Of a stretch of 64,000 nucleotides of DNA, positions 1-64,000 are shown in pieces. The stretch's first letter is position 1, and every line of letters starts with the position of its first letter. Location of the stretch: assembly GCF_019649055.1 (NCBI RefSeq), contig NW_026570407.1:62001-126000 (forward strand), written 5' to 3'. The notes beneath the pieces were generated by a model. That model was given only the letters and a program-made list of their open reading frames with translations. It was not told where the DNA came from and did not search any database. Position numbers and translations under genes: made by a program. This stretch comes from Paramacrobiotus metropolitanus. Lineage: Eukaryota; Tardigrada; Eutardigrada; Parachela; Macrobiotidae.

Positions 1-578
1 AACCTTCGTGCACGAGTATTTACTGTGTTGTCGAGTCAACTTGGCACCTTTTTTTACAGTGAGTCGTATCCGACAACACAGTACCATCTTGCAACGTTCA
101 ACAGAATCGCGCTCAAACAACACGCTTCCCAGGTCCTCACAACTGTACGTTTTTCTTATAGGGTAAAGAACACCGGAAGCAAAGCCAGTACTTATTCCTC
201 TGCAATTATATGCACAAGTAGACACAACAAAATAATCGCTTGTTCACAAAGTTTCCCCGGGGTGTAATTAGAACAGACTACATACGGTAGTCAAAAAAAC
301 ATGCACGCGGTACTTACCGGATGCCGACCGAGATCGGCCATGCGAACTGTTCGTTCGCCTGCTGAGTGCATTTTGTGTATGCGGTAAAGCGGAAGTAAAG
401 TTATCGAATCAGTCACTATTGTCATTAATCGTGTTGCGCATTCTAAAAAAACTTTCCATGTCCGCTGCTGCAAGTCCAATCGAGAAAACTGCATAATAAT
501 AAGTTTTTAGCGCCTCTCGTTTTCATGTACTGAACAGCTTAAACATTAGGCGCAATTGCGAAGAACTGACTGATCGCT
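1..578. other. Intergenic, no recognisable gene
   Basis: Only short open frames without family resemblance, codon signature or convincing splice sites are present. I see nothing I can support here. The stretch ends where the first decayed endonuclease-like fragment begins. Confidence 0.5.
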
Positions 579-807
579 ATTTCTTTCAACCCCTGTCATT
601 CGAAACAACCGGAACTTGCGGCGTCAGTACCCGCCGCATTTCGTCAGCGAAGTTGGTCGACGTATAAAAGAACAAACAGGGGAAGCGCGCGCTCTGGAAT
701 TTTTGTGGCAGCGTATAAGTGTTGAAATTCAGCGCGGAAATGCCGCTTCTGTTTTGGGAAGTGTTCGTTGTTCAAAAGATCTGGAAGAGCTTTTTCATTT
801 GTTCTAG
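579..807 (+). pseudogene. C-terminal fragment of an RT/endonuclease-type ORF (copy A)
   Basis: The readable part ends in a frame with a conserved block: a VGRRI stretch, a TG-x-AR segment, then QRISVEIQRGNAASVLG and a stop at 805-807. Upstream, in another frame, lies a PLSFETTGTCG segment that aligns with the same position in copies C and B, so a frameshift lies near 625-640. From memory, this ET-G..GP / QR-S--IQRGNAAS-LGT pattern ends many reverse-transcriptase-containing ORFs in invertebrate genomes, after a restriction-endonuclease-like domain. Family assignment is recall, not a search. Only about 75 residues remain and no RT domain is adjacent, so this is a dead remnant. Confidence 0.55.
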
Positions 808-2505
808 CTGCTGGATATTTGAGTTTTAAATTTAAATGGCATTTGCTTGTACAAGTTGTGAAATAAATTACTACGGCTTAAACATTTCTTTACTTTTTTT
901 TTCTGGCCGTCCGGAAATAGGCCAGATAAAACCCAGATACGTTTGCAAGAAACGTATGTCTGACCTCAATGCCGGCGTCGTTATACGTTTCCCGTGCCAC
1001 AGCTAATCATCACGAATACTGTATTACGACACCAGTCAGTCAGATACCAAAAAGACGTACTTCTTTGGATAACAGTTAGCATGAGGTTCCCAGTGGTTGG
1101 GTCCCTTTGCGGTAACGCATATAACAGGGTACTAACACGACTTTACATCAAACACACTTGAAGATACCAGGAAAATGATTCTGCTACATTACAGCGTTAG
1201 AAAAATGTGTATTTTACTTTTACTCACAGTAAAATAACGATCCGGTTTTAAAGTCAAAAATTTTGAGATGAAAGTTACAGAGTACTGTTCATCCAAAAAA
1301 ATTTTTGGAAACGATATTCGGTGCGGAAACCATGTGAAAGCTTATCACACACTGGAAATTCCAGTATCATTACTATGAAAATTTATAGTGGGAAAAGCGA
1401 ACCATGGGTGGTGGGGCGGTGCAGGCGGCCCGTGCGGCTTTTGCAGATTTTCTTTTATAACTCTTAAAGCTTACCTCATATCAAAAAACGGTATGCGTAA
1501 CAAGCTCAGCAAGTAGTATTCGATTTAATGAAACTTTTTGAGAAATTTTTTGAAACCGCTTTGCTTTGCTGTGAGATTAAATTTGATTTCTCACAACGCG
1601 CGTTTGAAGTCTACCGTGTTTTGTTGAGCTATGATCAGCACAGAAAATCTTCAGCTGGAACGCTGAGCAAAGGAAATGAAAGGTCAGAAAGGTTTGAGAC
1701 GGCAGACACGCACGCCGCATGCAGATTAAGACAACAGCCGTCGGTCAACTAGGTTATTACACCATCCTGTCGCTAAATGCTTCGGCTCGGCATTCCTCTG
1801 AAGCGGTTGATTACTTTACCTGCGCTAACAATAGCTTCACATCAGAATCCAGTCCTTCGCTCTTGACCACAGTGGACAGCACAATCTCGTGATATACCGC
1901 GGCGCCGCACATCTGTCAGGCCATTCATGCGGTCGTGGGATCGATCCATCCAGATCTTAATTGAAGAAATTTGTAGAAAGAAATAGGAGACACACAAAAA
2001 CCAAGAAGCATATTGCCCATCGTATGTCCAATGTACAGTCACTACAGTGCTGTACTGCCTGTACATTATACATTGTGTTGACATTTGGTATTTTCGCCTG
2101 TGCGCGAAGCTGGCCAATCAGCGCCATTGCTTGAATCTGATGGAACGCTGTGGGTGGGAGGTTCCATAGCATCGCGAGCAAATAACGAGCACAGTGCCAT
2201 TATGCCGCCCAGCTAATATATCACTGACCAACACTTATTTGACCGGCTATCTGTTTCTTTGTCAATAAAGCTTTTACAACCTCGATCCTGTATCAGCGGA
2301 AAATAAGCGCAGGTCAAAGCCCGTTTTTGTTCTTGTACGAGCAGTCGTGTTTCTGGTTGAACTTGTCATTTCAATAGCCGAATCAATCCGTTTAACGAAA
2401 TTTGTGTAAGTGCTCTCTGATGCAAAGCCTACATTTGATATTTCGGTATTTTTATACTTCTTACGACCAAGATTAATCAATACATAGCACGCTGAGAATT
2501 CCATC
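808..2505. other. Intergenic, upstream of BTB gene
   Basis: Contains AT-rich runs and short ORFs, the longest being 74-91 codons at 1528-1752 and 1842-2181. None shows domains, and the two minus-strand ones overlap in different frames. The promoter of the BTB gene at 2506 should lie at the right end, but I could not pick out a core element with confidence. Confidence 0.45.
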
Positions 2506-5500
2506 ATGGCCGAACCTGTGCCACAAGCAGTAGCCCCGGCCGAATGGCAGCTCGCAGTACAGGGGAGTGTGGATCTCCGCCAGGGGATCTTGACCAGTGG
2601 CGAAAGGAGTGATGTAAAGTTTGCAGTGGGCAGCGAGCTTGGTGAAGTGATAATGTTTTCAGCGCATCAGTACGTATTAGTCCATGCGGTTGATACCAGA
2701 CTTCCAAGATCCCCATATTTGGTCATCGTAGGTTCATTCTCGGCCTGCGCGGCAGCGATGTGTTGCGCACGTTGTGCAAGTATGTACGCGGCGACGAACC
2801 CGTTGAGGTTCCAGAGATTCTGCCCGCAGCTTTTGGCAACATGCTCAAGTAAGTTTAGTCTTGGCATGCCCCTCATCGAAAGAAGTGCCCGATTATTGCG
2901 CAAGAGAAACTAAAAAACTAATCTAGGTTGACCGCTTTGCTCGGCGACAGTATTGTGGTTTAAAATGCAGCAGACATATGCGGCCACGGCGGCATTCAGC
3001 CGTGCCACAGCGGACTGCTTGTAACTTTTACTGGCATTTGCAAAATAAACAGAAAAAATGTTAATGAATTACTTTGCAGACACATTTACACTGGTTCTGT
3101 TAGTAATGGTCTGAAGACGGATAATGTCTTTGAGACCATTCACTGCGCCGACAAGTATAATCTGCCGGCGCTGACCGAATTGTGCTTGAGGTTCATCAGG
3201 GCGGATCTGAGCGGCGTCAACTGTGTGCTGTACCTCGATACTGTAAGTGTTGGCATGGGATTGCTCTTCAAAACACTACTGAGGTTATGGTTGTTCTTGA
3301 AAAAAGATGGTACTCACATAACACCAAACGTTCGATTTGCTGTAACATCATAGATGTGGTGTAGTGCTTGTCACGAGATACTGTGTCTGTTGTGGCACTT
3401 TGTGTCCTGTGTCGGGCATGGTAACTGCGGTGGCTAGCATTATGTCAGTGCTGTCATGCCACTGATATTTAGTTGGTTTTGTGCGCCCTAAGTGGCGGAT
3501 TAATAGTAAACATAATTATACCGCCACCTCAAGTCGTGACAATAGGTTTACAGTAATGATTAATGGCGAACGTTATTGTCACTACAGTTCTCAACAGAAC
3601 ACTATTGTCACTACTGTCAACTAGAAAAATTGGCTAAAGGCACTTTAAAAGAGTTATTTGACTCTTTTGTAAAAAACTAGCAATGCTAACGACACTACAA
3701 GTAACCAATTAACTGCTGTACTCATCCACTACTACTGAAAAGCATAGTGGTATGGTTGTGTGGTTGTCTATGGTTCATAGCAGGTAACGAAAGCACGCTA
3801 TGTTATATACGAGGCAAGCGACAACTCTTTCCCATCGCTTTAGTAGATTTTATCACTTTCCCTGCTGCATCTTACCCGTGTGCAGGCGCTCACGTGATGC
3901 TTGATTTCAGCCGTTTCAGTCGGTTTGCAGCTATAGTTGATTGTGCAAACTGATAAAGAACATATTAAAGTACATAGCATGGCAGGCGAGATTTTATCGC
4001 CGGCTCAGTAAGCGCTGATTACAATGGATACGATATCAGTATCACGAGAGCGCCTGCACACGGGTAAGATGCAGCAGGGAAAGTGATAAAATTTACTGAA
4101 GCGATGGGAAAGAGTTGTCGCTTGCCTCGTACTTTTTTTATGTCATATACTTTAATGAAGCTTCGTATTGGACAGTGTAATACAAGAATATCAATTAACA
4201 AAAACCATAACATCATTTCCGTTCCGCTAAATGAAAGGCGAAGTACACATCTTCCGTCTCTACCGTGTCGCTGAATGTACCGAGAACAGACACTGCATTT
4301 CCTCGCTGAATCTCAATACCAATTCTTTGGCGTAAAAACTCTCCTGAGCGGGGGTTGCCTGTACTGTCGATAATCTTTCTCGACAGCTCTTTGAAGAATA
4401 CCTTCGTCAGTGGTCCGAACGTGCTTGTAGTTTCAAACGCCAGCGGTTGAACGATATAACGGTCTGCCAGCCCGCTATACGGTCTGCCAACCGGCGCCAG
4501 ATGCTGGGCGATGCGTTGTTTCTTGTGCGTTTTCCACTGCTGAGCGATGCCGAACTGGCCGATGGTCCCGTAAAGGTAAGCCTTATTTGCAGGTGCAAGC
4601 TCTCCACTTGGTACTTGTTTTCGAACGCTTTAGGGAAGTAACCAGTTGCATGTTACCGAATTTTTATTCATGCTCGAGAATCTCCGCTTTCGCGCACTCT
4701 GAAACACTTTTCTGTATTGGTTTATGGCATTGCATAGCCAGGTGACTTTCATACATCAAGGTAAACACCGTTTCTGGATGGATCAGTCTCTTCATAATAA
4801 GACTTAGTACGTACATCAAGACACATTTAAACGTCCGACAGCCTTAAGACCCCAACCGGATATTGCGCGCAAAAACGGTTTTAACGCCAATAAAACAAAT
4901 CACTTGGCCACATATTGCCATGCATAAATCTTTGCAAAAACTTTTTTTTGTGCGCGAAAGCAGAAGTCGTCCTGCATGCACACGAATTCGGTGCCATGTG
5001 CCGGTCACTATTCAACTGATGAATTTAAACTATTCAGCACTATTTACATCGATATTCTGTGCAGAGTCAGCTGCTGTTGGAAAAGGAAATGCTAGACATA
5101 TACCGGTTCCGCCATGCCAGCAGCAAACCCCCGCTTCCCTTTTCAACGGAACATCGAACCGGTTCGATTATCCGCATCCCGCGGGGCTATGCGCAGCTCG
5201 CGCGCCTGGAACAGGTGTTTGTGGAGAGTGACACCGGCCACTACTGGTATCCGGCCGTGGTGACGGGGATCCGCGGATCGGAGGTCAGCGTGTCGCAGGA
5301 CGGAGGCCGCAGTACGCTACACTGTCAGCCCCATCAGATTGCTCGTGCCGCGGAGATCTTGCGAATCGGACAGAAAATTAAAACGCCCATTTTTTCCCGT
5401 CGCTATCTTACCGTCACTTTGGTTAAACACCAGAAAAATGTCTACACAGTAAAACATCAAGGCCAACGATATCGGAGGAAATTTAAGGATCTTGGTTTAA

Positions 5501-5550
5501 GCAGCGGACAAATGATGGAGTGGATGGCGTCTCATGGTTCTCACTTGTAG
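2506..5550 (+). CDS. BTB-BACK protein with Tudor-like C-terminal domain (gene I)
   Basis: Reconstructed exons are 2506-2669, 2732-2848, 3080-3242, about 4387-4575 and 5065-5550. The first three join in phase (leftover 2, 2, 0) with GT-AG borders and give a BTB fold: DLRQGILTSGERSDVKFAVG, then FILGLRGSDVL, then a stretch ending HCADKYNLPALTELCL. Exon 4387-4575 is the second half of BACK (W-SERAC, NRRQMLGDALFLVRFPLL). The last exon starts SQLLLEKEML, as in BTBD3/6-type proteins, and then carries a C-terminal domain (VFVESDTGHYWYPAVV, GGRS, RAAEIL-IGQKI) shared with 36658-37194 and 37812-38189. The exon for the first half of BACK, present in the paralogue at 35810-36000, is not found between 3243 and 4386. 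A foldback repeat and an antisense RT remnant lie there, so the gene may be damaged. BTB-BACK proteins usually act as Cullin-3 substrate adaptors. Confidence 0.7.
3807..4131. repeat. Foldback element with about 92-bp inverted arms
   Basis: The arm beginning TACGAGGCAAGCGACAACTC at about 3807-3898 recurs as its reverse complement at about 4040-4131 with roughly three mismatches before similarity stops. The centre is about 140 bp of unrelated sequence. It sits inside the intron of BTB gene I, in the interval where a BACK exon is expected. No coding capacity and no clear target duplication are visible, so it is either a MITE or a local inverted duplication. Confidence 0.65.
4213..4470 (-). pseudogene. 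C-terminal RT/endonuclease-type fragment (copy B), antisense in gene I
   Basis: The minus strand reads PLAFETTSTFGP, then a FFKELSRKI stretch, NPRSGEFLRQRIGIEIQRGN and AVSVLGTF before a stop at 4213-4215. This matches copies A, C and D column by column. It is open across its length but isolated, with no RT domain next to it. About 60 bases (4387-4449) overlap, on the opposite strand, with bases that also read as BACK domain of gene I, so one of the two similarities is accidental or the exon border is elsewhere. Confidence 0.5.
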
Positions 5551-7022
5551 AGTACGTTGCGAGGATGCTTGCTAATTCAATAAGGTTTCCCTGAAGGAGC
5601 GATGATTGCACTCATTTTGACAGTTTGTTTGAATAGTTTCTGTTGAAAGCATTTTATGGAAGTCAGATTATCATTTTGCAGTAACTGTAGAAGTATGCTG
5701 CATATCGTGACGAATTATGAGAGGCAGCTCTGTAACAGAATTTTCTTTTACTTTTTTAATAGACGTGGGTATAGGTGCGATCGCAACCACCATCGTTTAC
5801 ACTGACTTATTTTATTTTTAAAAATCCACCTGGGAAACGTTTTTCCTTTCTTCCGCTAACGACAAAAGCTGCATACTTACGAGTCATGAATTTTAAAAAA
5901 TTGAAAAATTGGTTTAACTTCTTTCCTGGTCGATATATCAGTATACCACTTCTTCCTTCCCTATTCTTCCTTGAACAAAAAAAGTCTTGCAAGCCAAGTT
6001 GTATTAAAATACTTAGTTGTAGGGTGCTGGGTTTAATGTGGTGGCACTGAACTTCTGCGAGCACGACACTTTCGTTTGCAAAACTTGGAAGGAAAATAGC
6101 GACACCGCAGCAACGCGGGCCCACAAAACCGCACATGTCAACTTTACCTCAGTCGAACGGGTCTCTACCCAGTACCAAGTACTCGTAGTAGTTCGACCAC
6201 CTTCCTGCTCACTGAAACGGCCACAACAACCTTGTGTCACAAGCCACAGTAAACATGGTGCTGGGTTGATTCGTTTTATGTCGCAGCACCATTGCACACG
6301 AGCTGCAAAACATGTCTGAGGAGTACGTGGCAGCATACGTACGATGAAGTCGTGCTTGCAGAGGAGGCGCAGGCCCTCGTAACGTGATGATGACTATTGT
6401 TATGTAAGCCGCTTGCGCCATGTGCAGTTCGGCCACATCGCTAAAGTGAATGAAGAAAAATGCAGCGTAACAAACCTTCAGGCATCATGCACAAATACCT
6501 GACGTCTTACTGGTGGCATGTTGGTGCGAGTTTCCGACTGGCCTACTTCAACTTCTTTTTGTCGTACACTGGAAAATTTAACCGATATACATGCAGTCTT
6601 AATAACTGCGCATTACCTAAAGCGCTGTTCAGCCACAAGCTAGCTGGCATCAGCAACACAAGGAACTTTTACAGTCGTTTAAGTCTTTCCCCTATACAAG
6701 TGGTCTTAAATATAGGGTTCATTGTAAAAAAAGAGGAAATGTAGAAAAGAAAATATTAATAATTAGTACTCGTGCAGATGCCAAAAATCACTCAGAATTT
6801 CAATCAAAGTGGAATGCCGACTTCATTGGGAACTGGGAAGCCGTTTAAATGGGCAGATACAGTATACGGCCTGCCACAACTAAGAGCACCGGTAACAAAG
6901 CAAAACGCAGAACGAATGCCTATACGAAAGCAGCAACAGCGAAACCACATTTGCGCTATAAAACCCAAGCCTTCTACTCTATCAAAATGACGGCAGGTCG
7001 GATAGCGATGCCCTTGATTTCA
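5551..7022. other. Intergenic, no supported gene
   Basis: Holds ORFs of 60-109 codons on both strands that overlap one another and resemble nothing I know. An ORF at 6460-6744 (94 codons) is the longest uninterrupted one but lacks any motif. Confidence 0.4.
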
Positions 7023-7708
7023 TTACGAACGGAATCCGCCGGCACGACATTCACACTGGTTTTTCTCCCGGTTGCAGCGCATGGGACCGTTGCTGCACAT
7101 ATTGTAGCCGCAATCGACTGTAACGATCAGTTAAACTCGTAATTAATTCATTTCATGCAACGTTATTAGCCCAAACAAACATTCAAATCAGCGGAGATAG
7201 AATGATATCATCTTATCGCTAATCAGAAGAGTGTACTTACTGCAACCGCTAAGCGGTCGAGTGCGCCGGCCGGTCTGTTCTTCCGTAGACGCCGCACCGC
7301 TGCCACGAGGCGGCTGGCCGGTCTGCTCTTCCGTGGACGCCGCTCCCCTGTGAGCGCCCTTTTCGCGCCGGTCGCTCTTAGCCGGCGATGAGCGCGCTGG
7401 CGGGCAGACACAGCGTTCCTGGTCTGTGTCGCAGGTTTGATGCTGACCGTCGTCGCACACACCGTACTCGCAGTCCACTACAACGCAAAGGAAAGCAATG
7501 TACCGTAATGTACCGTCTGTAGAAAACAACGCTCACTGCCAGCACTTTTAATTGTCCTGCTAAAACCAATGCAGATCGAAAGTTGTCGACATATTAATAC
7601 GTAATACATGTGCTTACGGCATCCGGTTTTCAGTTTCTTAGGAGCACAATGAACGCTGCAAGCATACAGAAGAACCGACGCGCATAACAGAAAAGCAATA
7701 TTTGCCAT
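7023..7708 (-). CDS. Secreted cysteine-rich protein with duplicated module
   Basis: Three exons on the minus strand are 7618-7708, 7241-7477 and 7023-7117. Both introns are in phase 1 with good GT-AG borders, giving 140 residues and a TAA stop. Exon 1 encodes a signal peptide (MANIAFLLCASVLLYACSVHC). Exons 2 and 3 each encode one module with the pattern C-(L/I)-D-C-x-Y-x-x-C-x-x-G, followed by C-x6-C-x-C. Exon 2 also has a linker with two copies of GAASTEEQTG. The matching phases and repeated cysteines show exon duplication. The product should enter the secretory pathway. I do not recognise the family; a small extracellular matrix, venom-like or defence-like peptide is possible but unproven. 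Confidence 0.7.
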
Positions 7709-9311
7709 GTTTTAAGTTTTTCACGGTTAATTGTCGAAAGCGCAAAACAATCGGCAGTGCCTAGGAATTAGCAACGATACTAAACGATACCGGCCAACAA
7801 ACCTTTCTACGCTTTACTGCTGTGTATAATACTTATTAGTATTAAGGGAACTTTCCATGTACCGGTTACACGACGAGGTCTGTTATCTGGCGATGGCGAT
7901 CAGGCTGATTTGAATCAGCCAGCCAATTGATCAGTAGACAAACACCATTGCGTTAGCTTAGGACATTATCAATATGTATTCTCTTTTCGTCGGACTGAGA
8001 ACCGGCCCAAAAGCCAGTGGATGGAAATTGTCATGGCAAAGGGTATGTGCACTTTGGTCGGAGGTGTTCTTCAGCCTTCGCTCGGAAAACCGCGGTTTTT
8101 CCGCAACTGTCATGTTGAAACTAGCATGCGTACGTTCCATATGACACTTAACTGCGCTTTAAGCATTTTTATAACTGTCGGAAAAGATTCGTGCCTTTAG
8201 TCGTATACGGCACAATTTTGGCACACACACCGGGCACATCAACTAATGAGAATGCATAAACGGCAGGAATGTTAGTTTTTGTGCAAACCAGCGCGTGTGT
8301 GCCTTCGGAAGCTGCACACTGCGATGCAGTAGTTGTGCAGGAAGAGAAATTATTAATTATTTGTACAGACATTCCTTTGTGCAACATAGATCGTGGTAAA
8401 ACTTTGCTGGCGTCCAGGGTAGCGACTGCATGTGGAACTTGATTTACGGTTTCGCAGTACATTGAACACTGAACTGCACATTCGCACATTGAACTGCATA
8501 CGAACAAGGCATCGGTTGCCGTGATCATCACGGCACCGTGGATATAAGCGCTCGGTGACCAAAACCTGTTATCGGCGCTCCAGCGGAAATTCTGACGTCT
8601 CAAACCTAATTCGTGCATAATTACGAACAGGGAAGACCTAGGACCTCTGTATGGCTATAATAACCCCCAAAAGTGCATTTTGCGTCATGCGGATTCGTTA
8701 TGGTGACAAGCGCAAAATTCCCTAAAGATAAATTTACCCATCTCTAACAGTGTCGGCTGTTGGAGAAATCTTTCTGCAGTACGATCGTTTGGTTGCAAAT
8801 AACAGTAAGCAGGCTACACCATAAATGCTTGAACGAAAAGCTGTTCGAGATATTGCAAATTTTCCTTAAAAAATTCGCTGCGGAAGCACCAGGAAGCAAC
8901 CCAATATAATTACTAGTACTGTACTGTACTGGAATACGAACGCTCTTAGCACTCTTCCAGTACGTAACGTGGCTGAAAAAATCAAATGCCAGATTGAATG
9001 TCTAACAGCTGATTAATTTAACCGACTGGATTAGAATGATCAAGGCCAAGCACACATAATCCTTACAGCCAATTGTAGTTAAGTGGAATTATGGAGGCTG
9101 CGATTGGTCGCAAGCGAAAGCATGTACGGTGTGTACAGTACTTACTTGCGGCCAGCATTTAAATGGGCTGTACAACCTACCAACAGGGCGATCGCCGCCT
9201 CTGGAAAGGCATTGTGACGAGTCCGTGATCAATCTGCCAGCAGCGGTCAACAATACGCTCAGGTAAGCAATGCTTGTAATCTGACAGCTGATCAGTGATC
9301 ACCACCGAGCC
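7709..9311. other. Intergenic, no supported gene
   Basis: A 149-codon minus-strand ORF (8169-8618) is cysteine-containing but has no signal peptide, splice support or family pattern, and a shorter ORF overlaps it in another frame. Nothing else stands out. Confidence 0.4.
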
Positions 9312-9830
9312 CATGACAGCCTCAAAGCGGTCATCAAGCGCGCTTTTGCGTCGGCGGGAATCGAAACTGAACTGGAACCTGCCGGAATCCTCCGTACAGA
9401 TGGCAAACGACCCGACGGCGTGACAATTTCCCGTGGGAAAGAGGAAAGGCGCTGGCCTGAGATGTAACCTGCTGCAGCACCATGGCGTTGTCGTACATTG
9501 CAGCCACATCCACCCAAGCCGGAGCAGCAGCATCGCTAGCCGAGCGGAGCAAGACCGAGAAATACCGCAACATCACCCGGGATTACTGGTTCTCGCCGCT
9601 GGCCTTCGAGACCTACGGAACATGCGGACCAGAAACCGCTAATGTGCTTGGAAACATGATCCACTAGCAATCAGGCGAACTGCGAGCACTCGAGTTTGCG
9701 TCAACGGATCAGCATAGAGATTCAGCGAGGAAACGCAGAATCTGTAATGGGACAGCACCATCGGCAGCGAATTTTGACGAATTTTTTTCTGTTATTCGTC
9801 CGTCTGTTCTTATAAATGTTGCCGTGTAGC
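9312..9830 (+). pseudogene. RT-associated endonuclease-type C-terminus (copy C)
   Basis: This is the longest remnant of the family. The plus strand reads HDSLKAVIKRAFASAGIE, then an EPAGILRTDGKRPDG stretch, a stop (after 9450), then in another frame LSYIAATSTQAGAAA and the PLAFETYGTCGPE block (to a stop at 9667), then EIQRGNAESVMG near 9720-9755. The order H-L-AG-EP-G-DGxRPD, then TS-AGAAA, then ET-G-GPE, then QRGNA is, from memory, the endonuclease-like tail of a widespread invertebrate RT-containing family. Several frameshifts and stops show it is dead. Confidence 0.6.
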
Positions 9831-10109
9831 TCGCTTGTGTTTTCAGTTTCTCACGATTTACGTAGAGTTTGTGTAAAATTTTGTTTCCCGAAACGCAAAT
9901 AAAAGTCGACCCACCGAGCCCAAATTACTAGTACCACAGTGGTGGGAAAAACTGTCGGCTTTGATCGGCGACTTCTTTCAGATGTAACCATGCCGGCGGC
10001 ATAAGCGGTGCGCGTGCCAGGACAGCGCCGGTACTTTTTATTAGGCTGTTCAGGGTTAATGCGCTGAGCACTCAAGAAAACCTTAAAGGTCTAATAAAAC
10101 TCTTGTTCC

Positions 10110-10302
10110 AGGTATAATTGTGATTATTCGGTATACCAACCCAGTGGACAATGGCCTAATGCCCGACAACGTGTGTGTGATTTACTGCGCCAAAATTCTA
10201 ATCTGCCGGCGCTGGAAGACAGGTGCTGAAAGAACTTAGTTGCTGAGGTTGATCAGGATGGACTTAAGAAGGCCAAAAATTCTTTCATGCAACTGGATTG
10301 TG
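10110..10302 (+). pseudogene. Degenerate BTB exon relic
   Basis: After a tract ending TTGTTCCAG, the plus strand reads a decayed version of BTB exon 3 of gene I: RYTNPVDNGLMPDNV aligns with IYTGSVSNGLKTDNV, and the NLPALEDRC segment with NLPALTELC. The exon ends CAACTGGAT/GTGAG, matching the donor position at 3242-3243. Frameshifts and stops interrupt it and no neighbouring exons are recognisable. It shows that the BTB cluster once had another member here. Confidence 0.55.
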
Positions 10303-10387
10303 AGTTTTTTCACTTCTTTTTTTTAATTGTTTTTCACCTTGCTAAGCCAGTTTAAACATCCAAAACACACACAAGCGTCACACAGCA

Positions 10388-10636
10388 TCAAAAGACAGCG
10401 GAAACATGCGGCCGAATCACAGAGAACATTTGATCTAAGTTAGCCGAGGCTGGTGTCGTTCCCAGGATGGATGCTGCATTTCCACGTTGAATTTCGATGC
10501 TGAACCTCTGGCGCAGATACTCCGTTGCGCGTATCCCGCCCGTTTCCTGCCATATCATCCTGCCTACCTCGCTGAACAGCCGGGAGGCTTCCGGTCTGAG
10601 TGGTCCCACTGTCTCCACACCCACCGCACGGAACAC
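10388..10636 (-). pseudogene. C-terminal RT/endonuclease-type fragment (copy D)
   Basis: An 82-codon open frame reads VGVETVGPLRPEASRLFSEV, GRMIWQETGG, then RATEYLRQRFSIEIQRGN and AASILGT before the stop. It is the best preserved of the four copies but still lacks everything upstream. It lies just downstream of, and antisense to, the BTB exon relic. Confidence 0.55.
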
Positions 10637-11221
10637 CGTTTAAAAAACAAACCCATTTCCTTCCCCCAACCGTCTTCCACTTTCGCATTTACAACTGGTA
10701 TCAATTAGCCAAAACAAACAGTTGTATCTGTTTTAGAATTCACGCATGGTTCAACGAAGGAAAACATTAAATGAACACACGTATATAGTTGATAGAACGG
10801 GATGGTCGATTTAAGCTTAAACTGGCTGGCGTGGAGTGGCTTGAACCGGCAACCGGTGTTTTCCGGAACCATGCAAACCATAGCTACATTTTCGTCGGAC
10901 TTTTGCAGATTTGTTGGTAAACGTTTTTGGCAGTGGAATATGCGCACCACACGGTTTTCAAATCGTATGATCGCAGTTACTAGTACAATCTCAACCTCCG
11001 GCACTCTAGCTGCAGCACATTATGCTTCTGAAATCCTGCTCTGCCAGAATTGTGTACTAAGTGCCGGTTTCTTCTTTCCATCATGTCAGAAAATCGTTTG
11101 CATAACGAACACCGCTTCCCGCAGTTGCTGACCAGTTGACGCTTCTCTAAGACAGTGGTGACATGCGCGATGAAAAGTGCGCCGAACGGCCAAATGAAAT
11201 CCTTTCCAGGTCTTAGTATAC
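10637..11221. other. Left flank of retrotransposon 1
   Basis: Overlapping ORFs of about 100 codons on both strands have no recognised domain. The stretch ends at the AATG target duplicate. Confidence 0.4.
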
Positions 11222-11225
11222 AATG

Positions 11226-11607
11226 TGTCAGATATGACACAGAAGCAGAACGAAAAGTGGGGCAAATATCGCCTTTATTGGGAACAATAAAGCAACCACA
11301 AACAAACACAGAAAACCAATGCGGTATCACTGTGGAAAAAGTAGCTGCGAGCGCGCAAGTCAGTAAAATGGTAATGATGCAGCGTGCTGCGGGTACGCAA
11401 CAGCTGATGCCGTAAAGCATGGGATCGCTCGTAGGCGCTGGGCTACGCCCCCAAGAGTGCGGAAATGCGCTGATTGGTCAGCGTAGACAAAGTATACGCT
11501 GAGTGAGCAGCGTAATAGCGCGGCACGAATGGAGTAGCCGTGCGCGAGCGGGCGACAGAGCAAAGCCACAAGAGGTGTCTACCGCCTCGAGTGTGCGGTC
11601 TCTGACA
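11226..11607 (-). repeat. 3' LTR of element 1
   Basis: 382 bp bounded by TGTCAGA and TCTGACA. An AATAAA polyadenylation signal is on the coding strand at 11274-11279. An ACCAATCAG (CCAAT-box-like) sequence is also present. The sequence matches 28398-28779 with no difference that I could find by eye. Confidence 0.93.
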
Positions 11608-12809
11608 TGCCTCTGGGCGGGAGTGGGAGCTCCTGCGAGCACCTTCCGACTCTGCCCCTGGCCAACCCGGTAGGGTGCCAGGATCCGATACCCGGTAGGG
11701 CCGGATGCCACTTTGTCTCTAAACCCGGTAGGGTCGGTTGCTCCAGACCCGCGGTGCAGTGCACCGAACGGCCGAAATCTGGAGTGCACTCTGGTTGCAG
11801 GGGGTTCCAGTGTGGTTTGAAGGCTTGGTTGGTCGACCAGGTAAAAAATAAAGTTTATAAGGCTCATTGGTTAAACATCGAAATAGAAAAATCACAATTT
11901 CGGTGAGAATTTAAGAAAGTAAGATCATAGTTAGAGATCCCAAAGCCAATTCCTTTGGTTATTTGGCTAAATAAAAACATTAATTCTTTGGTTAATAAAG
12001 TCTAGAAAAACCAGGTATGGTTAAAAAACTAGACGTAAAATAGCTCATTCCGACTAGGTTTACCACAGGGCCAGGTTCTGTCCACACGGGTCCTAGTCAA
12101 CGGTCCGCTTGATCCGATAGGATTGGTCTGGTCCTGTAGATCCGGGGCGACGGTTCCCAGAGATGTCCACAGGGGTCCAGTGAAGTAAATCCAGCGGTGC
12201 GGTATATGGAAGGCACTATTGCTTTCGCAAGGACAAGTTGTCCCCTTCCTGGTTTAAGTATGGTGGACCAAGCCCGGTTGGGCTGTCCATATAGGGCCAG
12301 AGTAATACCTCTGGACAGGAGAGGTGCTCCTGTGACCAAAATAGTATGCTTGGACCAATTCCGTTAGGATGGCCATGCTTTGGTCTGACATGCCTCTGTT
12401 GGACCTGACCCGTTAGGGTTGTCCCTGGTGTGGCGGGAGTGGGAGTCCTGTCGGATTCCTTCCCAGTGGCCCAACATTGGTGCTTTGGACCAGTCCCGTT
12501 AGGGTGGTGCACATGGGTCTCTAACTTGGACCGGTTTGGCCTTGCATGCCAGTTTGGTCATGCGCCTAGGTCCAAAAATCTTCTAAGTCCAAGAGGGCCA
12601 TAATGGAAAAATTTTCTAAGTCCCAGGACCGAAGTGGTATAGAGGACCAAACCCGTTAGGGCGGTCCAAACTCGGTCTCTGACATGCTCTGGGCCGGGAT
12701 ACGGGGTTCCATTGTGATGTGGCTCGCCTCCGGCTGGTGTGGGACGTGGGGGTCCTGTATAACAGGTTTTGGCTCTCCGATATGGACTTAGTCGTTTTTT
12801 GATGAGCCG

Positions 12810-13034
12810 CGTCGTTGGACGGGCCAAAAAACTTAGTCGATTTTTCAGTGGCTACGTCATTGGACGGGCCAAAAAACTTAGAAAATTTTCGGTCGGCCAC
12901 GTCGTTGGACGGGCCAAAAGACTTAGAAAATTTTCGGTCGGCCACGTCGTTGGACGGGCCAAAAGACTTAGAAAATTTTCGGTGGGCCACGTCGTTGGAC
13001 GGGCCAAAAGACTTAGTCGATTTTTCGACTGTCC
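12810..13034. repeat. Five tandem copies of a 45-bp unit
   Basis: Units start at 12810, 12855, 12900, 12945 and 12990 with CGTC(G/A)TTGGACGGGCCAAA. The length is divisible by three, which creates spurious long ORFs on both strands. The core GGGCCAAAA also recurs in the neighbouring array and, on the other strand as TTTTGGCCC, inside the gag gene. Confidence 0.9.
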
Positions 13035-13245
13035 GCGGTTGATGGCGGGCCAAAAGGACTTAGTCGTTTTTTTGATGGTCCAAGGTGTATGGCGGGCCAA
13101 AAGGACCTAGTCGTTTTTTCGACGGTCCAAGGTGTATGGCGGGCCAAAAGGACTTAGTCGTTTTTTCGACGGTCCAAGGTTTATGGCGGGCCAAAAGGAC
13201 TTAGTCGTTTTTTCGACGGTCCAAGGTTAATGGCGGGCCAAAGTT
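13027..13245. repeat. Tandem array of about 49-bp units
   Basis: Four to five units share ATGGCGGGCCAAAAGGACTT and a GTCGTTTTTTCGACGGTCCA tail, at about 49-bp spacing. The array follows the 45-bp one and shares its GGGCCAAAA core, so the two arrays probably have a common origin. Confidence 0.85.
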
Positions 13246-13686
13246 GCAGACTCGTTAGGTCTGGTCCGTCTCATTGGCCGTGGGCCATGAGTTAGCTACC
13301 ATGTCCGATGAGTCAGATAGGTTTCCCTGAGACCGTGGCCATAACAAAATTAAGTGACTTCTGACGAAAACGTCAGGTTGGCCGGGCCAAACTCCAAAAA
13401 ATTAAGTTGTGGGCGCCGGTAGGCGTTTTCCACAAAGGAGTCGGTCTGCTGACTGGAAGCATCCTCATTCAGCCTCGGGGCGGTGCATCTTTTGGATGGG
13501 CCTCTGGGCGGTCCGTGGTGAGGATGTTGGACGTGGCGTGCAAAGTGGGTGTACCACAACTTCTATGTGGCTCCCGAACTCACTTGTCCCAGTTGCCTGG
13601 TATGGCAACTAAACTCGTGAGCCGCGTATGGTCCGTTGGACACACAGCGGGCCTGGTCCAACTTCTATGGGCCAGGACTTGGCCTT

Positions 13687-13795
13687 GGCTTGTCGCAACT
13701 TCTATGCCGGCCAGGCTGATCCTTGGCTTGTCGCAACTTCTATGCGGGCCAGGATCGATCCACGGCTTGTCGCAACTTCTATGCGGGCCGTCGCC
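13687..13795. repeat. Three copies of a 38-39-bp unit
   Basis: GGCTTGTCGCAACTTCTATG recurs at 13687, 13725 and 13764, each followed by a GGCC-containing segment. Shorter CAACTTCTATG copies occur at about 13557 and 13660. Confidence 0.8.
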
Positions 13796-14209
13796 GCCTT
13801 CTGGGCGCTGGATCCTTTCCATGCCGGTGAACCGGGCGTTACGCCAAGTTCGGTCCGGTGGACTCCGTCGGATGGTCTGGGATGGCCGAGCCAAATTCAT
13901 GGTCCCAGCCGCTAAGCCAGATCCAATCCGGGGAATCCGGTTAAGATCCAGGGATTAAGGTCCGGTAAAGTAGACGATACATGGCTGTAAGCCACGTTTG
14001 TTGGGCGAGGGTAACAACCGTTGGATTGTACCCACCGTGGTGTTCAAGTCCGGTTCAGCCGATGCCGGTCTAATTTTAGGGCCGACATGCAGGAATGGCC
14101 GTTGGCCTATTCCTGCCCTCCTTGTCCGGCTTGGTCGCCGTTGCCCGACCTTGGGTTGAGTGGGTCGACGACGCTTTCCTCCATATCCGCCAATTCCTGT
14201 TCGGTCAGG

Positions 14210-16240
14210 TTATGTTGATGTTGGCTGGATGTGCTGGTCGGCTGGACTTCTGGGCCAGGCTGTTCGGCCTGGGTCTGGGCGTGGTCTGGGCAACACGCGC
14301 CTAAGTGCTTCATCGATCAGGCCAAGCTGATATTGCCGGTTACGGAAGTCACACAGTGCTGGCGCGTCATTGGCCGTGTTTAATGGCTTGTCCATAAACC
14401 GCAGCATGGCCCGTCGGATCCTGGTTATGTATTCCAGGACGCGTTGGAATTCTAAGTCCAACGCGACTTTTCTCCGCATAATGGCGATGTCCACGCCTTT
14501 CAGACTGGTGATGGCTTTGCGGATTTCCTCCTCTAGGAGTTCCGCCGCGTGAAGTTCGCGTTCCAGAGGCGGTATGTCTGGATAAGCCCTCAGGTCGTAC
14601 GGAGATGATGCTGGTTCTCGCGGTTCCAATCCAGTGGCCATTAACATTGCCTCGTCGGTAGACGTAGGCTGGGCCACTGGTGGAGCGGAAGATTCCCCAG
14701 TCGTAGTGGTAACTACGACTGTTGGGTTCGGTGGGGGAGGCTGTGCTGATGGTGCTGGTGGCGGACATGTTGGTGCTGCGGATCCTTCTGTCCTCAGCTG
14801 TCTGTCCGTCCGGTGCTGTACCAGCTGATCCCTCAGCCTGCGAGATGCCGCCAGCAATGCCTGACCGGTTTGGTCATGCAAAGGAAATATCTCGTGCTGA
14901 GCCTGGCGGGTCGCAATTTCCTCGCTGAGTTCATGTGCGAGGCGCCGGAACTCTTCTTGATCGAGGAGGATGCACTGGACCAACTCACGGTAGTGAGGGC
15001 TGCGCCTATCCAATTCTCGGATCATGGCCTCCAATTCTTGGATGGCGTCCTCTACGTCCTTCAGATTGTCCTGAAGTTGGTAGAGTGGAGTCCGGCCGTC
15101 GGCCAAAAGTTCTGTAGGGGATTCAATCCTCATTGGTGGAGTGGTTGGGTCCACCTGGACGTCCCCTTCATCTTCATCATCGTCTGGCATTGGCGATGAT
15201 ATAGGTTCAACCATGTCAGATATGATGCAGGTTGATGGGACAGTCAACGCTGGGTTAGGCGTTGGCTGTGCCGCTGGTTCCGGTTCGGCTAGGCCAAGTT
15301 GGGCCGCCAATGTTGTTGGGACCTCTTCTGGCCGGTTGTAAACGGTTAATCGTCCGTCCACGAATACCCGTAATGGGTAATCACGTAACCCGTCGGGCCG
15401 TGATGTGCTTGGCTGGGGTTCCGGCGGCGCTGGGGTTCTGTACGCCTCCGGTCCCACTCGTGGAGGTTCAATGGATGAGTCAGACGGCGCCTGGCCCGTA
15501 GGGTCAGGTTGTGCCGCTGAAGGTGGGCTATACGGCGGTTGGCCGTATGCTCCATATCCGCCGTAAGGCGGTGGATATCCATAAGGTCCTGGCGGATACA
15601 TCCACGGTGGTGGGTATCGCCATGAGTTTGGGTCCGGCTGCGGCTGGTTTGAAGGTCCAGGCGCAGGATACGGTGGATATCCATAATGTGGATTGTAGTA
15701 TGGCGGCGGGGTAAACTGTGGCCGCGGTCCAGTATGGACCGGCGTAGTCATGACCGTTGGCCCGACTGCCGCAGTTGTAGAAACCGGCTGATTTGCCGAA
15801 GTGGTCGGTAGGCCACCATACAGAATTGGTTGAGGTGGGCCGGTTGGGCCTCGAGGGTAACGTCGGACCGTTTGGCCCGATGTAGAGCTTGGCTGGCTGC
15901 CAGCTACTGCTGCGTTCACCAAGAGTCCAGTGACGTCAGAGAATGTCCCTGGCGGCCAAAGTTGTGGCGGAATGGCTCGAGGTGGCAGAGGCTGGACCCG
16001 CGGTAGCGGTGTGTCAGCCCGAGGGTTGGGGCCGACTGACATAGTTGCCAGCTGCTCAGCGGTTAAGTTAGCTCTAATATTGGGTACCTGGACACTCGGA
16101 GGCCGGTTAGACGACCGAGTGGAGGATCCACCCGACCGGGATTCCGGTCGTGAATATGGATGTAGTCGGTTGCTTCGGTCGGAGTCATCTGAGCGATCAG
16201 TTCGTCGGCGTCCTTCCATCGTTGAATGGGGCGCTGTCAT
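14210..16240 (-). CDS. Proline-rich coiled-coil ORF in the env position (element 1, ORF5)
   Basis: The open frame reaches 16252; the first ATG is at 16240. About 676 residues. Residues 1-80 are Arg/Ser-rich. Residues about 90-330 are rich in Pro/Tyr/Gly with two PPPY motifs (near residues 180 and 230) and many PPY repeats. An acidic stretch (PDDDEDEGD) follows, then two helical, coiled-coil-like segments near residues 400-480 and 580-650. No signal peptide, membrane segment or fusion peptide is visible, so it is not a recognisable envelope protein. It follows integrase, and element 2 has a Pro/Tyr/Gly-rich ORF in the same place, which argues that the gene is conserved and functional. A structural, Gag-accessory or RNA-binding role is inference. 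Confidence 0.8.
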   Translation of the reverse strand: MTAPHSTMEGRRRTDRSDDSDRSNRLHPYSRPESRSGGSSTRSSNRPPSVQVPNIRANLTAEQLATMSVGPNPRADTPLPRVQPLPPRAIPPQLWPPGTFSDVTGLLVNAAVAGSQPSSTSGQTVRRYPRGPTGPPQPILYGGLPTTSANQPVSTTAAVGPTVMTTPVHTGPRPQFTPPPYYNPHYGYPPYPAPGPSNQPQPDPNSWRYPPPWMYPPGPYGYPPPYGGYGAYGQPPYSPPSAAQPDPTGQAPSDSSIEPPRVGPEAYRTPAPPEPQPSTSRPDGLRDYPLRVFVDGRLTVYNRPEEVPTTLAAQLGLAEPEPAAQPTPNPALTVPSTCIISDMVEPISSPMPDDDEDEGDVQVDPTTPPMRIESPTELLADGRTPLYQLQDNLKDVEDAIQELEAMIRELDRRSPHYRELVQCILLDQEEFRRLAHELSEEIATRQAQHEIFPLHDQTGQALLAASRRLRDQLVQHRTDRQLRTEGSAAPTCPPPAPSAQPPPPNPTVVVTTTTGESSAPPVAQPTSTDEAMLMATGLEPREPASSPYDLRAYPDIPPLERELHAAELLEEEIRKAITSLKGVDIAIMRRKVALDLEFQRVLEYITRIRRAMLRFMDKPLNTANDAPALCDFRNRQYQLGLIDEALRRVLPRPRPDPGRTAWPRSPADQHIQPTST

Positions 16241-16403
16241 GAGACGAATCACGCGGTGTTAGACTCCTACCTACTTTGTTAGTTCAATGTACGGCCAGCT
16301 ACTTATAAGCTACCCTGTCAGATAAGGTTACAGATATTGGACCAAGTTATGCTACTTTTAAGCTACTGGTCATTTAGAGTTAGGTTAGTTAAATTTAGGT
16401 TAG

Positions 16404-18707
16404 TTAATTTCGGTAGCAGCTCACGGAGACGTCTAAGTCTACCGTGTCAGATATCCTATCGGATATTATTTTAAACGACATTCTGTCCAGCCTTATCGAC
16501 CGTCTTGTCCAGTACGTCCGGTGGGACTGTACTGGACTTGTCAATACGTCCGGTAGGACCGTATTGGACTTCTGCTTTTTGCCCTTTGAGACTTTCTCAG
16601 ATTTTTCCCGTCCCGTGGTTATGCGGGTGAGTAAGTCTTTATCCGCCTCATCATCAGCAACTACGTCCTCTTCTAGGACCTGCTGGGCCGTAAGGGTTGC
16701 CTTAGGCTTTTTAGGCGTTTTTGGTCTTTTGGGCTTCTCTTTGGGCGTCGCGACCACTTTTGGCTCTTCGGTCGCCGCTGGCTTGTCCGTGGCGGACGTC
16801 CTTTTTTCTGGTTCCGCCGGGGCCAGAGTTGGGTCAATGACGGTTAACGGCTGGTTTTGAAGCTTTTGAAGGGCCGGTGTCTCGAAATCCGGTTTGGCCT
16901 TTCGAGGTCGGCCTGGGCCACGCTTCATTGGTGGCGCTGGGTCTGATGTCTTCGGATCAGGTGGGCCATGGCCTGGGATTTGCAGAGTCTTTTGCTGCTC
17001 CGCCACAAGTTTCTTGGACGGGCCCTTTCCGGGCTTTTGCTTCTCCAGCAGTTTCTCCAGTTTATTCTGGGCGTGTGGGAGCTTTGCATCTTGTCCCGGC
17101 TCTGCCTTGTTGTTGCACCTTTCCGACTCTGTGGGTTGAGGTTCCGCGTCGCCGCCCTTCTTTTTGGTTGAGCGAGTTATTCTGCGACTCGGGCCTTCCG
17201 GGTTAAGGTATGGCTTTAGGCGATCGACACATACGGTGTGTTCCACACCAGTGTCCCGCTCTCGGATCCAGTAAGTATTCGGCTTAGGTATGCCGATGAC
17301 GATGTAGACGCCTTCGAACTTGTTTAGGTTGGTCGGGTCGTCTACCATGTTCTTCAGGGTGACCAAGTCCCGCTTCTGGAACTCGGCCTGCGACTTCTTT
17401 TTGTTATAGATAGCCGCGTCCCTGAGGAATCCTTCTTCGATCCGCGTTTTCGCAATTTCATGCGCCCGGTTCAGGCGCTGTTGCATCCTCTTGACGTAAC
17501 GTTTGTTAGTCGTAAATGTTTCTGGGACGTTGGTCCCAGCGAGGACGTCTTGCGGTATCGTCATTTCTCGTCCATATAGCATGTGATATGGCGAGAATCC
17601 AGTGGTTGCGTGAACGGCACGGTTCATGCCGGAAATCACGTAAGGTAGGGCCCTGTGCCAACGATGTTCATCGCCGGCGCCGCCAAAGTTTCGAATTCCG
17701 TCCCAGATGGTCTGCATCTGGCGTTCGACTTGGCCTTGGCCCTCTGGATGATAAGCGGATCCGAAGGTCTGCTCGATGCCGAAGATTTTCGCCACTTTGG
17801 CGAAAGATTTTGCCGTAAAATGCGTGCCCCGGTCGGAGTGCATTGTGTGTGGCATGCCGTACTTTAGTACGACTTCTTCGACAAAGAACTTCTCAAACTC
17901 CTTGGCCGAGTTTGTTTTGGTCGGCCGGGCTATGGTGAACTTCGTCATTTGGTCGACCACCACAGCGATGTACCGGTATTTCTTTGTCTGGGTCACCGGT
18001 AGAGGTCCTTTGAAGTCGGCAAAGACGCGGTACCAAGGCGCAACAGCTTCGGTCGGTTGCAGCTTACCGTAGGTAGCTCGCCGCGGTACTTTGCCGAAGA
18101 TACACGTCTGACATCGGTCGATATAGTCGTGTATGTCGCAGCTCATTCGGTCCCAGTAGAACCTGAGCTTGGCTGCTTCAATGGTCTTGCGGTATCCAAA
18201 GTGGTTCCCTGTTTTTCCATCATGGAGGGACTGGATAATGTTTTTCCGCATAAACAGAGGGACAACGAATCTCCTTTCGAGTTTCGCATTGATTTCGGTG
18301 AGTCGGTAGAGCACACCTTTGTCCATCTGATAATGTTCAAGTAATTTGGACCTCTTGTCCATTTCGCTTTGATGTTCCAACTCGTGGATTTTCTTGGCCA
18401 GAGTTGGGTCACGATGTTGCATCCGTCGCAGTTCTTGCGCGGTGCGGTCCGTGACTTTTTCTGGACACGGTGGGACTTCGGGCTCTGGCTCTCCCGGTGT
18501 GGGCGCCGGTACGTTAATGACCCGTATGTCCGCCGTGCTGAATTCATTCCAGTCACTGATTGCGTTACAATCAGGAAGGAGAGGCTTGTCCCATCCATCT
18601 GCGGGGTCCTCGTCAGTTACTTGCAGCCTGCGCACCTTTATGATGCGTGCTGGGATCTCGTCTTTATAATCCTCGAAGGGACTTGGTCCAACTCTTCGTG
18701 TGGGCCT
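16404..18707 (-). CDS. Integrase of element 1
   Basis: Inserts cDNA into the genome. The HHCC zinc region (H-DGKTGN-H ... CQTC) lies at about residues 133-173 counted from 18635. The DDE core is in FADFKGP (about 204), HSDRGTHF (about 264) and GQVERQM (about 301), with D-to-E spacing near 35. The C-terminal third is Lys/Pro-rich and ends with a segment (DLLTRITTGREK) also found at the end of element 2's integrase. The frame has no ATG near its start and differs from that of RT. It opens just after the RT stop, with FEDYKDEIP aligning to FEDYKKEFD that follows RNase H in element 2. It is therefore probably expressed as part of Pol by frameshifting, or a frameshift mutation occurred near 18690-18720. 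Confidence 0.88.
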   Translation of the reverse strand, partial: RPTRRVGPSPFEDYKDEIPARIIKVRRLQVTDEDPADGWDKPLLPDCNAISDWNEFSTADIRVINVPAPTPGEPEPEVPPCPEKVTDRTAQELRRMQHRDPTLAKKIHELEHQSEMDKRSKLLEHYQMDKGVLYRLTEINAKLERRFVVPLFMRKNIIQSLHDGKTGNHFGYRKTIEAAKLRFYWDRMSCDIHDYIDRCQTCIFGKVPRRATYGKLQPTEAVAPWYRVFADFKGPLPVTQTKKYRYIAVVVDQMTKFTIARPTKTNSAKEFEKFFVEEVVLKYGMPHTMHSDRGTHFTAKSFAKVAKIFGIEQTFGSAYHPEGQGQVERQMQTIWDGIRNFGGAGDEHRWHRALPYVISGMNRAVHATTGFSPYHMLYGREMTIPQDVLAGTNVPETFTTNKRYVKRMQQRLNRAHEIAKTRIEEGFLRDAAIYNKKKSQAEFQKRDLVTLKNMVDDPTNLNKFEGVYIVIGIPKPNTYWIRERDTGVEHTVCVDRLKPYLNPEGPSRRITRSTKKKGGDAEPQPTESERCNNKAEPGQDAKLPHAQNKLEKLLEKQKPGKGPSKKLVAEQQKTLQIPGHGPPDPKTSDPAPPMKRGPGRPRKAKPDFETPALQKLQNQPLTVIDPTLAPAEPEKRTSATDKPAATEEPKVVATPKEKPKRPKTPKKPKATLTAQQVLEEDVVADDEADKDLLTRITTGREKSEKVSKGKKQKSNTVLPDVLTSPVQSHRTYWTRRSIRLDRMSFKIISDRISDTVDLDVSVSCYRN

Positions 18708-18721
18708 TTGTCATCGTCCCG

Positions 18722-21163
18722 TTAGAGTGGCCATCTGGACAAAGCATCAGCATTGTCGCAGAATGTGCCTGGCTTGTACTCGATGGTGATGTCCCGTCCC
18801 TGTAAGGCGAGGGCCCATCGAGTAAGACGAGGGTTGATGCCGGGTCGGTTGGACTCGCATCTGAGCAGGTTGGTTAGGGCTCTATGGTCCGTCCTTACGG
18901 TAAATGGCCCGTGGTCGATGTAGTGTTTAAACTTTTGGACGGCCCATACTACGGCTAAGCATTCCCATTCGGTCACACCGTAGTTTTTCTCAGCTCCATG
19001 TAGGACACGGCTTGCGTAGGCAATTGGCCTCGAGTCCTGGCTGAGTATGGCTCCGATGCCAGCGCCACTTGCATCACATTCGATGGTGGTCTGCTTGGTT
19101 ACATCGAATTTGGCCAATATTGGGGCTTCCGTTAGGGCCTTTTTGATTTCATTGAACTCGGCGGTGTGGGCATCAGTCCAGTCGTTCTTAACCGAACTTT
19201 CCTTCCGCAGGAGTTCATACATCTTGGAAGTCTTCTGGGCGTAGCCCTGAATGAACTTCCGGTAATAGTTAGCGAGTCCAAGAAACGAGCGAAGTTGACG
19301 CTCGGTCTTGGGCGGTAGTTTCTCGGCGATGGCCGCTACCTTCTCGGGATCGGTATGGACACCGTCCTTGCTGAGGATGTGTCCAAGGAATTGGAGTTTT
19401 TCCATTCCAAACTCGCATTTCGACGGTTTTATCGTGAATACGGCGTCTCTGAGGCAGAGAAGCGTGTTTCTGAACGCTTTCCTAAATTCCTCGAATGTTT
19501 TGCCGAAGAATATCACGTCGTCGACGTATGCGAAGACGCCGCCTTGTTTGCGGGCCGGCGCCATAATCTTGTCCATAGTCATTTGGAATGTGGCTGGCCC
19601 ATTGCAGACGCCAAACGGCATTCGTTTGAACCGGAACATCCCTTCTGGAGTCACGAAGGTAGTGTAGTCTATGGACGCTGGGTCCATAGGGATTTGCCAG
19701 AATCCGGACTGACAATCTACCTTGCCGTAGTAGGCGTTTCCTGCGCATTGATCCAGGAGTTCGTCTGGATTGGGCAATGGGTAATTGTTCTTTTTGGTCA
19801 CCGTGTTCAGCTTTATGTAGTTTATGCAGAACCTGGTGCCCATGGTCCCGTCGCCGTTTTTCTTTGAAGCGAGGACCACTAGGAAACTCCACGCTGCCAT
19901 GGACTGTTCAATCACGCCTTGGTCCAACATTTCTTGGACGTGCTTATTTATGAACTCTCGTCCCTTCCAACTCGTTCGGGTTGGGTTCATTTTGATTGGT
20001 GCAGCGTCGCCAACTTCTATGACGTGGGTCACTCCTTTGACGTCGCCGTAAGGCTTTTTGGACGTCGGGAATATGGCCCTGAGTTCCCATAAGTCCTGAC
20101 GGAGTAGAGCGGTCTGCTCCTCGGTCAGGTGATCGCCAAAATGTGCGTTGGCGATGTGGGCGCGGATTTCACGCTCCACTTCTGGATCTTCCTCTCCGGT
20201 TTGGAGGGAATTGATTCGGGCGTATTCTTCGTCCGAGATTTCCTCGTATGGCTCCACTTGGCCCATGTTAACTCCTTTCCGGAGTATATGGGGCTCTTTG
20301 GAGTAGTTTGACACCAGTATGGTGAAACTAGTGCCATCATGCTGGACTGGTCCGTCGAGCATGGCCAGACTCCGTTTGGTGTCTTGGCTTCCGAGGTACA
20401 TAAGTCTCTGTCTTGGGTCGACAGGAAAGTCAATGCTGACTTGGACCGGGGTAATGGACTCCGGTGGGAGTTCCACTTTTACAGTTGCCCGGACCATAGC
20501 ATGGTCGTTAATGGTGCGGTACCGATTTGGATTGTTCCCCGCCGCTTTTGGCCATGGTAAGGCGTCGGCGTTGGGAATTGACCAATCTACGCCGTCCTCC
20601 TTGATGTCTGGCTCATATATGTCGCTATAGTACATATGGCCAATCTTTGCACCTTTGCGGAGGATTTGGTCGCGTCGGGACTTGTTTTGGACCTGAATCC
20701 ACGCGTGTTCGCTATTTCGAGTTTGGACCTCCGCTTCGATCGGTAAGACCAAGCGGTGTGGTCGTCTCAGCGATTTGAAGTGGATTGGCCGTCCCGGGTC
20801 CATAGTCCGATAGGACCGGACCTTAATCCAGCAGGTTGAGTATGCTGGTAAGGTGTACCGCTGGTGGACGAAGACAACTTCTCTCTCCTCCTTAAGGCAG
20901 TCAGTTGGACGTTCGGTCCGCAGTTTGCGGATTACCGTTGCCTCGGCTCGGAGTTGGAGAATTTCTGTGTCCTCCTCGTCATCACTTGACTCCTCCGATG
21001 ATTGGTTATCGGAGTCCGTGTCCGGTGAGTCACTTGAGCTTTGGACGTCCGAATCAGTAGACTCGGGTTTATCGTCCTGCTCATGTTTTGGCTCGCCATT
21101 GTCCTCGTTAGAGGTTGGCGGCCTGCCGGTCACCGTTGGTGCCGGTGTGGTCATGAGATCCAC
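18722..21163 (-). CDS. Reverse transcriptase-RNase H of element 1
   Basis: Copies element RNA into DNA. Landmarks: a LDQGVIEQSMAAWSFLVVLA region, GDGTMGTRFCINY, MPFGVCNGPATFQ, the catalytic YVDD at residues 546-549 (19517-19528), FLGLANYYRKFI, and RNase H with TIECDASGAGIGA, TEWECLA and TVRTDHRAL, ending DNADALSRWPL. The N-terminal 200 residues are acidic and Ser-rich. The frame continues the protease frame: one TAG (21173-21175) separates them, with no ATG directly after it. Read-through of that UAG would give a protease-RT fusion. RT-integrase needs a change of frame. Confidence 0.93.
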   Translation of the reverse strand: MDLMTTPAPTVTGRPPTSNEDNGEPKHEQDDKPESTDSDVQSSSDSPDTDSDNQSSEESSDDEEDTEILQLRAEATVIRKLRTERPTDCLKEEREVVFVHQRYTLPAYSTCWIKVRSYRTMDPGRPIHFKSLRRPHRLVLPIEAEVQTRNSEHAWIQVQNKSRRDQILRKGAKIGHMYYSDIYEPDIKEDGVDWSIPNADALPWPKAAGNNPNRYRTINDHAMVRATVKVELPPESITPVQVSIDFPVDPRQRLMYLGSQDTKRSLAMLDGPVQHDGTSFTILVSNYSKEPHILRKGVNMGQVEPYEEISDEEYARINSLQTGEEDPEVEREIRAHIANAHFGDHLTEEQTALLRQDLWELRAIFPTSKKPYGDVKGVTHVIEVGDAAPIKMNPTRTSWKGREFINKHVQEMLDQGVIEQSMAAWSFLVVLASKKNGDGTMGTRFCINYIKLNTVTKKNNYPLPNPDELLDQCAGNAYYGKVDCQSGFWQIPMDPASIDYTTFVTPEGMFRFKRMPFGVCNGPATFQMTMDKIMAPARKQGGVFAYVDDVIFFGKTFEEFRKAFRNTLLCLRDAVFTIKPSKCEFGMEKLQFLGHILSKDGVHTDPEKVAAIAEKLPPKTERQLRSFLGLANYYRKFIQGYAQKTSKMYELLRKESSVKNDWTDAHTAEFNEIKKALTEAPILAKFDVTKQTTIECDASGAGIGAILSQDSRPIAYASRVLHGAEKNYGVTEWECLAVVWAVQKFKHYIDHGPFTVRTDHRALTNLLRCESNRPGINPRLTRWALALQGRDITIEYKPGTFCDNADALSRWPL

Positions 21164-21172
21164 CTTTTGGAT

Positions 21173-23137
21173 CTAGGGCGTCCCGGTTGCGATTTCCTGT
21201 TTCTCAGGTTCGTCCGGTTCCGCCGAAGTGGTTGGACGGCTCCCGTTAGGGAGTGGCGAGGCTGGTCGGCCTCTTGCCCAACGTTGAGTCGAACGGGTCT
21301 GTATGGCCCGTATTACTGCTTCAACGCCGTCTCCACATAGAGGACAAGTCAGTTGGACTTCCTCCGCTGAAGGGTCCTGCTCGTTCTGGCTGGTGTCCCT
21401 TCGGTGGCCTCCCTGTTCAGGGTGTGGGCCATCATTGAAGCGCACTTTTGTCGCTATATGCGGTGCAGCTTCCGGCAATGGTTCCGGTATGGTCCTGACG
21501 TTAGTCAGGCTCAGGTCGTACTTTGGCCATATGCTGACGGTTAAGCCAGGATGTTGGGCCACTTGTCTTCGAAGTGTTATTATGTCATCGAAGAGTTCCG
21601 TGCACATCTTTTGGAGTGCTTTCGGGGCTTCCATGTGGTACTCTCTGTACTCCCACACTAGGGCTAGACGTTCGTCCTCCCATAAAGCTCCTTCTTGGAC
21701 CAAGTCATCCAGTTCTTGGGCGAATGGTCCATATTGTTCGGCAATCTGCGGCCACGTTAGTGGTGCGCCTTTTTCTTCAAGCCAGCCCTCTTCTAGGGCA
21801 AGGATCCGGCCAGCGCGGTATTCGAGGAAGTTTCTAACCCCCGTAAACCAAGTTTTGTATCGCTGGACCAGTTTCTCCTTAATTTCTCTGTCAGGCACCG
21901 GCCGTTGGCCCGGTGCCTCTGGTATCGGGATAGTCTTTACTATCCCGTGATTTGGCTTGAGTATGCCTGCACGGAATTGAGTCATGTAACGCTCGATTGC
22001 GTTATGGACGCGCAGCTCCCATATGAGGCTTTCAATGGTGTCCAGGCATTCCCAGCAGGTAGAAGGAGAACTCGTCGGGTGATCAAGCCGATTAACTCTC
22101 ACTTCATCATCGGGTCCCGGTGCCTCTGGTATCGGGATAGACTTTACCGCGTCCCAAACGATTTCTTCGTTTGGCTTGAGGATGAACGTAAACTTGGAGT
22201 GGAGATAGTCACAACCAAGTAGTACGTGCACGTCCGTTAACGTCGGTTGGACGAAGAACGTGTGGTGGCTCTTGTATCCCTGCAGTGTCACCGGTACGGT
22301 GCAGCAGTGGGAGACCACAAAGGCGGTTTGACCGCCAACACCAAGGATTTTGGTGTTCCGTCCTAATGGCTCCATTTTGATGCCATTGGCGGTGCAGAAT
22401 TGCTGGCTAATGAGGGATGTCTCCGCTCCGGTGTCCAGCATAGCGAGCGTGTGGACTAGTCCAATTTGGACTTTGTGTGTCCATGCTCTTACGGTCTTTG
22501 GTTTGCGGTTTTCGTCGAGACCAACTGTCACTTCCCGCATCACCGGTACAATGGGGATTAGCGACACTGGTCCTGGATCGTCAGGAGCGTACTGGGGTGA
22601 TGGAGGCTCCTGTTGGACGGACTCTTCCTGTGGTGATGTTTCCGCTACCCGTAGGGTCGAAAACATATTTTTGGTGTTTAGGAAGGTCCGTGAGCTGTTG
22701 ATAGTTCGCACCGTTGGTGTGGTGCCGAGCTGTCGTCCACCGGTCTGGGGCCAGCAGGTGCGGGGACTTGACGCCTCAAGAGGTTCGGCTGTCCAATCTT
22801 TTAAGGATCCGACCTCACTGTCCGTATCTTGTACGGACCATCCTTCCGGTGCGCTGTCGGAGGATGTGTCTGACGCCGATTGTGGATACGTCATGTTCGT
22901 GGTGCGACGTCTCGCTTTGCCACGTGTTCGGTTGGCCTTAGGGTTGGTTGAGGCTCCGAGTTTTGGGGATCGGTTGGCCTTAGGGTTAGTTGAGGCTCCG
23001 AAAAACGACTTGGTCGCCAGCTGAACGACTGTCGGCCTGGCATCATTTTTAGAGCCAGGTGGCTTAGGCGCTGGTTTGGCGCAAAGCCTGGATCCGCTAG
23101 TAGGCTGTTGAGCCATGTGGGTTAGTTTGGGATCCAT
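21173..23137 (-). CDS. Protease plus conserved linker domain of element 1
   Basis: The retropepsin active site is MLDTGAETSLIS (DTGA at residues 235-238, near 22424-22435). A flap and the LLGCDYL strand follow. After the protease come two copies of IPIPEAPG (about residues 334 and 401). About 200 residues then contain RYKTWFTGVRNFLEYRAGRI and LWEDERLALVWEYREYHM. These have counterparts in element 2 (56400-56650), so this is a shared domain of unknown function. A CPLCGDGVEA zinc-like pair is near the C-terminus. The frame is the same as Gag's, but TGA and TAG stops lie between them. Confidence 0.88.
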   Translation of the reverse strand: MDPKLTHMAQQPTSGSRLCAKPAPKPPGSKNDARPTVVQLATKSFFGASTNPKANRSPKLGASTNPKANRTRGKARRRTTNMTYPQSASDTSSDSAPEGWSVQDTDSEVGSLKDWTAEPLEASSPRTCWPQTGGRQLGTTPTVRTINSSRTFLNTKNMFSTLRVAETSPQEESVQQEPPSPQYAPDDPGPVSLIPIVPVMREVTVGLDENRKPKTVRAWTHKVQIGLVHTLAMLDTGAETSLISQQFCTANGIKMEPLGRNTKILGVGGQTAFVVSHCCTVPVTLQGYKSHHTFFVQPTLTDVHVLLGCDYLHSKFTFILKPNEEIVWDAVKSIPIPEAPGPDDEVRVNRLDHPTSSPSTCWECLDTIESLIWELRVHNAIERYMTQFRAGILKPNHGIVKTIPIPEAPGQRPVPDREIKEKLVQRYKTWFTGVRNFLEYRAGRILALEEGWLEEKGAPLTWPQIAEQYGPFAQELDDLVQEGALWEDERLALVWEYREYHMEAPKALQKMCTELFDDIITLRRQVAQHPGLTVSIWPKYDLSLTNVRTIPEPLPEAAPHIATKVRFNDGPHPEQGGHRRDTSQNEQDPSAEEVQLTCPLCGDGVEAVIRAIQTRSTQRWARGRPASPLPNGSRPTTSAEPDEPEKQEIATGTP

Positions 23138-23220
23138 GTGGGTTAGTGACTGTACAGGGGTTATGTCCGGCGGTTTAGGTTCCGGTCTTAAGTCAGGTGA
23201 GTTGCCGATACTCCCCGACC

Positions 23221-23427
23221 TTAAGCGTTTCCCGCGGTTGGGCTGGCCCGGTTGGGGCCGCCTCCGCTACCATTTGGCTTCACCAGCTGGTCCGGTATAG
23301 GTGGGAGCGCTGGCCTTTCATTGGCTGGCGTCTGGTATCCCTGTTTTGGACCATTCTGCCGGTTGCCGCCACCGGACCCATTTCCTGAGCCGGTGGACTG
23401 TCTTCGGCTGCCATTCCCCATTACCAC
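23221..23427 (-). other. Alternative reading frame at the Gag C-terminus
   Basis: A frame overlapping the end of gag is rich in Gly/Asn/Ser/Gln (GNGSRRQSTGSGNGSGGGN) and Pro. This is the composition expected after the CCHC knuckle and is seen in element 2's Gag. The annotated gag frame there is Trp/Arg-rich and atypical. A frameshift near 23430, programmed or mutational, would give Gag this tail and bring translation towards the protease frame. Confidence 0.5.
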
Positions 23428-26400
23428 GTTGTGGTCTGGGTTGTTTGGGTGGCACTAAGCCGAAGCGGTTAGGGTTTGCTGACCCGGTAGGGTAGCCCTT
23501 TGTGTAACGGCTTCGCCAATCCAAGTACCATTTTCGGTTTGGATTTTCGCCGTATGGCCTGTTTGCATAGCCACAGCCTTCGGTTGTGTGGTTTCCCCAC
23601 AGGCAGTGGCTGCAAGTGATTATTCCATCTTTGGCCCATCGTTCGAACATGCGCTCGACTCGGTCAATGTACATGTCCTCTTGTCTGCGGGCCTCTTCCG
23701 GGCTCAGAGTCTGGCGTTGGCCACTCTGGCCTCCTGGGCTTCGGTTTTGTCCCCCAGGGCTATTGCCGCCTTGGCTTCCGGTGAAGCTGGCGTTTTGGCC
23801 CTTGGAGAACTTGCCCTTTGGTCCTCCGCCGCTATTGCCCTGGCTGTAGCCATAGTTGCCCTGGTTTCGGGCCTGGCCATAGCCGCCAGTACCGCCGTTG
23901 GGCGGTGTAGACCCACGTTGTGGGGAGGCCAAGTTCAAGGCCGCGATGGCGGCGTATGTTGCCTCAATTTGGGCTTGCGTAGCCTGCGGGGGATAAGGTG
24001 CCGGTTGTTGTGGTACGACTTGGGCTAGTGGCGTTTGTATGGCCGTTCGGATTGTTGGGTATCCGCGGCCTGCCTTTCCCTCGTACTCCGGCTTTCCCAT
24101 GGTATATTGCCGGACATAGTCCCGGAATTCTGCCGGTGACTTTGGTATCCGGATGTCCAGAGCGCGGCGCAGTTCTGGCTCTTTCACATTCTCCCTCAGG
24201 AAGTGGAGGGTCATGGTGTCGTCCAAGCCAGCGCGCGTCTGGAGAGTCAGCATGGCGTCATAATACTGCTCAGGGGTTTCGGTCAAGTGTTGATAGTACC
24301 GATGGGTAATTTCCCCCATGGCAGTGGCCTGCTGATTATCATCACCATATCGAGTGGCAAACTTCTGGAGCCACTCCTCCACTGTCCAGCCATCCTCATC
24401 TTCGCGGTTGGCTTGGCCAGTGTACCATTCCTTTACGGGGTCCGATAGGGCCATGTAAATGCGGCTCATAAAGTCTGGATCTGGTTTGTTCAGATCGGAC
24501 GACTGCTTACAGATCCGTCGGACCTGTGCAAGCCATCCTTTCACCATAGTTTTGTTGCCGTCAAATTTTGGCAACACGGTGCGGACTTGAGCTCTCGCGG
24601 TGGCTTTACCCATCTCTTGGGCCATTTCCTTGATTTGCTCTCTGGTTGAGAGAGCTGGACTGACCGGTGGTGACGGGGCAGGTGTTAGCTGCAGTGGTAT
24701 CTGCGGCACCTGCTGGGGTTGAGCCAACATTCGCTGTCCCGGTATAAGCTGGATGGCCCCGTTGGACGCCATCCATGCGTATGCTCCATTCGGGAGCTGG
24801 ACCAACATGGGCGCATTTTGGCCCTGGCCTGGTTGGGCTGCTGGTCCTGGTGGCATGGCCGCTGTTGGCGGTATGCCTGGTGGGTTGGGCACGTTTTGGC
24901 CCGTGGGCGTGGTTTGGCCCATCTGCGGCTGAGCTTGGCCCGTTGGGGCTGCCGCCGTGGTAGGAGGGCCAAATAGGCTTAGTTGGCCTACTAGTGGTGG
25001 TTGCACCGTTGGTGTACCACTTTGGCCTCCCATCTGTCCTTGTGTGGCTGGTGGCCCGAACATTGGGCTCGGCAGGCTGGTCCGGTTTGGATCCATGCCG
25101 CTGGTGTGAGCCTGGCTTGTAGCCGGGTGTGGACTAAAAGTGAAGTCCATGTTCGGGAATATGGACGGATACAACGACGGATACTGTGGCCTTGACCCAA
25201 AGTAGTTGTGGCTGGGTATTGCCTGGCTTGGGTCGAAGCCTGGCCCGCTTGACGTAGACGGATGAGTCTGCGTTGCGGGTGTCACTATCGTCGTTGGACC
25301 GATAGTGGCTGATGTAGTGACCGGGACTGGTGGTGGCGGCAGCGTTACTGTCGCCGTTGATGATCCCTGGTTCACTGGGCTGGGAGGCGTAGGTATGGTT
25401 GGCCCCGTTGGGGGATGTCCAACCGATGGTCCTTCCACAGCCATATTCGCTTGGTAATGCTGCTGATGATACACTGGCTCTCGGTAGAAGCGTTGGCCCT
25501 GCCGCAGAGCCTCGTCGACTTTGTCTTGTCGACGTTGTGTATCCGAGTCCGGAAAGGTATGATAGGATGGTGGTTCCGCGGACATCTCAGAATGTAAGTT
25601 CTGGAGATGCGATTTCTCCGCGTCTAAGCAGGCGTTTTCCGTGCTTAGCCTTTCCAGGTCCTCGTTCAGTTCGGTTATTCGTTGGGTGGCCGCCTGGTAA
25701 TCTTTGACCAGGCCAGCGTTATTGGCCTCCAAGGTGATGATCCGGTCGTGTTGGCCCTGGATCACCTGTTTGGCTTGGTTGAAGGCCTGCTCCAGTTGGA
25801 CAAAGTTTTGGTGTCCAATGGCGCTGTTCTGCTCAAGTTGGACCCGAATGGTTGATTCGGTCTTGAGCTGGCTCTGGAGGGCAACGATCTGTTGCTGGAG
25901 TTGCACGTTCTGTGCCTCCTTCTGTTGAACCGTTTGGCTCAACAGTCCTCCTTGTTGAATCGTCTTCATGAGATTTTGGTGGCTCTCATAAAGAAGATTG
26001 TAGCCGTTCCGCAGGCGATTGATTTCGTCCTGCAGGTTGGCCAAGTCGTCGGTAAGACGCTCATTTTCATTCGAGAGGCGGTCCGCCTCTGAATCGGTTT
26101 CATCGATTGTGGTCCGGGCCGCAGTCAGGTCATCCCTGGCTTTGGCCAGCTCAGTCCTCGTAGAGGTGAGCAAAGCTTCAAGTCCCGCCACAGCCATTTC
26201 TAGGCTGTGGATTGTCCTGCCGAGCTGGTCCCGCTCAGCATTGGGACATGGTGACAACTTGAGCTGGGTTAGCTCAAGTTGGGTCTGGGCCAGTATGGCC
26301 GAGACACGTTTAGCCTCTGCGTCCGATTGGACCGCAAGGTCTTTGTGTTTAGAGACTTCGTCCTGCATCCAACGTTCGGATGCCAGGGCGGCCTCTGCTA

Positions 26401-27385
26401 TGTCCGCCAGCTGTTTGGTCAGGTCCCGTACTGTGGTCCGAAGTTGGTCGACTTCGTCGATCTCCTCGGGCCGGGTTGCCTGGATCAGCTTTGGCGGGGT
26501 GACGCTGGCGCTGTTTATGTCCCAGGCGGGCTGATTAAGGTCCATCCTGGCTGTGGCCCTGTTTAATTGTGCCAGGTCCACAATTGGCTCTTGGTCCGGT
26601 TTGGACGGGCCAGACGCGCCGATGACGTCATTGGTCGGCGATGGCGTTGTATGGGTTGAGCCATCGACTTCAAACATGATTGGCGATTGACTCACGGGCT
26701 GTTGGCCCTGGTCATGTGCCTTTGGACCAGCCTTTTTGGCTTGGCCCTTTGCCTTGCGTCCACCTTTGGCCACCGTTGGTGCCTCAGGTTGGATCTGGTC
26801 CGAGCCCGATAGGGTTGGACGTGTTATCAGACCCTGGACGTCAAGGTTGGACCGGGCCAAGTCGTTTGGCCCTGGTCCATCAATGCGTGTCTTGTCCTCA
26901 CTTGTGGCCGCTGTTGGCGCCTCAAGTTGGACTTGGCCCGGACCAGGTATGGCCGGTTGTTGTGCCAAGTCCCGAGGGACACTGTTGGCCTGGGCCGTCC
27001 TATCGGCACCAGGTTGGCTGTCCTGAGGCTGGTTGGCCTCGGACAACTCGTCGGATGCCTCCAGGAATGTGTCGTCCCGGGTGGCGTCCAGACTTTCGTC
27101 GCTGGTCTCCAGGTCAGCCGGCAGGATTTGTTTGTCCCGCCTGGCCCTGGCCTCGACCGAACTCGTAGAGCCGGCCGAGTTTGGCTCGTCTGGGTCAGAG
27201 CTGGTTGGCCTGGCGCTACGAAGCCCGTAAGGCCCCGTTGGTTGGCGCATGGCGTAGTTCTTCCCGCGAGGCCGGGTGTATTCGTTTGGCTGGCGCCCGT
27301 CCATAGGACTAAGCAATCTCCGTTGGAGTTGCTCATGGCTGGTGTAAGGCATCACCTTGGCCAAGGCGCTTTGAGTTTGGCCCAT
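23318..27385 (-). CDS. Giant retrovirus-like Gag of element 1
   Basis: 1355 residues; the ATG at 27383-27385 is in a good CCATGG context. The N-terminus MGQTQS fits an N-myristoylation site (Gly2, Ser6). Residues about 308-600 are a long coiled coil (TTVRDLTKQLADIAEAAL onward). PPSY at 605-608 is a PPxY-type late-domain motif. Residues about 640-930 are Pro/Gln/Gly-rich. The capsid region is about 930-1100 (VLPKFDGNKTMVKGWLAQV, WTVEEWLQKFATRYGD). A CCHC knuckle (CX2CX4HX4C) is at about 1258-1271. Gag assembles the particle and binds RNA. The combination of membrane anchor, late motif, capsid and knuckle resembles budding retroviral Gag more than ordinary Gypsy Gag, which is usually 300-500 residues. 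Confidence 0.88.
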   Translation of the reverse strand: MGQTQSALAKVMPYTSHEQLQRRLLSPMDGRQPNEYTRPRGKNYAMRQPTGPYGLRSARPTSSDPDEPNSAGSTSSVEARARRDKQILPADLETSDESLDATRDDTFLEASDELSEANQPQDSQPGADRTAQANSVPRDLAQQPAIPGPGQVQLEAPTAATSEDKTRIDGPGPNDLARSNLDVQGLITRPTLSGSDQIQPEAPTVAKGGRKAKGQAKKAGPKAHDQGQQPVSQSPIMFEVDGSTHTTPSPTNDVIGASGPSKPDQEPIVDLAQLNRATARMDLNQPAWDINSASVTPPKLIQATRPEEIDEVDQLRTTVRDLTKQLADIAEAALASERWMQDEVSKHKDLAVQSDAEAKRVSAILAQTQLELTQLKLSPCPNAERDQLGRTIHSLEMAVAGLEALLTSTRTELAKARDDLTAARTTIDETDSEADRLSNENERLTDDLANLQDEINRLRNGYNLLYESHQNLMKTIQQGGLLSQTVQQKEAQNVQLQQQIVALQSQLKTESTIRVQLEQNSAIGHQNFVQLEQAFNQAKQVIQGQHDRIITLEANNAGLVKDYQAATQRITELNEDLERLSTENACLDAEKSHLQNLHSEMSAEPPSYHTFPDSDTQRRQDKVDEALRQGQRFYREPVYHQQHYQANMAVEGPSVGHPPTGPTIPTPPSPVNQGSSTATVTLPPPPVPVTTSATIGPTTIVTPATQTHPSTSSGPGFDPSQAIPSHNYFGSRPQYPSLYPSIFPNMDFTFSPHPATSQAHTSGMDPNRTSLPSPMFGPPATQGQMGGQSGTPTVQPPLVGQLSLFGPPTTAAAPTGQAQPQMGQTTPTGQNVPNPPGIPPTAAMPPGPAAQPGQGQNAPMLVQLPNGAYAWMASNGAIQLIPGQRMLAQPQQVPQIPLQLTPAPSPPVSPALSTREQIKEMAQEMGKATARAQVRTVLPKFDGNKTMVKGWLAQVRRICKQSSDLNKPDPDFMSRIYMALSDPVKEWYTGQANREDEDGWTVEEWLQKFATRYGDDNQQATAMGEITHRYYQHLTETPEQYYDAMLTLQTRAGLDDTMTLHFLRENVKEPELRRALDIRIPKSPAEFRDYVRQYTMGKPEYEGKAGRGYPTIRTAIQTPLAQVVPQQPAPYPPQATQAQIEATYAAIAALNLASPQRGSTPPNGGTGGYGQARNQGNYGYSQGNSGGGPKGKFSKGQNASFTGSQGGNSPGGQNRSPGGQSGQRQTLSPEEARRQEDMYIDRVERMFERWAKDGIITCSHCLWGNHTTEGCGYANRPYGENPNRKWYLDWRSRYTKGYPTGSANPNRFGLVPPKQPRPQRGNGEWQPKTVHRLRKWVRWRQPAEWSKTGIPDASQ

Positions 27386-28397
27386 GGTATTGGGACTTAG
27401 GTAAATCTTTGGTCTTGGTCCGGACCGGAACGGGTTGGATCGCTGTCGGTGCTGGTCAGGTACGCTAGAGCTCAGGTTTAGCGTTAGCTTCCTATGGCCC
27501 TATGTTACGTTACCGACCAGTGTGACGTCAGTTACAAAATGGTCTTGCAAAAAGCTCTACGTCACGAGTAGCGTGCCGTGAGCAAAAATTGCAAAAAAAG
27601 TATGAGTCACTATGACTATTATAACACGGGGAAGTTTCCCACGCGTTCTGATTGGTCAGAAATTTATGGAAAATAACCACGCTGACGTCACGCGACTTTT
27701 CGCGAAAATTCCGGCTGGACAAAATGGCGGTTGTTTTTCGCCGATAATTCGTTAAAAATTATGGAAAAATTTTTCGAGAGTTCTGTTCTATTTTTCTAGG
27801 ACAGAATTTTACGAGGAATCCGAGAAAGCAACTTCTATGCAAATCGGACTTAAGGTTCAAAAGTTATGCAGGGTTAAAGTTACGGGTTCTTCCGAAAACC
27901 TCGAATTTTTCAAAGTTCTACGAAAGCCCTACGACGCCACAGCAGGTCTTACCGGTCGTTTTTCGATCCAAACTGCTGCTCCGTCGTTCCACTTCACCCT
28001 TTTCAACCGTAAGGGCCGCAGCGCACCCGATAGGGCGTAATGGGGTTACAGGACCGTACCGAACGCAGTTTTTGCGCCGGGAGCCAAAGCTGCGGGAGGC
28101 CCACTTATGAGCCTGACCCGTATTAACGCAACCCGGTAGGGCGCTTATTTGGTAAACTGCGACGTACCCAACTCAGTTTTTGAGCGGGGAGCCAAAGCTG
28201 CGGGGGACCTACTTATAGGCACCGACCCGTATGAATAATCCGTCGCGCAGCAGACTTCCAATGAAGCCTGTATGATGCAGGGGATGATGGTCGCGGGTTT
28301 GCTGGCCTACTTATAGGCAATCAGCGTAGTTCGACCGATTATGCCTTCACTGGGGATCAGAGGTTCCAGGAAAGAAAACCGAGCGAATCTGCTACCA
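27386..28397 (-). other. 5' leader of element 1
   Basis: About 1 kb of untranslated RNA leader lies between the 5' LTR and gag. Two diverged direct repeats of about 60 bp (28061-28121 and 28170-28230) share GGAGCCAAAGCTGCGGG, CTTAT-GGC and GACCCGTAT parts. A third partial copy (CCTACTTATAGGCA) is near 28308. Such leader repeats could belong to a packaging or dimerisation signal, but that is inference. Confidence 0.7.
28379..28397 (-). promoter_or_regulatory. Primer-binding site of element 1, tRNA-iMet-like
   Basis: Directly after the 5' LTR the coding strand reads TGGTAGCAGATTCGCTCGG. The first ten bases match the complement of the 3' end of animal initiator-Met tRNA (TGGTAGCAGA). The match then ends. 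Element 2 has a longer match, TGGTAGCAGAGC, at 47537. Confidence 0.7.
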
Positions 28398-28779
28398 TGT
28401 CAGATATGACACAGAAGCAGAACGAAAAGTGGGGCAAATATCGCCTTTATTGGGAACAATAAAGCAACCACAAACAAACACAGAAAACCAATGCGGTATC
28501 ACTGTGGAAAAAGTAGCTGCGAGCGCGCAAGTCAGTAAAATGGTAATGATGCAGCGTGCTGCGGGTACGCAACAGCTGATGCCGTAAAGCATGGGATCGC
28601 TCGTAGGCGCTGGGCTACGCCCCCAAGAGTGCGGAAATGCGCTGATTGGTCAGCGTAGACAAAGTATACGCTGAGTGAGCAGCGTAATAGCGCGGCACGA
28701 ATGGAGTAGCCGTGCGCGAGCGGGCGACAGAGCAAAGCCACAAGAGGTGTCTACCGCCTCGAGTGTGCGGTCTCTGACA
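28398..28779 (-). repeat. 5' LTR of element 1
   Basis: 382-bp copy of the LTR at 11226-11607, with AATAAA on the coding strand at 28446-28451. Transcription should start within it and run leftward. Confidence 0.93.
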
Positions 28780-28999
28780 AATGTTAGTTTCAAGTAATTT
28801 TTTTAATAGTACATATACGAAAAAGCAAAGACTAACGCATTATAAAGAGCTCGCGAAGCGCAAACGGCAGAGTAAATGCAAATGCAACGTTCCCAATGTA
28901 ATCGCGTTGGTGCCACTCGTCAGTATTAACTGCATCAAACAAAAGATCCTTTCCAGTGAGACCAAATAACACAAGGCAGTCGAACCATTAACCAGCAAT

Positions 29000-29214
29000 T
29001 TAAAGCTGCTCGCCGCTGTCCTTTGGGATATCCGCAGCGCAGCACATGCCCCACCTTGGAGTTGCCATCTGACTTTCCATGGTCACCCACGTATTGGCGA
29101 ATACGTCGTAAACTTCCATAACTTTCTGAGTAATCCTGGAATAACCACCCAGGACGTAGATTTTATCTCCGTAGCAGCACGCTTTGGAGGAATATGCCGG
29201 GCGACTCACTGCAC
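29000..29214 (-). pseudogene. Orphan terminal Kelch exon
   Basis: After an acceptor (TGGTTTGTAG), the minus strand encodes one Kelch blade, ACCYGDKIYVLGGYSRI with a VYDVFANTWVTMESQM part, and a C-terminus ending at a TAA (29000-29002). It aligns with the last exon of the intact gene at 38861-39087. No matching upstream exons lie between it and 30941, so it is a detached exon of a lost Kelch gene. Element 1 inserted about 220 bp downstream of it. Confidence 0.65.
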
Positions 29215-30941
29215 CTACAAACCAGGCGAAAACGCCGTGATGAACTCCTAATATACAGTATGTACACCCTGTCCACTCCAAGTTGGCGGCACGACATTTT
29301 ATTTTTCTGCCGAATCGTGTTGTGCGTGAATATCCTCTATTTTAAAAGTTTACAGTGCAGTTTTCTCTTGCGCATTTTCTGGGTGTAAATTTACTCGGCT
29401 TTTTGTTGCGGTGCCGCGACCAGCACCTTCCGAATCGAAGGCATCGATTGCACGATGCATGGCAGCATTTAAAACGAATATAATTCACCCAGAAATTCAG
29501 GAACAACTTTAGGCGCTTGAAATTAGGGTTATTTTGAGGAAAATTGAGAGACTGTTTCGTGAGGAAAAACTGAAATTCGTTTGCTGGACCAAACCCGCAA
29601 AACGCGACGGGGAGCAAAATCGTTTTTACTCCAAAGCAAAGCTCAGCCCGAAAAAAATTGAAGTGGCCATTGGGATTTCTCAGTCTCCAAGGTCGCGCTC
29701 TTAATTTGCGAACGGTGATGCAAAAGTTGACACCCATTTTCTCCTGAATTGTATTTTGCAAAGCATGGTCAAAAAGAACTTCCCACGGCTGCACGGTGAC
29801 CTCGCGAAGGAGACCGCTCTACATTTTGACCACGCCCACCGCTAAACCGCTGCCCTGACCCAGGAGGGACTTTAAGTCAAGTCTGTCAACTGCACTCTGA
29901 AGGGCCACTGGGTAGGTAACTTACCCAAATTGAAGCCGGTGGACTAAAGCATACGTGGGAATTTAAATAAATTTTGAATAATGAGAATGCAGCCACGGTA
30001 GCTAAACTGCATCGCATTGTCAACGGAGGCTGCTCTAGTTTTGATATTCTTGTGATCTGGATTTTAAGTTGCTCAAGCGTCTGCAGCAGTTCTTTTCGGT
30101 TTTCTGGCCCAAATTCTGACATATTAGATAATTTTCTTTACCTTAATAGTTCTTTTAATTGTATGGTCCTCGAGCAAAGTAAATCCGACTCTGAAGAACT
30201 AACAATCTACTGCGCAGCGCTGTTATTTGGCAGCCTGACTAATTGACGTTTTTTCTGAGAAATACTTCAGCAATCAAACAAAAGGAAAAATATGGTTGGG
30301 ATACATGAGGAAGACGTAGAAGATACCGTGGGATACGGCGGGCGGGATACTGTGGATACAAGCAAAACATCACGTCTCGAAAAATTAATGTGTACGAAGA
30401 CGTCCATATCTACTAATGTTGTGCGGTGCAATATGCCATGATACCAGTACCGTTCGTTCTTGAATTCCGCAAATTTGCAAAAAGCATTTTGTTGTAATGG
30501 ATCCATAACAGTAATGCTCGATCGCTCAGTGCTCTTTATATTGCTCGATCGCAACTAATTGTAGCGAAGCCTCATCAAAATTGCCTGGACAGCAAAACAG
30601 CAATGACCTTGTGCTAACCAATCAGTTCAGCACCCACCCATCCTCATAACGGTAAAGCGTAACCGATGACTACAGTACTAGCGTTTGGGTGCTTGATCTG
30701 TCTTCATAGACATTTGCTTAAGTAAACAAGGGTGATCAAACATGCGTCTCATACGGTTTGTGCCGGCCTTTTAGATTCAGGATTTTTGCTTGCACAAAAT
30801 GTTTCCATTACAGCAAAAATAAGAAAACGTCTACTCTTAACTTGGTTACACCGCTTTGCAGAAACCATACAATATATAACAGAATAAACCAGCACATTTT
30901 TTCGAGCGTCCACTCTTAGCCTTTCTACTCAGTTCGCCAAT
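29215..30941. other. Intergenic between Kelch remnants
   Basis: Contains a 150-codon minus-strand ORF (29342-29794) with no motif, and several short frames. I recognise nothing coding. Confidence 0.4.
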
Positions 30942-33557
30942 TTACACATGAAACCCTTGGTTGTGCTCCAGTACCCCGCAGCCGAAGGCCCATTTTCCCC
31001 GTGGTAGCTGGTGTTCACTGATCGTCCATGTTTCCGAAAATGTATCATACGTATCGATCGTTTTTTGAGCTTCACTTCCTCATGCCGCCCAGCACATATA
31101 TTTTGTCGCCGATGCAACAAGCGCCGACGGAATACAGCTGATGATTCATGTCACCTGCGACCAAGAAAGTCTCGCCATGGCCTGCATTAGTTGTGCGGAA
31201 ATCACAGATCCGATAAAGACAACTTACATTTCTTGGCCCATCGTTTAGTCCGCGGATGAAAAGCCTCGACACAGCTTAAAGCGGTCACAGGACTGCCGGC
31301 ACATCTGCCTAAAAAGCGATCGAGTTTTAATTGTGAAATAAAAAAACTTAACACTTAAGCAATAAGCTGCAGTGAAACGCTTTAGGAAGGTATATATGTA
31401 CGGAGGGGCAGCCAGTGAAATCGCCTTACTTCGGCACTGAAGAGCCATTGGTAACTTTTACTGTTTTACATAAGCTTCAAACAATCAGTTACCGGACGCC
31501 ATGTTATGCCTTGGACGATTAACGAAGTAAAGTTAGTATCTGAGTACCAATCACGTAAATCCATCCATCAGAACCGACGCAGGCTGAAGCGCGGTAGCGC
31601 GCCGTAGGCATCTTGGGCAGCTCAATCCAGATATCCGAAGTCGGCTGGTAGCAGAATGCCAAATCGGTAGCTATCTGTGCGTGCGACGTGCAACCTCCAA
31701 ACACGAACAGCTGACCATCGCAGCAGACAATCGCGAACTTCACCAAAGGTGTTGGTAAAGATTTCACATACGTCCATTGATTGTTGGTCACACTGTAGCA
31801 CTCTACTGTGGCTAAAGTGTGAGCCAGGCCACAATGACCACCCAATATGATCATATGATCAAAATAAAAATATGATCATCAGCGCTGGCAACACCGAGGT
31901 CACCACGGGCTGTTTGCATCGACGCCCTATTATTCCAGTGATCGTAAAGGCTGTTATAGCGAATTGTCCTTGCTGTCACATCCGTGTCCTGTTGACCGAT
32001 AATGCCACCGCACAGGAACAGGACGTTGTTAATGATGGCCAAACCACCTTTGGCAGCGCTATCCGGTAATCGTGCTAAACATTTCCACTTTGAAGTCCGC
32101 GGGTTGAAGTATTCTGCGTTGTCCATCAGCGATGCCGAGGTCGAATCACGACGGCCGCCGGCACAAACGATAATATTCTCGAAGGCTAAAAAGCCAGAAC
32201 AATGTCCCTAAATTAAATTTTAACACGGAATACTGGATTCGGTCTGACGCTGGTACAAAGAAAACTCACCATACGATTTTCTTGCAGTGTGGCGGACAGA
32301 GGGTGGCTGTCTGATATATCCCGGCATTTCATTTAGATAATCAAACGAATGCAGAGCTTCGATGGCGTCAGACCGCACAACCTTTTCTGCGTCAAGGTAA
32401 TCCATGAACGCTTTCATGCAGGCCAGCAGCTAGTCATCACTGCACTGCGGACTGAGATATGACTGCCGAATGTTCTGCAAAATCTGCCAGAAGTGCCCAC
32501 GTCGCTGCTCGAAATCGTGCTGCAGCCATCGAACAACGGCCACCATCACATCGTCTTCCCGCGGAACCCATAACCGATCGGAACAAATCAGGTCAATTAC
32601 CTGGCAAAAATAACATACAAACCCCCAAGTGCCATTGCAATGGGAAAAGTCCGGTATAGTTGCACGGAATCTTATTTGCAGTGATGATAACTAAATCAAA
32701 ACCACTTACCGTATTTTTTGGCACTTCCAGAAAGTCCTGTCCTTGCGAGATGCTCATAAAATGTCTGAGAACCAACTCTTTGGCTTTGTCGGCCAGTGCA
32801 GAATTCTTGTGAGCATCGGAACTGGCAAAACAATACAGCATCAGACAATTCTTGACATGCATATGATCTTCCATAAATTTCCAGCAGGCATCCATGACGG
32901 GGACAATATCCAGAAACATAGCCGCAATCAGCAGCGACTGTACGTTGTTCTCGGTGAGAAGCAGGTCCGCCATGTAGCAGTAGTCAATCAACCTGTAAAA
33001 CAACGATTAAACGATGACAGTGCTCGTACGGAAACATCTTCACCACCTAGGCGCCATCATGAAATTAAACATAGTGTTAAAAGAGCTGCGCAAGCACGAA
33101 ATAATAATTATACGATCTGATGTTTATGTAGTCCAGATCACACTTGAAAAACATTCCTTAGCCAAAAATTCGGTTGTCGGTTCACCACTTTTGGTCAAAA
33201 AGCACTTTTAGGTTTTCAAAATGTTTCGCTTGCGAAAGATAAGACTCACTCGGACAGAACAGCGTGGGGAATGTTGTGCAGCTGAATGACTTTCTGTTTG
33301 GACTCTTTCATCCCGGAGAGAAACATGGTGCGAAAATACACACTATGCACACTGAGAACACTGCGATGACAAGGAACCCTGGGAGATTGTGCTTCGGCAC
33401 CTCGCAGCTCCACATCGCAGAACGTTCTTGCAGCCCGCAGTTTCTGCCATTCGCGACACAAATCCACGTTACTAGCTCCAATACGCGTGGCACTCTCATC
33501 TTTCTGAGAACAATGGTCAGTTTGGCCGACCTGTTCACCAGCCCCAATGGATGACAT
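30942..33557 (-). pseudogene. Disabled BTB-BACK-Kelch gene (K1)
   Basis: Six exons match the intact gene at 38861-41267 in order and phase: 33250-33557 (BTB), 32710-32992, 32270-32600 (BACK), 31548-32185 (Kelch), about 31227-31318, and about 30942-31163. Exon 2 is 283 nt in both genes. Three lesions are visible. TAG at 32430-32432 falls in BACK where the paralogue has Tyr. An ATATGATC tandem duplication at 31845-31860 shifts the frame between two Kelch blades, and exon 4 length is off by 2 mod 3. Another frameshift lies near 31075-31085 inside the last blade. The remaining sequence is still clearly Kelch (FLCGGIIG, LFVFGGCTS, KIYVLGG), so inactivation is fairly recent. Confidence 0.8.
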
Positions 33558-35148
33558 CCTCGAACGTCACGTGGAATCACTCTACCAAAGCACAGAACAA
33601 CAAATGCGGACGATGCAGAACAAGCAGAGAGCTAAGTACGGATGTTCCCGTTTTATAGTTCGTATTATGAAACGCGACAGAAAAGCCGTTCCTGTAGCAA
33701 GCCAGAAAGATTGAGAACTAATTAATCAAACGGACTCACACCACACGTTATGGTTTTTGAAGTAAGAGTACTGTACCTGCTACAGGTTTTGTGCTGTTTG
33801 TGTTTGCTGGCAGCAAAACGCAAAGTCGCAAACATCACAAATGTGCGGCTCGGACGCAACCTCCTTGGCGCGGCAGTGCTCTTTGATGGCCGGCGCAGGC
33901 GCTGCGGTCGTCATGTCGGCTGCCTCGTATGAGTCATACCTTGGTGTCAGAAGGCGTTGAAACTTTCCGTTCGATCGAGCCCGACTGCCTGCAGTTTATT
34001 AATGATTAACCACATGGAATACAGGTTTTCAACCAAAAATTCGCAGACAGCTAATCTACCAGTCCTGAAAACATGACAACTGAGATAAGCAGCAGTCTAA
34101 AAGACAGATTCCCCACATGTTGCACAAACTAGGTCACTGGTTAGCGGTCGAAACGCAAAGCGTTGAATTAATAACCCCAGATCACATCGTGCGCAACAAG
34201 CAGAAAATCCCGCTCCAGACTTCCACGTCCCATTCGCCAGTCCACAGAGCTCGGAAGATTCACCAGCCAGGAGGTTCGCGAAGATGACCACAGACAGTTG
34301 AATGAAATGAGCGACGAAATGACGAAAATGCCAGGGTCCTCCAGGGTTCCCGAGTCCAGATCCACGGTTCGCACCCTCACCAAACACGAGGGAGCCCACA
34401 CGGAACGCCAAAGCACTGCACTAGCTAGGTCACTGGTTAATGGTCGAAACGCAGAGCGTTGAATTACTAACCCCAGATCACATCGAGCACAGCGCCCAGA
34501 AATCCCCCGCAGTCCGCCCCCATGGCCAGCTAAATTCACCCCGTGGCCCCAACTCCAGGCCCCGCATGGCTCCATAAAACAGGCAGAAAAACAGTACGAC
34601 ATCAGATCAACAGTCATGAGTAAGAGCAGTAAAGAGTATCAAGGAATGAGAGATGTGCTGGAAGGCAGTAAGTGAGTTGATCCAGTACGATGGGCTCGTG
34701 GCGAACAATTCCGCGAGATGGTTTGTCCCTGCCAATCTGGTATGAACCAGAAATGGCAGGGCTTGTAATTTGTTCGAAAAAGCTTACCAAAAATAAATTG
34801 AATTGTAAGGAAAAACAAGAACTCTAGACAAGTCTGTCTAGAGGAAAAAACGTAGTACAAAGCGTTTAAACCAAGCCTGCAGTCGGTTTTTGTAAGTTCT
34901 CTACAATTACAAGGACTTAATCGTCTTGCTTGTTTGCTTTAACGGTAAGTACTGTACCTGCATGCGTTCAGTTGTGTGGGAAATCGTGACAGAACAGTGT
35001 AGCGGAATTCCAGTTGTTTTGGTTCCGGTTTGACTGAGTCACTGAGCTGTTGTTGTTTAAAGACTTTCTGCTGCTGCAAAGCTGTTTTTTAATTCACCGT
35101 ACAAGTATAAGTTTCATCACGTTCCATTTTTTTGCAGCAGCACTAACG
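33558..35148. other. Intergenic between K1 and BTB locus II
   Basis: Includes a 60-codon plus-strand ORF at 33750-33932 with a hydrophobic N-terminus (YLLQVLCCLCLLAA) and a basic C-terminus (RRRRCGRHVGC) that could be a small secreted peptide, at low confidence. A direct repeat pair is listed separately. The divergent start regions of K1 (leftward) and locus II (rightward) flank the stretch. Confidence 0.4.
34131..34492. repeat. Direct repeat pair of about 68 bp
   Basis: The segment at about 34131-34198 (CTAGGTCACTGGTTA, GTCGAAACGCA, AGCGTTGAATTA, CCCCAGATCACATCG) recurs at about 34425-34492 with a few mismatches, 294 bp apart. It has no coding content that I recognise. Confidence 0.75.
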
Positions 35149-37194
35149 ATGTCTCAGACTTTGACAACAGCGTCTGCCGCCAGCACGGAGCGGCGGGGTA
35201 CAGTGGAAAAGATCGACCAGCGGATGCGTCGGCTGTTAACAAGTGGCGAACAAAGTGACGTGCAGTTTGCTGTGGGACGACAGTTTGGAAAACCTAAAAC
35301 AATACGAGCCCACAAGTACGTAAAGATCTGCGGAATACGATCTGTTCCCAAACTGCAGCAATGTATGGAGTCGAGAAGCTGATTAAGGTGGGACTGTTGC
35401 AGGCTTGTCTTGGGCAGCAGCAGCGACGTGTTCCACACCATGTTCTACGGAAATTTACCTGAAAATGGGGACGCTGCCATCGAGATACCCGACATTCCTC
35501 CCAGAGCCTTTGAAAATATGCTGAGGTACGTTTATGTGGGAAAAATGGTCCAATTGTATGGTTAAATTCACCGCTTTGCAGTTTTGTCTATACCGATTGC
35601 GTTCGATTGACGGAAAGGATGTCTTTCCCACGATGAAGTGCGCCGACAAGTATGATTTGCCGGTGTTGGTGGAGAAATGCTACGAATTCATCCACGGCTA
35701 TCTTAGCGCTGATACGTGCCTGATGTTTTTGGAAAATGTAAGTTGTACTTTACAAACTGAACAGTATAGTCGCTGCAGCGTGCCGTTGTACATATGCGCA
35801 TTCCTGTAGGCACTGAAGTGGGGTGTATGTGCAAGTGCAGAAAGTGTCGTGGAGAACTGTCTGCATTTCGTGGATATGAAGGCTGACATCGTTCTCCCGT
35901 CGGCACAGTTCCGTGGATTAGGGAAACAGGCACTGCAGATGATCTGGGAGCGAGATACTCTCTTTGTTGAGGAGAATGTCATCTATAAAGCAGTCGAGAA
36001 GTAAGTGGATGAGCCGGTCAACCCTTTTCTAGGTTTGCTAGAGTATTACATATCATATGTCGATCAAATTTTGCTGTTGTATAATTAACCTCCACAATAC
36101 TAAATGTACAGTACAAGCCTGTCGACAAATTAAGCATTATTAAACCCAGCGAACATCAGAAATTTACGGATAAAGCTTAAATTCGCACTACGGCGCGCCA
36201 CGTCACACTTTTTAAACACATAGCATGAACTGCGAAGCGCGGTTACGCATTGTGGTAACCGCAGTAACACACTGCGGTAACGCAGTGCAGTGTCCATCAT
36301 TCAAGCGCCAACTTTGATATATACTGCTACCGACGATAGATCAGTATTTAGTATGTATTGCAGATGGGCTCGGGCCGCGTGCCTTTCAACTCGGGGAAGC
36401 CAGACAAATCCCTGCCCCAGAGTCTCCGTCTCGCCTTGGGTCCTCTTCTGGATCTGGTCAGATTCCCTCTTCTCACTGATACCCAACTAGCGGACGGTCC
36501 TGCCAAGGTACGGTGTCCCCATAAATACCATAATATGTCTATTTGCGGTTGTTTATACGCATGCACCAGGAAAACCTGTATATAATCCAGACTCCAACAA
36601 GAAGCCTACATAACTTGACTGTACAAACAAAAAACAAAATCCTGTGTTTCGCTACAGAGTCATCTGCTGTCAGAATCAGTACTGCTGAGTGTATACGTAT
36701 ACAAGCACGCCACCGCCAAAACAGAACCACTGAGATTTTCCACGGTGCCCCGCCGACCACCGGTCATCCGCGTCCAGCATTTAGAATTCAAGGCGGATGA
36801 AGAAGGATTTGTATGGGATAGTTTCCGTTGGCAGTCGGCAACTGTGCTTGGCTCGCGTGGGGCGGCAGTCGTGTGTATGGTTGCCGGTAGCCGAGCCATA
36901 CGAAAAGCACAATTGGACCACTTTATTCGTGCCTCGGATATCTTGACACGCGGTCGACCGGTCCGCTGGTATGACAGCGGCATCGTTAAAGATGCAACGT
37001 ACGAAATGCCTCACTCCACCACAGGCGAGCACATTGTCCGGTACGCCGGTGTGCCGTGTAAAGCGCCATTCGGGGCATTGCACTTGGAGGATGCTGTCGG
37101 AGCAGCATGGAAAGCGGCCCACAAGAATGACGGTGAAGGAAATACCGAGAATGGGAAGAGGAAGCGTTCACTGGATGCCGCTAATCTCGCCTAA
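35149..37194 (+). pseudogene. BTB-BACK with Tudor-like C-terminus, two frameshifts (locus II)
   Basis: Exons are 35149-35315, 35403-35525, 35582-35737, 35810-36000, 36364-36507 and 36658-37194. They encode BTB (RRLLTSGEQSDVQFAVG; SSSDVFHTMFYG; FPTMKCADKYDLPVL), BACK (ALKWGVCASAESVVENCL, KWARAACL, LLDLVRFPLL) and the C-terminal domain (AIRKAQLDHFIRASDILTRG). Exon 3 is 156 nt where the phases need a length of 1 mod 3. Exon 5 is 144 nt and again the wrong phase. In both exons the family match changes frame inside the exon. Two independent indels make this a pseudogene unless the assembly is wrong. The 537-nt last exon is fully open, so a shorter product is possible. Acceptor-like TTTTTTTGCAG just before the ATG suggests a 5'-UTR intron. 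Confidence 0.72.
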
Positions 37195-37689
37195 TTTTCT
37201 ACGTTTTTGCACTAGACATATGGCAGAATAGTTTTCCTTTTTCTGGCTGTTTACCTGCGTTGGATTGAAAAATGAACTTGTACTTGGGTTTTCTATCGTG
37301 CAGATGAGGTCACAGCGCGGGAATGCAATATGCGTAATGGGCCCGATTCCCGAGCAAGACAGTACAGAGAAATGTTATTGTTGTGCTTCGGGTGTATCTG
37401 TTGCGGAATGGTTGTTGTATGACTTTATTTTTGTGACTTCCCATGATGCCTTGTCTTTATATTCATTCTCTAAGGGTTCGAATGCATTGTCAAAGCATAA
37501 TCACCCGTGTTGTGATGCGATTACAGTTGGCAGTCAATAACAATCTAAGCTTCCGGTTTCTCTTGTACAGTCCCAAGCAGAACGTCTACTCTAGGTCGGT
37601 GAGCGAACATTCTCTGAGCTGACAAGTTAATCAGTGCACTACTCTACGCCAGGCGCAGAATGCTGGTTTATGGCTGTGTCACACGTTCG
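37195..37689 (+). other. Spacer with a possible RT/endonuclease remnant (copy E)
   Basis: After GTGCAG at 37305 the plus strand reads RSQRGNAICVMGPIP, matching only the most conserved core of copies A-D. The rest of the stretch is unrecognisable. The call rests on about 12 residues and is weak. Confidence 0.3.
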
Positions 37690-38189
37690 AACTGGAGAGG
37701 AACTGTGTCTCACGCAATACCTAGCGGAGGTTTATCGAGAACGGAGAGTTTCACTGAAATCCCGGAGATTCAGCCAGAAGGCTTTTCCATCTTAGGCAAG
37801 AAGGCAAGTACGTGAATGTGAAGATTCCTCGTCCACCCGCCAACCTGACCTACCGCGACAACGTCTTCGTGAACTTTGACTCCGAAAACCCATACTGGTG
37901 TCCGACCACAGTTCTCGCAGTAGATGGACCAGATGTGATCGTGGCGATGGAAGGAGGAAGAGCCCGGAAGCTTTGTGCTGGCAATCCGGTGGTTCGCGCC
38001 GTGGATATCCTGACAAATGGCCAACGGATCACAAAGCGGCATTCGGCGTCGTATCACGGAGGCACTTACCTGGCTGGGGCTGGACGCGGGGACAATGAGC
38101 ACACCGTCTACTTGCATGGAGCCCAATACGTGCGGATTGTACAGCCATTTAGCAGCTTGAGAATCACTAATTGTCAGATGGCGGCTTAG
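37690..38189 (+). pseudogene. Orphan Tudor-like C-terminal exon of a BTB-BACK paralogue (locus IV)
   Basis: The open frame 37812-38189 encodes a third copy of the C-terminal domain: NVFVNFDSENPYWCPTTVLA, then AMEGGRARKLCAGNP, RAVDILTNGQRI and a C-terminal HTVYLHGAQYVRIV. The 5' part (37700-37790) reads LCLTQYLAEVYRERR in another frame, matching the exon start of gene I (LLLEKEMLDIYRFRH), so one frameshift separates the two parts. No BTB or BACK exons lie between it and locus II. It is probably a leftover of a tandem duplicate. Confidence 0.6.
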
Positions 38190-38418
38190 CATGCACAACA
38201 AGAAAATGTCCGGCGGGCGGCGGATAGCACGAAACGGCGTCGACTGCGTTGACGTAGTTGCTACGTACCAAGCTCTGGGCATCAAAATCTTGGACAGCTT
38301 TACTTTCGCCTCCTATGTCAGTCAGGACTCCGGAGGAAAATTCTGCTGCATTTTAAAGGCACGGAAGAAAGCCTACTCTCCTACTCAAAAACTTAAAAAC
38401 AAACGTTTTCGATTTTAA

Positions 38419-38860
38419 GATTTTCCGTAAAGTGGAATGAAACCCAATGACAACTCGGTAAATTAACGTGGCGCTTCCGGCGTCGGGCTTCTTGCCACTG
38501 CAGTTCCTTCATCGGTCTTTTGCGTTTCTTGTGTTTTGCGAATGCTGTTAAGTCATGTTAATTGTTAGTTCCTTCACTGATGTTGATTTAAAACGTTACC
38601 TTAACAAAATGCGAGTAACGAACAGCGCACTATGATGAGATAGTCAACAATTCAGATAGTCAACAATTCAGATAGTCAACAATTCAGATAGTCAACAAAA
38701 GGGTTAACCAATGATTATGTCGTTTATTTAACCAACTCAAGCATTCCTGTTATTCGTGAAAGTTAGCATGTTTTATAAAACGGCCACAAAGAAATCTCAT
38801 CAAGCGGTTTCTTACTGACATGAGTGACATCCAAATGAATATCGACCATATTCAGTGAAA
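38419..38860. other. Spacer with a 16-bp tandem repeat
   Basis: About four copies of AGATAGTCAACAATTC occupy roughly 38638-38698. The rest is AT-rich and featureless. A 75-codon ORF (38191-38418) just to the left has no recognised motif. Confidence 0.6.
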
Positions 38861-41267
38861 TTAATACAAGTGCTCGCTGTTATCCTTTACGATTCCCACG
38901 ACAGCACAGCCAAACGCCCATTTCCCAACAGGAAGCTGGCATTCCGAGGTTGTCCATGTGTCCGAAAACACGTCGTAAACGTAAATCGTGTTCGTAGCGA
39001 CACTGGCCTGGTTTAATCCACCCAGAACGTAAATTTTGTTTTCCACACAGAAAGCACTGGCACAACGCAGCGGACGGCAGATATCACCTGCAACCCAATG
39101 ATAAAGCGGCATCGTACAGTTTCCAACACGCTATCTAAGCGTAGCTAGTTTACTGTACTGCTAGTTTTTTTAAAAAGAATTCCTCAAACTAGTGTATTGT
39201 ACCACAACAGCGGTACCACTTACATTTCTTAATCCACTGCTTCGTCGTGGTGTTGTAAGCTTCAACACAGCTCAAGGCGCTACCGCTCTTTCCACCTGTC
39301 AATGCAATAAAAAGAAACAACTGTTAATTCGTACAGCTTCGGAAATGTTTCGCGCCGTTCGCACCCATAACGTAAATCCACCCGTCGCATCCGACACAGG
39401 CAGAGGCGCGAAAGCGTGCAGTTGGCATCCTGGGCAACTCAAACCAGACATCCGCATTTGGGTCATAGCAGAATGCGAAATCGGTAGCCGTAAGAACATT
39501 CGACGTACAGCCACCGAAAACAAACAGCTGACCGTCGTAGCCGACAATGGCGAACTTCACCAGTGGCGTTGGTAAGGACGCCACATACGTCCACTGATTG
39601 GTGGTTACATCGTAGCGCTCCACGGTGGCCAGCGTGTGCGTATCGGTCCCATGGCCACCCACGGCGTAAATGTGGCCAGCAACTGCAGCAACACCAACGT
39701 TACCTCGGCCAGTGTGCATCGGCGCCACATCGGTCCAACAAGTACGGTCATAGCGAATCGCTCGCGGCGTCACACGCGAATCATCAAAACCGATAATGCC
39801 GCCGCAGAGGAACAGCTCATTGTTGATGACCACCAAACCGGTTTTGGCTACGCTGTACGGAAGCTGCGCCAACTGCCTCCATTTGGAAGTGATGGGGTTG
39901 AAGCCTTCGACGCTGTCCATCAGAGATGTCCAGGACGTATCGCGATGCCCTCCGGCACAAATAATAATGTTCTCAATTCCTACACCGATCACGGCAACTT
40001 AGAAAAGCGTTAGAATACTTCTGTCGGCTACAGACCTACCATACGACTTCCGAGCAACACTGCGCGACGACAGTACCCCCGCGTCGCATCCCGGTAAAAC
40101 CTGCAAATAATCCGACTGCCGCAGCAGTGCTTCTCCACCGGCGCAATCCTTGAATGCGTTGATGCAGGCCAGCAAGTAATCATTGCTGCACCGTGGGCTG
40201 AGGTAGGTGGGCCGGACGCACTGCAAGATCTCCCAGAACTTACAGCGACGCTGCACTGGATCATGCTGGAGCCAGCGGATGACAGCGAGCAGAACCTGGT
40301 CTTCACAAGGCACTTGAAGATCGTCGGAGCGAATGATGTCGATAACCTGCCAAATACAAAGATGTGGGCCCATCTGATATGCTTCGCTGAACGATCTCGC
40401 AACTTCATATTCAGTATTATTATCCAATAATGTAAAATTTACGCTACTGATAGAATCGTAGCATGGCGTAAAATAAATACCTTTTCGTCTGGCACTTCAA
40501 GGAATTCCGGCTGCTGAGAAACAGAAACAAAACACTGGAGAATCAAAGCCTTGGCTTGGCGTGCTAACGCAGCGTTCTTTTGCCCAGCGGAATCCGCAAA
40601 ACAGTACACCATCAGGCAGTTCTGAACGTCGATGCGGTTTTCCATAAACTTGCAGCAGGCGTCTACGATGGTGACAATGTCGAGGAACGATGCGGCAATA
40701 AGCAATGACTGCACATTACTGTCGGTGAGGAGGATATCTTCCATGTAGCAATAGTCAATTAACCTGCCAACATAACTTGATAGTATTACGAAGTACTTTG
40801 TGCAGCAAGAAAAAAACCCGCAATAAGGTCCGCGCGCACGAAGCACACGGAAAACAGACTGAACGTCAAACTCCCAGTACATTTTAGAAAAAATTGCCTA
40901 ATCGCAACCGCAAGACGGCGTAACTAAACGTCCAACTTGGAGAAAACGAGACTTACTCGGATAGAATGGTATGGGAGATGTTCCGCAGCTGGATAACTTC
41001 CTGTGTGGATTCCTTCATTCCCGACAGAAACATGGTGCGAAAATACCCACTGTGCACACAGAGGACGCTGCGATGACATGGAATCCCTGTAGACTGTACT
41101 TCGGCCCCACGCAGCTCCACATCACATAATACCCTCAAAGCTCGCAGATTTTGCCATTCCCGACGCATATCCACACTACTCGCCGCAACACGAGTGCCAT
41201 TCGTATCTTGCTGTGAACACTGTTCCTCGTGGTTTTTTAACTTTACTTGTTCACCATTGACTGCCAT
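38861..41267 (-). CDS. Kelch-like protein, BTB-BACK-Kelch (intact, K2)
   Basis: Exons are 40957-41267, 40481-40763, 40040-40346, 39365-39979, 39224-39295 and 38861-39087. All borders are GT-AG and all phases agree (2,0,1,1,1), giving 1815 nt and 604 residues, the usual KLHL size. BTB: FCDVELRGAEVQS-like core (LCDVELRG, HRSVLCVHSGYFRTMFLSGM, LLTDSNVQSLLIAASFL). BACK: IIRSDDLQVPCEDQVLLAVI, RWLQHDP. Kelch blades: IIICAGGHRDTSW, LFLCGGIIG, HIYAVGGHG, LFVFGGCTS, WIYVMGG and KIYVLGG. KLHL proteins usually bind Cullin-3 through BTB-BACK and recruit substrates through the Kelch propeller for ubiquitination. No lesion was found, unlike its neighbours K1 and the chimera. Confidence 0.9.
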
Positions 41268-42302
41268 CTCAAATTATGCGAATTACTCTGCGAAGTAAGC
41301 CAAATAACTGCACAGTGCTCCTGGTTTCAAAAAGAATGGCCTATTCGATGGAGAAGTTCAACGTACTGGCAACAGCGAAATGTTGAGTAGGTTCTTGAGA
41401 GATCATTTTAATCTGAAAAACTGACAAATTATGAAGACAGTATGTTGCCAAACCACATATTCGGAAGGACCATTCTGCGGAGGTGTTTTTCGTTCTGTTA
41501 CGGCCGTGCGCTGCCCGGTACGCGCAAGTTCGGTTATAACGGTGGAATGACCCTCTTGCCATTGTCACCATTCTTTGCATGCCCATTAACCGGATTCCAC
41601 GCTGGGACCATGCATCCGCGTAGCTGACCTTAGATAAGCGACTGAATGATCTGTACCAAGAGATCAGTCTGCAAATTTTTGTCCCCACCCACCCTCTCCT
41701 GTATTTCTCCTGTCGGACGCATCGACTCCACGCTCCGATATGAACGCCTAGTTTTCTTCTGTTGTACTCATCATATGTATTTGTTTCCTTGCTGTTGTCA
41801 CTCGAAATAAATGCTGTTTGTCCGCTCAGTTTTTTGTTTCCGCCGCCAAGAGACATATTAAGTAGGTTGCGTTTTGCACGGCCCTGCGATTACCGGCAAA
41901 ATTAACGACGATTTTAACGTTGTTAATTTAATGTGCCGTTGATTGGAATAAGAGGTTGCGTTATAAACTAAGCAGTTTACTGCTCCTGCTATTAACGTGA
42001 GGAACCATGATTGTATCAGACGGTCTCCGCTCAATATTTTGTACCAATGTCAAAACAATTTCGTTTACCAGCGCAAAAATAACAAAATGCACGATTTTTT
42101 TATGTGGTACAAACACGTTAGAAGGAAATGCGATTTGAGTTTTCCGCACAGACGTTATACAGAAGTACTGTAACAGAACTATCATTCCATTCTGGAATGC
42201 GTGACTCGCTGTTGCACTTGAAAGATGGTGAATATGCACAGCACAGGCTACAGACTTGCTATAGCACATTGCTGCAACAGTAAAGTATTAGTTTTTGCAA
42301 TG
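41268..42302. other. Upstream region of K2
   Basis: A 171-codon minus-strand ORF (41341-41856) lacks any motif and is probably chance. The K2 promoter should lie near 41270-41400, but no core element is obvious. Confidence 0.4.
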
Positions 42303-42931
42303 ATTTTTACTAGTGTTGGGTAGTAAAAGTCCTTGCCAATATACTTATTTTTACTATCTGCTTTGGAAAGTTTACTTATTTTTACTTACTATTCAAAATT
42401 TTTCGGGACTTTTACTTACTTTTACTTTTTATTTCAATTTTCGCAGGGACATTTACATACTAAATTAAAGTAAATTTACTAAATAAATGTAATTTAGCAT
42501 TGACAGTTTCGAATTTCGCTAGTTTCAGAGCGCAACAGACTACTGAAAATAATGCAGATAAATTTCTTATGCATTAATCGAGCTATACAGGTGCATACTG
42601 AAAAGTAAATACTGCTGCTTTTGAGGACGGCAGGCTGGCAGCCGACTACTGCGCACACCCACTTTACCTGCGAGTGGCGGCGGCTGACACGCCAATTTTC
42701 CGTAACGTTGATAAAACGAATTAGTAAATAATTTAGTAATTGATTTTTATTTATTCAACACTGAACCTTAATATTTACTTACTTTTTACTATTCCGGCAG
42801 CACATTTACTTACTTTTACTAACTTTGTTTCCAAAACCTTACTATTTACTAGACTTTTAATATTAGGCGGACTTTTACTAAGTAAATGGCCGTTATTTAA
42901 TTTTATTTAGTAGCACAACACTAATTTTTAC
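42303..42931. mobile_element. hAT-like MITE, 613 bp, with 8-bp target duplication
   Basis: The element is 42311-42923. ATTTTTAC directly precedes it (42303-42310) and directly follows it (42924-42931): a perfect 8-bp duplication, the hAT signature. Its ends are imperfect inverted repeats starting TAGTGTTGGGTAGTAAA and TAGTGTTGTGCTACTAAA. The interior is AT-rich with many TTTACTTA-like stretches and no ORF, so it is non-autonomous. Confidence 0.85.
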
Positions 42932-43152
42932 ATTTATGAAAAGGCAAATTATTTTCTTTTCAATGTAACTGGCAAAAAAATAAATGACAGCAGTGCAAAC
43001 GTCGAAACTGGTACGATTTTCGAAAATTCGAGTCGAGTGGAGAACTCAGGATTGAATGCCCAGGCAGAAATTCACTGGGTAGACTGTCTCGCCTGCGCAG
43101 TCTTCGTGCTCAGTGGTGTATGTGGGCCCGGTCGTTCATTACTGAATTTCAA

Positions 43153-43200
43153 CGTCGTTATTAACGAAACGATACCCCCTTCGTTTCGTTAATAACGACG
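43153..43200. repeat. Perfect 20-bp inverted repeat with 8-base loop
   Basis: CGTCGTTATTAACGAAACGA (43153-43172) is followed by TACCCCCT and then its exact reverse complement (43181-43200). The sequence around it contains related AACG/CGTTAAT fragments, so this may be the core of an old palindromic transposable-element fragment. Confidence 0.85.
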
Positions 43201-43800
43201 GATATTGCCGTTTAAACGTCCGTTAATTGTACTCCGTCGTTAATTCTATCGTCAATCGTACCCCTTCGTTGATACCGCAACCTGCTTATTTGCTTATTGA
43301 ATAAATTTGCTCCCATGCTCACCTCCTCGCACACATTACGGGAAGCACAAGCGTTATACAATAAGTAAAATAATAAGAAAATCACCTTCACGCCACTGTC
43401 GTGTTTGTGGAAATGAATAAGTATTGTGGACCTTAACAGTGACTTACTCCATCGTAGGGAGACATTTTCTAAAATAAGACATTTGTTACTGGCAAAGCTA
43501 ATCCCGAAACCAGCCATTGTAAAATTTTAGCTACTTGAATTACGTAATATAATACATTTTCAATGGCGTTATAGTTACTGGTTGTGGTTTACTGCCTTTC
43601 ACAGTATCAGTGATTAAGCAGTCGCACGCAAGATGCGCTCGTAAAGTATTTTAAAAACAGCAAAACAGAATACTTCATACAACTCAACCAAAGATGACTT
43701 CCGATTGCAATATGTCCAATTTTATCAATTAGGTTAATCATGCGCGTTATAAGGCAACCGCGGGGCTTCAAAGCGGACACTCGACTGCTTACTGCGCTTC

Positions 43801-46800
43801 TCAAACTTCCTTAACGACGTCAATCACAGCACAGCCAAAGCCCGTCAATCACAGCACAGCACAGCCAATCTTTCCGTCGGTTGGTTCAGCTTATTGTCTA
43901 GCGTTGTCCATGTGTCCGACGCCACATCGTACACTTCACACAGTCGGTGGCAAACACCACCCCAGCCAACCAGCACGTAGATTTTACCTCCGACACAGCA
44001 AGTCCCGGCCGAACGTCGAGGATGGCCCACACCACCTACAAAAGGCATAACAGACCGTATGGGTCAGCTCAACCAATTAGCTAACCGCGGGTGCTATCGT
44101 TTTAAAAAATCGGATTTTGTACAGTACTTCAACGTTTTGCGAATTCCGGACATTATCACAATATGGATTGGCGTATCGCCAGAAACACGGTATTTTCGAT
44201 TGTTCCACATGACGCAAGCTTTTCAAAATTTGACAAAGTAATGATTCTTATTTTTATACCAACTGGTACAGGTGACTAATAAAAGCTTGTCAAGTTTTCT
44301 TATGTGGGCCAGCGCAAAAGAATACCGTGGCCTCTGGTGCCCGGTTCGCGAATCCATATTGTGAATGTGTCCGGGTCTAACTGTAAGTACATTTTTTCAT
44401 TCACTCTCTGGTCACTGGATTGAAGGCCTCCACCGAACCAAGGAATTCCCCATAATTCGTCTTGCTTCCACCTACAAATTGCAAGCAGAACGTTGAGTGA
44501 CTGTAAGTGGCGCGAATTTTTTCGTAGTCGCATGAAGTTTGATAGTTAAGTACCGATGACATAGATCCATCCGTCCGGTCCAACACATGCCGAAGCGCGC
44601 AGACGTGCCGTCGGCATTGTAGGCAACTCACTCCAGACATCCGATTGCGGATCGTGAGAAAGCAGAATCGGTTGCAGTGTGCATACCCGTCGTGTGACCT
44701 CCAAACGCGAACACCTGACCCTCGCAACTGATAACAGCTGACTTTTCTAAGGGGATGGGTAAGGATGCCATATACTTCCACTGGTTAGCCACCACATCGT
44801 ACCGTTCAACGGTGGCTTACTTTGCGGAATATTTGTCATGGCCGCCAACGGCGTAAATGTGACCGCCCACAAGGGCCACACCGGCATCACATCGGCCAGT
44901 GTGCATCGGCGCCACATCGCTCCAGCTAGCCGCTAAAGGATTGTAGCGGAGAGTCCGCGCTGTCACATCAGCGTCGCTATGACCGTTAATTCCTCCGCAA
45001 AAGAACAAGTCACTGCCAGCGACCACCATACCGCCTTTGCCCACAGCGTAAGGTAATTTTTCCAGATCCATCCATGTTGCAGTTCGCGGATTTGAAGCAC
45101 TCGACACTGTCGACGAGTGATGTCCAGGTCCCGTCCCGGAGACCGCCGGCACAAATGATAAGGGTGGACCGCTGGTGGCGCTTCTCCGCGCGGAACGGGA
45201 GTGCCGGCTTCTCCAGGGCGTGCTTGTGCAGAAATATGTCGCGCACCTCAGTGGGCAGTAGTAGTCCAGTCTAATATACAGCATGTACAGTAACTCAGAC
45301 TTAGTAATAATCAAGCAGTTTAACTAATTTAATGTGGACAATAATAATTAATGAAAAATCCTTTATTAATGACAAGGTCAATCGGGAAGTTGTAAAAAAT
45401 GCTTTCAAGGGCAAAAATCTATTCGGTCCGACAAGGTACCTACCGCCGCAGCTCGTTACTCACCTGGACTGGCCCCACTGCCAGTGCAACATCATTCAAA
45501 AGCGGAAAACGGACGAGGAAGAGCGCCGCACCCAGTACCTCGCGCAGATTGGCGGGGGACGGTTCCAAGCTGCGTTCCTCACAAGTCTGCGCCGCCCACC
45601 TGTTAGCAAAGGATGAGAAAACTAATCGATGGTCGATGGTTTTTGTCACTCGTCAATCAACAATCACTGCCTGAGAGGCGAAGAAATTTGTGGCACAAAT
45701 TTTGTGCAACATTCACAACTACAAGCAAATCCGTATTCGTCCATAACTTTAAGAGCAATCAAGACTTTTATGCGGGTCTGTTTTTCAAGGAAAATCGCTT
45801 TCCTGTGTTACATCAATTCTTACAACATTTCCGGAAAACATCTATACTGATAATTTTTAATGCACGAAATTCAACCACTTCCGGTGCTTGACGTAATCAC
45901 AGCCGCTCGGTGTTAAATGGCAACATGCGCTTGTCTGAAGGCTCTTGAAAATGTTAAAATTCCCTTTCCTTTCAATTTTGATTTGTTACAAAAGTTTTCT
46001 ACAGTAACTTCCATTGAAAAAGTTCAACGAACTGCAGCGAGTTATTATTTGAAATTGCTGATACGCCGTTTGAACGAACCGTTTTGAAATTGCCCTTACT
46101 TGTGCACTGCTGTGTACACGACATTTTCGTCTGCGGCAAGAGTTGAACGGTGCAGGATCATCTTAAGACTTTCGTGTCCAATGCTACTGAACTTCTCCGA
46201 GCGCAGAATAGCATCCCCGAAACCATCCACGGTCTCCAAGCATTTCTCTAAAATCGTGTCGGAAGTGGGGGTCCACCGGTTAGCCTGTGGAAGAAACATG
46301 TTGTCGAAAGCTTTAAAAAACAGCACAGTATATAGAGGGAGCTGAAGCAACCAACGTTGTCCAGCATAGCCAGGCAGTTATCGACATTCAGATGTTTCCC
46401 AATGTAGTCACAACAGGCATCCACCAAAAACGGCAAACCAAATTTGTCTGCGCAGTGCAATGTCGGGAAGACGTTGTCGGCTGTGATGTTCTCCAACGAA
46501 TCAGAGTAGACATAATTAAGCAGATTGGCGAATGCTTCGGAAGGAATATCGGGAAAGTGAATGACCAGCGGACAAGGTTCAGTGTTACTGGTACAGATCA
46601 TGGTGTAGAACACATCGCTGCTGTTGCACAGAATATTCCTGCAAAATGACGCTCGCTCAGCTAAGAAACCCATTTAACCCAGCATAGCCTGGGATACGCT
46701 AAAGTCTGAATGGATCGCTTAATTACTCCATATTTACTTTTATCGCTTTAAGGCCTACAGTTAACTTATAAGCGTACTTGTGCGCGGAGAAAACTTTCAC

Positions 46801-46962
46801 TGGGCCGTATTGGCGTCCCACTGCAAATTCCACATCGCTGAGCTCTCCGCTGGTCAACATGCGCTTCATGCGCTGAGCAAGAACTCCAATAGCGCCACGC
46901 CGTTCTGTGCTGCTTGTAACAGCACGAGTGCTACTGGGATCCGATGCTTGGTTTAGGCACAT
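43801..46962 (-). pseudogene. Chimeric BTB-BACK(BTBD-type)-Kelch pseudogene (locus III)
   Basis: Exons 46778-46962, 46356-46638, 46100-46284 and 45464-45599 join in phase and encode BTBD-type BTB-BACK (RMLTSGELSDVEFAVGRQYG, FPTLHCADKFGLPFLVDAC, ANLREVLGAALFLVRFPLL). The next exon, 45270-44554, starts TGLLLPTEVRDIFLHKHALE, the usual BTBD continuation also seen in gene I. After PALPFRAEKRHQRS it runs without an intron into Kelch (TLIICAGGLRDGTWTSLVDS, FFCGGINGH). Exons 44391-44471 and 43801-44035 complete the Kelch part. Lesions: an A-run frameshift at 45091-45093, TAA at 44817-44819, TGA for the expected Trp at 44401-44403, and a duplicated segment near 43810-43860. The front resembles gene I and the back resembles K2. 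Confidence 0.75.
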
Positions 46963-47186
46963 TATGAAATCACTTGAAAAAATAGCAAATTCAATTTCGT
47001 ATTATGAGCACTATGAGCAAATTTATCAAAAACATATGCTTTATTTGGCTAATTAACCTTTCAAAAACGGCCCCGCTCAGTAACTCACCAATTATTCAGC
47101 TAACAAACACTACGCTTGTCAGAAGTTGCCAAAGTTCTGTAATACGTACATTTACACAGGGTTACATACATCATACATGAACTTGT
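46963..47186. other. Spacer between locus III and element 2
   Basis: About 220 bp, AT-rich, without recognisable features. Confidence 0.5.
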
Positions 47187-47536
47187 GAGACGAGGGCTCA
47201 CTAGCGTTCACGCCTGTGGCGCTAGGCGCTACGCCGATGGATTACGGTCTGTGTTGTGTCTCGCTCTGATTGGCTTGAGTTGTGTAGTGGGCGCGGCATA
47301 GCACGTGCTGCACAGTGATGCACACTGTAGAATTGGCTCTACGATTGACGATCGAGCTGCGCCGATCAGTGGTTGATTTTCTGTGCTCCAGACTTTCAAT
47401 AATATTAAAAGTCAGCGATTACGGTGCGACGTTTTGTGTTTCCGCATAGTTCGCGAACCAGATCGTTTCGCTCACTCTACGGGATAGATTCCGTTTCTGT
47501 CTCCGTCCCTGGATCCATTCTGGATCTAGCATTAGA
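47187..47536 (+). repeat. Probable 5' LTR of element 2
   Basis: The right limit comes from the primer-binding site at 47537. The left limit, TGTGAGACGAGGGCTCAC, is a guess by analogy with the 382-bp LTR of element 1. The region has a CCAAT-type box (GATTGG), GC-rich GGCGCTAGGCGCTACG and an AT-rich CAATAATATTAAAA in comparable order. The other LTR lies outside the window, so neither border can be proved. Confidence 0.4.
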
Positions 47537-47548
47537 TGGTAGCAGAGC
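47537..47548 (+). promoter_or_regulatory. Primer-binding site of element 2, tRNA-iMet-like
   Basis: TGGTAGCAGAGC matches the complement of the 3' end of animal initiator-Met tRNA over 12 bases as I recall it. This is two more than in element 1, supporting use of the same primer. Confidence 0.65.
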
Positions 47549-48968
47549 CGACAGCGGTTCTCTGATTTTAATTGATCTGATTTGATTTGACTGGTATCAG
47601 GCAAAGTTGGCCTGTTATTTGACGTGTTCACCGTGACCAGTAAGGCACAGGTCTGTCCACAAGCAAAGCGCAACACCACAAGCGGTGCAATTTTCCCCCA
47701 TCGGACGTGGATTACCAGCTTCGGTTTTTGGTACGGTATCTTCAGCGAAGAACCGTGCTGTTTCCTTAGCTGTGCAAGAGTTCAAGAGTTTCAGTCGTCA
47801 GTGTTCCTCGGTGTAGAGTCTTCAGCGAAGACCTACACTGGTGTCACTGATACTCGGCAAGGCTTCAGCGAAGCCTAAGCCGTGGGCCACAAGCGGCGAA
47901 GCGCCAAAAGGGGCGCACGGGAAAAGACCAGATCAGACTCCTCCAAACTGGAGTAGAGCACTACTACTGTTGCTACGGCAGTCAGCCGGCACAGTAGCAG
48001 ACTAAAAGCGTGCGGCACAACCGCTACGGAAAAGCGGCAACGCAGGAGCGGATTGTGGAGAAGAAATTGGATCATTTGGATCATTTTCCCGTGGAACGGA
48101 CGGTCAACAGGTAGAAACCGTTATTAATTACGGGATTGGTTAGACAGTAAAATCCGCAATTTCTATTGGCCGATACTGAGCTGAGCGTAGACGTAGGCGG
48201 GATTTGCACACGGTGCGCATGTCTGGCCGTTGACCGTGACGTCAGGCACTTATAAAATCTTAATGGTTTAACGTGATTGGTCGATTATCTGAGCCGTGAT
48301 TGGTCAAAATTTGAACCGAATCATTTGAGCTAGCGGACCAATAGGAACGGAGTAAACAACGTAAATGGGGATTTTCCGTTGAACTTTAACTGTAAAAAGG
48401 CAAATTGAGATGAGACGAGATATTTGAAAAGAAAAGTGACCTTTAACCAAAATTGAGCTGGAAAGTGACCTTTAACTAAAATTGAGCTAGAAAGTGACCT
48501 TTAACTGAAATTGAGTTGGAAAGTGACCTTTGTCTTGAATTTAGCTGAAAGTGACCTTTTAACAGAAATTGAGCTGGAAAGTGACCTTTGAGCTGAGTTG
48601 AGTTTGGAAGTGACCTTTAAGACCTGAAACTGACAAACAGTGACCTTTATCGAAGCGAAGTTGAATTGTGTAATAGTACAGCGATATCAGCAGCTGTAGG
48701 AAATTGTTCGTAAACGCGTTCCGAATTGTAAAAGCGGTGTCGAAGTTTCGTCTGGAAAGTGACCTTTAGGGCAAATTTCTCGAACTTTTTACCGAAAAAG
48801 TGACCTTTAAACGGGACTTAGACGAATTTTTTCAACCGAAAAGTGACCTTTAACAGGAACTTTGAAAAATTCGTAGAGCGTAAAGTGACCTTTAGGGCAA
48901 TCGAATAAACCATACAATAACGTGTGTGTGAGAACAATTGGCAGGAGCGTCAAAGTTATCCGATCAAC
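47549..48968 (+). other. 5' leader of element 2 with GTGACCTTT array
   Basis: About 1.4 kb between primer site and Gag ATG. The first part has three TTCAGCGAAG copies (about 47742, 47821 and 47864). From 48436 it carries 12 copies of GTGACCTTT, all in one orientation. ORFs here are short. Packaging, translational control or transcription-factor binding are possible roles, all inferred. Confidence 0.7.
48436..48650 (+). repeat. Eight GTGACCTTT units at about 29-bp spacing
   Basis: GTGACC starts at 48436, 48465, 48494, 48523, 48551, 48581, 48610 and 48640. The units resemble GTGACCTTTAACTAAAATTG plus AGCTGGAAA, with the nonamer invariant and the rest diverged. Further copies without regular spacing are at 48759, 48800, 48843 and 48885. 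No CRISPR interpretation fits: there are no unique spacers and the host is a eukaryote. Confidence 0.9.
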
Positions 48969-49694
48969 ATGGATAAAGACAACGCGGAACGGACATCTAA
49001 CAGCAGCCAGGGAAGCAGGAGCTCCCGCGGATCACAGCAAGGCGCAGTTGATCCTTATAGAAAAGAATACAAGTCGCTCGCGCGTCCAGTCGGACATGAC
49101 AGACAGACCCGAGCAGCCGTGACCTTTGCAAGGAAGGACAGCAAAGGCAGTGACAGTACATACAAAGTGGCGCTGGGAGCTACAGAGAACGAAGAGAGCT
49201 CCAGCGGAGATGGAAAGCAAACCCCCGCGTTCGTGGCGGGAGGAAAACCGATGAACCAGAAAAAGGTCACTGGTGAGGATGGAACCATAAAAACGGAAGC
49301 GGAAGCAGTCGGGGCATCACAGCTGGATGCTACCATTGTCAGAATAGAAGAGCAGGATAAAAAGGCAAACCTGACTCAATCGGAAGGTGGAAACACAAAG
49401 GTCACCGAAGCGGAACTGGCTGAACTTGGATTGAGTGACCTTTCGCTGAATGACAAAACGGCGGATGATGACCTTTGGGCAACTCCAATGGTCTCCGATG
49501 AATTAAACGAATCATATTTCACGGATGACGAGACGACAATGAACATGTCCTTCCAAACCGCGATGAAGGAAGCTGACCGTGCTGAAGGGATAACACCATT
49601 CAAAGACATACCGGAACACCTTATCGAACGCACACAAACGGGAAGGTCATCAATGTTCGACCGCCATCACCGAACAGTCCCACAACGACTTTGA
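48969..49694 (+). pseudogene. Element 2 Gag, N-terminal part
   Basis: ATG at 48969 (MDKDNAERTS). The product is hydrophilic, Ser/Thr/acidic, about 240 residues, without a glycine at position 2, so the myristoylation signal of element 1 is absent. It ends at a TGA while the coiled-coil continuation begins in another frame at about 49691, so a frameshift separates the two. It contains GTGACCTTT/AAAGGTCAC copies in more than one codon phase (VTF, KVT, SDL). Confidence 0.7.
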
Positions 49695-52600
49695 GGACTC
49701 GCGTGAGGGAGTTGGAAAGCGAATTCGAAGCCAAGGGGAGTCAGGCAATGAAACGAACGAAAGAAAACCGGGATAAACTGTCGTCCCTGGAAGCCCGGAT
49801 TTATGAATTGGAACAACAACAAGTTGACTTGGAAAGCGCAGCGGATGAATGGAAAATCAAATACGAACGTCAAAGAGAACTCGCGGAAGAATATTTGAAG
49901 ATGACAGATGACAGAGAAATGGAAGGTCATCTCGCAGTCGGTGATCTTAATGAGAGTATGTCCGAAGAAACAGCGGAAAGGTCACGGCACTTAGCAGAAT
50001 TGAAGGACGAATGAGACTCGCTGAAGTCAAAGGTCACCGAAGCTGAAACGAAAAGAGATGAATATGCAAACAAACTCGCCGATGCTACTCAGAGGTTGTT
50101 GACGAACACCACTGAAGTCTTCAAGCTCAGGAATGACCTGAAGCTGCGCGACGAGAATATCGGGACCCTCCAGAAGGAGTCATACGACCACCAGAGAAGG
50201 GCTGATGAAGCCGCTAAGGTGGCAAAGGACTTGCGAGATCTTACAGCCACCGAAGGTGTACGGTTGAATAATGAAATAAGACAGGTGATGGAAGAGAACA
50301 AGGCGTTGAAGGAGGACAACAAAAAGGTCACTGAAGAGATCAAAGAGTTGAAAGAAGCCGCGAAGACAATTGCCGACCAGGGCTTGAGATGGGAGCATGA
50401 GGCGCGCCTCCTGGACACAAAGGTCACGGCACTTGAACTGAAAGATAAAGAGTGGCAACAGACGGTCCATCAGAAGACACAGGAGATCATCAAACTCAAC
50501 ACGGAGTTGATCGATATGACCCAAACGGCAATGATGAGAGAAGATGAGGTCAATCAGACAAAAACCCAACTGAAAGCGGCAGCCGATGAGTATTCGAAAC
50601 TGGAAAGAGACGTGACCCAGTTGGCGGAACACATCAGGAAAGTGGAAAATGATACTGAAAAGGTCACCCAGGAAAAAACGTTCCAACTACATCAGCACAT
50701 GTTGAAGGTCAACGAAGAGAATCAAAAATTGAAAACTGAAAAGGAGGAATATCAGTTGAAAGTCAGACGCCTTGAAGACGAGAATAAGGCCCTCAACATG
50801 TCAAACAAACACAAGGATGAACAGCTTCTGCAATATGGAGTCAGAACAGCAGCAGTGGAATCACCGCCGCCCAGTTACAGCAAAGCACATGAAACGGGCA
50901 CGGGCAAAAGTTTCCATTTTGAAATGCCGCTACGAACTGGTACCGGCAAAGGAAATGTCAAAAATGAAACGAACGGTGACCAGGACAAAGAACTACCATT
51001 AGGAGGTTATCCACAAACGAGTCACGGTGATCCCTCCCAATTTCCCCCGCACATCGAAACGAATGTCTTCGTCGATGAAGGGAGAAGAGACCGACCGCCC
51101 AGCCGGCAAGAGCGCCCACGGAAGTCCCGCTACGGAAAGGCGAAACGAAACCAAAACGACGATGAAAGTAGCGAAGAGGAGGATGACCCGACAGCAGAAT
51201 CGACAGCCGCACAATTGACAAAAGCACTCAATTCGATGGCTCGGAAAACGACGTTAGTGACCTTTGATGGAAGTCGCGATGCAGTTAATGGCTGGACACA
51301 ATTGGTCAGGGATACGCAGCGAACATACCGACTTACTGACGATCAAATCCTAATCGAAATAGCTAGTGCGGTGAAGGGACCGGCAAAAACCTGGTTCGAA
51401 GGAGAGAGAGAAATCGCACTCCAGGAAGAGATCGAATATACGGTTACAGAATGGATGACCAAATTCAAGGATGAATATGGTGACCGTGACGAAGAAGTTC
51501 TTGGGTTACGGGAAGCCATGGCAGGGAAATTTGACCTTGGTAAAGAATCGCTTGATCAGTTTTATCAAGCGATCATGAAATTCAAGGCAAAGAGAATCAT
51601 AACCGAAAAACAAGCAGTTGGTTTCCTGATCGAAGGATGCAGAGTCGACGGTGACCTTTACAGAGCACTGCGTACACAGCAGTGCAGAACGCCAACCGAA
51701 ATCAAAGATTTCTTCCGACATTGGTCAGCTGGAGAAGAGAAATACAAGGCTCCCAAAAGTCAACGTAACCAAGATTACGTGACCATCCGGTCTGGACAAG
51801 TCGAAACGATGCCACAACAAAGGATTGCGGCAGCGCCGGTTCAACAGGCGGTGGAATACCGCAGAGAAGCCCCGGTGCAAGAGGTCACAAAGGAGGTGAC
51901 CTTTATCGACAGCCAGACGGGACAACCAATTACGTACGCTATGGTGGCGGCAATCCAAGCAGCGGCTCAAGTGAGACCGGCACTTCAGAATGTGGCTCCA
52001 CCGGCACCACAGAATGTGGCCCCTGTGAATGTTGGGGTACCACAACAGGGAACGGGCAACTGAAATTTCGGTGGAAACGGATACGGAAATGGAAATTGGA
52101 ATGGAGGTCAAGGGAACTTCCAGAATCAGGGTCAAGGTCAAGGCAACTTTCAGCCAAACAGAGGGAATCAGAATAATTTCCAGCAGAATCAAGGGTCACG
52201 AACTGAGTTCAAGTTTCAGATGATCGACGGATGGGTTGCAAACGGCGTGCAGATGTGCCAGTACTGTATGTACGGTAACCACCAGACCCAAGGATGTAAG
52301 TTCGCGAACACGCCGCCAGACCAGAATCCGAACCTGTTCGCCTTCAGAGAGTGGCAACGCCTTCGCGCCACAGGCGGCTGGCGTCAGGCGGTGGCAAACG
52401 GATATGACCTGATTGCGCAATGGTACCAGGCTCGGGCAAACTTCCCAAATCAACAAGGAAACGGGAATAACGGAAATGGCGGTGGCCAGAATGGTGGCTA
52501 CGGCCGTGGTGGCTTCGGCCGCGGCGGCTTCAGAGGAAGAAACAGAGGCTTCGGCCGCGGAAATTGGAATGGCGGCAACCGAAACGGTGGAAACGGGGGT

Positions 52601-52792
52601 GGCCAAGGAAACTACCAACAGGGTGGTGGCCAAAATAATGGTGGTGGTCAAAACAATGGTGGTGGCCAGAATAACGGAGGCGGACAAAATTATGTCCCGG
52701 TGAATAACGGCGGACAAGGAAATGTGCAAGGAAATGTGCAGGGCGCGCAACAAGGTGGTGCGCCGGTTCAGGGAAACGGGCAAGATCAGTAG
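49691..52792 (+). pseudogene. Element 2 Gag: coiled coil, PPSY, capsid, CCHC, Gly-rich tail
   Basis: One reading frame interrupted by TGA at 50012-50014 and 52061-52063. Residues from 49691 to about 50830 form a very long coiled coil (VRELESEFEAKG onward). PPSY is at 50867-50878. The capsid-like part (VTFDGSRDAVNGWTQLV, YTVTEWMTKFKDEYGD) is at about 51250-51740. The CCHC knuckle CQYCMYGNHQTQGC is at 52256-52297. A Gly/Asn/Gln-rich tail ends at TAG 52790-52792. The architecture equals element 1's Gag, and the PPSY position after the coiled coil is conserved. It would form particles if intact. Confidence 0.82.
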
Positions 52793-52845
52793 GCACCGGT
52801 GAGCCTACTGATCGACCCGACCCGAAACCACCGGATAAAAGGGAA

Positions 52846-53478
52846 ATGGAAAGGTCACCACTGCAGAATGGTACTGCAGTGAATGTGACCACTGTGACGG
52901 CTATAAGGATGCCGTCAGCGCAAAAAGAAAGTGGACCGGCTATATGGATGCCGCAACCACAGCAAACGGCTATATGGATGCCGCCACAGCAAATAGAAAC
53001 GGCTAAATGGATGTCGTCATTGCAAAAGAAAATTGAAACGGCTATAAGGATGCCGTCACAGCAGCAAAAAGAACTGGTTATCGGGAAACCAGTACAAGTG
53101 GATAAAAGGTCACCGCAGAATGGTACTGCGAGTGGAAACGCGCAACGGGACCAAAGGTCACCGCAGAATGGTACTGCGAGTGGAAATCGTCGTGACGGTA
53201 GCGCGACACTGCGAACAGCACAGCAAAATGAAAGGTCACCGTACTGCAGCGAAGAAGTGCTAGCGCAACGACGCGCACAACGGAATGCAAAGATTAAACA
53301 GGCGCTGCTGAACCAGAAGAAACCGCAGAACGACACTGCGCAAGAGGTAAATAAGCAACATGCAAAATTCCGGAAATACTTGGCAGAAAACGATAAGGGA
53401 ATGAGCCAAGTTGCGACTGTTACGGAGAACCAAAGCCAAAGTTTTGGAATTGTTCCGAGGACGAGGAAGAGAAATTGA
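52846..53478 (+). CDS. Repeat-rich ORF between Gag and protease (element 2)
   Basis: About 210 residues, ATG at 52846. It contains short peptide repeats: six variants of ACGGCTATAAGGATGCCG (TAIRMPSQQ, TAIWMPPQQ) at 52900-53070, and SPQNGTASGN twice, encoded by copies of AAAGGTCACCGCAGAATGG. It ends in a TGA overlapping the first codons of the protease frame (TTGATAAGG). No known domain. It may be the N-terminal part of a Pro polyprotein reached by frameshift, or repeat-expanded noncoding sequence that happens to be open. Confidence 0.45.
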   Translation: MERSPLQNGTAVNVTTVTAIRMPSAQKESGPAIWMPQPQQTAIWMPPQQIETAKWMSSLQKKIETAIRMPSQQQKELVIGKPVQVDKRSPQNGTASGNAQRDQRSPQNGTASGNRRDGSATLRTAQQNERSPYCSEEVLAQRRAQRNAKIKQALLNQKKPQNDTAQEVNKQHAKFRKYLAENDKGMSQVATVTENQSQSFGIVPRTRKRN

Positions 53479-56105
53479 TAAGGCAAAAATGGATGGAACA
53501 GAATATCCCTGTTACCAGTAAAGATGAAAGGTCATTTTCCGTAGGAACAGTCCAAGTGAAAAGTAAAGGAGCAAGTGCGAACGCTAAAGGTCACGGTGAA
53601 AGCGCCGTGTTAAAAGGTCAAGAAACAGACTTGACACTGCGAACAGCGCAGCAGAAGAATAGCGAACCGGCACAGCAGAACTCCGACGACTCACTTGTGG
53701 ATGCAGTAACGCTGCAACGGAAGGAAATATGGCAAAAAGTAGCTTACAGACCGAATGGGAATCACGGGATGTGGATACCCGTGACGCCAAAAGCAAAAAA
53801 GAAGGCGGGAATGTCACAAGAAGACTACAGGGATATGCAGGAATTGCGAACGCAATATGAGAGAAAACGACTGGAAGAATTGGTTACTGGGAAAGAAGTT
53901 AAAAGGTCACCGAACCTTGCTCCAGTATTCAACGCAACTGAATACAAGAATGCACAAGCTGACCTGAATAACCCGCGAAACGCACCGCCGGAAAACAAAC
54001 CGCTGAATTATGGAGAAAAAGTCCCCAAACAAAAGCTGACAGGCGGCGGATTTGTTATAAAGCGCAATGAAAGGTCACAGGACTTAGCGCAAAATGAACA
54101 AAAAGGACGGTCAAATGAGATGGCGCAAACGCAACAGAGTAGCGCAGCTGAGAGGTCACGGGACTTATCGCAAGCATTACAAAAGGATGCCAACGACAAA
54201 TCACCAGCCCGAACGGATGGAATGTCTTCACAGACTAACCCGACGAAAACGAATAATGAAGTGTCAGCAAAAGTCATTGAATGGATGACCGAAAAGGGAT
54301 ATGATATGGTAACATATGAAAGGTCACCAAATGAGATGAAAGATAGCGAAGCAGATGAATTGAAGCGAGCTGACCAAATAACAAGTGAAGTCATTGAGAA
54401 GCTGCGAGACAAACGAAATGAAAACTGCAAAGAGGAACTGATCCACGAGACGATAAATGAAGTGACTAAAGGTCACGTGGACAGCACAAAAGCGAGCGAG
54501 CAAGTGCAGAAGGCTGAAAAGGTCACCAGTGGTAAAACGGTTACAGAAAAGCAAGTTGACAAGACAAAAACGCGACAATTTTACGACGTTCGAGCTGACG
54601 TTCCACACAGGATTGATAAGTTGAGCGAGATACTGAAAGGTCATAGCACTCTAGCTAAAGGGCAAGCGCTTCCCGATATGGATCCGGGACCAGTATCGCT
54701 AATTCCTGTGAAATGCAAGATTCACACCTTGAAGATTCAAAACGGAAAATTGCCTAAGAGAATCGAAGCGTACACTCACGAAGTGAAAGTTGGAGATATA
54801 AAGGTCAACGCAATGCTGGACACCGGCGCCGAGACGTCGCTGATCAGTAAACCGTTTTACGAAACAAATGGACTTCATATGCTCCCATTGCCACCAGACA
54901 GATTGGTGAAGATAAACGGAATTAGCGGAACGTCAGGATTCCTGGTGACGCATTACTGCGTAGCACCAGTGACCTTAAGGAAAAAGACTAGCGAACATTC
55001 ATTTTACGTCCGACCGAAGTGCGACGACGTACAGGTGCTACTGGAATTCGACTTCTTAGAGAAGAAGTTCGTACTAATGGATAACGAAGGCGAAGAAGAA
55101 ACAGAAGATGATCCGAAACCAGCTGCCAAAGTTCAAGTCGGAAAGGTCACCGAACTTGTAAAACAGACGGGAAATGCTCAAACGGTTAATAAAACGCTAA
55201 TCCCAGTACCAGAGGCACCGGGAAAGGCAAAGGAAATGAGGGCGAAAAAAGAATTGTCACCATTTGAGCAGCTACAAATGATTCAACAGGAGATTGAAAA
55301 CACACTAAACCGGACAATGCTGACACAAAAGGGAAGAGAAAAGGTCATCCCAGTACCAGAGGCACCGGGAATGACGAGAGTGCAGCAAAACGAGATTAGC
55401 CAACGGACAATCCCGGTACCACAGGCACCGGAGAAGAAAAGCGAAAGTGGAAATGCCAAAAAAGCGAACGAGAGGAAAAAGGAACCGCTTACGCCAGACA
55501 CGGAAGAGGCGATCATATTTCTCCCGGACGGGAGAAGTATGATCGCAGATAACGGTGAGCAAGGAGCCACAGAAAAAGAATACGTCGAAAAAGCTATCCC
55601 AGTACCAGAGGCACTGGGAAAGGAAAACGAAAGGTCACCAGCGACAAGAGTTGCGAACTTGGAACCAGAGCGCACTTCGAACCTTTTCGAACCACGACCT
55701 GCTACCGAAAATGAAACCGAAGAAAAAGATTTGCAAAGAGTACCAGAGCGTACCCCGAATTTTTTCGAACCTCGATCTGCTACTGAAAATGACGAAAGGT
55801 CACCAACACTAGAAGAGATTGCTGCCACACAGAAAGAAGCGACAGCTGCAGCGAAAGAATCGCTTGTGCCTGGCATGGAGTGGGCAAAGCCTATCCCAGT
55901 ACCAGAGGCACTGGGAATAAAGACGGCTAAAGTCACAAAGGATAAAAAGAGTGAAAGGTTGCGGATATTGAAACGAATAGCCGAAGAAGAGCAGATGTTC
56001 GTGAGCGAAATCCGCAACAAAGCACTTGAACAATTGAAAGGTCACCAACTGGACAATAAAACAGAAATTATTGAAATATCCTCCGACGAAGCGAGTATAA
56101 CATAA
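53475..56105 (+). CDS. Protease region of element 2
   Basis: 876 codons. Retropepsin MLDTGAETSLISKPFYETNG is at about 54815-54870, preceded by PDMDPGPVSLIPV, which matches the DDPGPVSLIPI in element 1. The N-terminal half is Lys/Glu/Ser-rich with repeated ERSP(N) motifs encoded by GAAAGGTCACC. After the protease are five copies of IPVP(E/Q)A(P/L)G/E and two of FEPR-ATEN. The frame ends at TAA 56103-56105, and the same frame continues open beyond, so the stop could be a CAA-to-TAA mutation. Protease processes the polyprotein. Confidence 0.8.
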   Translation: MIRQKWMEQNIPVTSKDERSFSVGTVQVKSKGASANAKGHGESAVLKGQETDLTLRTAQQKNSEPAQQNSDDSLVDAVTLQRKEIWQKVAYRPNGNHGMWIPVTPKAKKKAGMSQEDYRDMQELRTQYERKRLEELVTGKEVKRSPNLAPVFNATEYKNAQADLNNPRNAPPENKPLNYGEKVPKQKLTGGGFVIKRNERSQDLAQNEQKGRSNEMAQTQQSSAAERSRDLSQALQKDANDKSPARTDGMSSQTNPTKTNNEVSAKVIEWMTEKGYDMVTYERSPNEMKDSEADELKRADQITSEVIEKLRDKRNENCKEELIHETINEVTKGHVDSTKASEQVQKAEKVTSGKTVTEKQVDKTKTRQFYDVRADVPHRIDKLSEILKGHSTLAKGQALPDMDPGPVSLIPVKCKIHTLKIQNGKLPKRIEAYTHEVKVGDIKVNAMLDTGAETSLISKPFYETNGLHMLPLPPDRLVKINGISGTSGFLVTHYCVAPVTLRKKTSEHSFYVRPKCDDVQVLLEFDFLEKKFVLMDNEGEEETEDDPKPAAKVQVGKVTELVKQTGNAQTVNKTLIPVPEAPGKAKEMRAKKELSPFEQLQMIQQEIENTLNRTMLTQKGREKVIPVPEAPGMTRVQQNEISQRTIPVPQAPEKKSESGNAKKANERKKEPLTPDTEEAIIFLPDGRSMIADNGEQGATEKEYVEKAIPVPEALGKENERSPATRVANLEPERTSNLFEPRPATENETEEKDLQRVPERTPNFFEPRSATENDERSPTLEEIAATQKEATAAAKESLVPGMEWAKPIPVPEALGIKTAKVTKDKKSERLRILKRIAEEEQMFVSEIRNKALEQLKGHQLDNKTEIIEISSDEASIT

Positions 56106-56192
56106 ATCGAATGTGAGCAAAAAGCCACAACACAAAAGAAGGAGGTTGCCAACCCGCAAACGAACCGAAGGATATTAACTCCAGAAGAACGA

Positions 56193-57437
56193 ATGGGGAG
56201 TTGCGGACACGGTTACTACGAGGATCCGTGTAGAGTGCAACCACAACGGGAATGCACTGAATGTTGTCAAAATGCATCCCAAGATGACCTTTCAGAATGG
56301 CCGAGATGTAACGCTGCATTATCAGATCTTAAAGGTCAAGTCCAAAAGAAAACGAAAAGCATCATGCGGACAAACGAAATGTGGAAGCCACACATCGAGC
56401 GGTATCATTGGAATAGATATCGGACTTGGTTGTCGTGTGTTAAAAACTTCATTACGGGGAGAGGAAAATGGCTGAACCATTGGCAGCACCGTGTGGACAA
56501 CGGAATCCAAGATCCTCCTGACCCGGTATTAACTGAGCGGAAACTTGAAAGAGAGATAGACTCAATGAACGAGAAAGTACAGCTATGGGAAGAAGCTAGA
56601 ATAGAATTGTTCTGGGACTTCCGCATAAATCACATGTACAAAGGTCAAGGGAGAACAGTTATATTTCCAACAGGACTTGGTACACCGGTACACGAATCGG
56701 TGGTGGTATTCTGCAAAGCACTCAAAGATGATAACTGGGAGATATTCGGCAAATACTGGAGGAAATTCGAAGCGGAGATTCCTATATTTGATACAAAGGA
56801 GATGCGAGAATTGCAAGTGACCCGGAAAAGAAGGTTACCGGGACTGATGGAGAAGAAAAAGGTGACCTTTGCACCAGACCCTGACGGAGTTGAATACCCT
56901 GAACGGGGTGGCGACACGTGGTGCATGTATGAAACGATTCCGAGTGATGATTGGGTCACCGAAGAGCTGATGGCAAATTGTGTCTTCGTTGGTCCCAAAC
57001 GACCTAAAGGTTACGAGACGGTCCAACAGGATGGAGTTGATAAAGAGACTATAAAAGAAGCAGAGAAGGAGGAAACAGTTAAAGAGACAGCTGAAGGAGG
57101 ATCAAATGAAACAGAAGAAAGTCCGAAATCAGCCTTCGACATTGCACAGATGTTAACGGACAGAGGAGAAATGTGGAAGAAGTTCAAAGAGGAAGTCGAA
57201 AGGATATCGAATGAACAGCAAAACCCAGTAACTGAGGCAAAAAACGGGGAAAGGTCACTCGATAACGGTGAGGAATGCCCGCCGGTCAAGTCGACCGAAA
57301 AGCCATTAACGAACCTCGAGAAAATAGAAAAGTCAAAATTGGACGAAGAAAGGTCAAACTCCGATCAATCAGAAAGGTCACCAACGAGAATCCGGGTAGC
57401 AAGGAGTCACCCAAGAGTCGCTGCACGAAATGGGTGA
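56193..57437 (+). CDS. Conserved PR-RT linker domain of element 2
   Basis: Begins with a Cys cluster (SCGHGYYEDPCRV, CTECCQ). It then has RYRTWLSCVKNF and LWEEARIELFWDFRINHM, which align with RYKTWFTGVRNF and LWEDERLALVWEYREYHM of element 1. A Lys/Glu-rich tail follows. The frame is shared with both the protease upstream and RT downstream, separated only by TAA 56103-56105 and TGA 57435-57437. Function unknown. Confidence 0.7.
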   Translation: MGSCGHGYYEDPCRVQPQRECTECCQNASQDDLSEWPRCNAALSDLKGQVQKKTKSIMRTNEMWKPHIERYHWNRYRTWLSCVKNFITGRGKWLNHWQHRVDNGIQDPPDPVLTERKLEREIDSMNEKVQLWEEARIELFWDFRINHMYKGQGRTVIFPTGLGTPVHESVVVFCKALKDDNWEIFGKYWRKFEAEIPIFDTKEMRELQVTRKRRLPGLMEKKKVTFAPDPDGVEYPERGGDTWCMYETIPSDDWVTEELMANCVFVGPKRPKGYETVQQDGVDKETIKEAEKEETVKETAEGGSNETEESPKSAFDIAQMLTDRGEMWKKFKEEVERISNEQQNPVTEAKNGERSLDNGEECPPVKSTEKPLTNLEKIEKSKLDEERSNSDQSERSPTRIRVARSHPRVAARNG

Positions 57438-57479
57438 AAGGCAAAAGAAGGGGACAAACCCCTGCTCAAAAATTCAAAA

Positions 57480-60017
57480 GTGAAAAAACTTAGTGATTCG
57501 CGGGAAAACGAGAGTGACCTTTCATCAGAAGATAAAGAAGTTGATGAGCGCCCACTCGAAACGGCTGATAAAGGTCAAGCCGCTGCACAAGAATACGAGT
57601 GCAGCGATTCGGACTCGGAATGGACGAGTTCAAGCGATAACTCGACGACTTCGGAAGATTCAGGTGTAAGTGACCTTTCAGAACAGGAGGACTTAATGGA
57701 TTTCGATGAAGATGACGAAGTGGACGAAGGAAAAGAAAAAGAAATTAAAGTCAGAAGATTGAAAGTGGAAAAGGCTAGAATGTCGAAAGATGTGATTAAA
57801 GTCTACAGTGACCAAAGAATTAAATTGAAACTGTCAAACTGCACACGGGTAAAGGTCAAGATGGGAAAATATGCACCGGCTCAGAACAAGTTGATGTTTA
57901 CACCGGTCCCACAAGTGGAAACTGAAGTACAACCGTTGGCAGGAGTGACGGATCACAGGGGAAAATACTTTGAAATCGTCATCGCGAAACACAGTAGCAA
58001 ATACCGAGTCGTAAAGAAAAATCAGCTCCTCGGATACGTTGAGCCGTATGAACATATGGAAAACGTAAAGGTCAACGCTGGGACAGTAAAGAACGTACTC
58101 GAAGACCCAGAGGTGGATGATACGACGAAAGCGGAATTGACAAAGATAATTGGAAATCTGAAACTAGGACCTGACCTAACTGAGGAACAAAAGAACGACG
58201 TGTATAACGCGTTCTGGGAATTCTGGAAGGTCTTACCCACATCAAAGAAACCATATGGAGATGTGAAAGGGGTTACTCACGTAATCGATACGGGAGATGC
58301 GAAACCAGTTAAATCTAACCCGGCCAGAACGAGTTGGACAGGCCGCGAGTTCATAACGAAGCATATAGAAGAGATGCTGGCACAAGATGTGATTGAACCA
58401 TCGGATGCCGAATGGAGTTTCCCAGTCGTATTGGCAGTGAAGAAAAATGGCGACGGAACAATGGGAACGCGATTTTGCGTCAATTACATTATGCTTAACA
58501 AACTGACGAGAAAGAATAACTACCCGCTACCGAATCCGGATGAGTTGCTCGATGCGTGCGCAGGCAACAAATACTATGGGAAAATGGACTTACAAAGTGG
58601 ATTCTGGCAGATTCCAATGGATCCAGCGTCAATCAACAAGACGACCTTTGTAACGCAAGACGGAATGTACCGATTTAAAAGAATGCCATTTGGAGTCTGC
58701 AATGGACCAGCGACATTCCAATTGTGCATGGATAAAGTGCTTTCGAAGGCGAAAAGAAAAGGTTGCGTCTTCGGATACATTGATGACGTGATTTTCGCCG
58801 GAAAAACTTGGGCGATCTTCATGCAGAACTTGAGAAACGTATTGATGAGTTTGGTCGAAGCGGGATTTACAATAAAGCCAACGAAGTGCGAATTTGGAAT
58901 GAGACAAATGGGTTTCTTGGGACATATCCTCAGTGAAGACGGAATTTGCATGGATCCGGAAAAGGTCACCGCAGTATCGGAATTCAAACGACCTCAAACA
59001 GAAAGACAGTTAAGGTCATTCCTCGGACTGGCGAATTATTATCGCAAGTTCATTATGGGATATGCACAGAAGACTTGTCATTTGTATGAGCTGTTGAGAC
59101 AAGATAAACAAGTGAAGAAGGACTGGACAAAGGTGCACGAAGAGGAATTCAACAGTTTGAAACAACTGTTGTGTGAAGGTCCAGTATTGGCAAAGTTTGA
59201 CCCGGTAAAACCGACCGTTATTGAGTGCGACGCGAGTAAAGAAGGAATTGGAGCCGTCCTATCACAAGAAGGTCATCCAATTGCATACGCGAGTCGTGTT
59301 CTACATGGAGCTGAAAGGAATTACGATGTGACGGAATGGGAATGTCTGGCAGTGGTCTTTGCTGTCAGAAAATTCAAGCCATTTATCGACTACGCGGAAT
59401 TCACCGTAAGAACGGATCACCAGGCGCTGACCAACTTACTAAGGTCAGAGACCAATAAAGTGGGAATGAACCCGCGTTTGACAAGATGGGCGATGGCACT
59501 GCAGGGTCACCAGTTTAAAATTAAATATAAACCAGGAAAGTACTGCGACAATGCGGACGCCTTATCAAGAGCGCCGATCGAAGGGCCAACTTGTCAGGAG
59601 GAAGAATTCGACGAGATCCCGAACTTCGAAGATTATAAAAAAGAATTCGACACGAAGGAACTAGCAATTGAAATTGGCCAGTTGTTCTTACAGATGGTGG
59701 AACAACGAGAGAAACGATTAAAGGTCACTTCAGCTACGGCGAATGAGTCGGCTGAAACAGAAGCGAAGGTGAACCGTGTAAAAAGTTGGCTTCCCACCGT
59801 TAGTGACTTAAAGGTCACCGGACTTGAAGCGGAATCTGAAGCACAAAATGGAAAGGTCACCGGACTTGACGAAACAATGGAGAAAAGAGATGACCTTTGG
59901 GAAACGGACAAAGTGGCACAAGCGTTGAACGAATGTCCGATTAAGTTGTTGAGATTCCCGAAACAGATGAAGAAGAGGTACAAACCGCTACCACGCTGTA
60001 AGGTCATTAAAGATTGA
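57480..60017 (+). pseudogene. Reverse transcriptase-RNase H of element 2 (copy A)
   Basis: 845 codons. An acidic N-terminus is followed by the full RT: VIEPSDAEWSFPVVLAVKKN, GDGTMGTRFCVNY, MPFGVCNGPATFQ, YIDD at 58776-58787, FLGLANYYRKFI, and RNase H TVIECDASKEGIGAVLSQEG to DNADALSRAP. It then runs into the pre-integrase linker and stops at TGA 60015-60017, where the duplicate copy has TGG. No integrase follows directly. Instead the sequence restarts inside RT (see the duplication). Confidence 0.85.
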
Positions 60018-61401
60018 AATGAACTCAGTACGGCGACAGTCCGCATCGTCAACCTACAAGGTGATGAGGAAGAGGAAGACGACTCGAACTTGCAGTTGCG
60101 AAATAAACAGTTATTGATGATAAACAGTTATTGATGAGCCTAGTCGAAGCGGGATTTACAATAAAGCCAACGAAATGCGAATTTGGAATGAAAGAAATGG
60201 GATTCCTGGGTCATATACTCAGCGAAGATGGAATTCGAATGGATCCTGAAAAGGTCACCGCAGTTAAAGAATTCAAACGACCACAAACAGAAAGGCAGTT
60301 AAGGTCATTCCTCGGACTAGCGAACTATTACCGCAAGTTCATAATGGGATATGCACAGAAGACTTGCCATTTGTATGAATTACTGAGACAAGACAAACAA
60401 GTAAAGAAAGACTGGACGAAAGTGCACGAAGACGAGTTCAACAGTTTGAAACAACTGTTGTGTGAAGGTCCAGTATTGGCGAAGTTTGACCCCGCGAAAC
60501 CGACCGTTATTGAATGTGACGCAAGCAAAGAAGGAATTGGAGCGGTATTGTCACAGGATGGACATCCCATCGCATACGCGAGTCGCGTTTTACACGGAGC
60601 CGAGAGAAATTACGGTGTAACGGAATGGGAATGTCTGGCAGTAGTGTTTGCTGTCAGGAAATTCAAACCATTTATCGATTATGCGGATTTCACCGTAAGA
60701 ACGGATCACCAGGCGCTGACTAACCTATTGAGGTCGGAAACGAATAAAGTTGGAATGAACCCGCGTTTGACGAGATGGGCAATGGCGCTGCAAGGTCACC
60801 AGTTCAAAATCGAATATAAACCGGGAAAGTACTGCGATAATGCGGACGCACTATCAAGAGCGCCAATTGAAGGTCCAACGTGCCATGAAGAAGAATTCGA
60901 CGAAATTCCGAATTTTGAAGATTACAAGAAAGAATTTGACACGAAAGAACCAGCGATTGAAATTGGACAGCTGTTCTTACAGATGGCGGAACAGAGAGAA
61001 GAACGCTTAAAGGTCACTTCAGCTACGGCGAATGAGTCGGCTGAAAACGAAGCAAAAGTGAACCGGGTAAAAAGTTGGTTGCCCACCGTGAGTGACCTAA
61101 AAGTCACCGGACTCGAAGCGGAATCCGAACCTCAAAACGGAAAGGTCACGGAACTTCATGAAACAACGGAGAATAGAGATGACCTTTGGGAAACGGACAA
61201 AGTGACACAGGCGCTGAACGAATGCCCGATTAAGTTGCTGAGATTCCCAAAACAGACGAAAAAGAGATACAATCCGTTACCGCGATGTCAGGTCATCAAG
61301 GATTGGAAAGAACTCAGCACAGCGACAGTTCGCATTGTCAACCTGCAAGGTGATGAGGAAGAGGAAGATGACTCGAACTTACAGTTGCGCAATAAACAGT
61401 T
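58841..61401 (+). repeat. 1289-bp internal direct duplication with diverged copies
   Basis: 58841-60129 and 60130-61401 align at a constant offset of 1289, covering the RT thumb, RNase H and the start of the pre-integrase linker. Differences are frequent and mostly at third codon positions. A 17-bp sequence, TAAACAGTTATTGATGA, is repeated head-to-tail at the junction (60104-60137). The divergence means the copies did not arise by a recent simple tandem duplication of one another. Confidence 0.9.
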
Positions 61402-62143
61402 GAAGGATCCCCATCTGGCAATGATAATAGACGAATTGGAACATCTACCAGATGCTGAAACGAGATCGAAATTTGAAGTGCATTACCAGTTATGGAACGG
61501 CATATTGTACCGAGTAAAGGACAAAAATGGGAAACTTGAAAGGTCATATGTGGTACCGTTGTCAATGCGAAGAGCGATAATCCACGCATTGCACGACGAG
61601 AAAGCGGCAGGACACTTTGGATTCGAAAAGACATTGACAGCAATCCGACTCCGATATTATTGGGATCGAATGAGCACAGATGTTAAGAATTACATAACTG
61701 CCTGTCAAGGATGTCAATTTCGTAAAACACCAAGGAAATGCCCACCCGGAAAACTGCAAGAGATTAAAGTGGGACATCCGTTCTTCCGAGTCTACGCGGA
61801 CTTGAAAGGACCGTTGCTACCGACGAAGAAACGTGGATATAAGTACATAGCGGTGTTCATCGATCAGTTGACGAAATACGTGATTGCCGTACCAATGAAG
61901 ACGGCTACAGCTAAAGAATTTGCAAAAGTGTTCGTGAAGCACGTGATACTAGTACACGGAGCACCGCACATCCTACATACAGATCGCGGACGGCACTTTA
62001 CAGCTGGAGTTTTGACAAAGGTCACCAATGTGTTTAAGATTAAACACACATTTGGAACAGCATACCATCCAGAAGGTCAAGGCCACGTTGAAAGACAGAT
62101 GCAGACGATTGCGGATGGCCTGGCGCAATACTTGAAAGCGTGA
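60131..62143 (+). pseudogene. Partial RT-RNase H (copy B) plus integrase of element 2
   Basis: Lacks the RT palm and YxDD. It starts at LVEAGFTIKPTKCEFGM, has complete RNase H and the linker FEDYKKEFD, then integrase: an HHCC region (HDEKAAGHFG ... CQGC, about 61590-61720), then the DDE core in YADLKGP, HTDRGRHF and GHVERQM. The frame stops at TGA 62141-62143, and the integrase sequence continues from 62144 in the next ORF. Element 1 is uninterrupted at the equivalent place. Confidence 0.85.
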
Positions 62144-62188
62144 AACGAAAGAAAGTTCAACAAGTACCTCCCATATGTCATTTCGGCG

Positions 62189-63325
62189 ATGAACAGAGTT
62201 GTACACGCCACGACCGGATATTCAGCATATTATATGCTGCACGGCAGAGAAATGACAATGCCGGAGGACGTGGTCACAAAAACGAACATCCCGGACGATT
62301 ATGGGACCCCAGACGAATGGGTAGAGACCATGAAGAAGAACTTGACCTTTGCCGAAGAGGTGGCGAGATGTAACATCAAAGATGCGTACGAAAAGAACGC
62401 GGAAATTTATAACAAGAAGAAATCGGAGCCGAACTTCAAAGTCGGCGACTTTGTATTGATACGACTCCCAAAGGATACGAAACAGGGGAAGAAGGAGAAC
62501 CAGTCAGACTTTAAGTCAAAATACGATAAAGTATGGAAAATTCTTAGCTTCCCGCGAGCAAATGAAGCAGAGGTCATTGAACAGAACCCAAAGAAGGAAG
62601 CGGACTTAAAGGTCGTCTCAATCGACCGTCTTAAACCATGGCATCCACCATTGCCAGATGAAAAGTTGGAAGACGATCCTCAAGGAGAGATGGAATCAGA
62701 GCGAAGTCCACAAAATGATTTGAATTCCCAACGCAAATCATTTTTCGAACCACCTCTGCTACCCGAAAAGAAAAAGTCGGAAGAAGATAAACCCAGTGAA
62801 GCCGAGCAGGCTACGAAAAACGATACCAGTCAATTTTTCGAACCACGCTCTCTGTTACCTGATACAGGTGGAGATAAACCAAAAAAGAAGAGAGGGAGAC
62901 CGAGGAAAGAGGATAAAGACTTTGAGACAGCGGTTACAATAAAGTTGAACGCAGAAGCTGGGAATCTGGCAGAAAGGTCACCAGAAACTGGTGACCTTCC
63001 TGCCACATTACCAAATCGCCAGAAGGATGGCGAAGTACCAGAGCGTACTTCCAAAAAGGATTTGCAACAATCCTTTTTCAAACCACGCACTGCTACGATG
63101 AATGATAATGACCTCATAGAAACGAGAAAAGAGGAAATAGAAGCGGTCAAATCAAAAGCTGAACAATTGGGCCGTGATATAGCGAAAGCCATCGCGGAGA
63201 GAAAGGCTAAACAGAAGAAAAAGAAACTGACTCCTACGGAATTGTTGACCCAAAATGGTGAAGTTGAAGATGCGGCCGACAAAGAACTTCTTGATCGGAT
63301 AACTAAAGGACGCAAAGAAAATTAA
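62189..63325 (+). pseudogene. Integrase C-terminal part of element 2
   Basis: Continues the catalytic core (MNRVVHATTGYSAYYMLHGR aligns with MNRAVHATTGFSPYHMLYGR of element 1). It then has the SH3-like GDFVLIRL region, and a long Lys/Glu-rich tail with three FF-(E/K)-P motifs. It ends LLDRITKGRKEN at TAA 63323-63325, as the integrase tail of element 1 does (LLTRITTGREK). Confidence 0.78.
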
Positions 63326-63445
63326 CCCAAAAGTATAAGGGGTTTTTACTTCACTAAAAATAGGAGTTGGGAAGGCGTAAAAAGGTCACCACCGCTATGA
63401 GAGCTAATCAATATTGTTTCATTATTACAGAAGGTAAGCCAGTTA

Positions 63446-63895
63446 ATGGATAGATTGGAACGACAGAATTCAGAGAATTCGGATTCGGAAAGTATTGGAA
63501 ATCCATTAAAGACATCGACCCCAAAAAGAATGGAAGGGGAATATGGATACGACACTTCATATGGCGAAGGGTCGACGTCGTCAGCAGGAACGGCACAGAA
63601 CGAGCCAGGCCAGGGAGGTTATTATGGCGGCCCGGAGTATTACGTGTATCACGATCCGGGACAGCAGACGACTTACCAAGACACGGTTAACTGGGTGCAC
63701 CACGGCTTACCTGCCGGAACCCAGTATGCGGGACAAATAATGAGTGCCCCTTATCCACCGCATCCGGGATCGTATACCCCACCGATGGGACCACCGCAAA
63801 TGATGGGACCGGCAAGAATGTTGATGCCGCCACCGCAACAGACTACACCGAGCAGACTTGTGACTTGGGACATGGAGGATTTGGCGGAATACTAG
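63446..63895 (+). CDS. Proline-rich ORF in the env position (element 2), partial
   Basis: ATG at 63446 (MDRLERQNSENSDSES). It is rich in Gly/Tyr/Pro (GGYYGGPEYYVY, PPHPGSYTPPMGPPQMMG). It stops at TAG 63893-63895, but another frame stays open to the window edge (SPILPPFPESGGLSLLDIG), so a frameshift near 63880 is likely and the real protein is longer. Position and composition match the 676-residue ORF5 of element 1. No signal peptide or membrane segment. Confidence 0.6.
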   Translation: MDRLERQNSENSDSESIGNPLKTSTPKRMEGEYGYDTSYGEGSTSSAGTAQNEPGQGGYYGGPEYYVYHDPGQQTTYQDTVNWVHHGLPAGTQYAGQIMSAPYPPHPGSYTPPMGPPQMMGPARMLMPPPQQTTPSRLVTWDMEDLAEY

Positions 63896-64000
63896 CGGCC
63901 CAGTCGCAAAGGTCATCCCCGATATTGCCGCCTTTCCCAGAATCGGGAGGCCTGTCACTGTTAGACATCGGAACGCCTCGTATGAGAACACCGCAGCAAC

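Follow-up and report, generated by a model that had tools for sequence, protein, structure and literature searches.

Selection keeps the octamer AAAGGTCA in element 2, a giant LTR retrotransposon of Paramacrobiotus metropolitanus, although the proteins of the element do not need it. The most probable role of the octamer is that of a landing site for some DNA-binding protein. Such a protein would recognise double-stranded DNA, as is suggested by the shortness and asymmetry of the word, by a constraint that does not depend on orientation and by the sharp edges of the constrained stretch. The element was identified in the window, by which we mean the whole 64,000-nucleotide stretch of DNA that was analysed.

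Structure of element 2

Element 2 is a Ty3-type element of 25.4 kb (47184-72573 in window numbering) that extends 8.6 kb beyond the window end. Its LTRs (263 bp, TG...CA bounds) are 99.2% identical to each other, and Pfam matches occur in the order PF13650, PF00078, PF17917, PF17921, PF00665, corresponding to protease, RT-RNase H and integrase. Several further ORFs had no confident domain match in the Pfam scan. In total the ORFs form 12 stretches of 20,220 bases, continuing past the window end. The features of the element are as follows:

47184..47446, + strand: 5′ LTR (the 3′ LTR lies past the window at L009:8311-8573)
48436..48893, - strand: leader array of 12 nonamers, all antisense, partly in 29-bp tandem units
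48921..49691, + strand: ORF piece 1 (first ORF), with 4 nonamers, homologous to part of a 771-aa ORF of the sister subfamily
50015..52060, + strand: ORF piece 2, with nonamers in both orientations, matching the same sister locus as ORF piece 1
52064..56102, + strand: Gag-like (judged by position) and aspartyl-protease ORF pieces, with the PF13650 match in 53475-56105 and 14 nonamers, all sense
56106..57434, + strand: ORF piece between protease and RT, one of two ORFs in the synonymous-constraint test
57438..60014, + strand: reverse transcriptase-RNase H ORF, the other ORF in that test
60107..62140, + strand: second RNase H copy (duplicated stretch 60129-61401) and integrase
62144..63322, + strand: ORF after integrase, with a weak AT-hook match below cut-off
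63691..64000, + strand: start of an accessory ORF extending into L009; three more ORFs come after it, up to 70854 (window numbering)

The reading frame of the window copy is broken into pieces, and other family copies have open frames of more than 3,000 codons. A 26-base tag from the RT region, allowing up to 3 mismatches, found 108 family copies in the 169.8-Mb genome, against none for the reversed tag. Searches for the SL1 family and for TTAGGG, directed at the host, were negative, and one of them gave no signal in control genomes either. The window copy has no target-site duplication (flanks GAACT and GCTTT) and looks chimeric. No TGG start, as sought for a tRNA primer-binding site, directly follows the 5′ LTR. 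Element 1 has AATG on both sides.

Abundance and distribution of the repeated word

A preliminary description of this DNA had counted roughly 50 exact nonamers where chance predicts fewer than one. Our count bears this out: AAAGGTCAC or, on the other strand, GTGACCTTT occurs 53 times in the window (33 +, 20 -), always within 48436-63389, against an expectation of 0.64 (100 dinucleotide shuffles, largest 3). A further 10 nonamers lie in the part of element 2 past the window end. The same description placed the nonamers in leader and genes, in both orientations and in all three codon phases, which is correct for the sense copies; antisense copies occupy two phases, and all 12 leader nonamers share one orientation, GTGACCTTT. 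A nonamer in the third antisense phase would hold a stop codon.

Within the ORFs of element 2 there are 37 sense nonamers, compared with a mean of 3.0 (maximum 9) in 200 synonymous-codon shuffles, and 8 antisense nonamers, compared with 0.17 (maximum 1). As these counts are far above those of the shuffles, neither protein sequence nor codon usage makes the carpet, and the earlier assertion that protein selection cannot explain it is upheld. The two shuffle means differ in the same direction, so codon constraints favour the preponderance of sense copies inside genes.

The nonamer, taken previously to be the motif, is indeed enriched, but the constrained unit is the octamer followed by a ninth base other than G (AAAGGTCAH). 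Element 2 contains 97 octamers, with C in ninth place 63 times, T 21 times, A 13 times and G never. None lies in the LTRs and 85 are in the body, beyond the leader. Their mean gap is 246 bp, with near-random spacing (CV 1.06) and weak 10.5-bp phasing. Outside element 2, the window contains a single octamer, at 1679, and no nonamers.

Constraint within the family

Over 3.9 kb of coding sequence (56106-60014), 29 other family copies (L012-L040) were mapped onto that of the window; the copies used are the best 30 of 55 matches listed, the window copy being one of the 30. Background change over this region was 12.7% of bases. Synonymous changes at third positions numbered 15/769 inside nonamers and 9,256/31,383 outside, raw counts that are not independent since the copies are related. 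At identity-matched control codons synonymous change was 26.4% (sd 5.7%), compared with 2.0% in nonamers, i.e. approximately 13-fold lower, and none of 20,000 resamples over the 27 codon sites was as low. Ordinary synonymous divergence, named in the preliminary description as evidence against its proposal, is therefore not what the motif sites display.

Moreover, the constraint is confined to the word itself. The least changed of 107 6-mers tested were GGTCAA, AGGTCA, AAGGTC and AAAGGT. Across 18 octamers, change was 0-3.7% at the eight positions, compared with 11.0% and 8.5% at the bases immediately before and after, respectively, and 6-18% over the six bases on each side. Sense and antisense octamers were equally constrained, with 46/2,992 (1.5%) and 19/1,144 (1.7%) positions changed respectively. 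Individual gene-body sites were retained in 63-100% of the 30 copies, a less well kept one being that at 57373 (19/30). Examples, with counts including the window copy, are:

56862..56870, - strand: antisense coding site, retained in 27 of 30 copies and unchanged in L048, the distant relative
58961..58969, + strand: sense site, kept in 30 of 30 copies
59810..59818, + strand: sense site, kept in 30 of 30 copies

Of 20 AAGGTCA heptamers, some lack the leading A, and one of these is kept in just 3 of 29 copies. The test spans 3.9 kb of the 25-kb element; elsewhere the support comes from the enrichment over codon shuffles and from the comparison with L048, which ends in the RT ORF.

Sites had also been reported as kept between the two halves of an internal duplication (58840-60112 and 60129-61401, 87.4% identical). 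The halves do differ at only 1/40 octamer positions, against 159/1,233 elsewhere. However, the duplication looks like a chimera, because the two halves diverge as much as separate members of the family do; of the 30 copies cut out, only that in the window has it.

The possibility that every giant family has a private carpet was raised by two words of element 1, GGCCAA (55 vs 21.0 expected) and GTCCAA (39 vs 13.7). Their synonymous change, 18/91 against 18.1 expected (RT region, three other copies), revealed no constraint and the idea was dropped. As these words, and one from the sister subfamily (see below), failed, the method does not find constraint everywhere.

The carpet in relatives of element 2

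L048 (C1:209300-219200) belongs to a distant family with 34-61% protein identity to element 2 where aligned. Its 9.9 kb contain 32 nonamers; there are 45 octamers, none of them followed by G, and sites are arranged as in element 2, antisense in the leader and mostly sense in the body. Octamers in gap-free alignment were identical in L048 in 18/29 cases, against 136/5,262 (2.6%) for other 8-mers, and codons for the same amino acid were changed in 4/62 cases inside octamers, against 489/891 outside.

A sister subfamily (L041-L047) has an RT 82-84% identical to that of element 2 and is closer to it than L048 in 5 of the 6 ORFs alignable to both; for the protease ORF the identity ranges overlap (44-56% for the sister, 42-51% for L048). 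Nevertheless, its seven stretches, 63 kb altogether, contain no nonamer and one octamer. Absence from relatives, which the preliminary description had set against its own proposal, is thus true of one related group and untrue of a more distant one. One sister copy tested keeps 0/48 aligned octamers, although 10% of other 8-mers are kept. Because this has a chance of about 0.6% (the sites not being fully independent), the loss seems more complete than decay. As the far relative retains most of its aligned octamers and the closer sister none, the carpet is probably ancestral and was lost in the sister subfamily.

A switch of the sister to the word GAGATCA was also considered. The word is enriched (54 vs 15.1, six related copies summed), and a first scan weakly favoured a switch (GAGATC, 9/156 changed vs 23.8 expected; ATCTC, 12/260 vs 37.2). 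However, GAGATCA leaves no footprint, its mean change of 0.069 being close to the median of 60 random 7-mers (0.066). We claim that the history of the sister is loss of the octamer, with no switch to another word. AGGTCA is mildly above expectation there (50 vs 33.4) and the octamer is not (1 vs 4.7). AGTACCA, a word from a repeated stretch, is also little changed in the sister, flanks included.

The same site elsewhere in the genome

Equal abundance of the motif across the host genome had been named in the preliminary description as evidence against its proposal. The window has no nonamers outside element 2, but the genome as a whole shows an excess: AAAGGTCAC occurs 19,414 times and its reversed word 3,461 times (5.6-fold), while AAAGGTCAG, with G in ninth place, is just 1.7-fold over its own reversed control. 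We estimate that the element 2 family would explain about 6,500 of the approximately 16,000 excess nonamers, an upper bound for tagged copies (108 copies with at most about 60 nonamers each). The distant family and other repeats must supply the rest.

Close pairs of the site number 72 genome-wide, against 4 in the control. Eight such loci were cut out, two of which overlap a third, and none of the 6 compared was similar to element 2 DNA or to element 1 or 2 proteins. Two of them, L001 and L006, represent the same element, which has an ORF for polymerase B (PF03175 match in L006, E 5.5e-39). Four octamers lie in the approximately 200 bases before this ORF in L006, and four within 73 bases in L001. 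This element appears to be Polinton-like, a label taken from the polymerase alone. The same spaced pair was found at two more places in the genome. L003 and L008 are arrays of approximately 100-bp units with paired sites, inverted in L008.

A candidate host binder

Of the roles offered in the preliminary description, a receptor- or regulator-binding carpet is the one the data support, through the sharp 8-bp footprint, the indifference to orientation, the depressed synonymous change and the identity of the word. Letter for letter the octamer is the NBRE, and the constraint is confined to these 8 positions. A silencing target harmful to the element is disfavoured, the sites having been retained. 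NR5 and ERR sites want TCA before AGGTCA, and the bases found there in the octamer presumably fit NR4A and not NR5 or ERR sites. The host genome has 63 exon matches to zf-C4, the receptor zinc-finger family. Ten zf-C4 stretches of the 63 were examined. By landmarks, we place NR5-like, COUP-like, tailless-like, two RXR-like and two ERR-like domains among them, and none of the ten was recognised as an NR4A-like DNA-binding domain. NBRE is the site AAAGGTCA of NR4A (NGFI-B/Nur77), bound by monomers or homodimers in target promoters (PMC6912296). Element 2 has an identical octamer with a footprint of equal length, NBRE being known from target-gene promoters (PMC6912296).

The explanation that we prefer, to which we give about an even chance of being right, is that AAAGGTCA(H) is the site of a double-stranded-DNA-binding protein, that around 100 sites are kept, and that the binder is host-encoded and plausibly an NR4A/NBRE-type receptor, the outcome being open or insulated chromatin. 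It builds on the excess of the word, its constraint, orientation independence and age, its absence from one sister group and its presence in an unrelated element. The retrotransposon would be selected to keep its roughly 100 sites, in part as a compact array of one orientation immediately ahead of the first ORF, in part scattered through the genes. A host protein, plausibly the NR4A/NBRE-type nuclear receptor, would bind along the element body and hold the integrated copy in open or insulated chromatin, so that it could be transcribed despite host silencing. The steps we infer are the binding of a protein, its origin in the host, its identity as a nuclear receptor, and an outcome of anti-silencing, insulation or activation. 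A host binder is preferred over an element-encoded one because the unrelated polymerase-B element, one well-identified case, has the same site, and open or insulated chromatin is suggested because leader array and body carpet recall the gypsy insulator and VANC targets. Several points count against this explanation: none of the ten zf-C4 stretches examined was recognised as NR4A-like, the sister subfamily lives without the carpet, and an ordinary activator does not need a carpet in gene bodies.

More tentatively, about 100 identical 8-bp sites kept by selection, those in genes included, may recruit a host nuclear-receptor-like protein over the full length of the integrated element and so keep it out of heterochromatin, with the Polinton-like class using the same sites and the sister having dropped them; this stronger version we regard as clearly less probable. 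If a host receptor is common to the retrotransposon and the Polinton-like element, it would be a common entry point keeping unrelated genome parasites active. In any case, strong synonymous constraint on a dispersed 8-bp word ties many codons of a mobile element to a function at the DNA level. The search for the binder has a sharp prediction, AAAGGTCA and then not G, and the sister subfamily, having no sites, provides a natural control.

Comparison with known systems

The closest parallel is VANDAL21 of Arabidopsis, where VANC21 is a sequence-specific anti-silencing protein and the 9-base YAGTATTAY is dense in one transposon family and rare in relatives (PMC5735166). That motif forms tandem units in one orientation and turns over between close subfamilies (PMC5735166). 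Element 2 is similar in having a dense short motif in one family (97 octamers) that is nearly absent from a close subfamily (1 in 63 kb), and dissimilar in that its site also occurs in an unrelated element. Moreover, the VANDAL motif is mainly non-coding and binds an element-encoded protein (PMC5735166), whereas that of element 2 extends across coding sequence in either orientation and is under synonymous constraint there. VANDAL is Mutator-like and element 2 an LTR element with no VANA or VANC match in Pfam, which may lack a VANC model. Element 2 would be an animal counterpart, from another class of element, to the action of VANC in plants.

The gypsy insulator of Drosophila has 12 clustered Su(Hw) sites over 340 bp of the 5′ untranslated region (PMC2374998). 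The leader of element 2 likewise has 12 clustered sites, over 458 bp. However, the word differs, element 2 having no match to the Su(Hw) consensus YRYTGCATAYYY (PMC2374998), and the gypsy cluster is placed in the 5′ untranslated region only (PMC2374998), whereas element 2 has its 85 further octamers in the body. A carpet through genes is not described for the gypsy insulator or for VANC in the available portions of these papers (PMC2374998, PMC5735166).

Burro of planarians is gypsy-like, an LTR element with extra coding capacity whose internal sequence reaches up to 25 kb (PMC6431247). Element 2 is likewise a giant gypsy-type LTR element with extra ORFs, but none of the domains named for Burro was found in the element 2 ORFs scanned, and the accessible text on Burro does not mention a motif carpet (PMC6431247). 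A literature search on Paramacrobiotus retrotransposons was without result, and no title or abstract opening on a motif carpet in coding sequence was found, most subscription papers being out of reach in both cases. Alu repeats are short and non-coding and therefore, unlike element 2, have no carpet through genes. They are a mobile element that spreads nuclear-receptor half-sites and response elements (PMC1785376).

Alternative explanations

The most serious alternative is that a protein encoded by the element itself, from an accessory ORF 3′ of integrase or from the first ORF, recognises the octamer and covers the element in the way of VANC on VANDAL, the Polinton-like element being a hitchhiker or an independent case. 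We judge this somewhat improbable, though well ahead of the other alternatives. Co-evolution of motif and binder would fit a carpet that two related families have and that is missing from a subfamily more closely related to one of these. Large accessory ORFs exist, with homologues (6 for one, 16 for another) all named from P. metropolitanus. In one of the 6 members of an accessory family there is a linker-histone match (E 2.4e-4, 21.7 bits, below the 22.4-bit cut-off), and members of another carry CX2C-X12-CX2C near the N-terminus (P0013, P0014, P0015, P0021). However, no sequence-specific DNA-binding domain reached the cut-off in the element 2 and accessory proteins scanned, and the same site is clustered in the unrelated polymerase-B element and in other repeats without homology to element 2. 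Furthermore, if the accessory homologues P0011 (64%) and P0015 (79%) come from C104, which holds the sister locus L045, the sister kept these proteins without the sites. C104 also holds one element 2 tag. Accessory proteins had no significant match among PDB sequences (best E 0.11), and a structure model of P0012 was uninformative (mean pLDDT 42).

Transcriptional control alone, with the leader array as promoter or enhancer for a host activator and the body sites as intragenic enhancers, is unlikely. It would account for arrays directly before the first ORF in element 2 and before the polymerase ORF in the Polinton-like locus, but redundancy would then be expected, and genic sites kilobases away are kept in most or all of the copies.

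Slightly less probable again is a function in RNA, either pairing of leader GUGACCUUU repeats with AAAGGUCAC in the body or binding of Gag to an RNA motif for packaging, the latter having been among the earlier suggestions. Leader copies are all antisense and most body copies sense, so that 9-bp RNA duplexes are possible, and L048 shares the arrangement. Antisense body sites, however, cannot pair with the leader and are just as constrained, and this equality also disfavours a packaging mark. An excess of sense sites is what codon constraints produce by themselves. Substitutions preserving a wobble pair show no sign of being favoured (of 65 changes, 28 were A to G and 3 were C to T, where the background spectrum predicts approximately 24 and 6), and pairing does not account for the forbidden ninth G.

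Least of all do we credit an artefact of mutation or copying (gene conversion, a local mutation cold spot or spread of a repeat unit, the last recalling the self-spreading repeat suggested earlier), since, although the leader arrays are tandem repeats able to spread, gene conversion would not give an 8-bp footprint whose flanks change near background, the sites outside the leader are found in either orientation, in several phases and between unrelated flanks, many are common to relatives at 34-61% amino-acid identity, and the same kind of test found no constraint for the element 1 words and no footprint for GAGATCA.

Among the 65 changes inside octamers, 15 were C to G, above the background spectrum.

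Further conserved stretches in element 2

Beyond the motif sites, a second stretch of the element 2 coding sequence has hardly changed. Across the 30 copies compared (the window copy and 29 others of the family), CCGGCCAGAACGAGTTGGACAGGCCG, at window 58320-58345 within the reverse transcriptase-RNase H ORF, is nearly invariant, with only 4 changes in total, and its 21-nt core carries 2 synonymous changes against 48 expected. From this conservation of sequence, it is a putative second cis element of element 2. Synonymous changes were also scarce in two further 21-nt stretches, namely window 57234-57254 (0 against 45 expected), which shares bases with the beginning of a motif site, and window 56181-56201 (2 against 39 expected).

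Motif sites in other repeats

A small cluster of motif sites was found in another element:

L006:1488-1690: AAAGGTCA-type sites directly upstream of the polymerase ORF of a polymerase-B (Polinton-like) element

Two other loci, L003 and L008, hold arrays with a unit of about 100 bp, most units containing paired AAAGGTCAC. In L008 they are in inverted orientation, which resembles a foldback element.

Structure and neighbours of element 2

The halves of the internal duplication (window 58840-60112 and 60129-61401) differ as much as two separate copies of the family do, and none of the 29 other family copies cut out has the duplication. It likely arose by recombination or template switching, or is an assembly join. 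No target-site duplication was found at the ends of the window copy. In the accessory protein region (L009:3-3860), one of six homologues (P0006-P0011) gave a borderline linker-histone match (P0009, residues 1094-1151).

Two further features lie in the window:

11226-28779, minus strand: element 1, Ty3-type, with 382-bp LTRs
39324-39992: host-like gene lying between elements 1 and 2, with a Kelch-repeat ORF

The element 1 LTRs are 100% identical to each other and AATG flanks the element at both ends, and it is therefore a recent insertion. Tandem repeats of 45 and 47 bp occur within it at 12785-13242.
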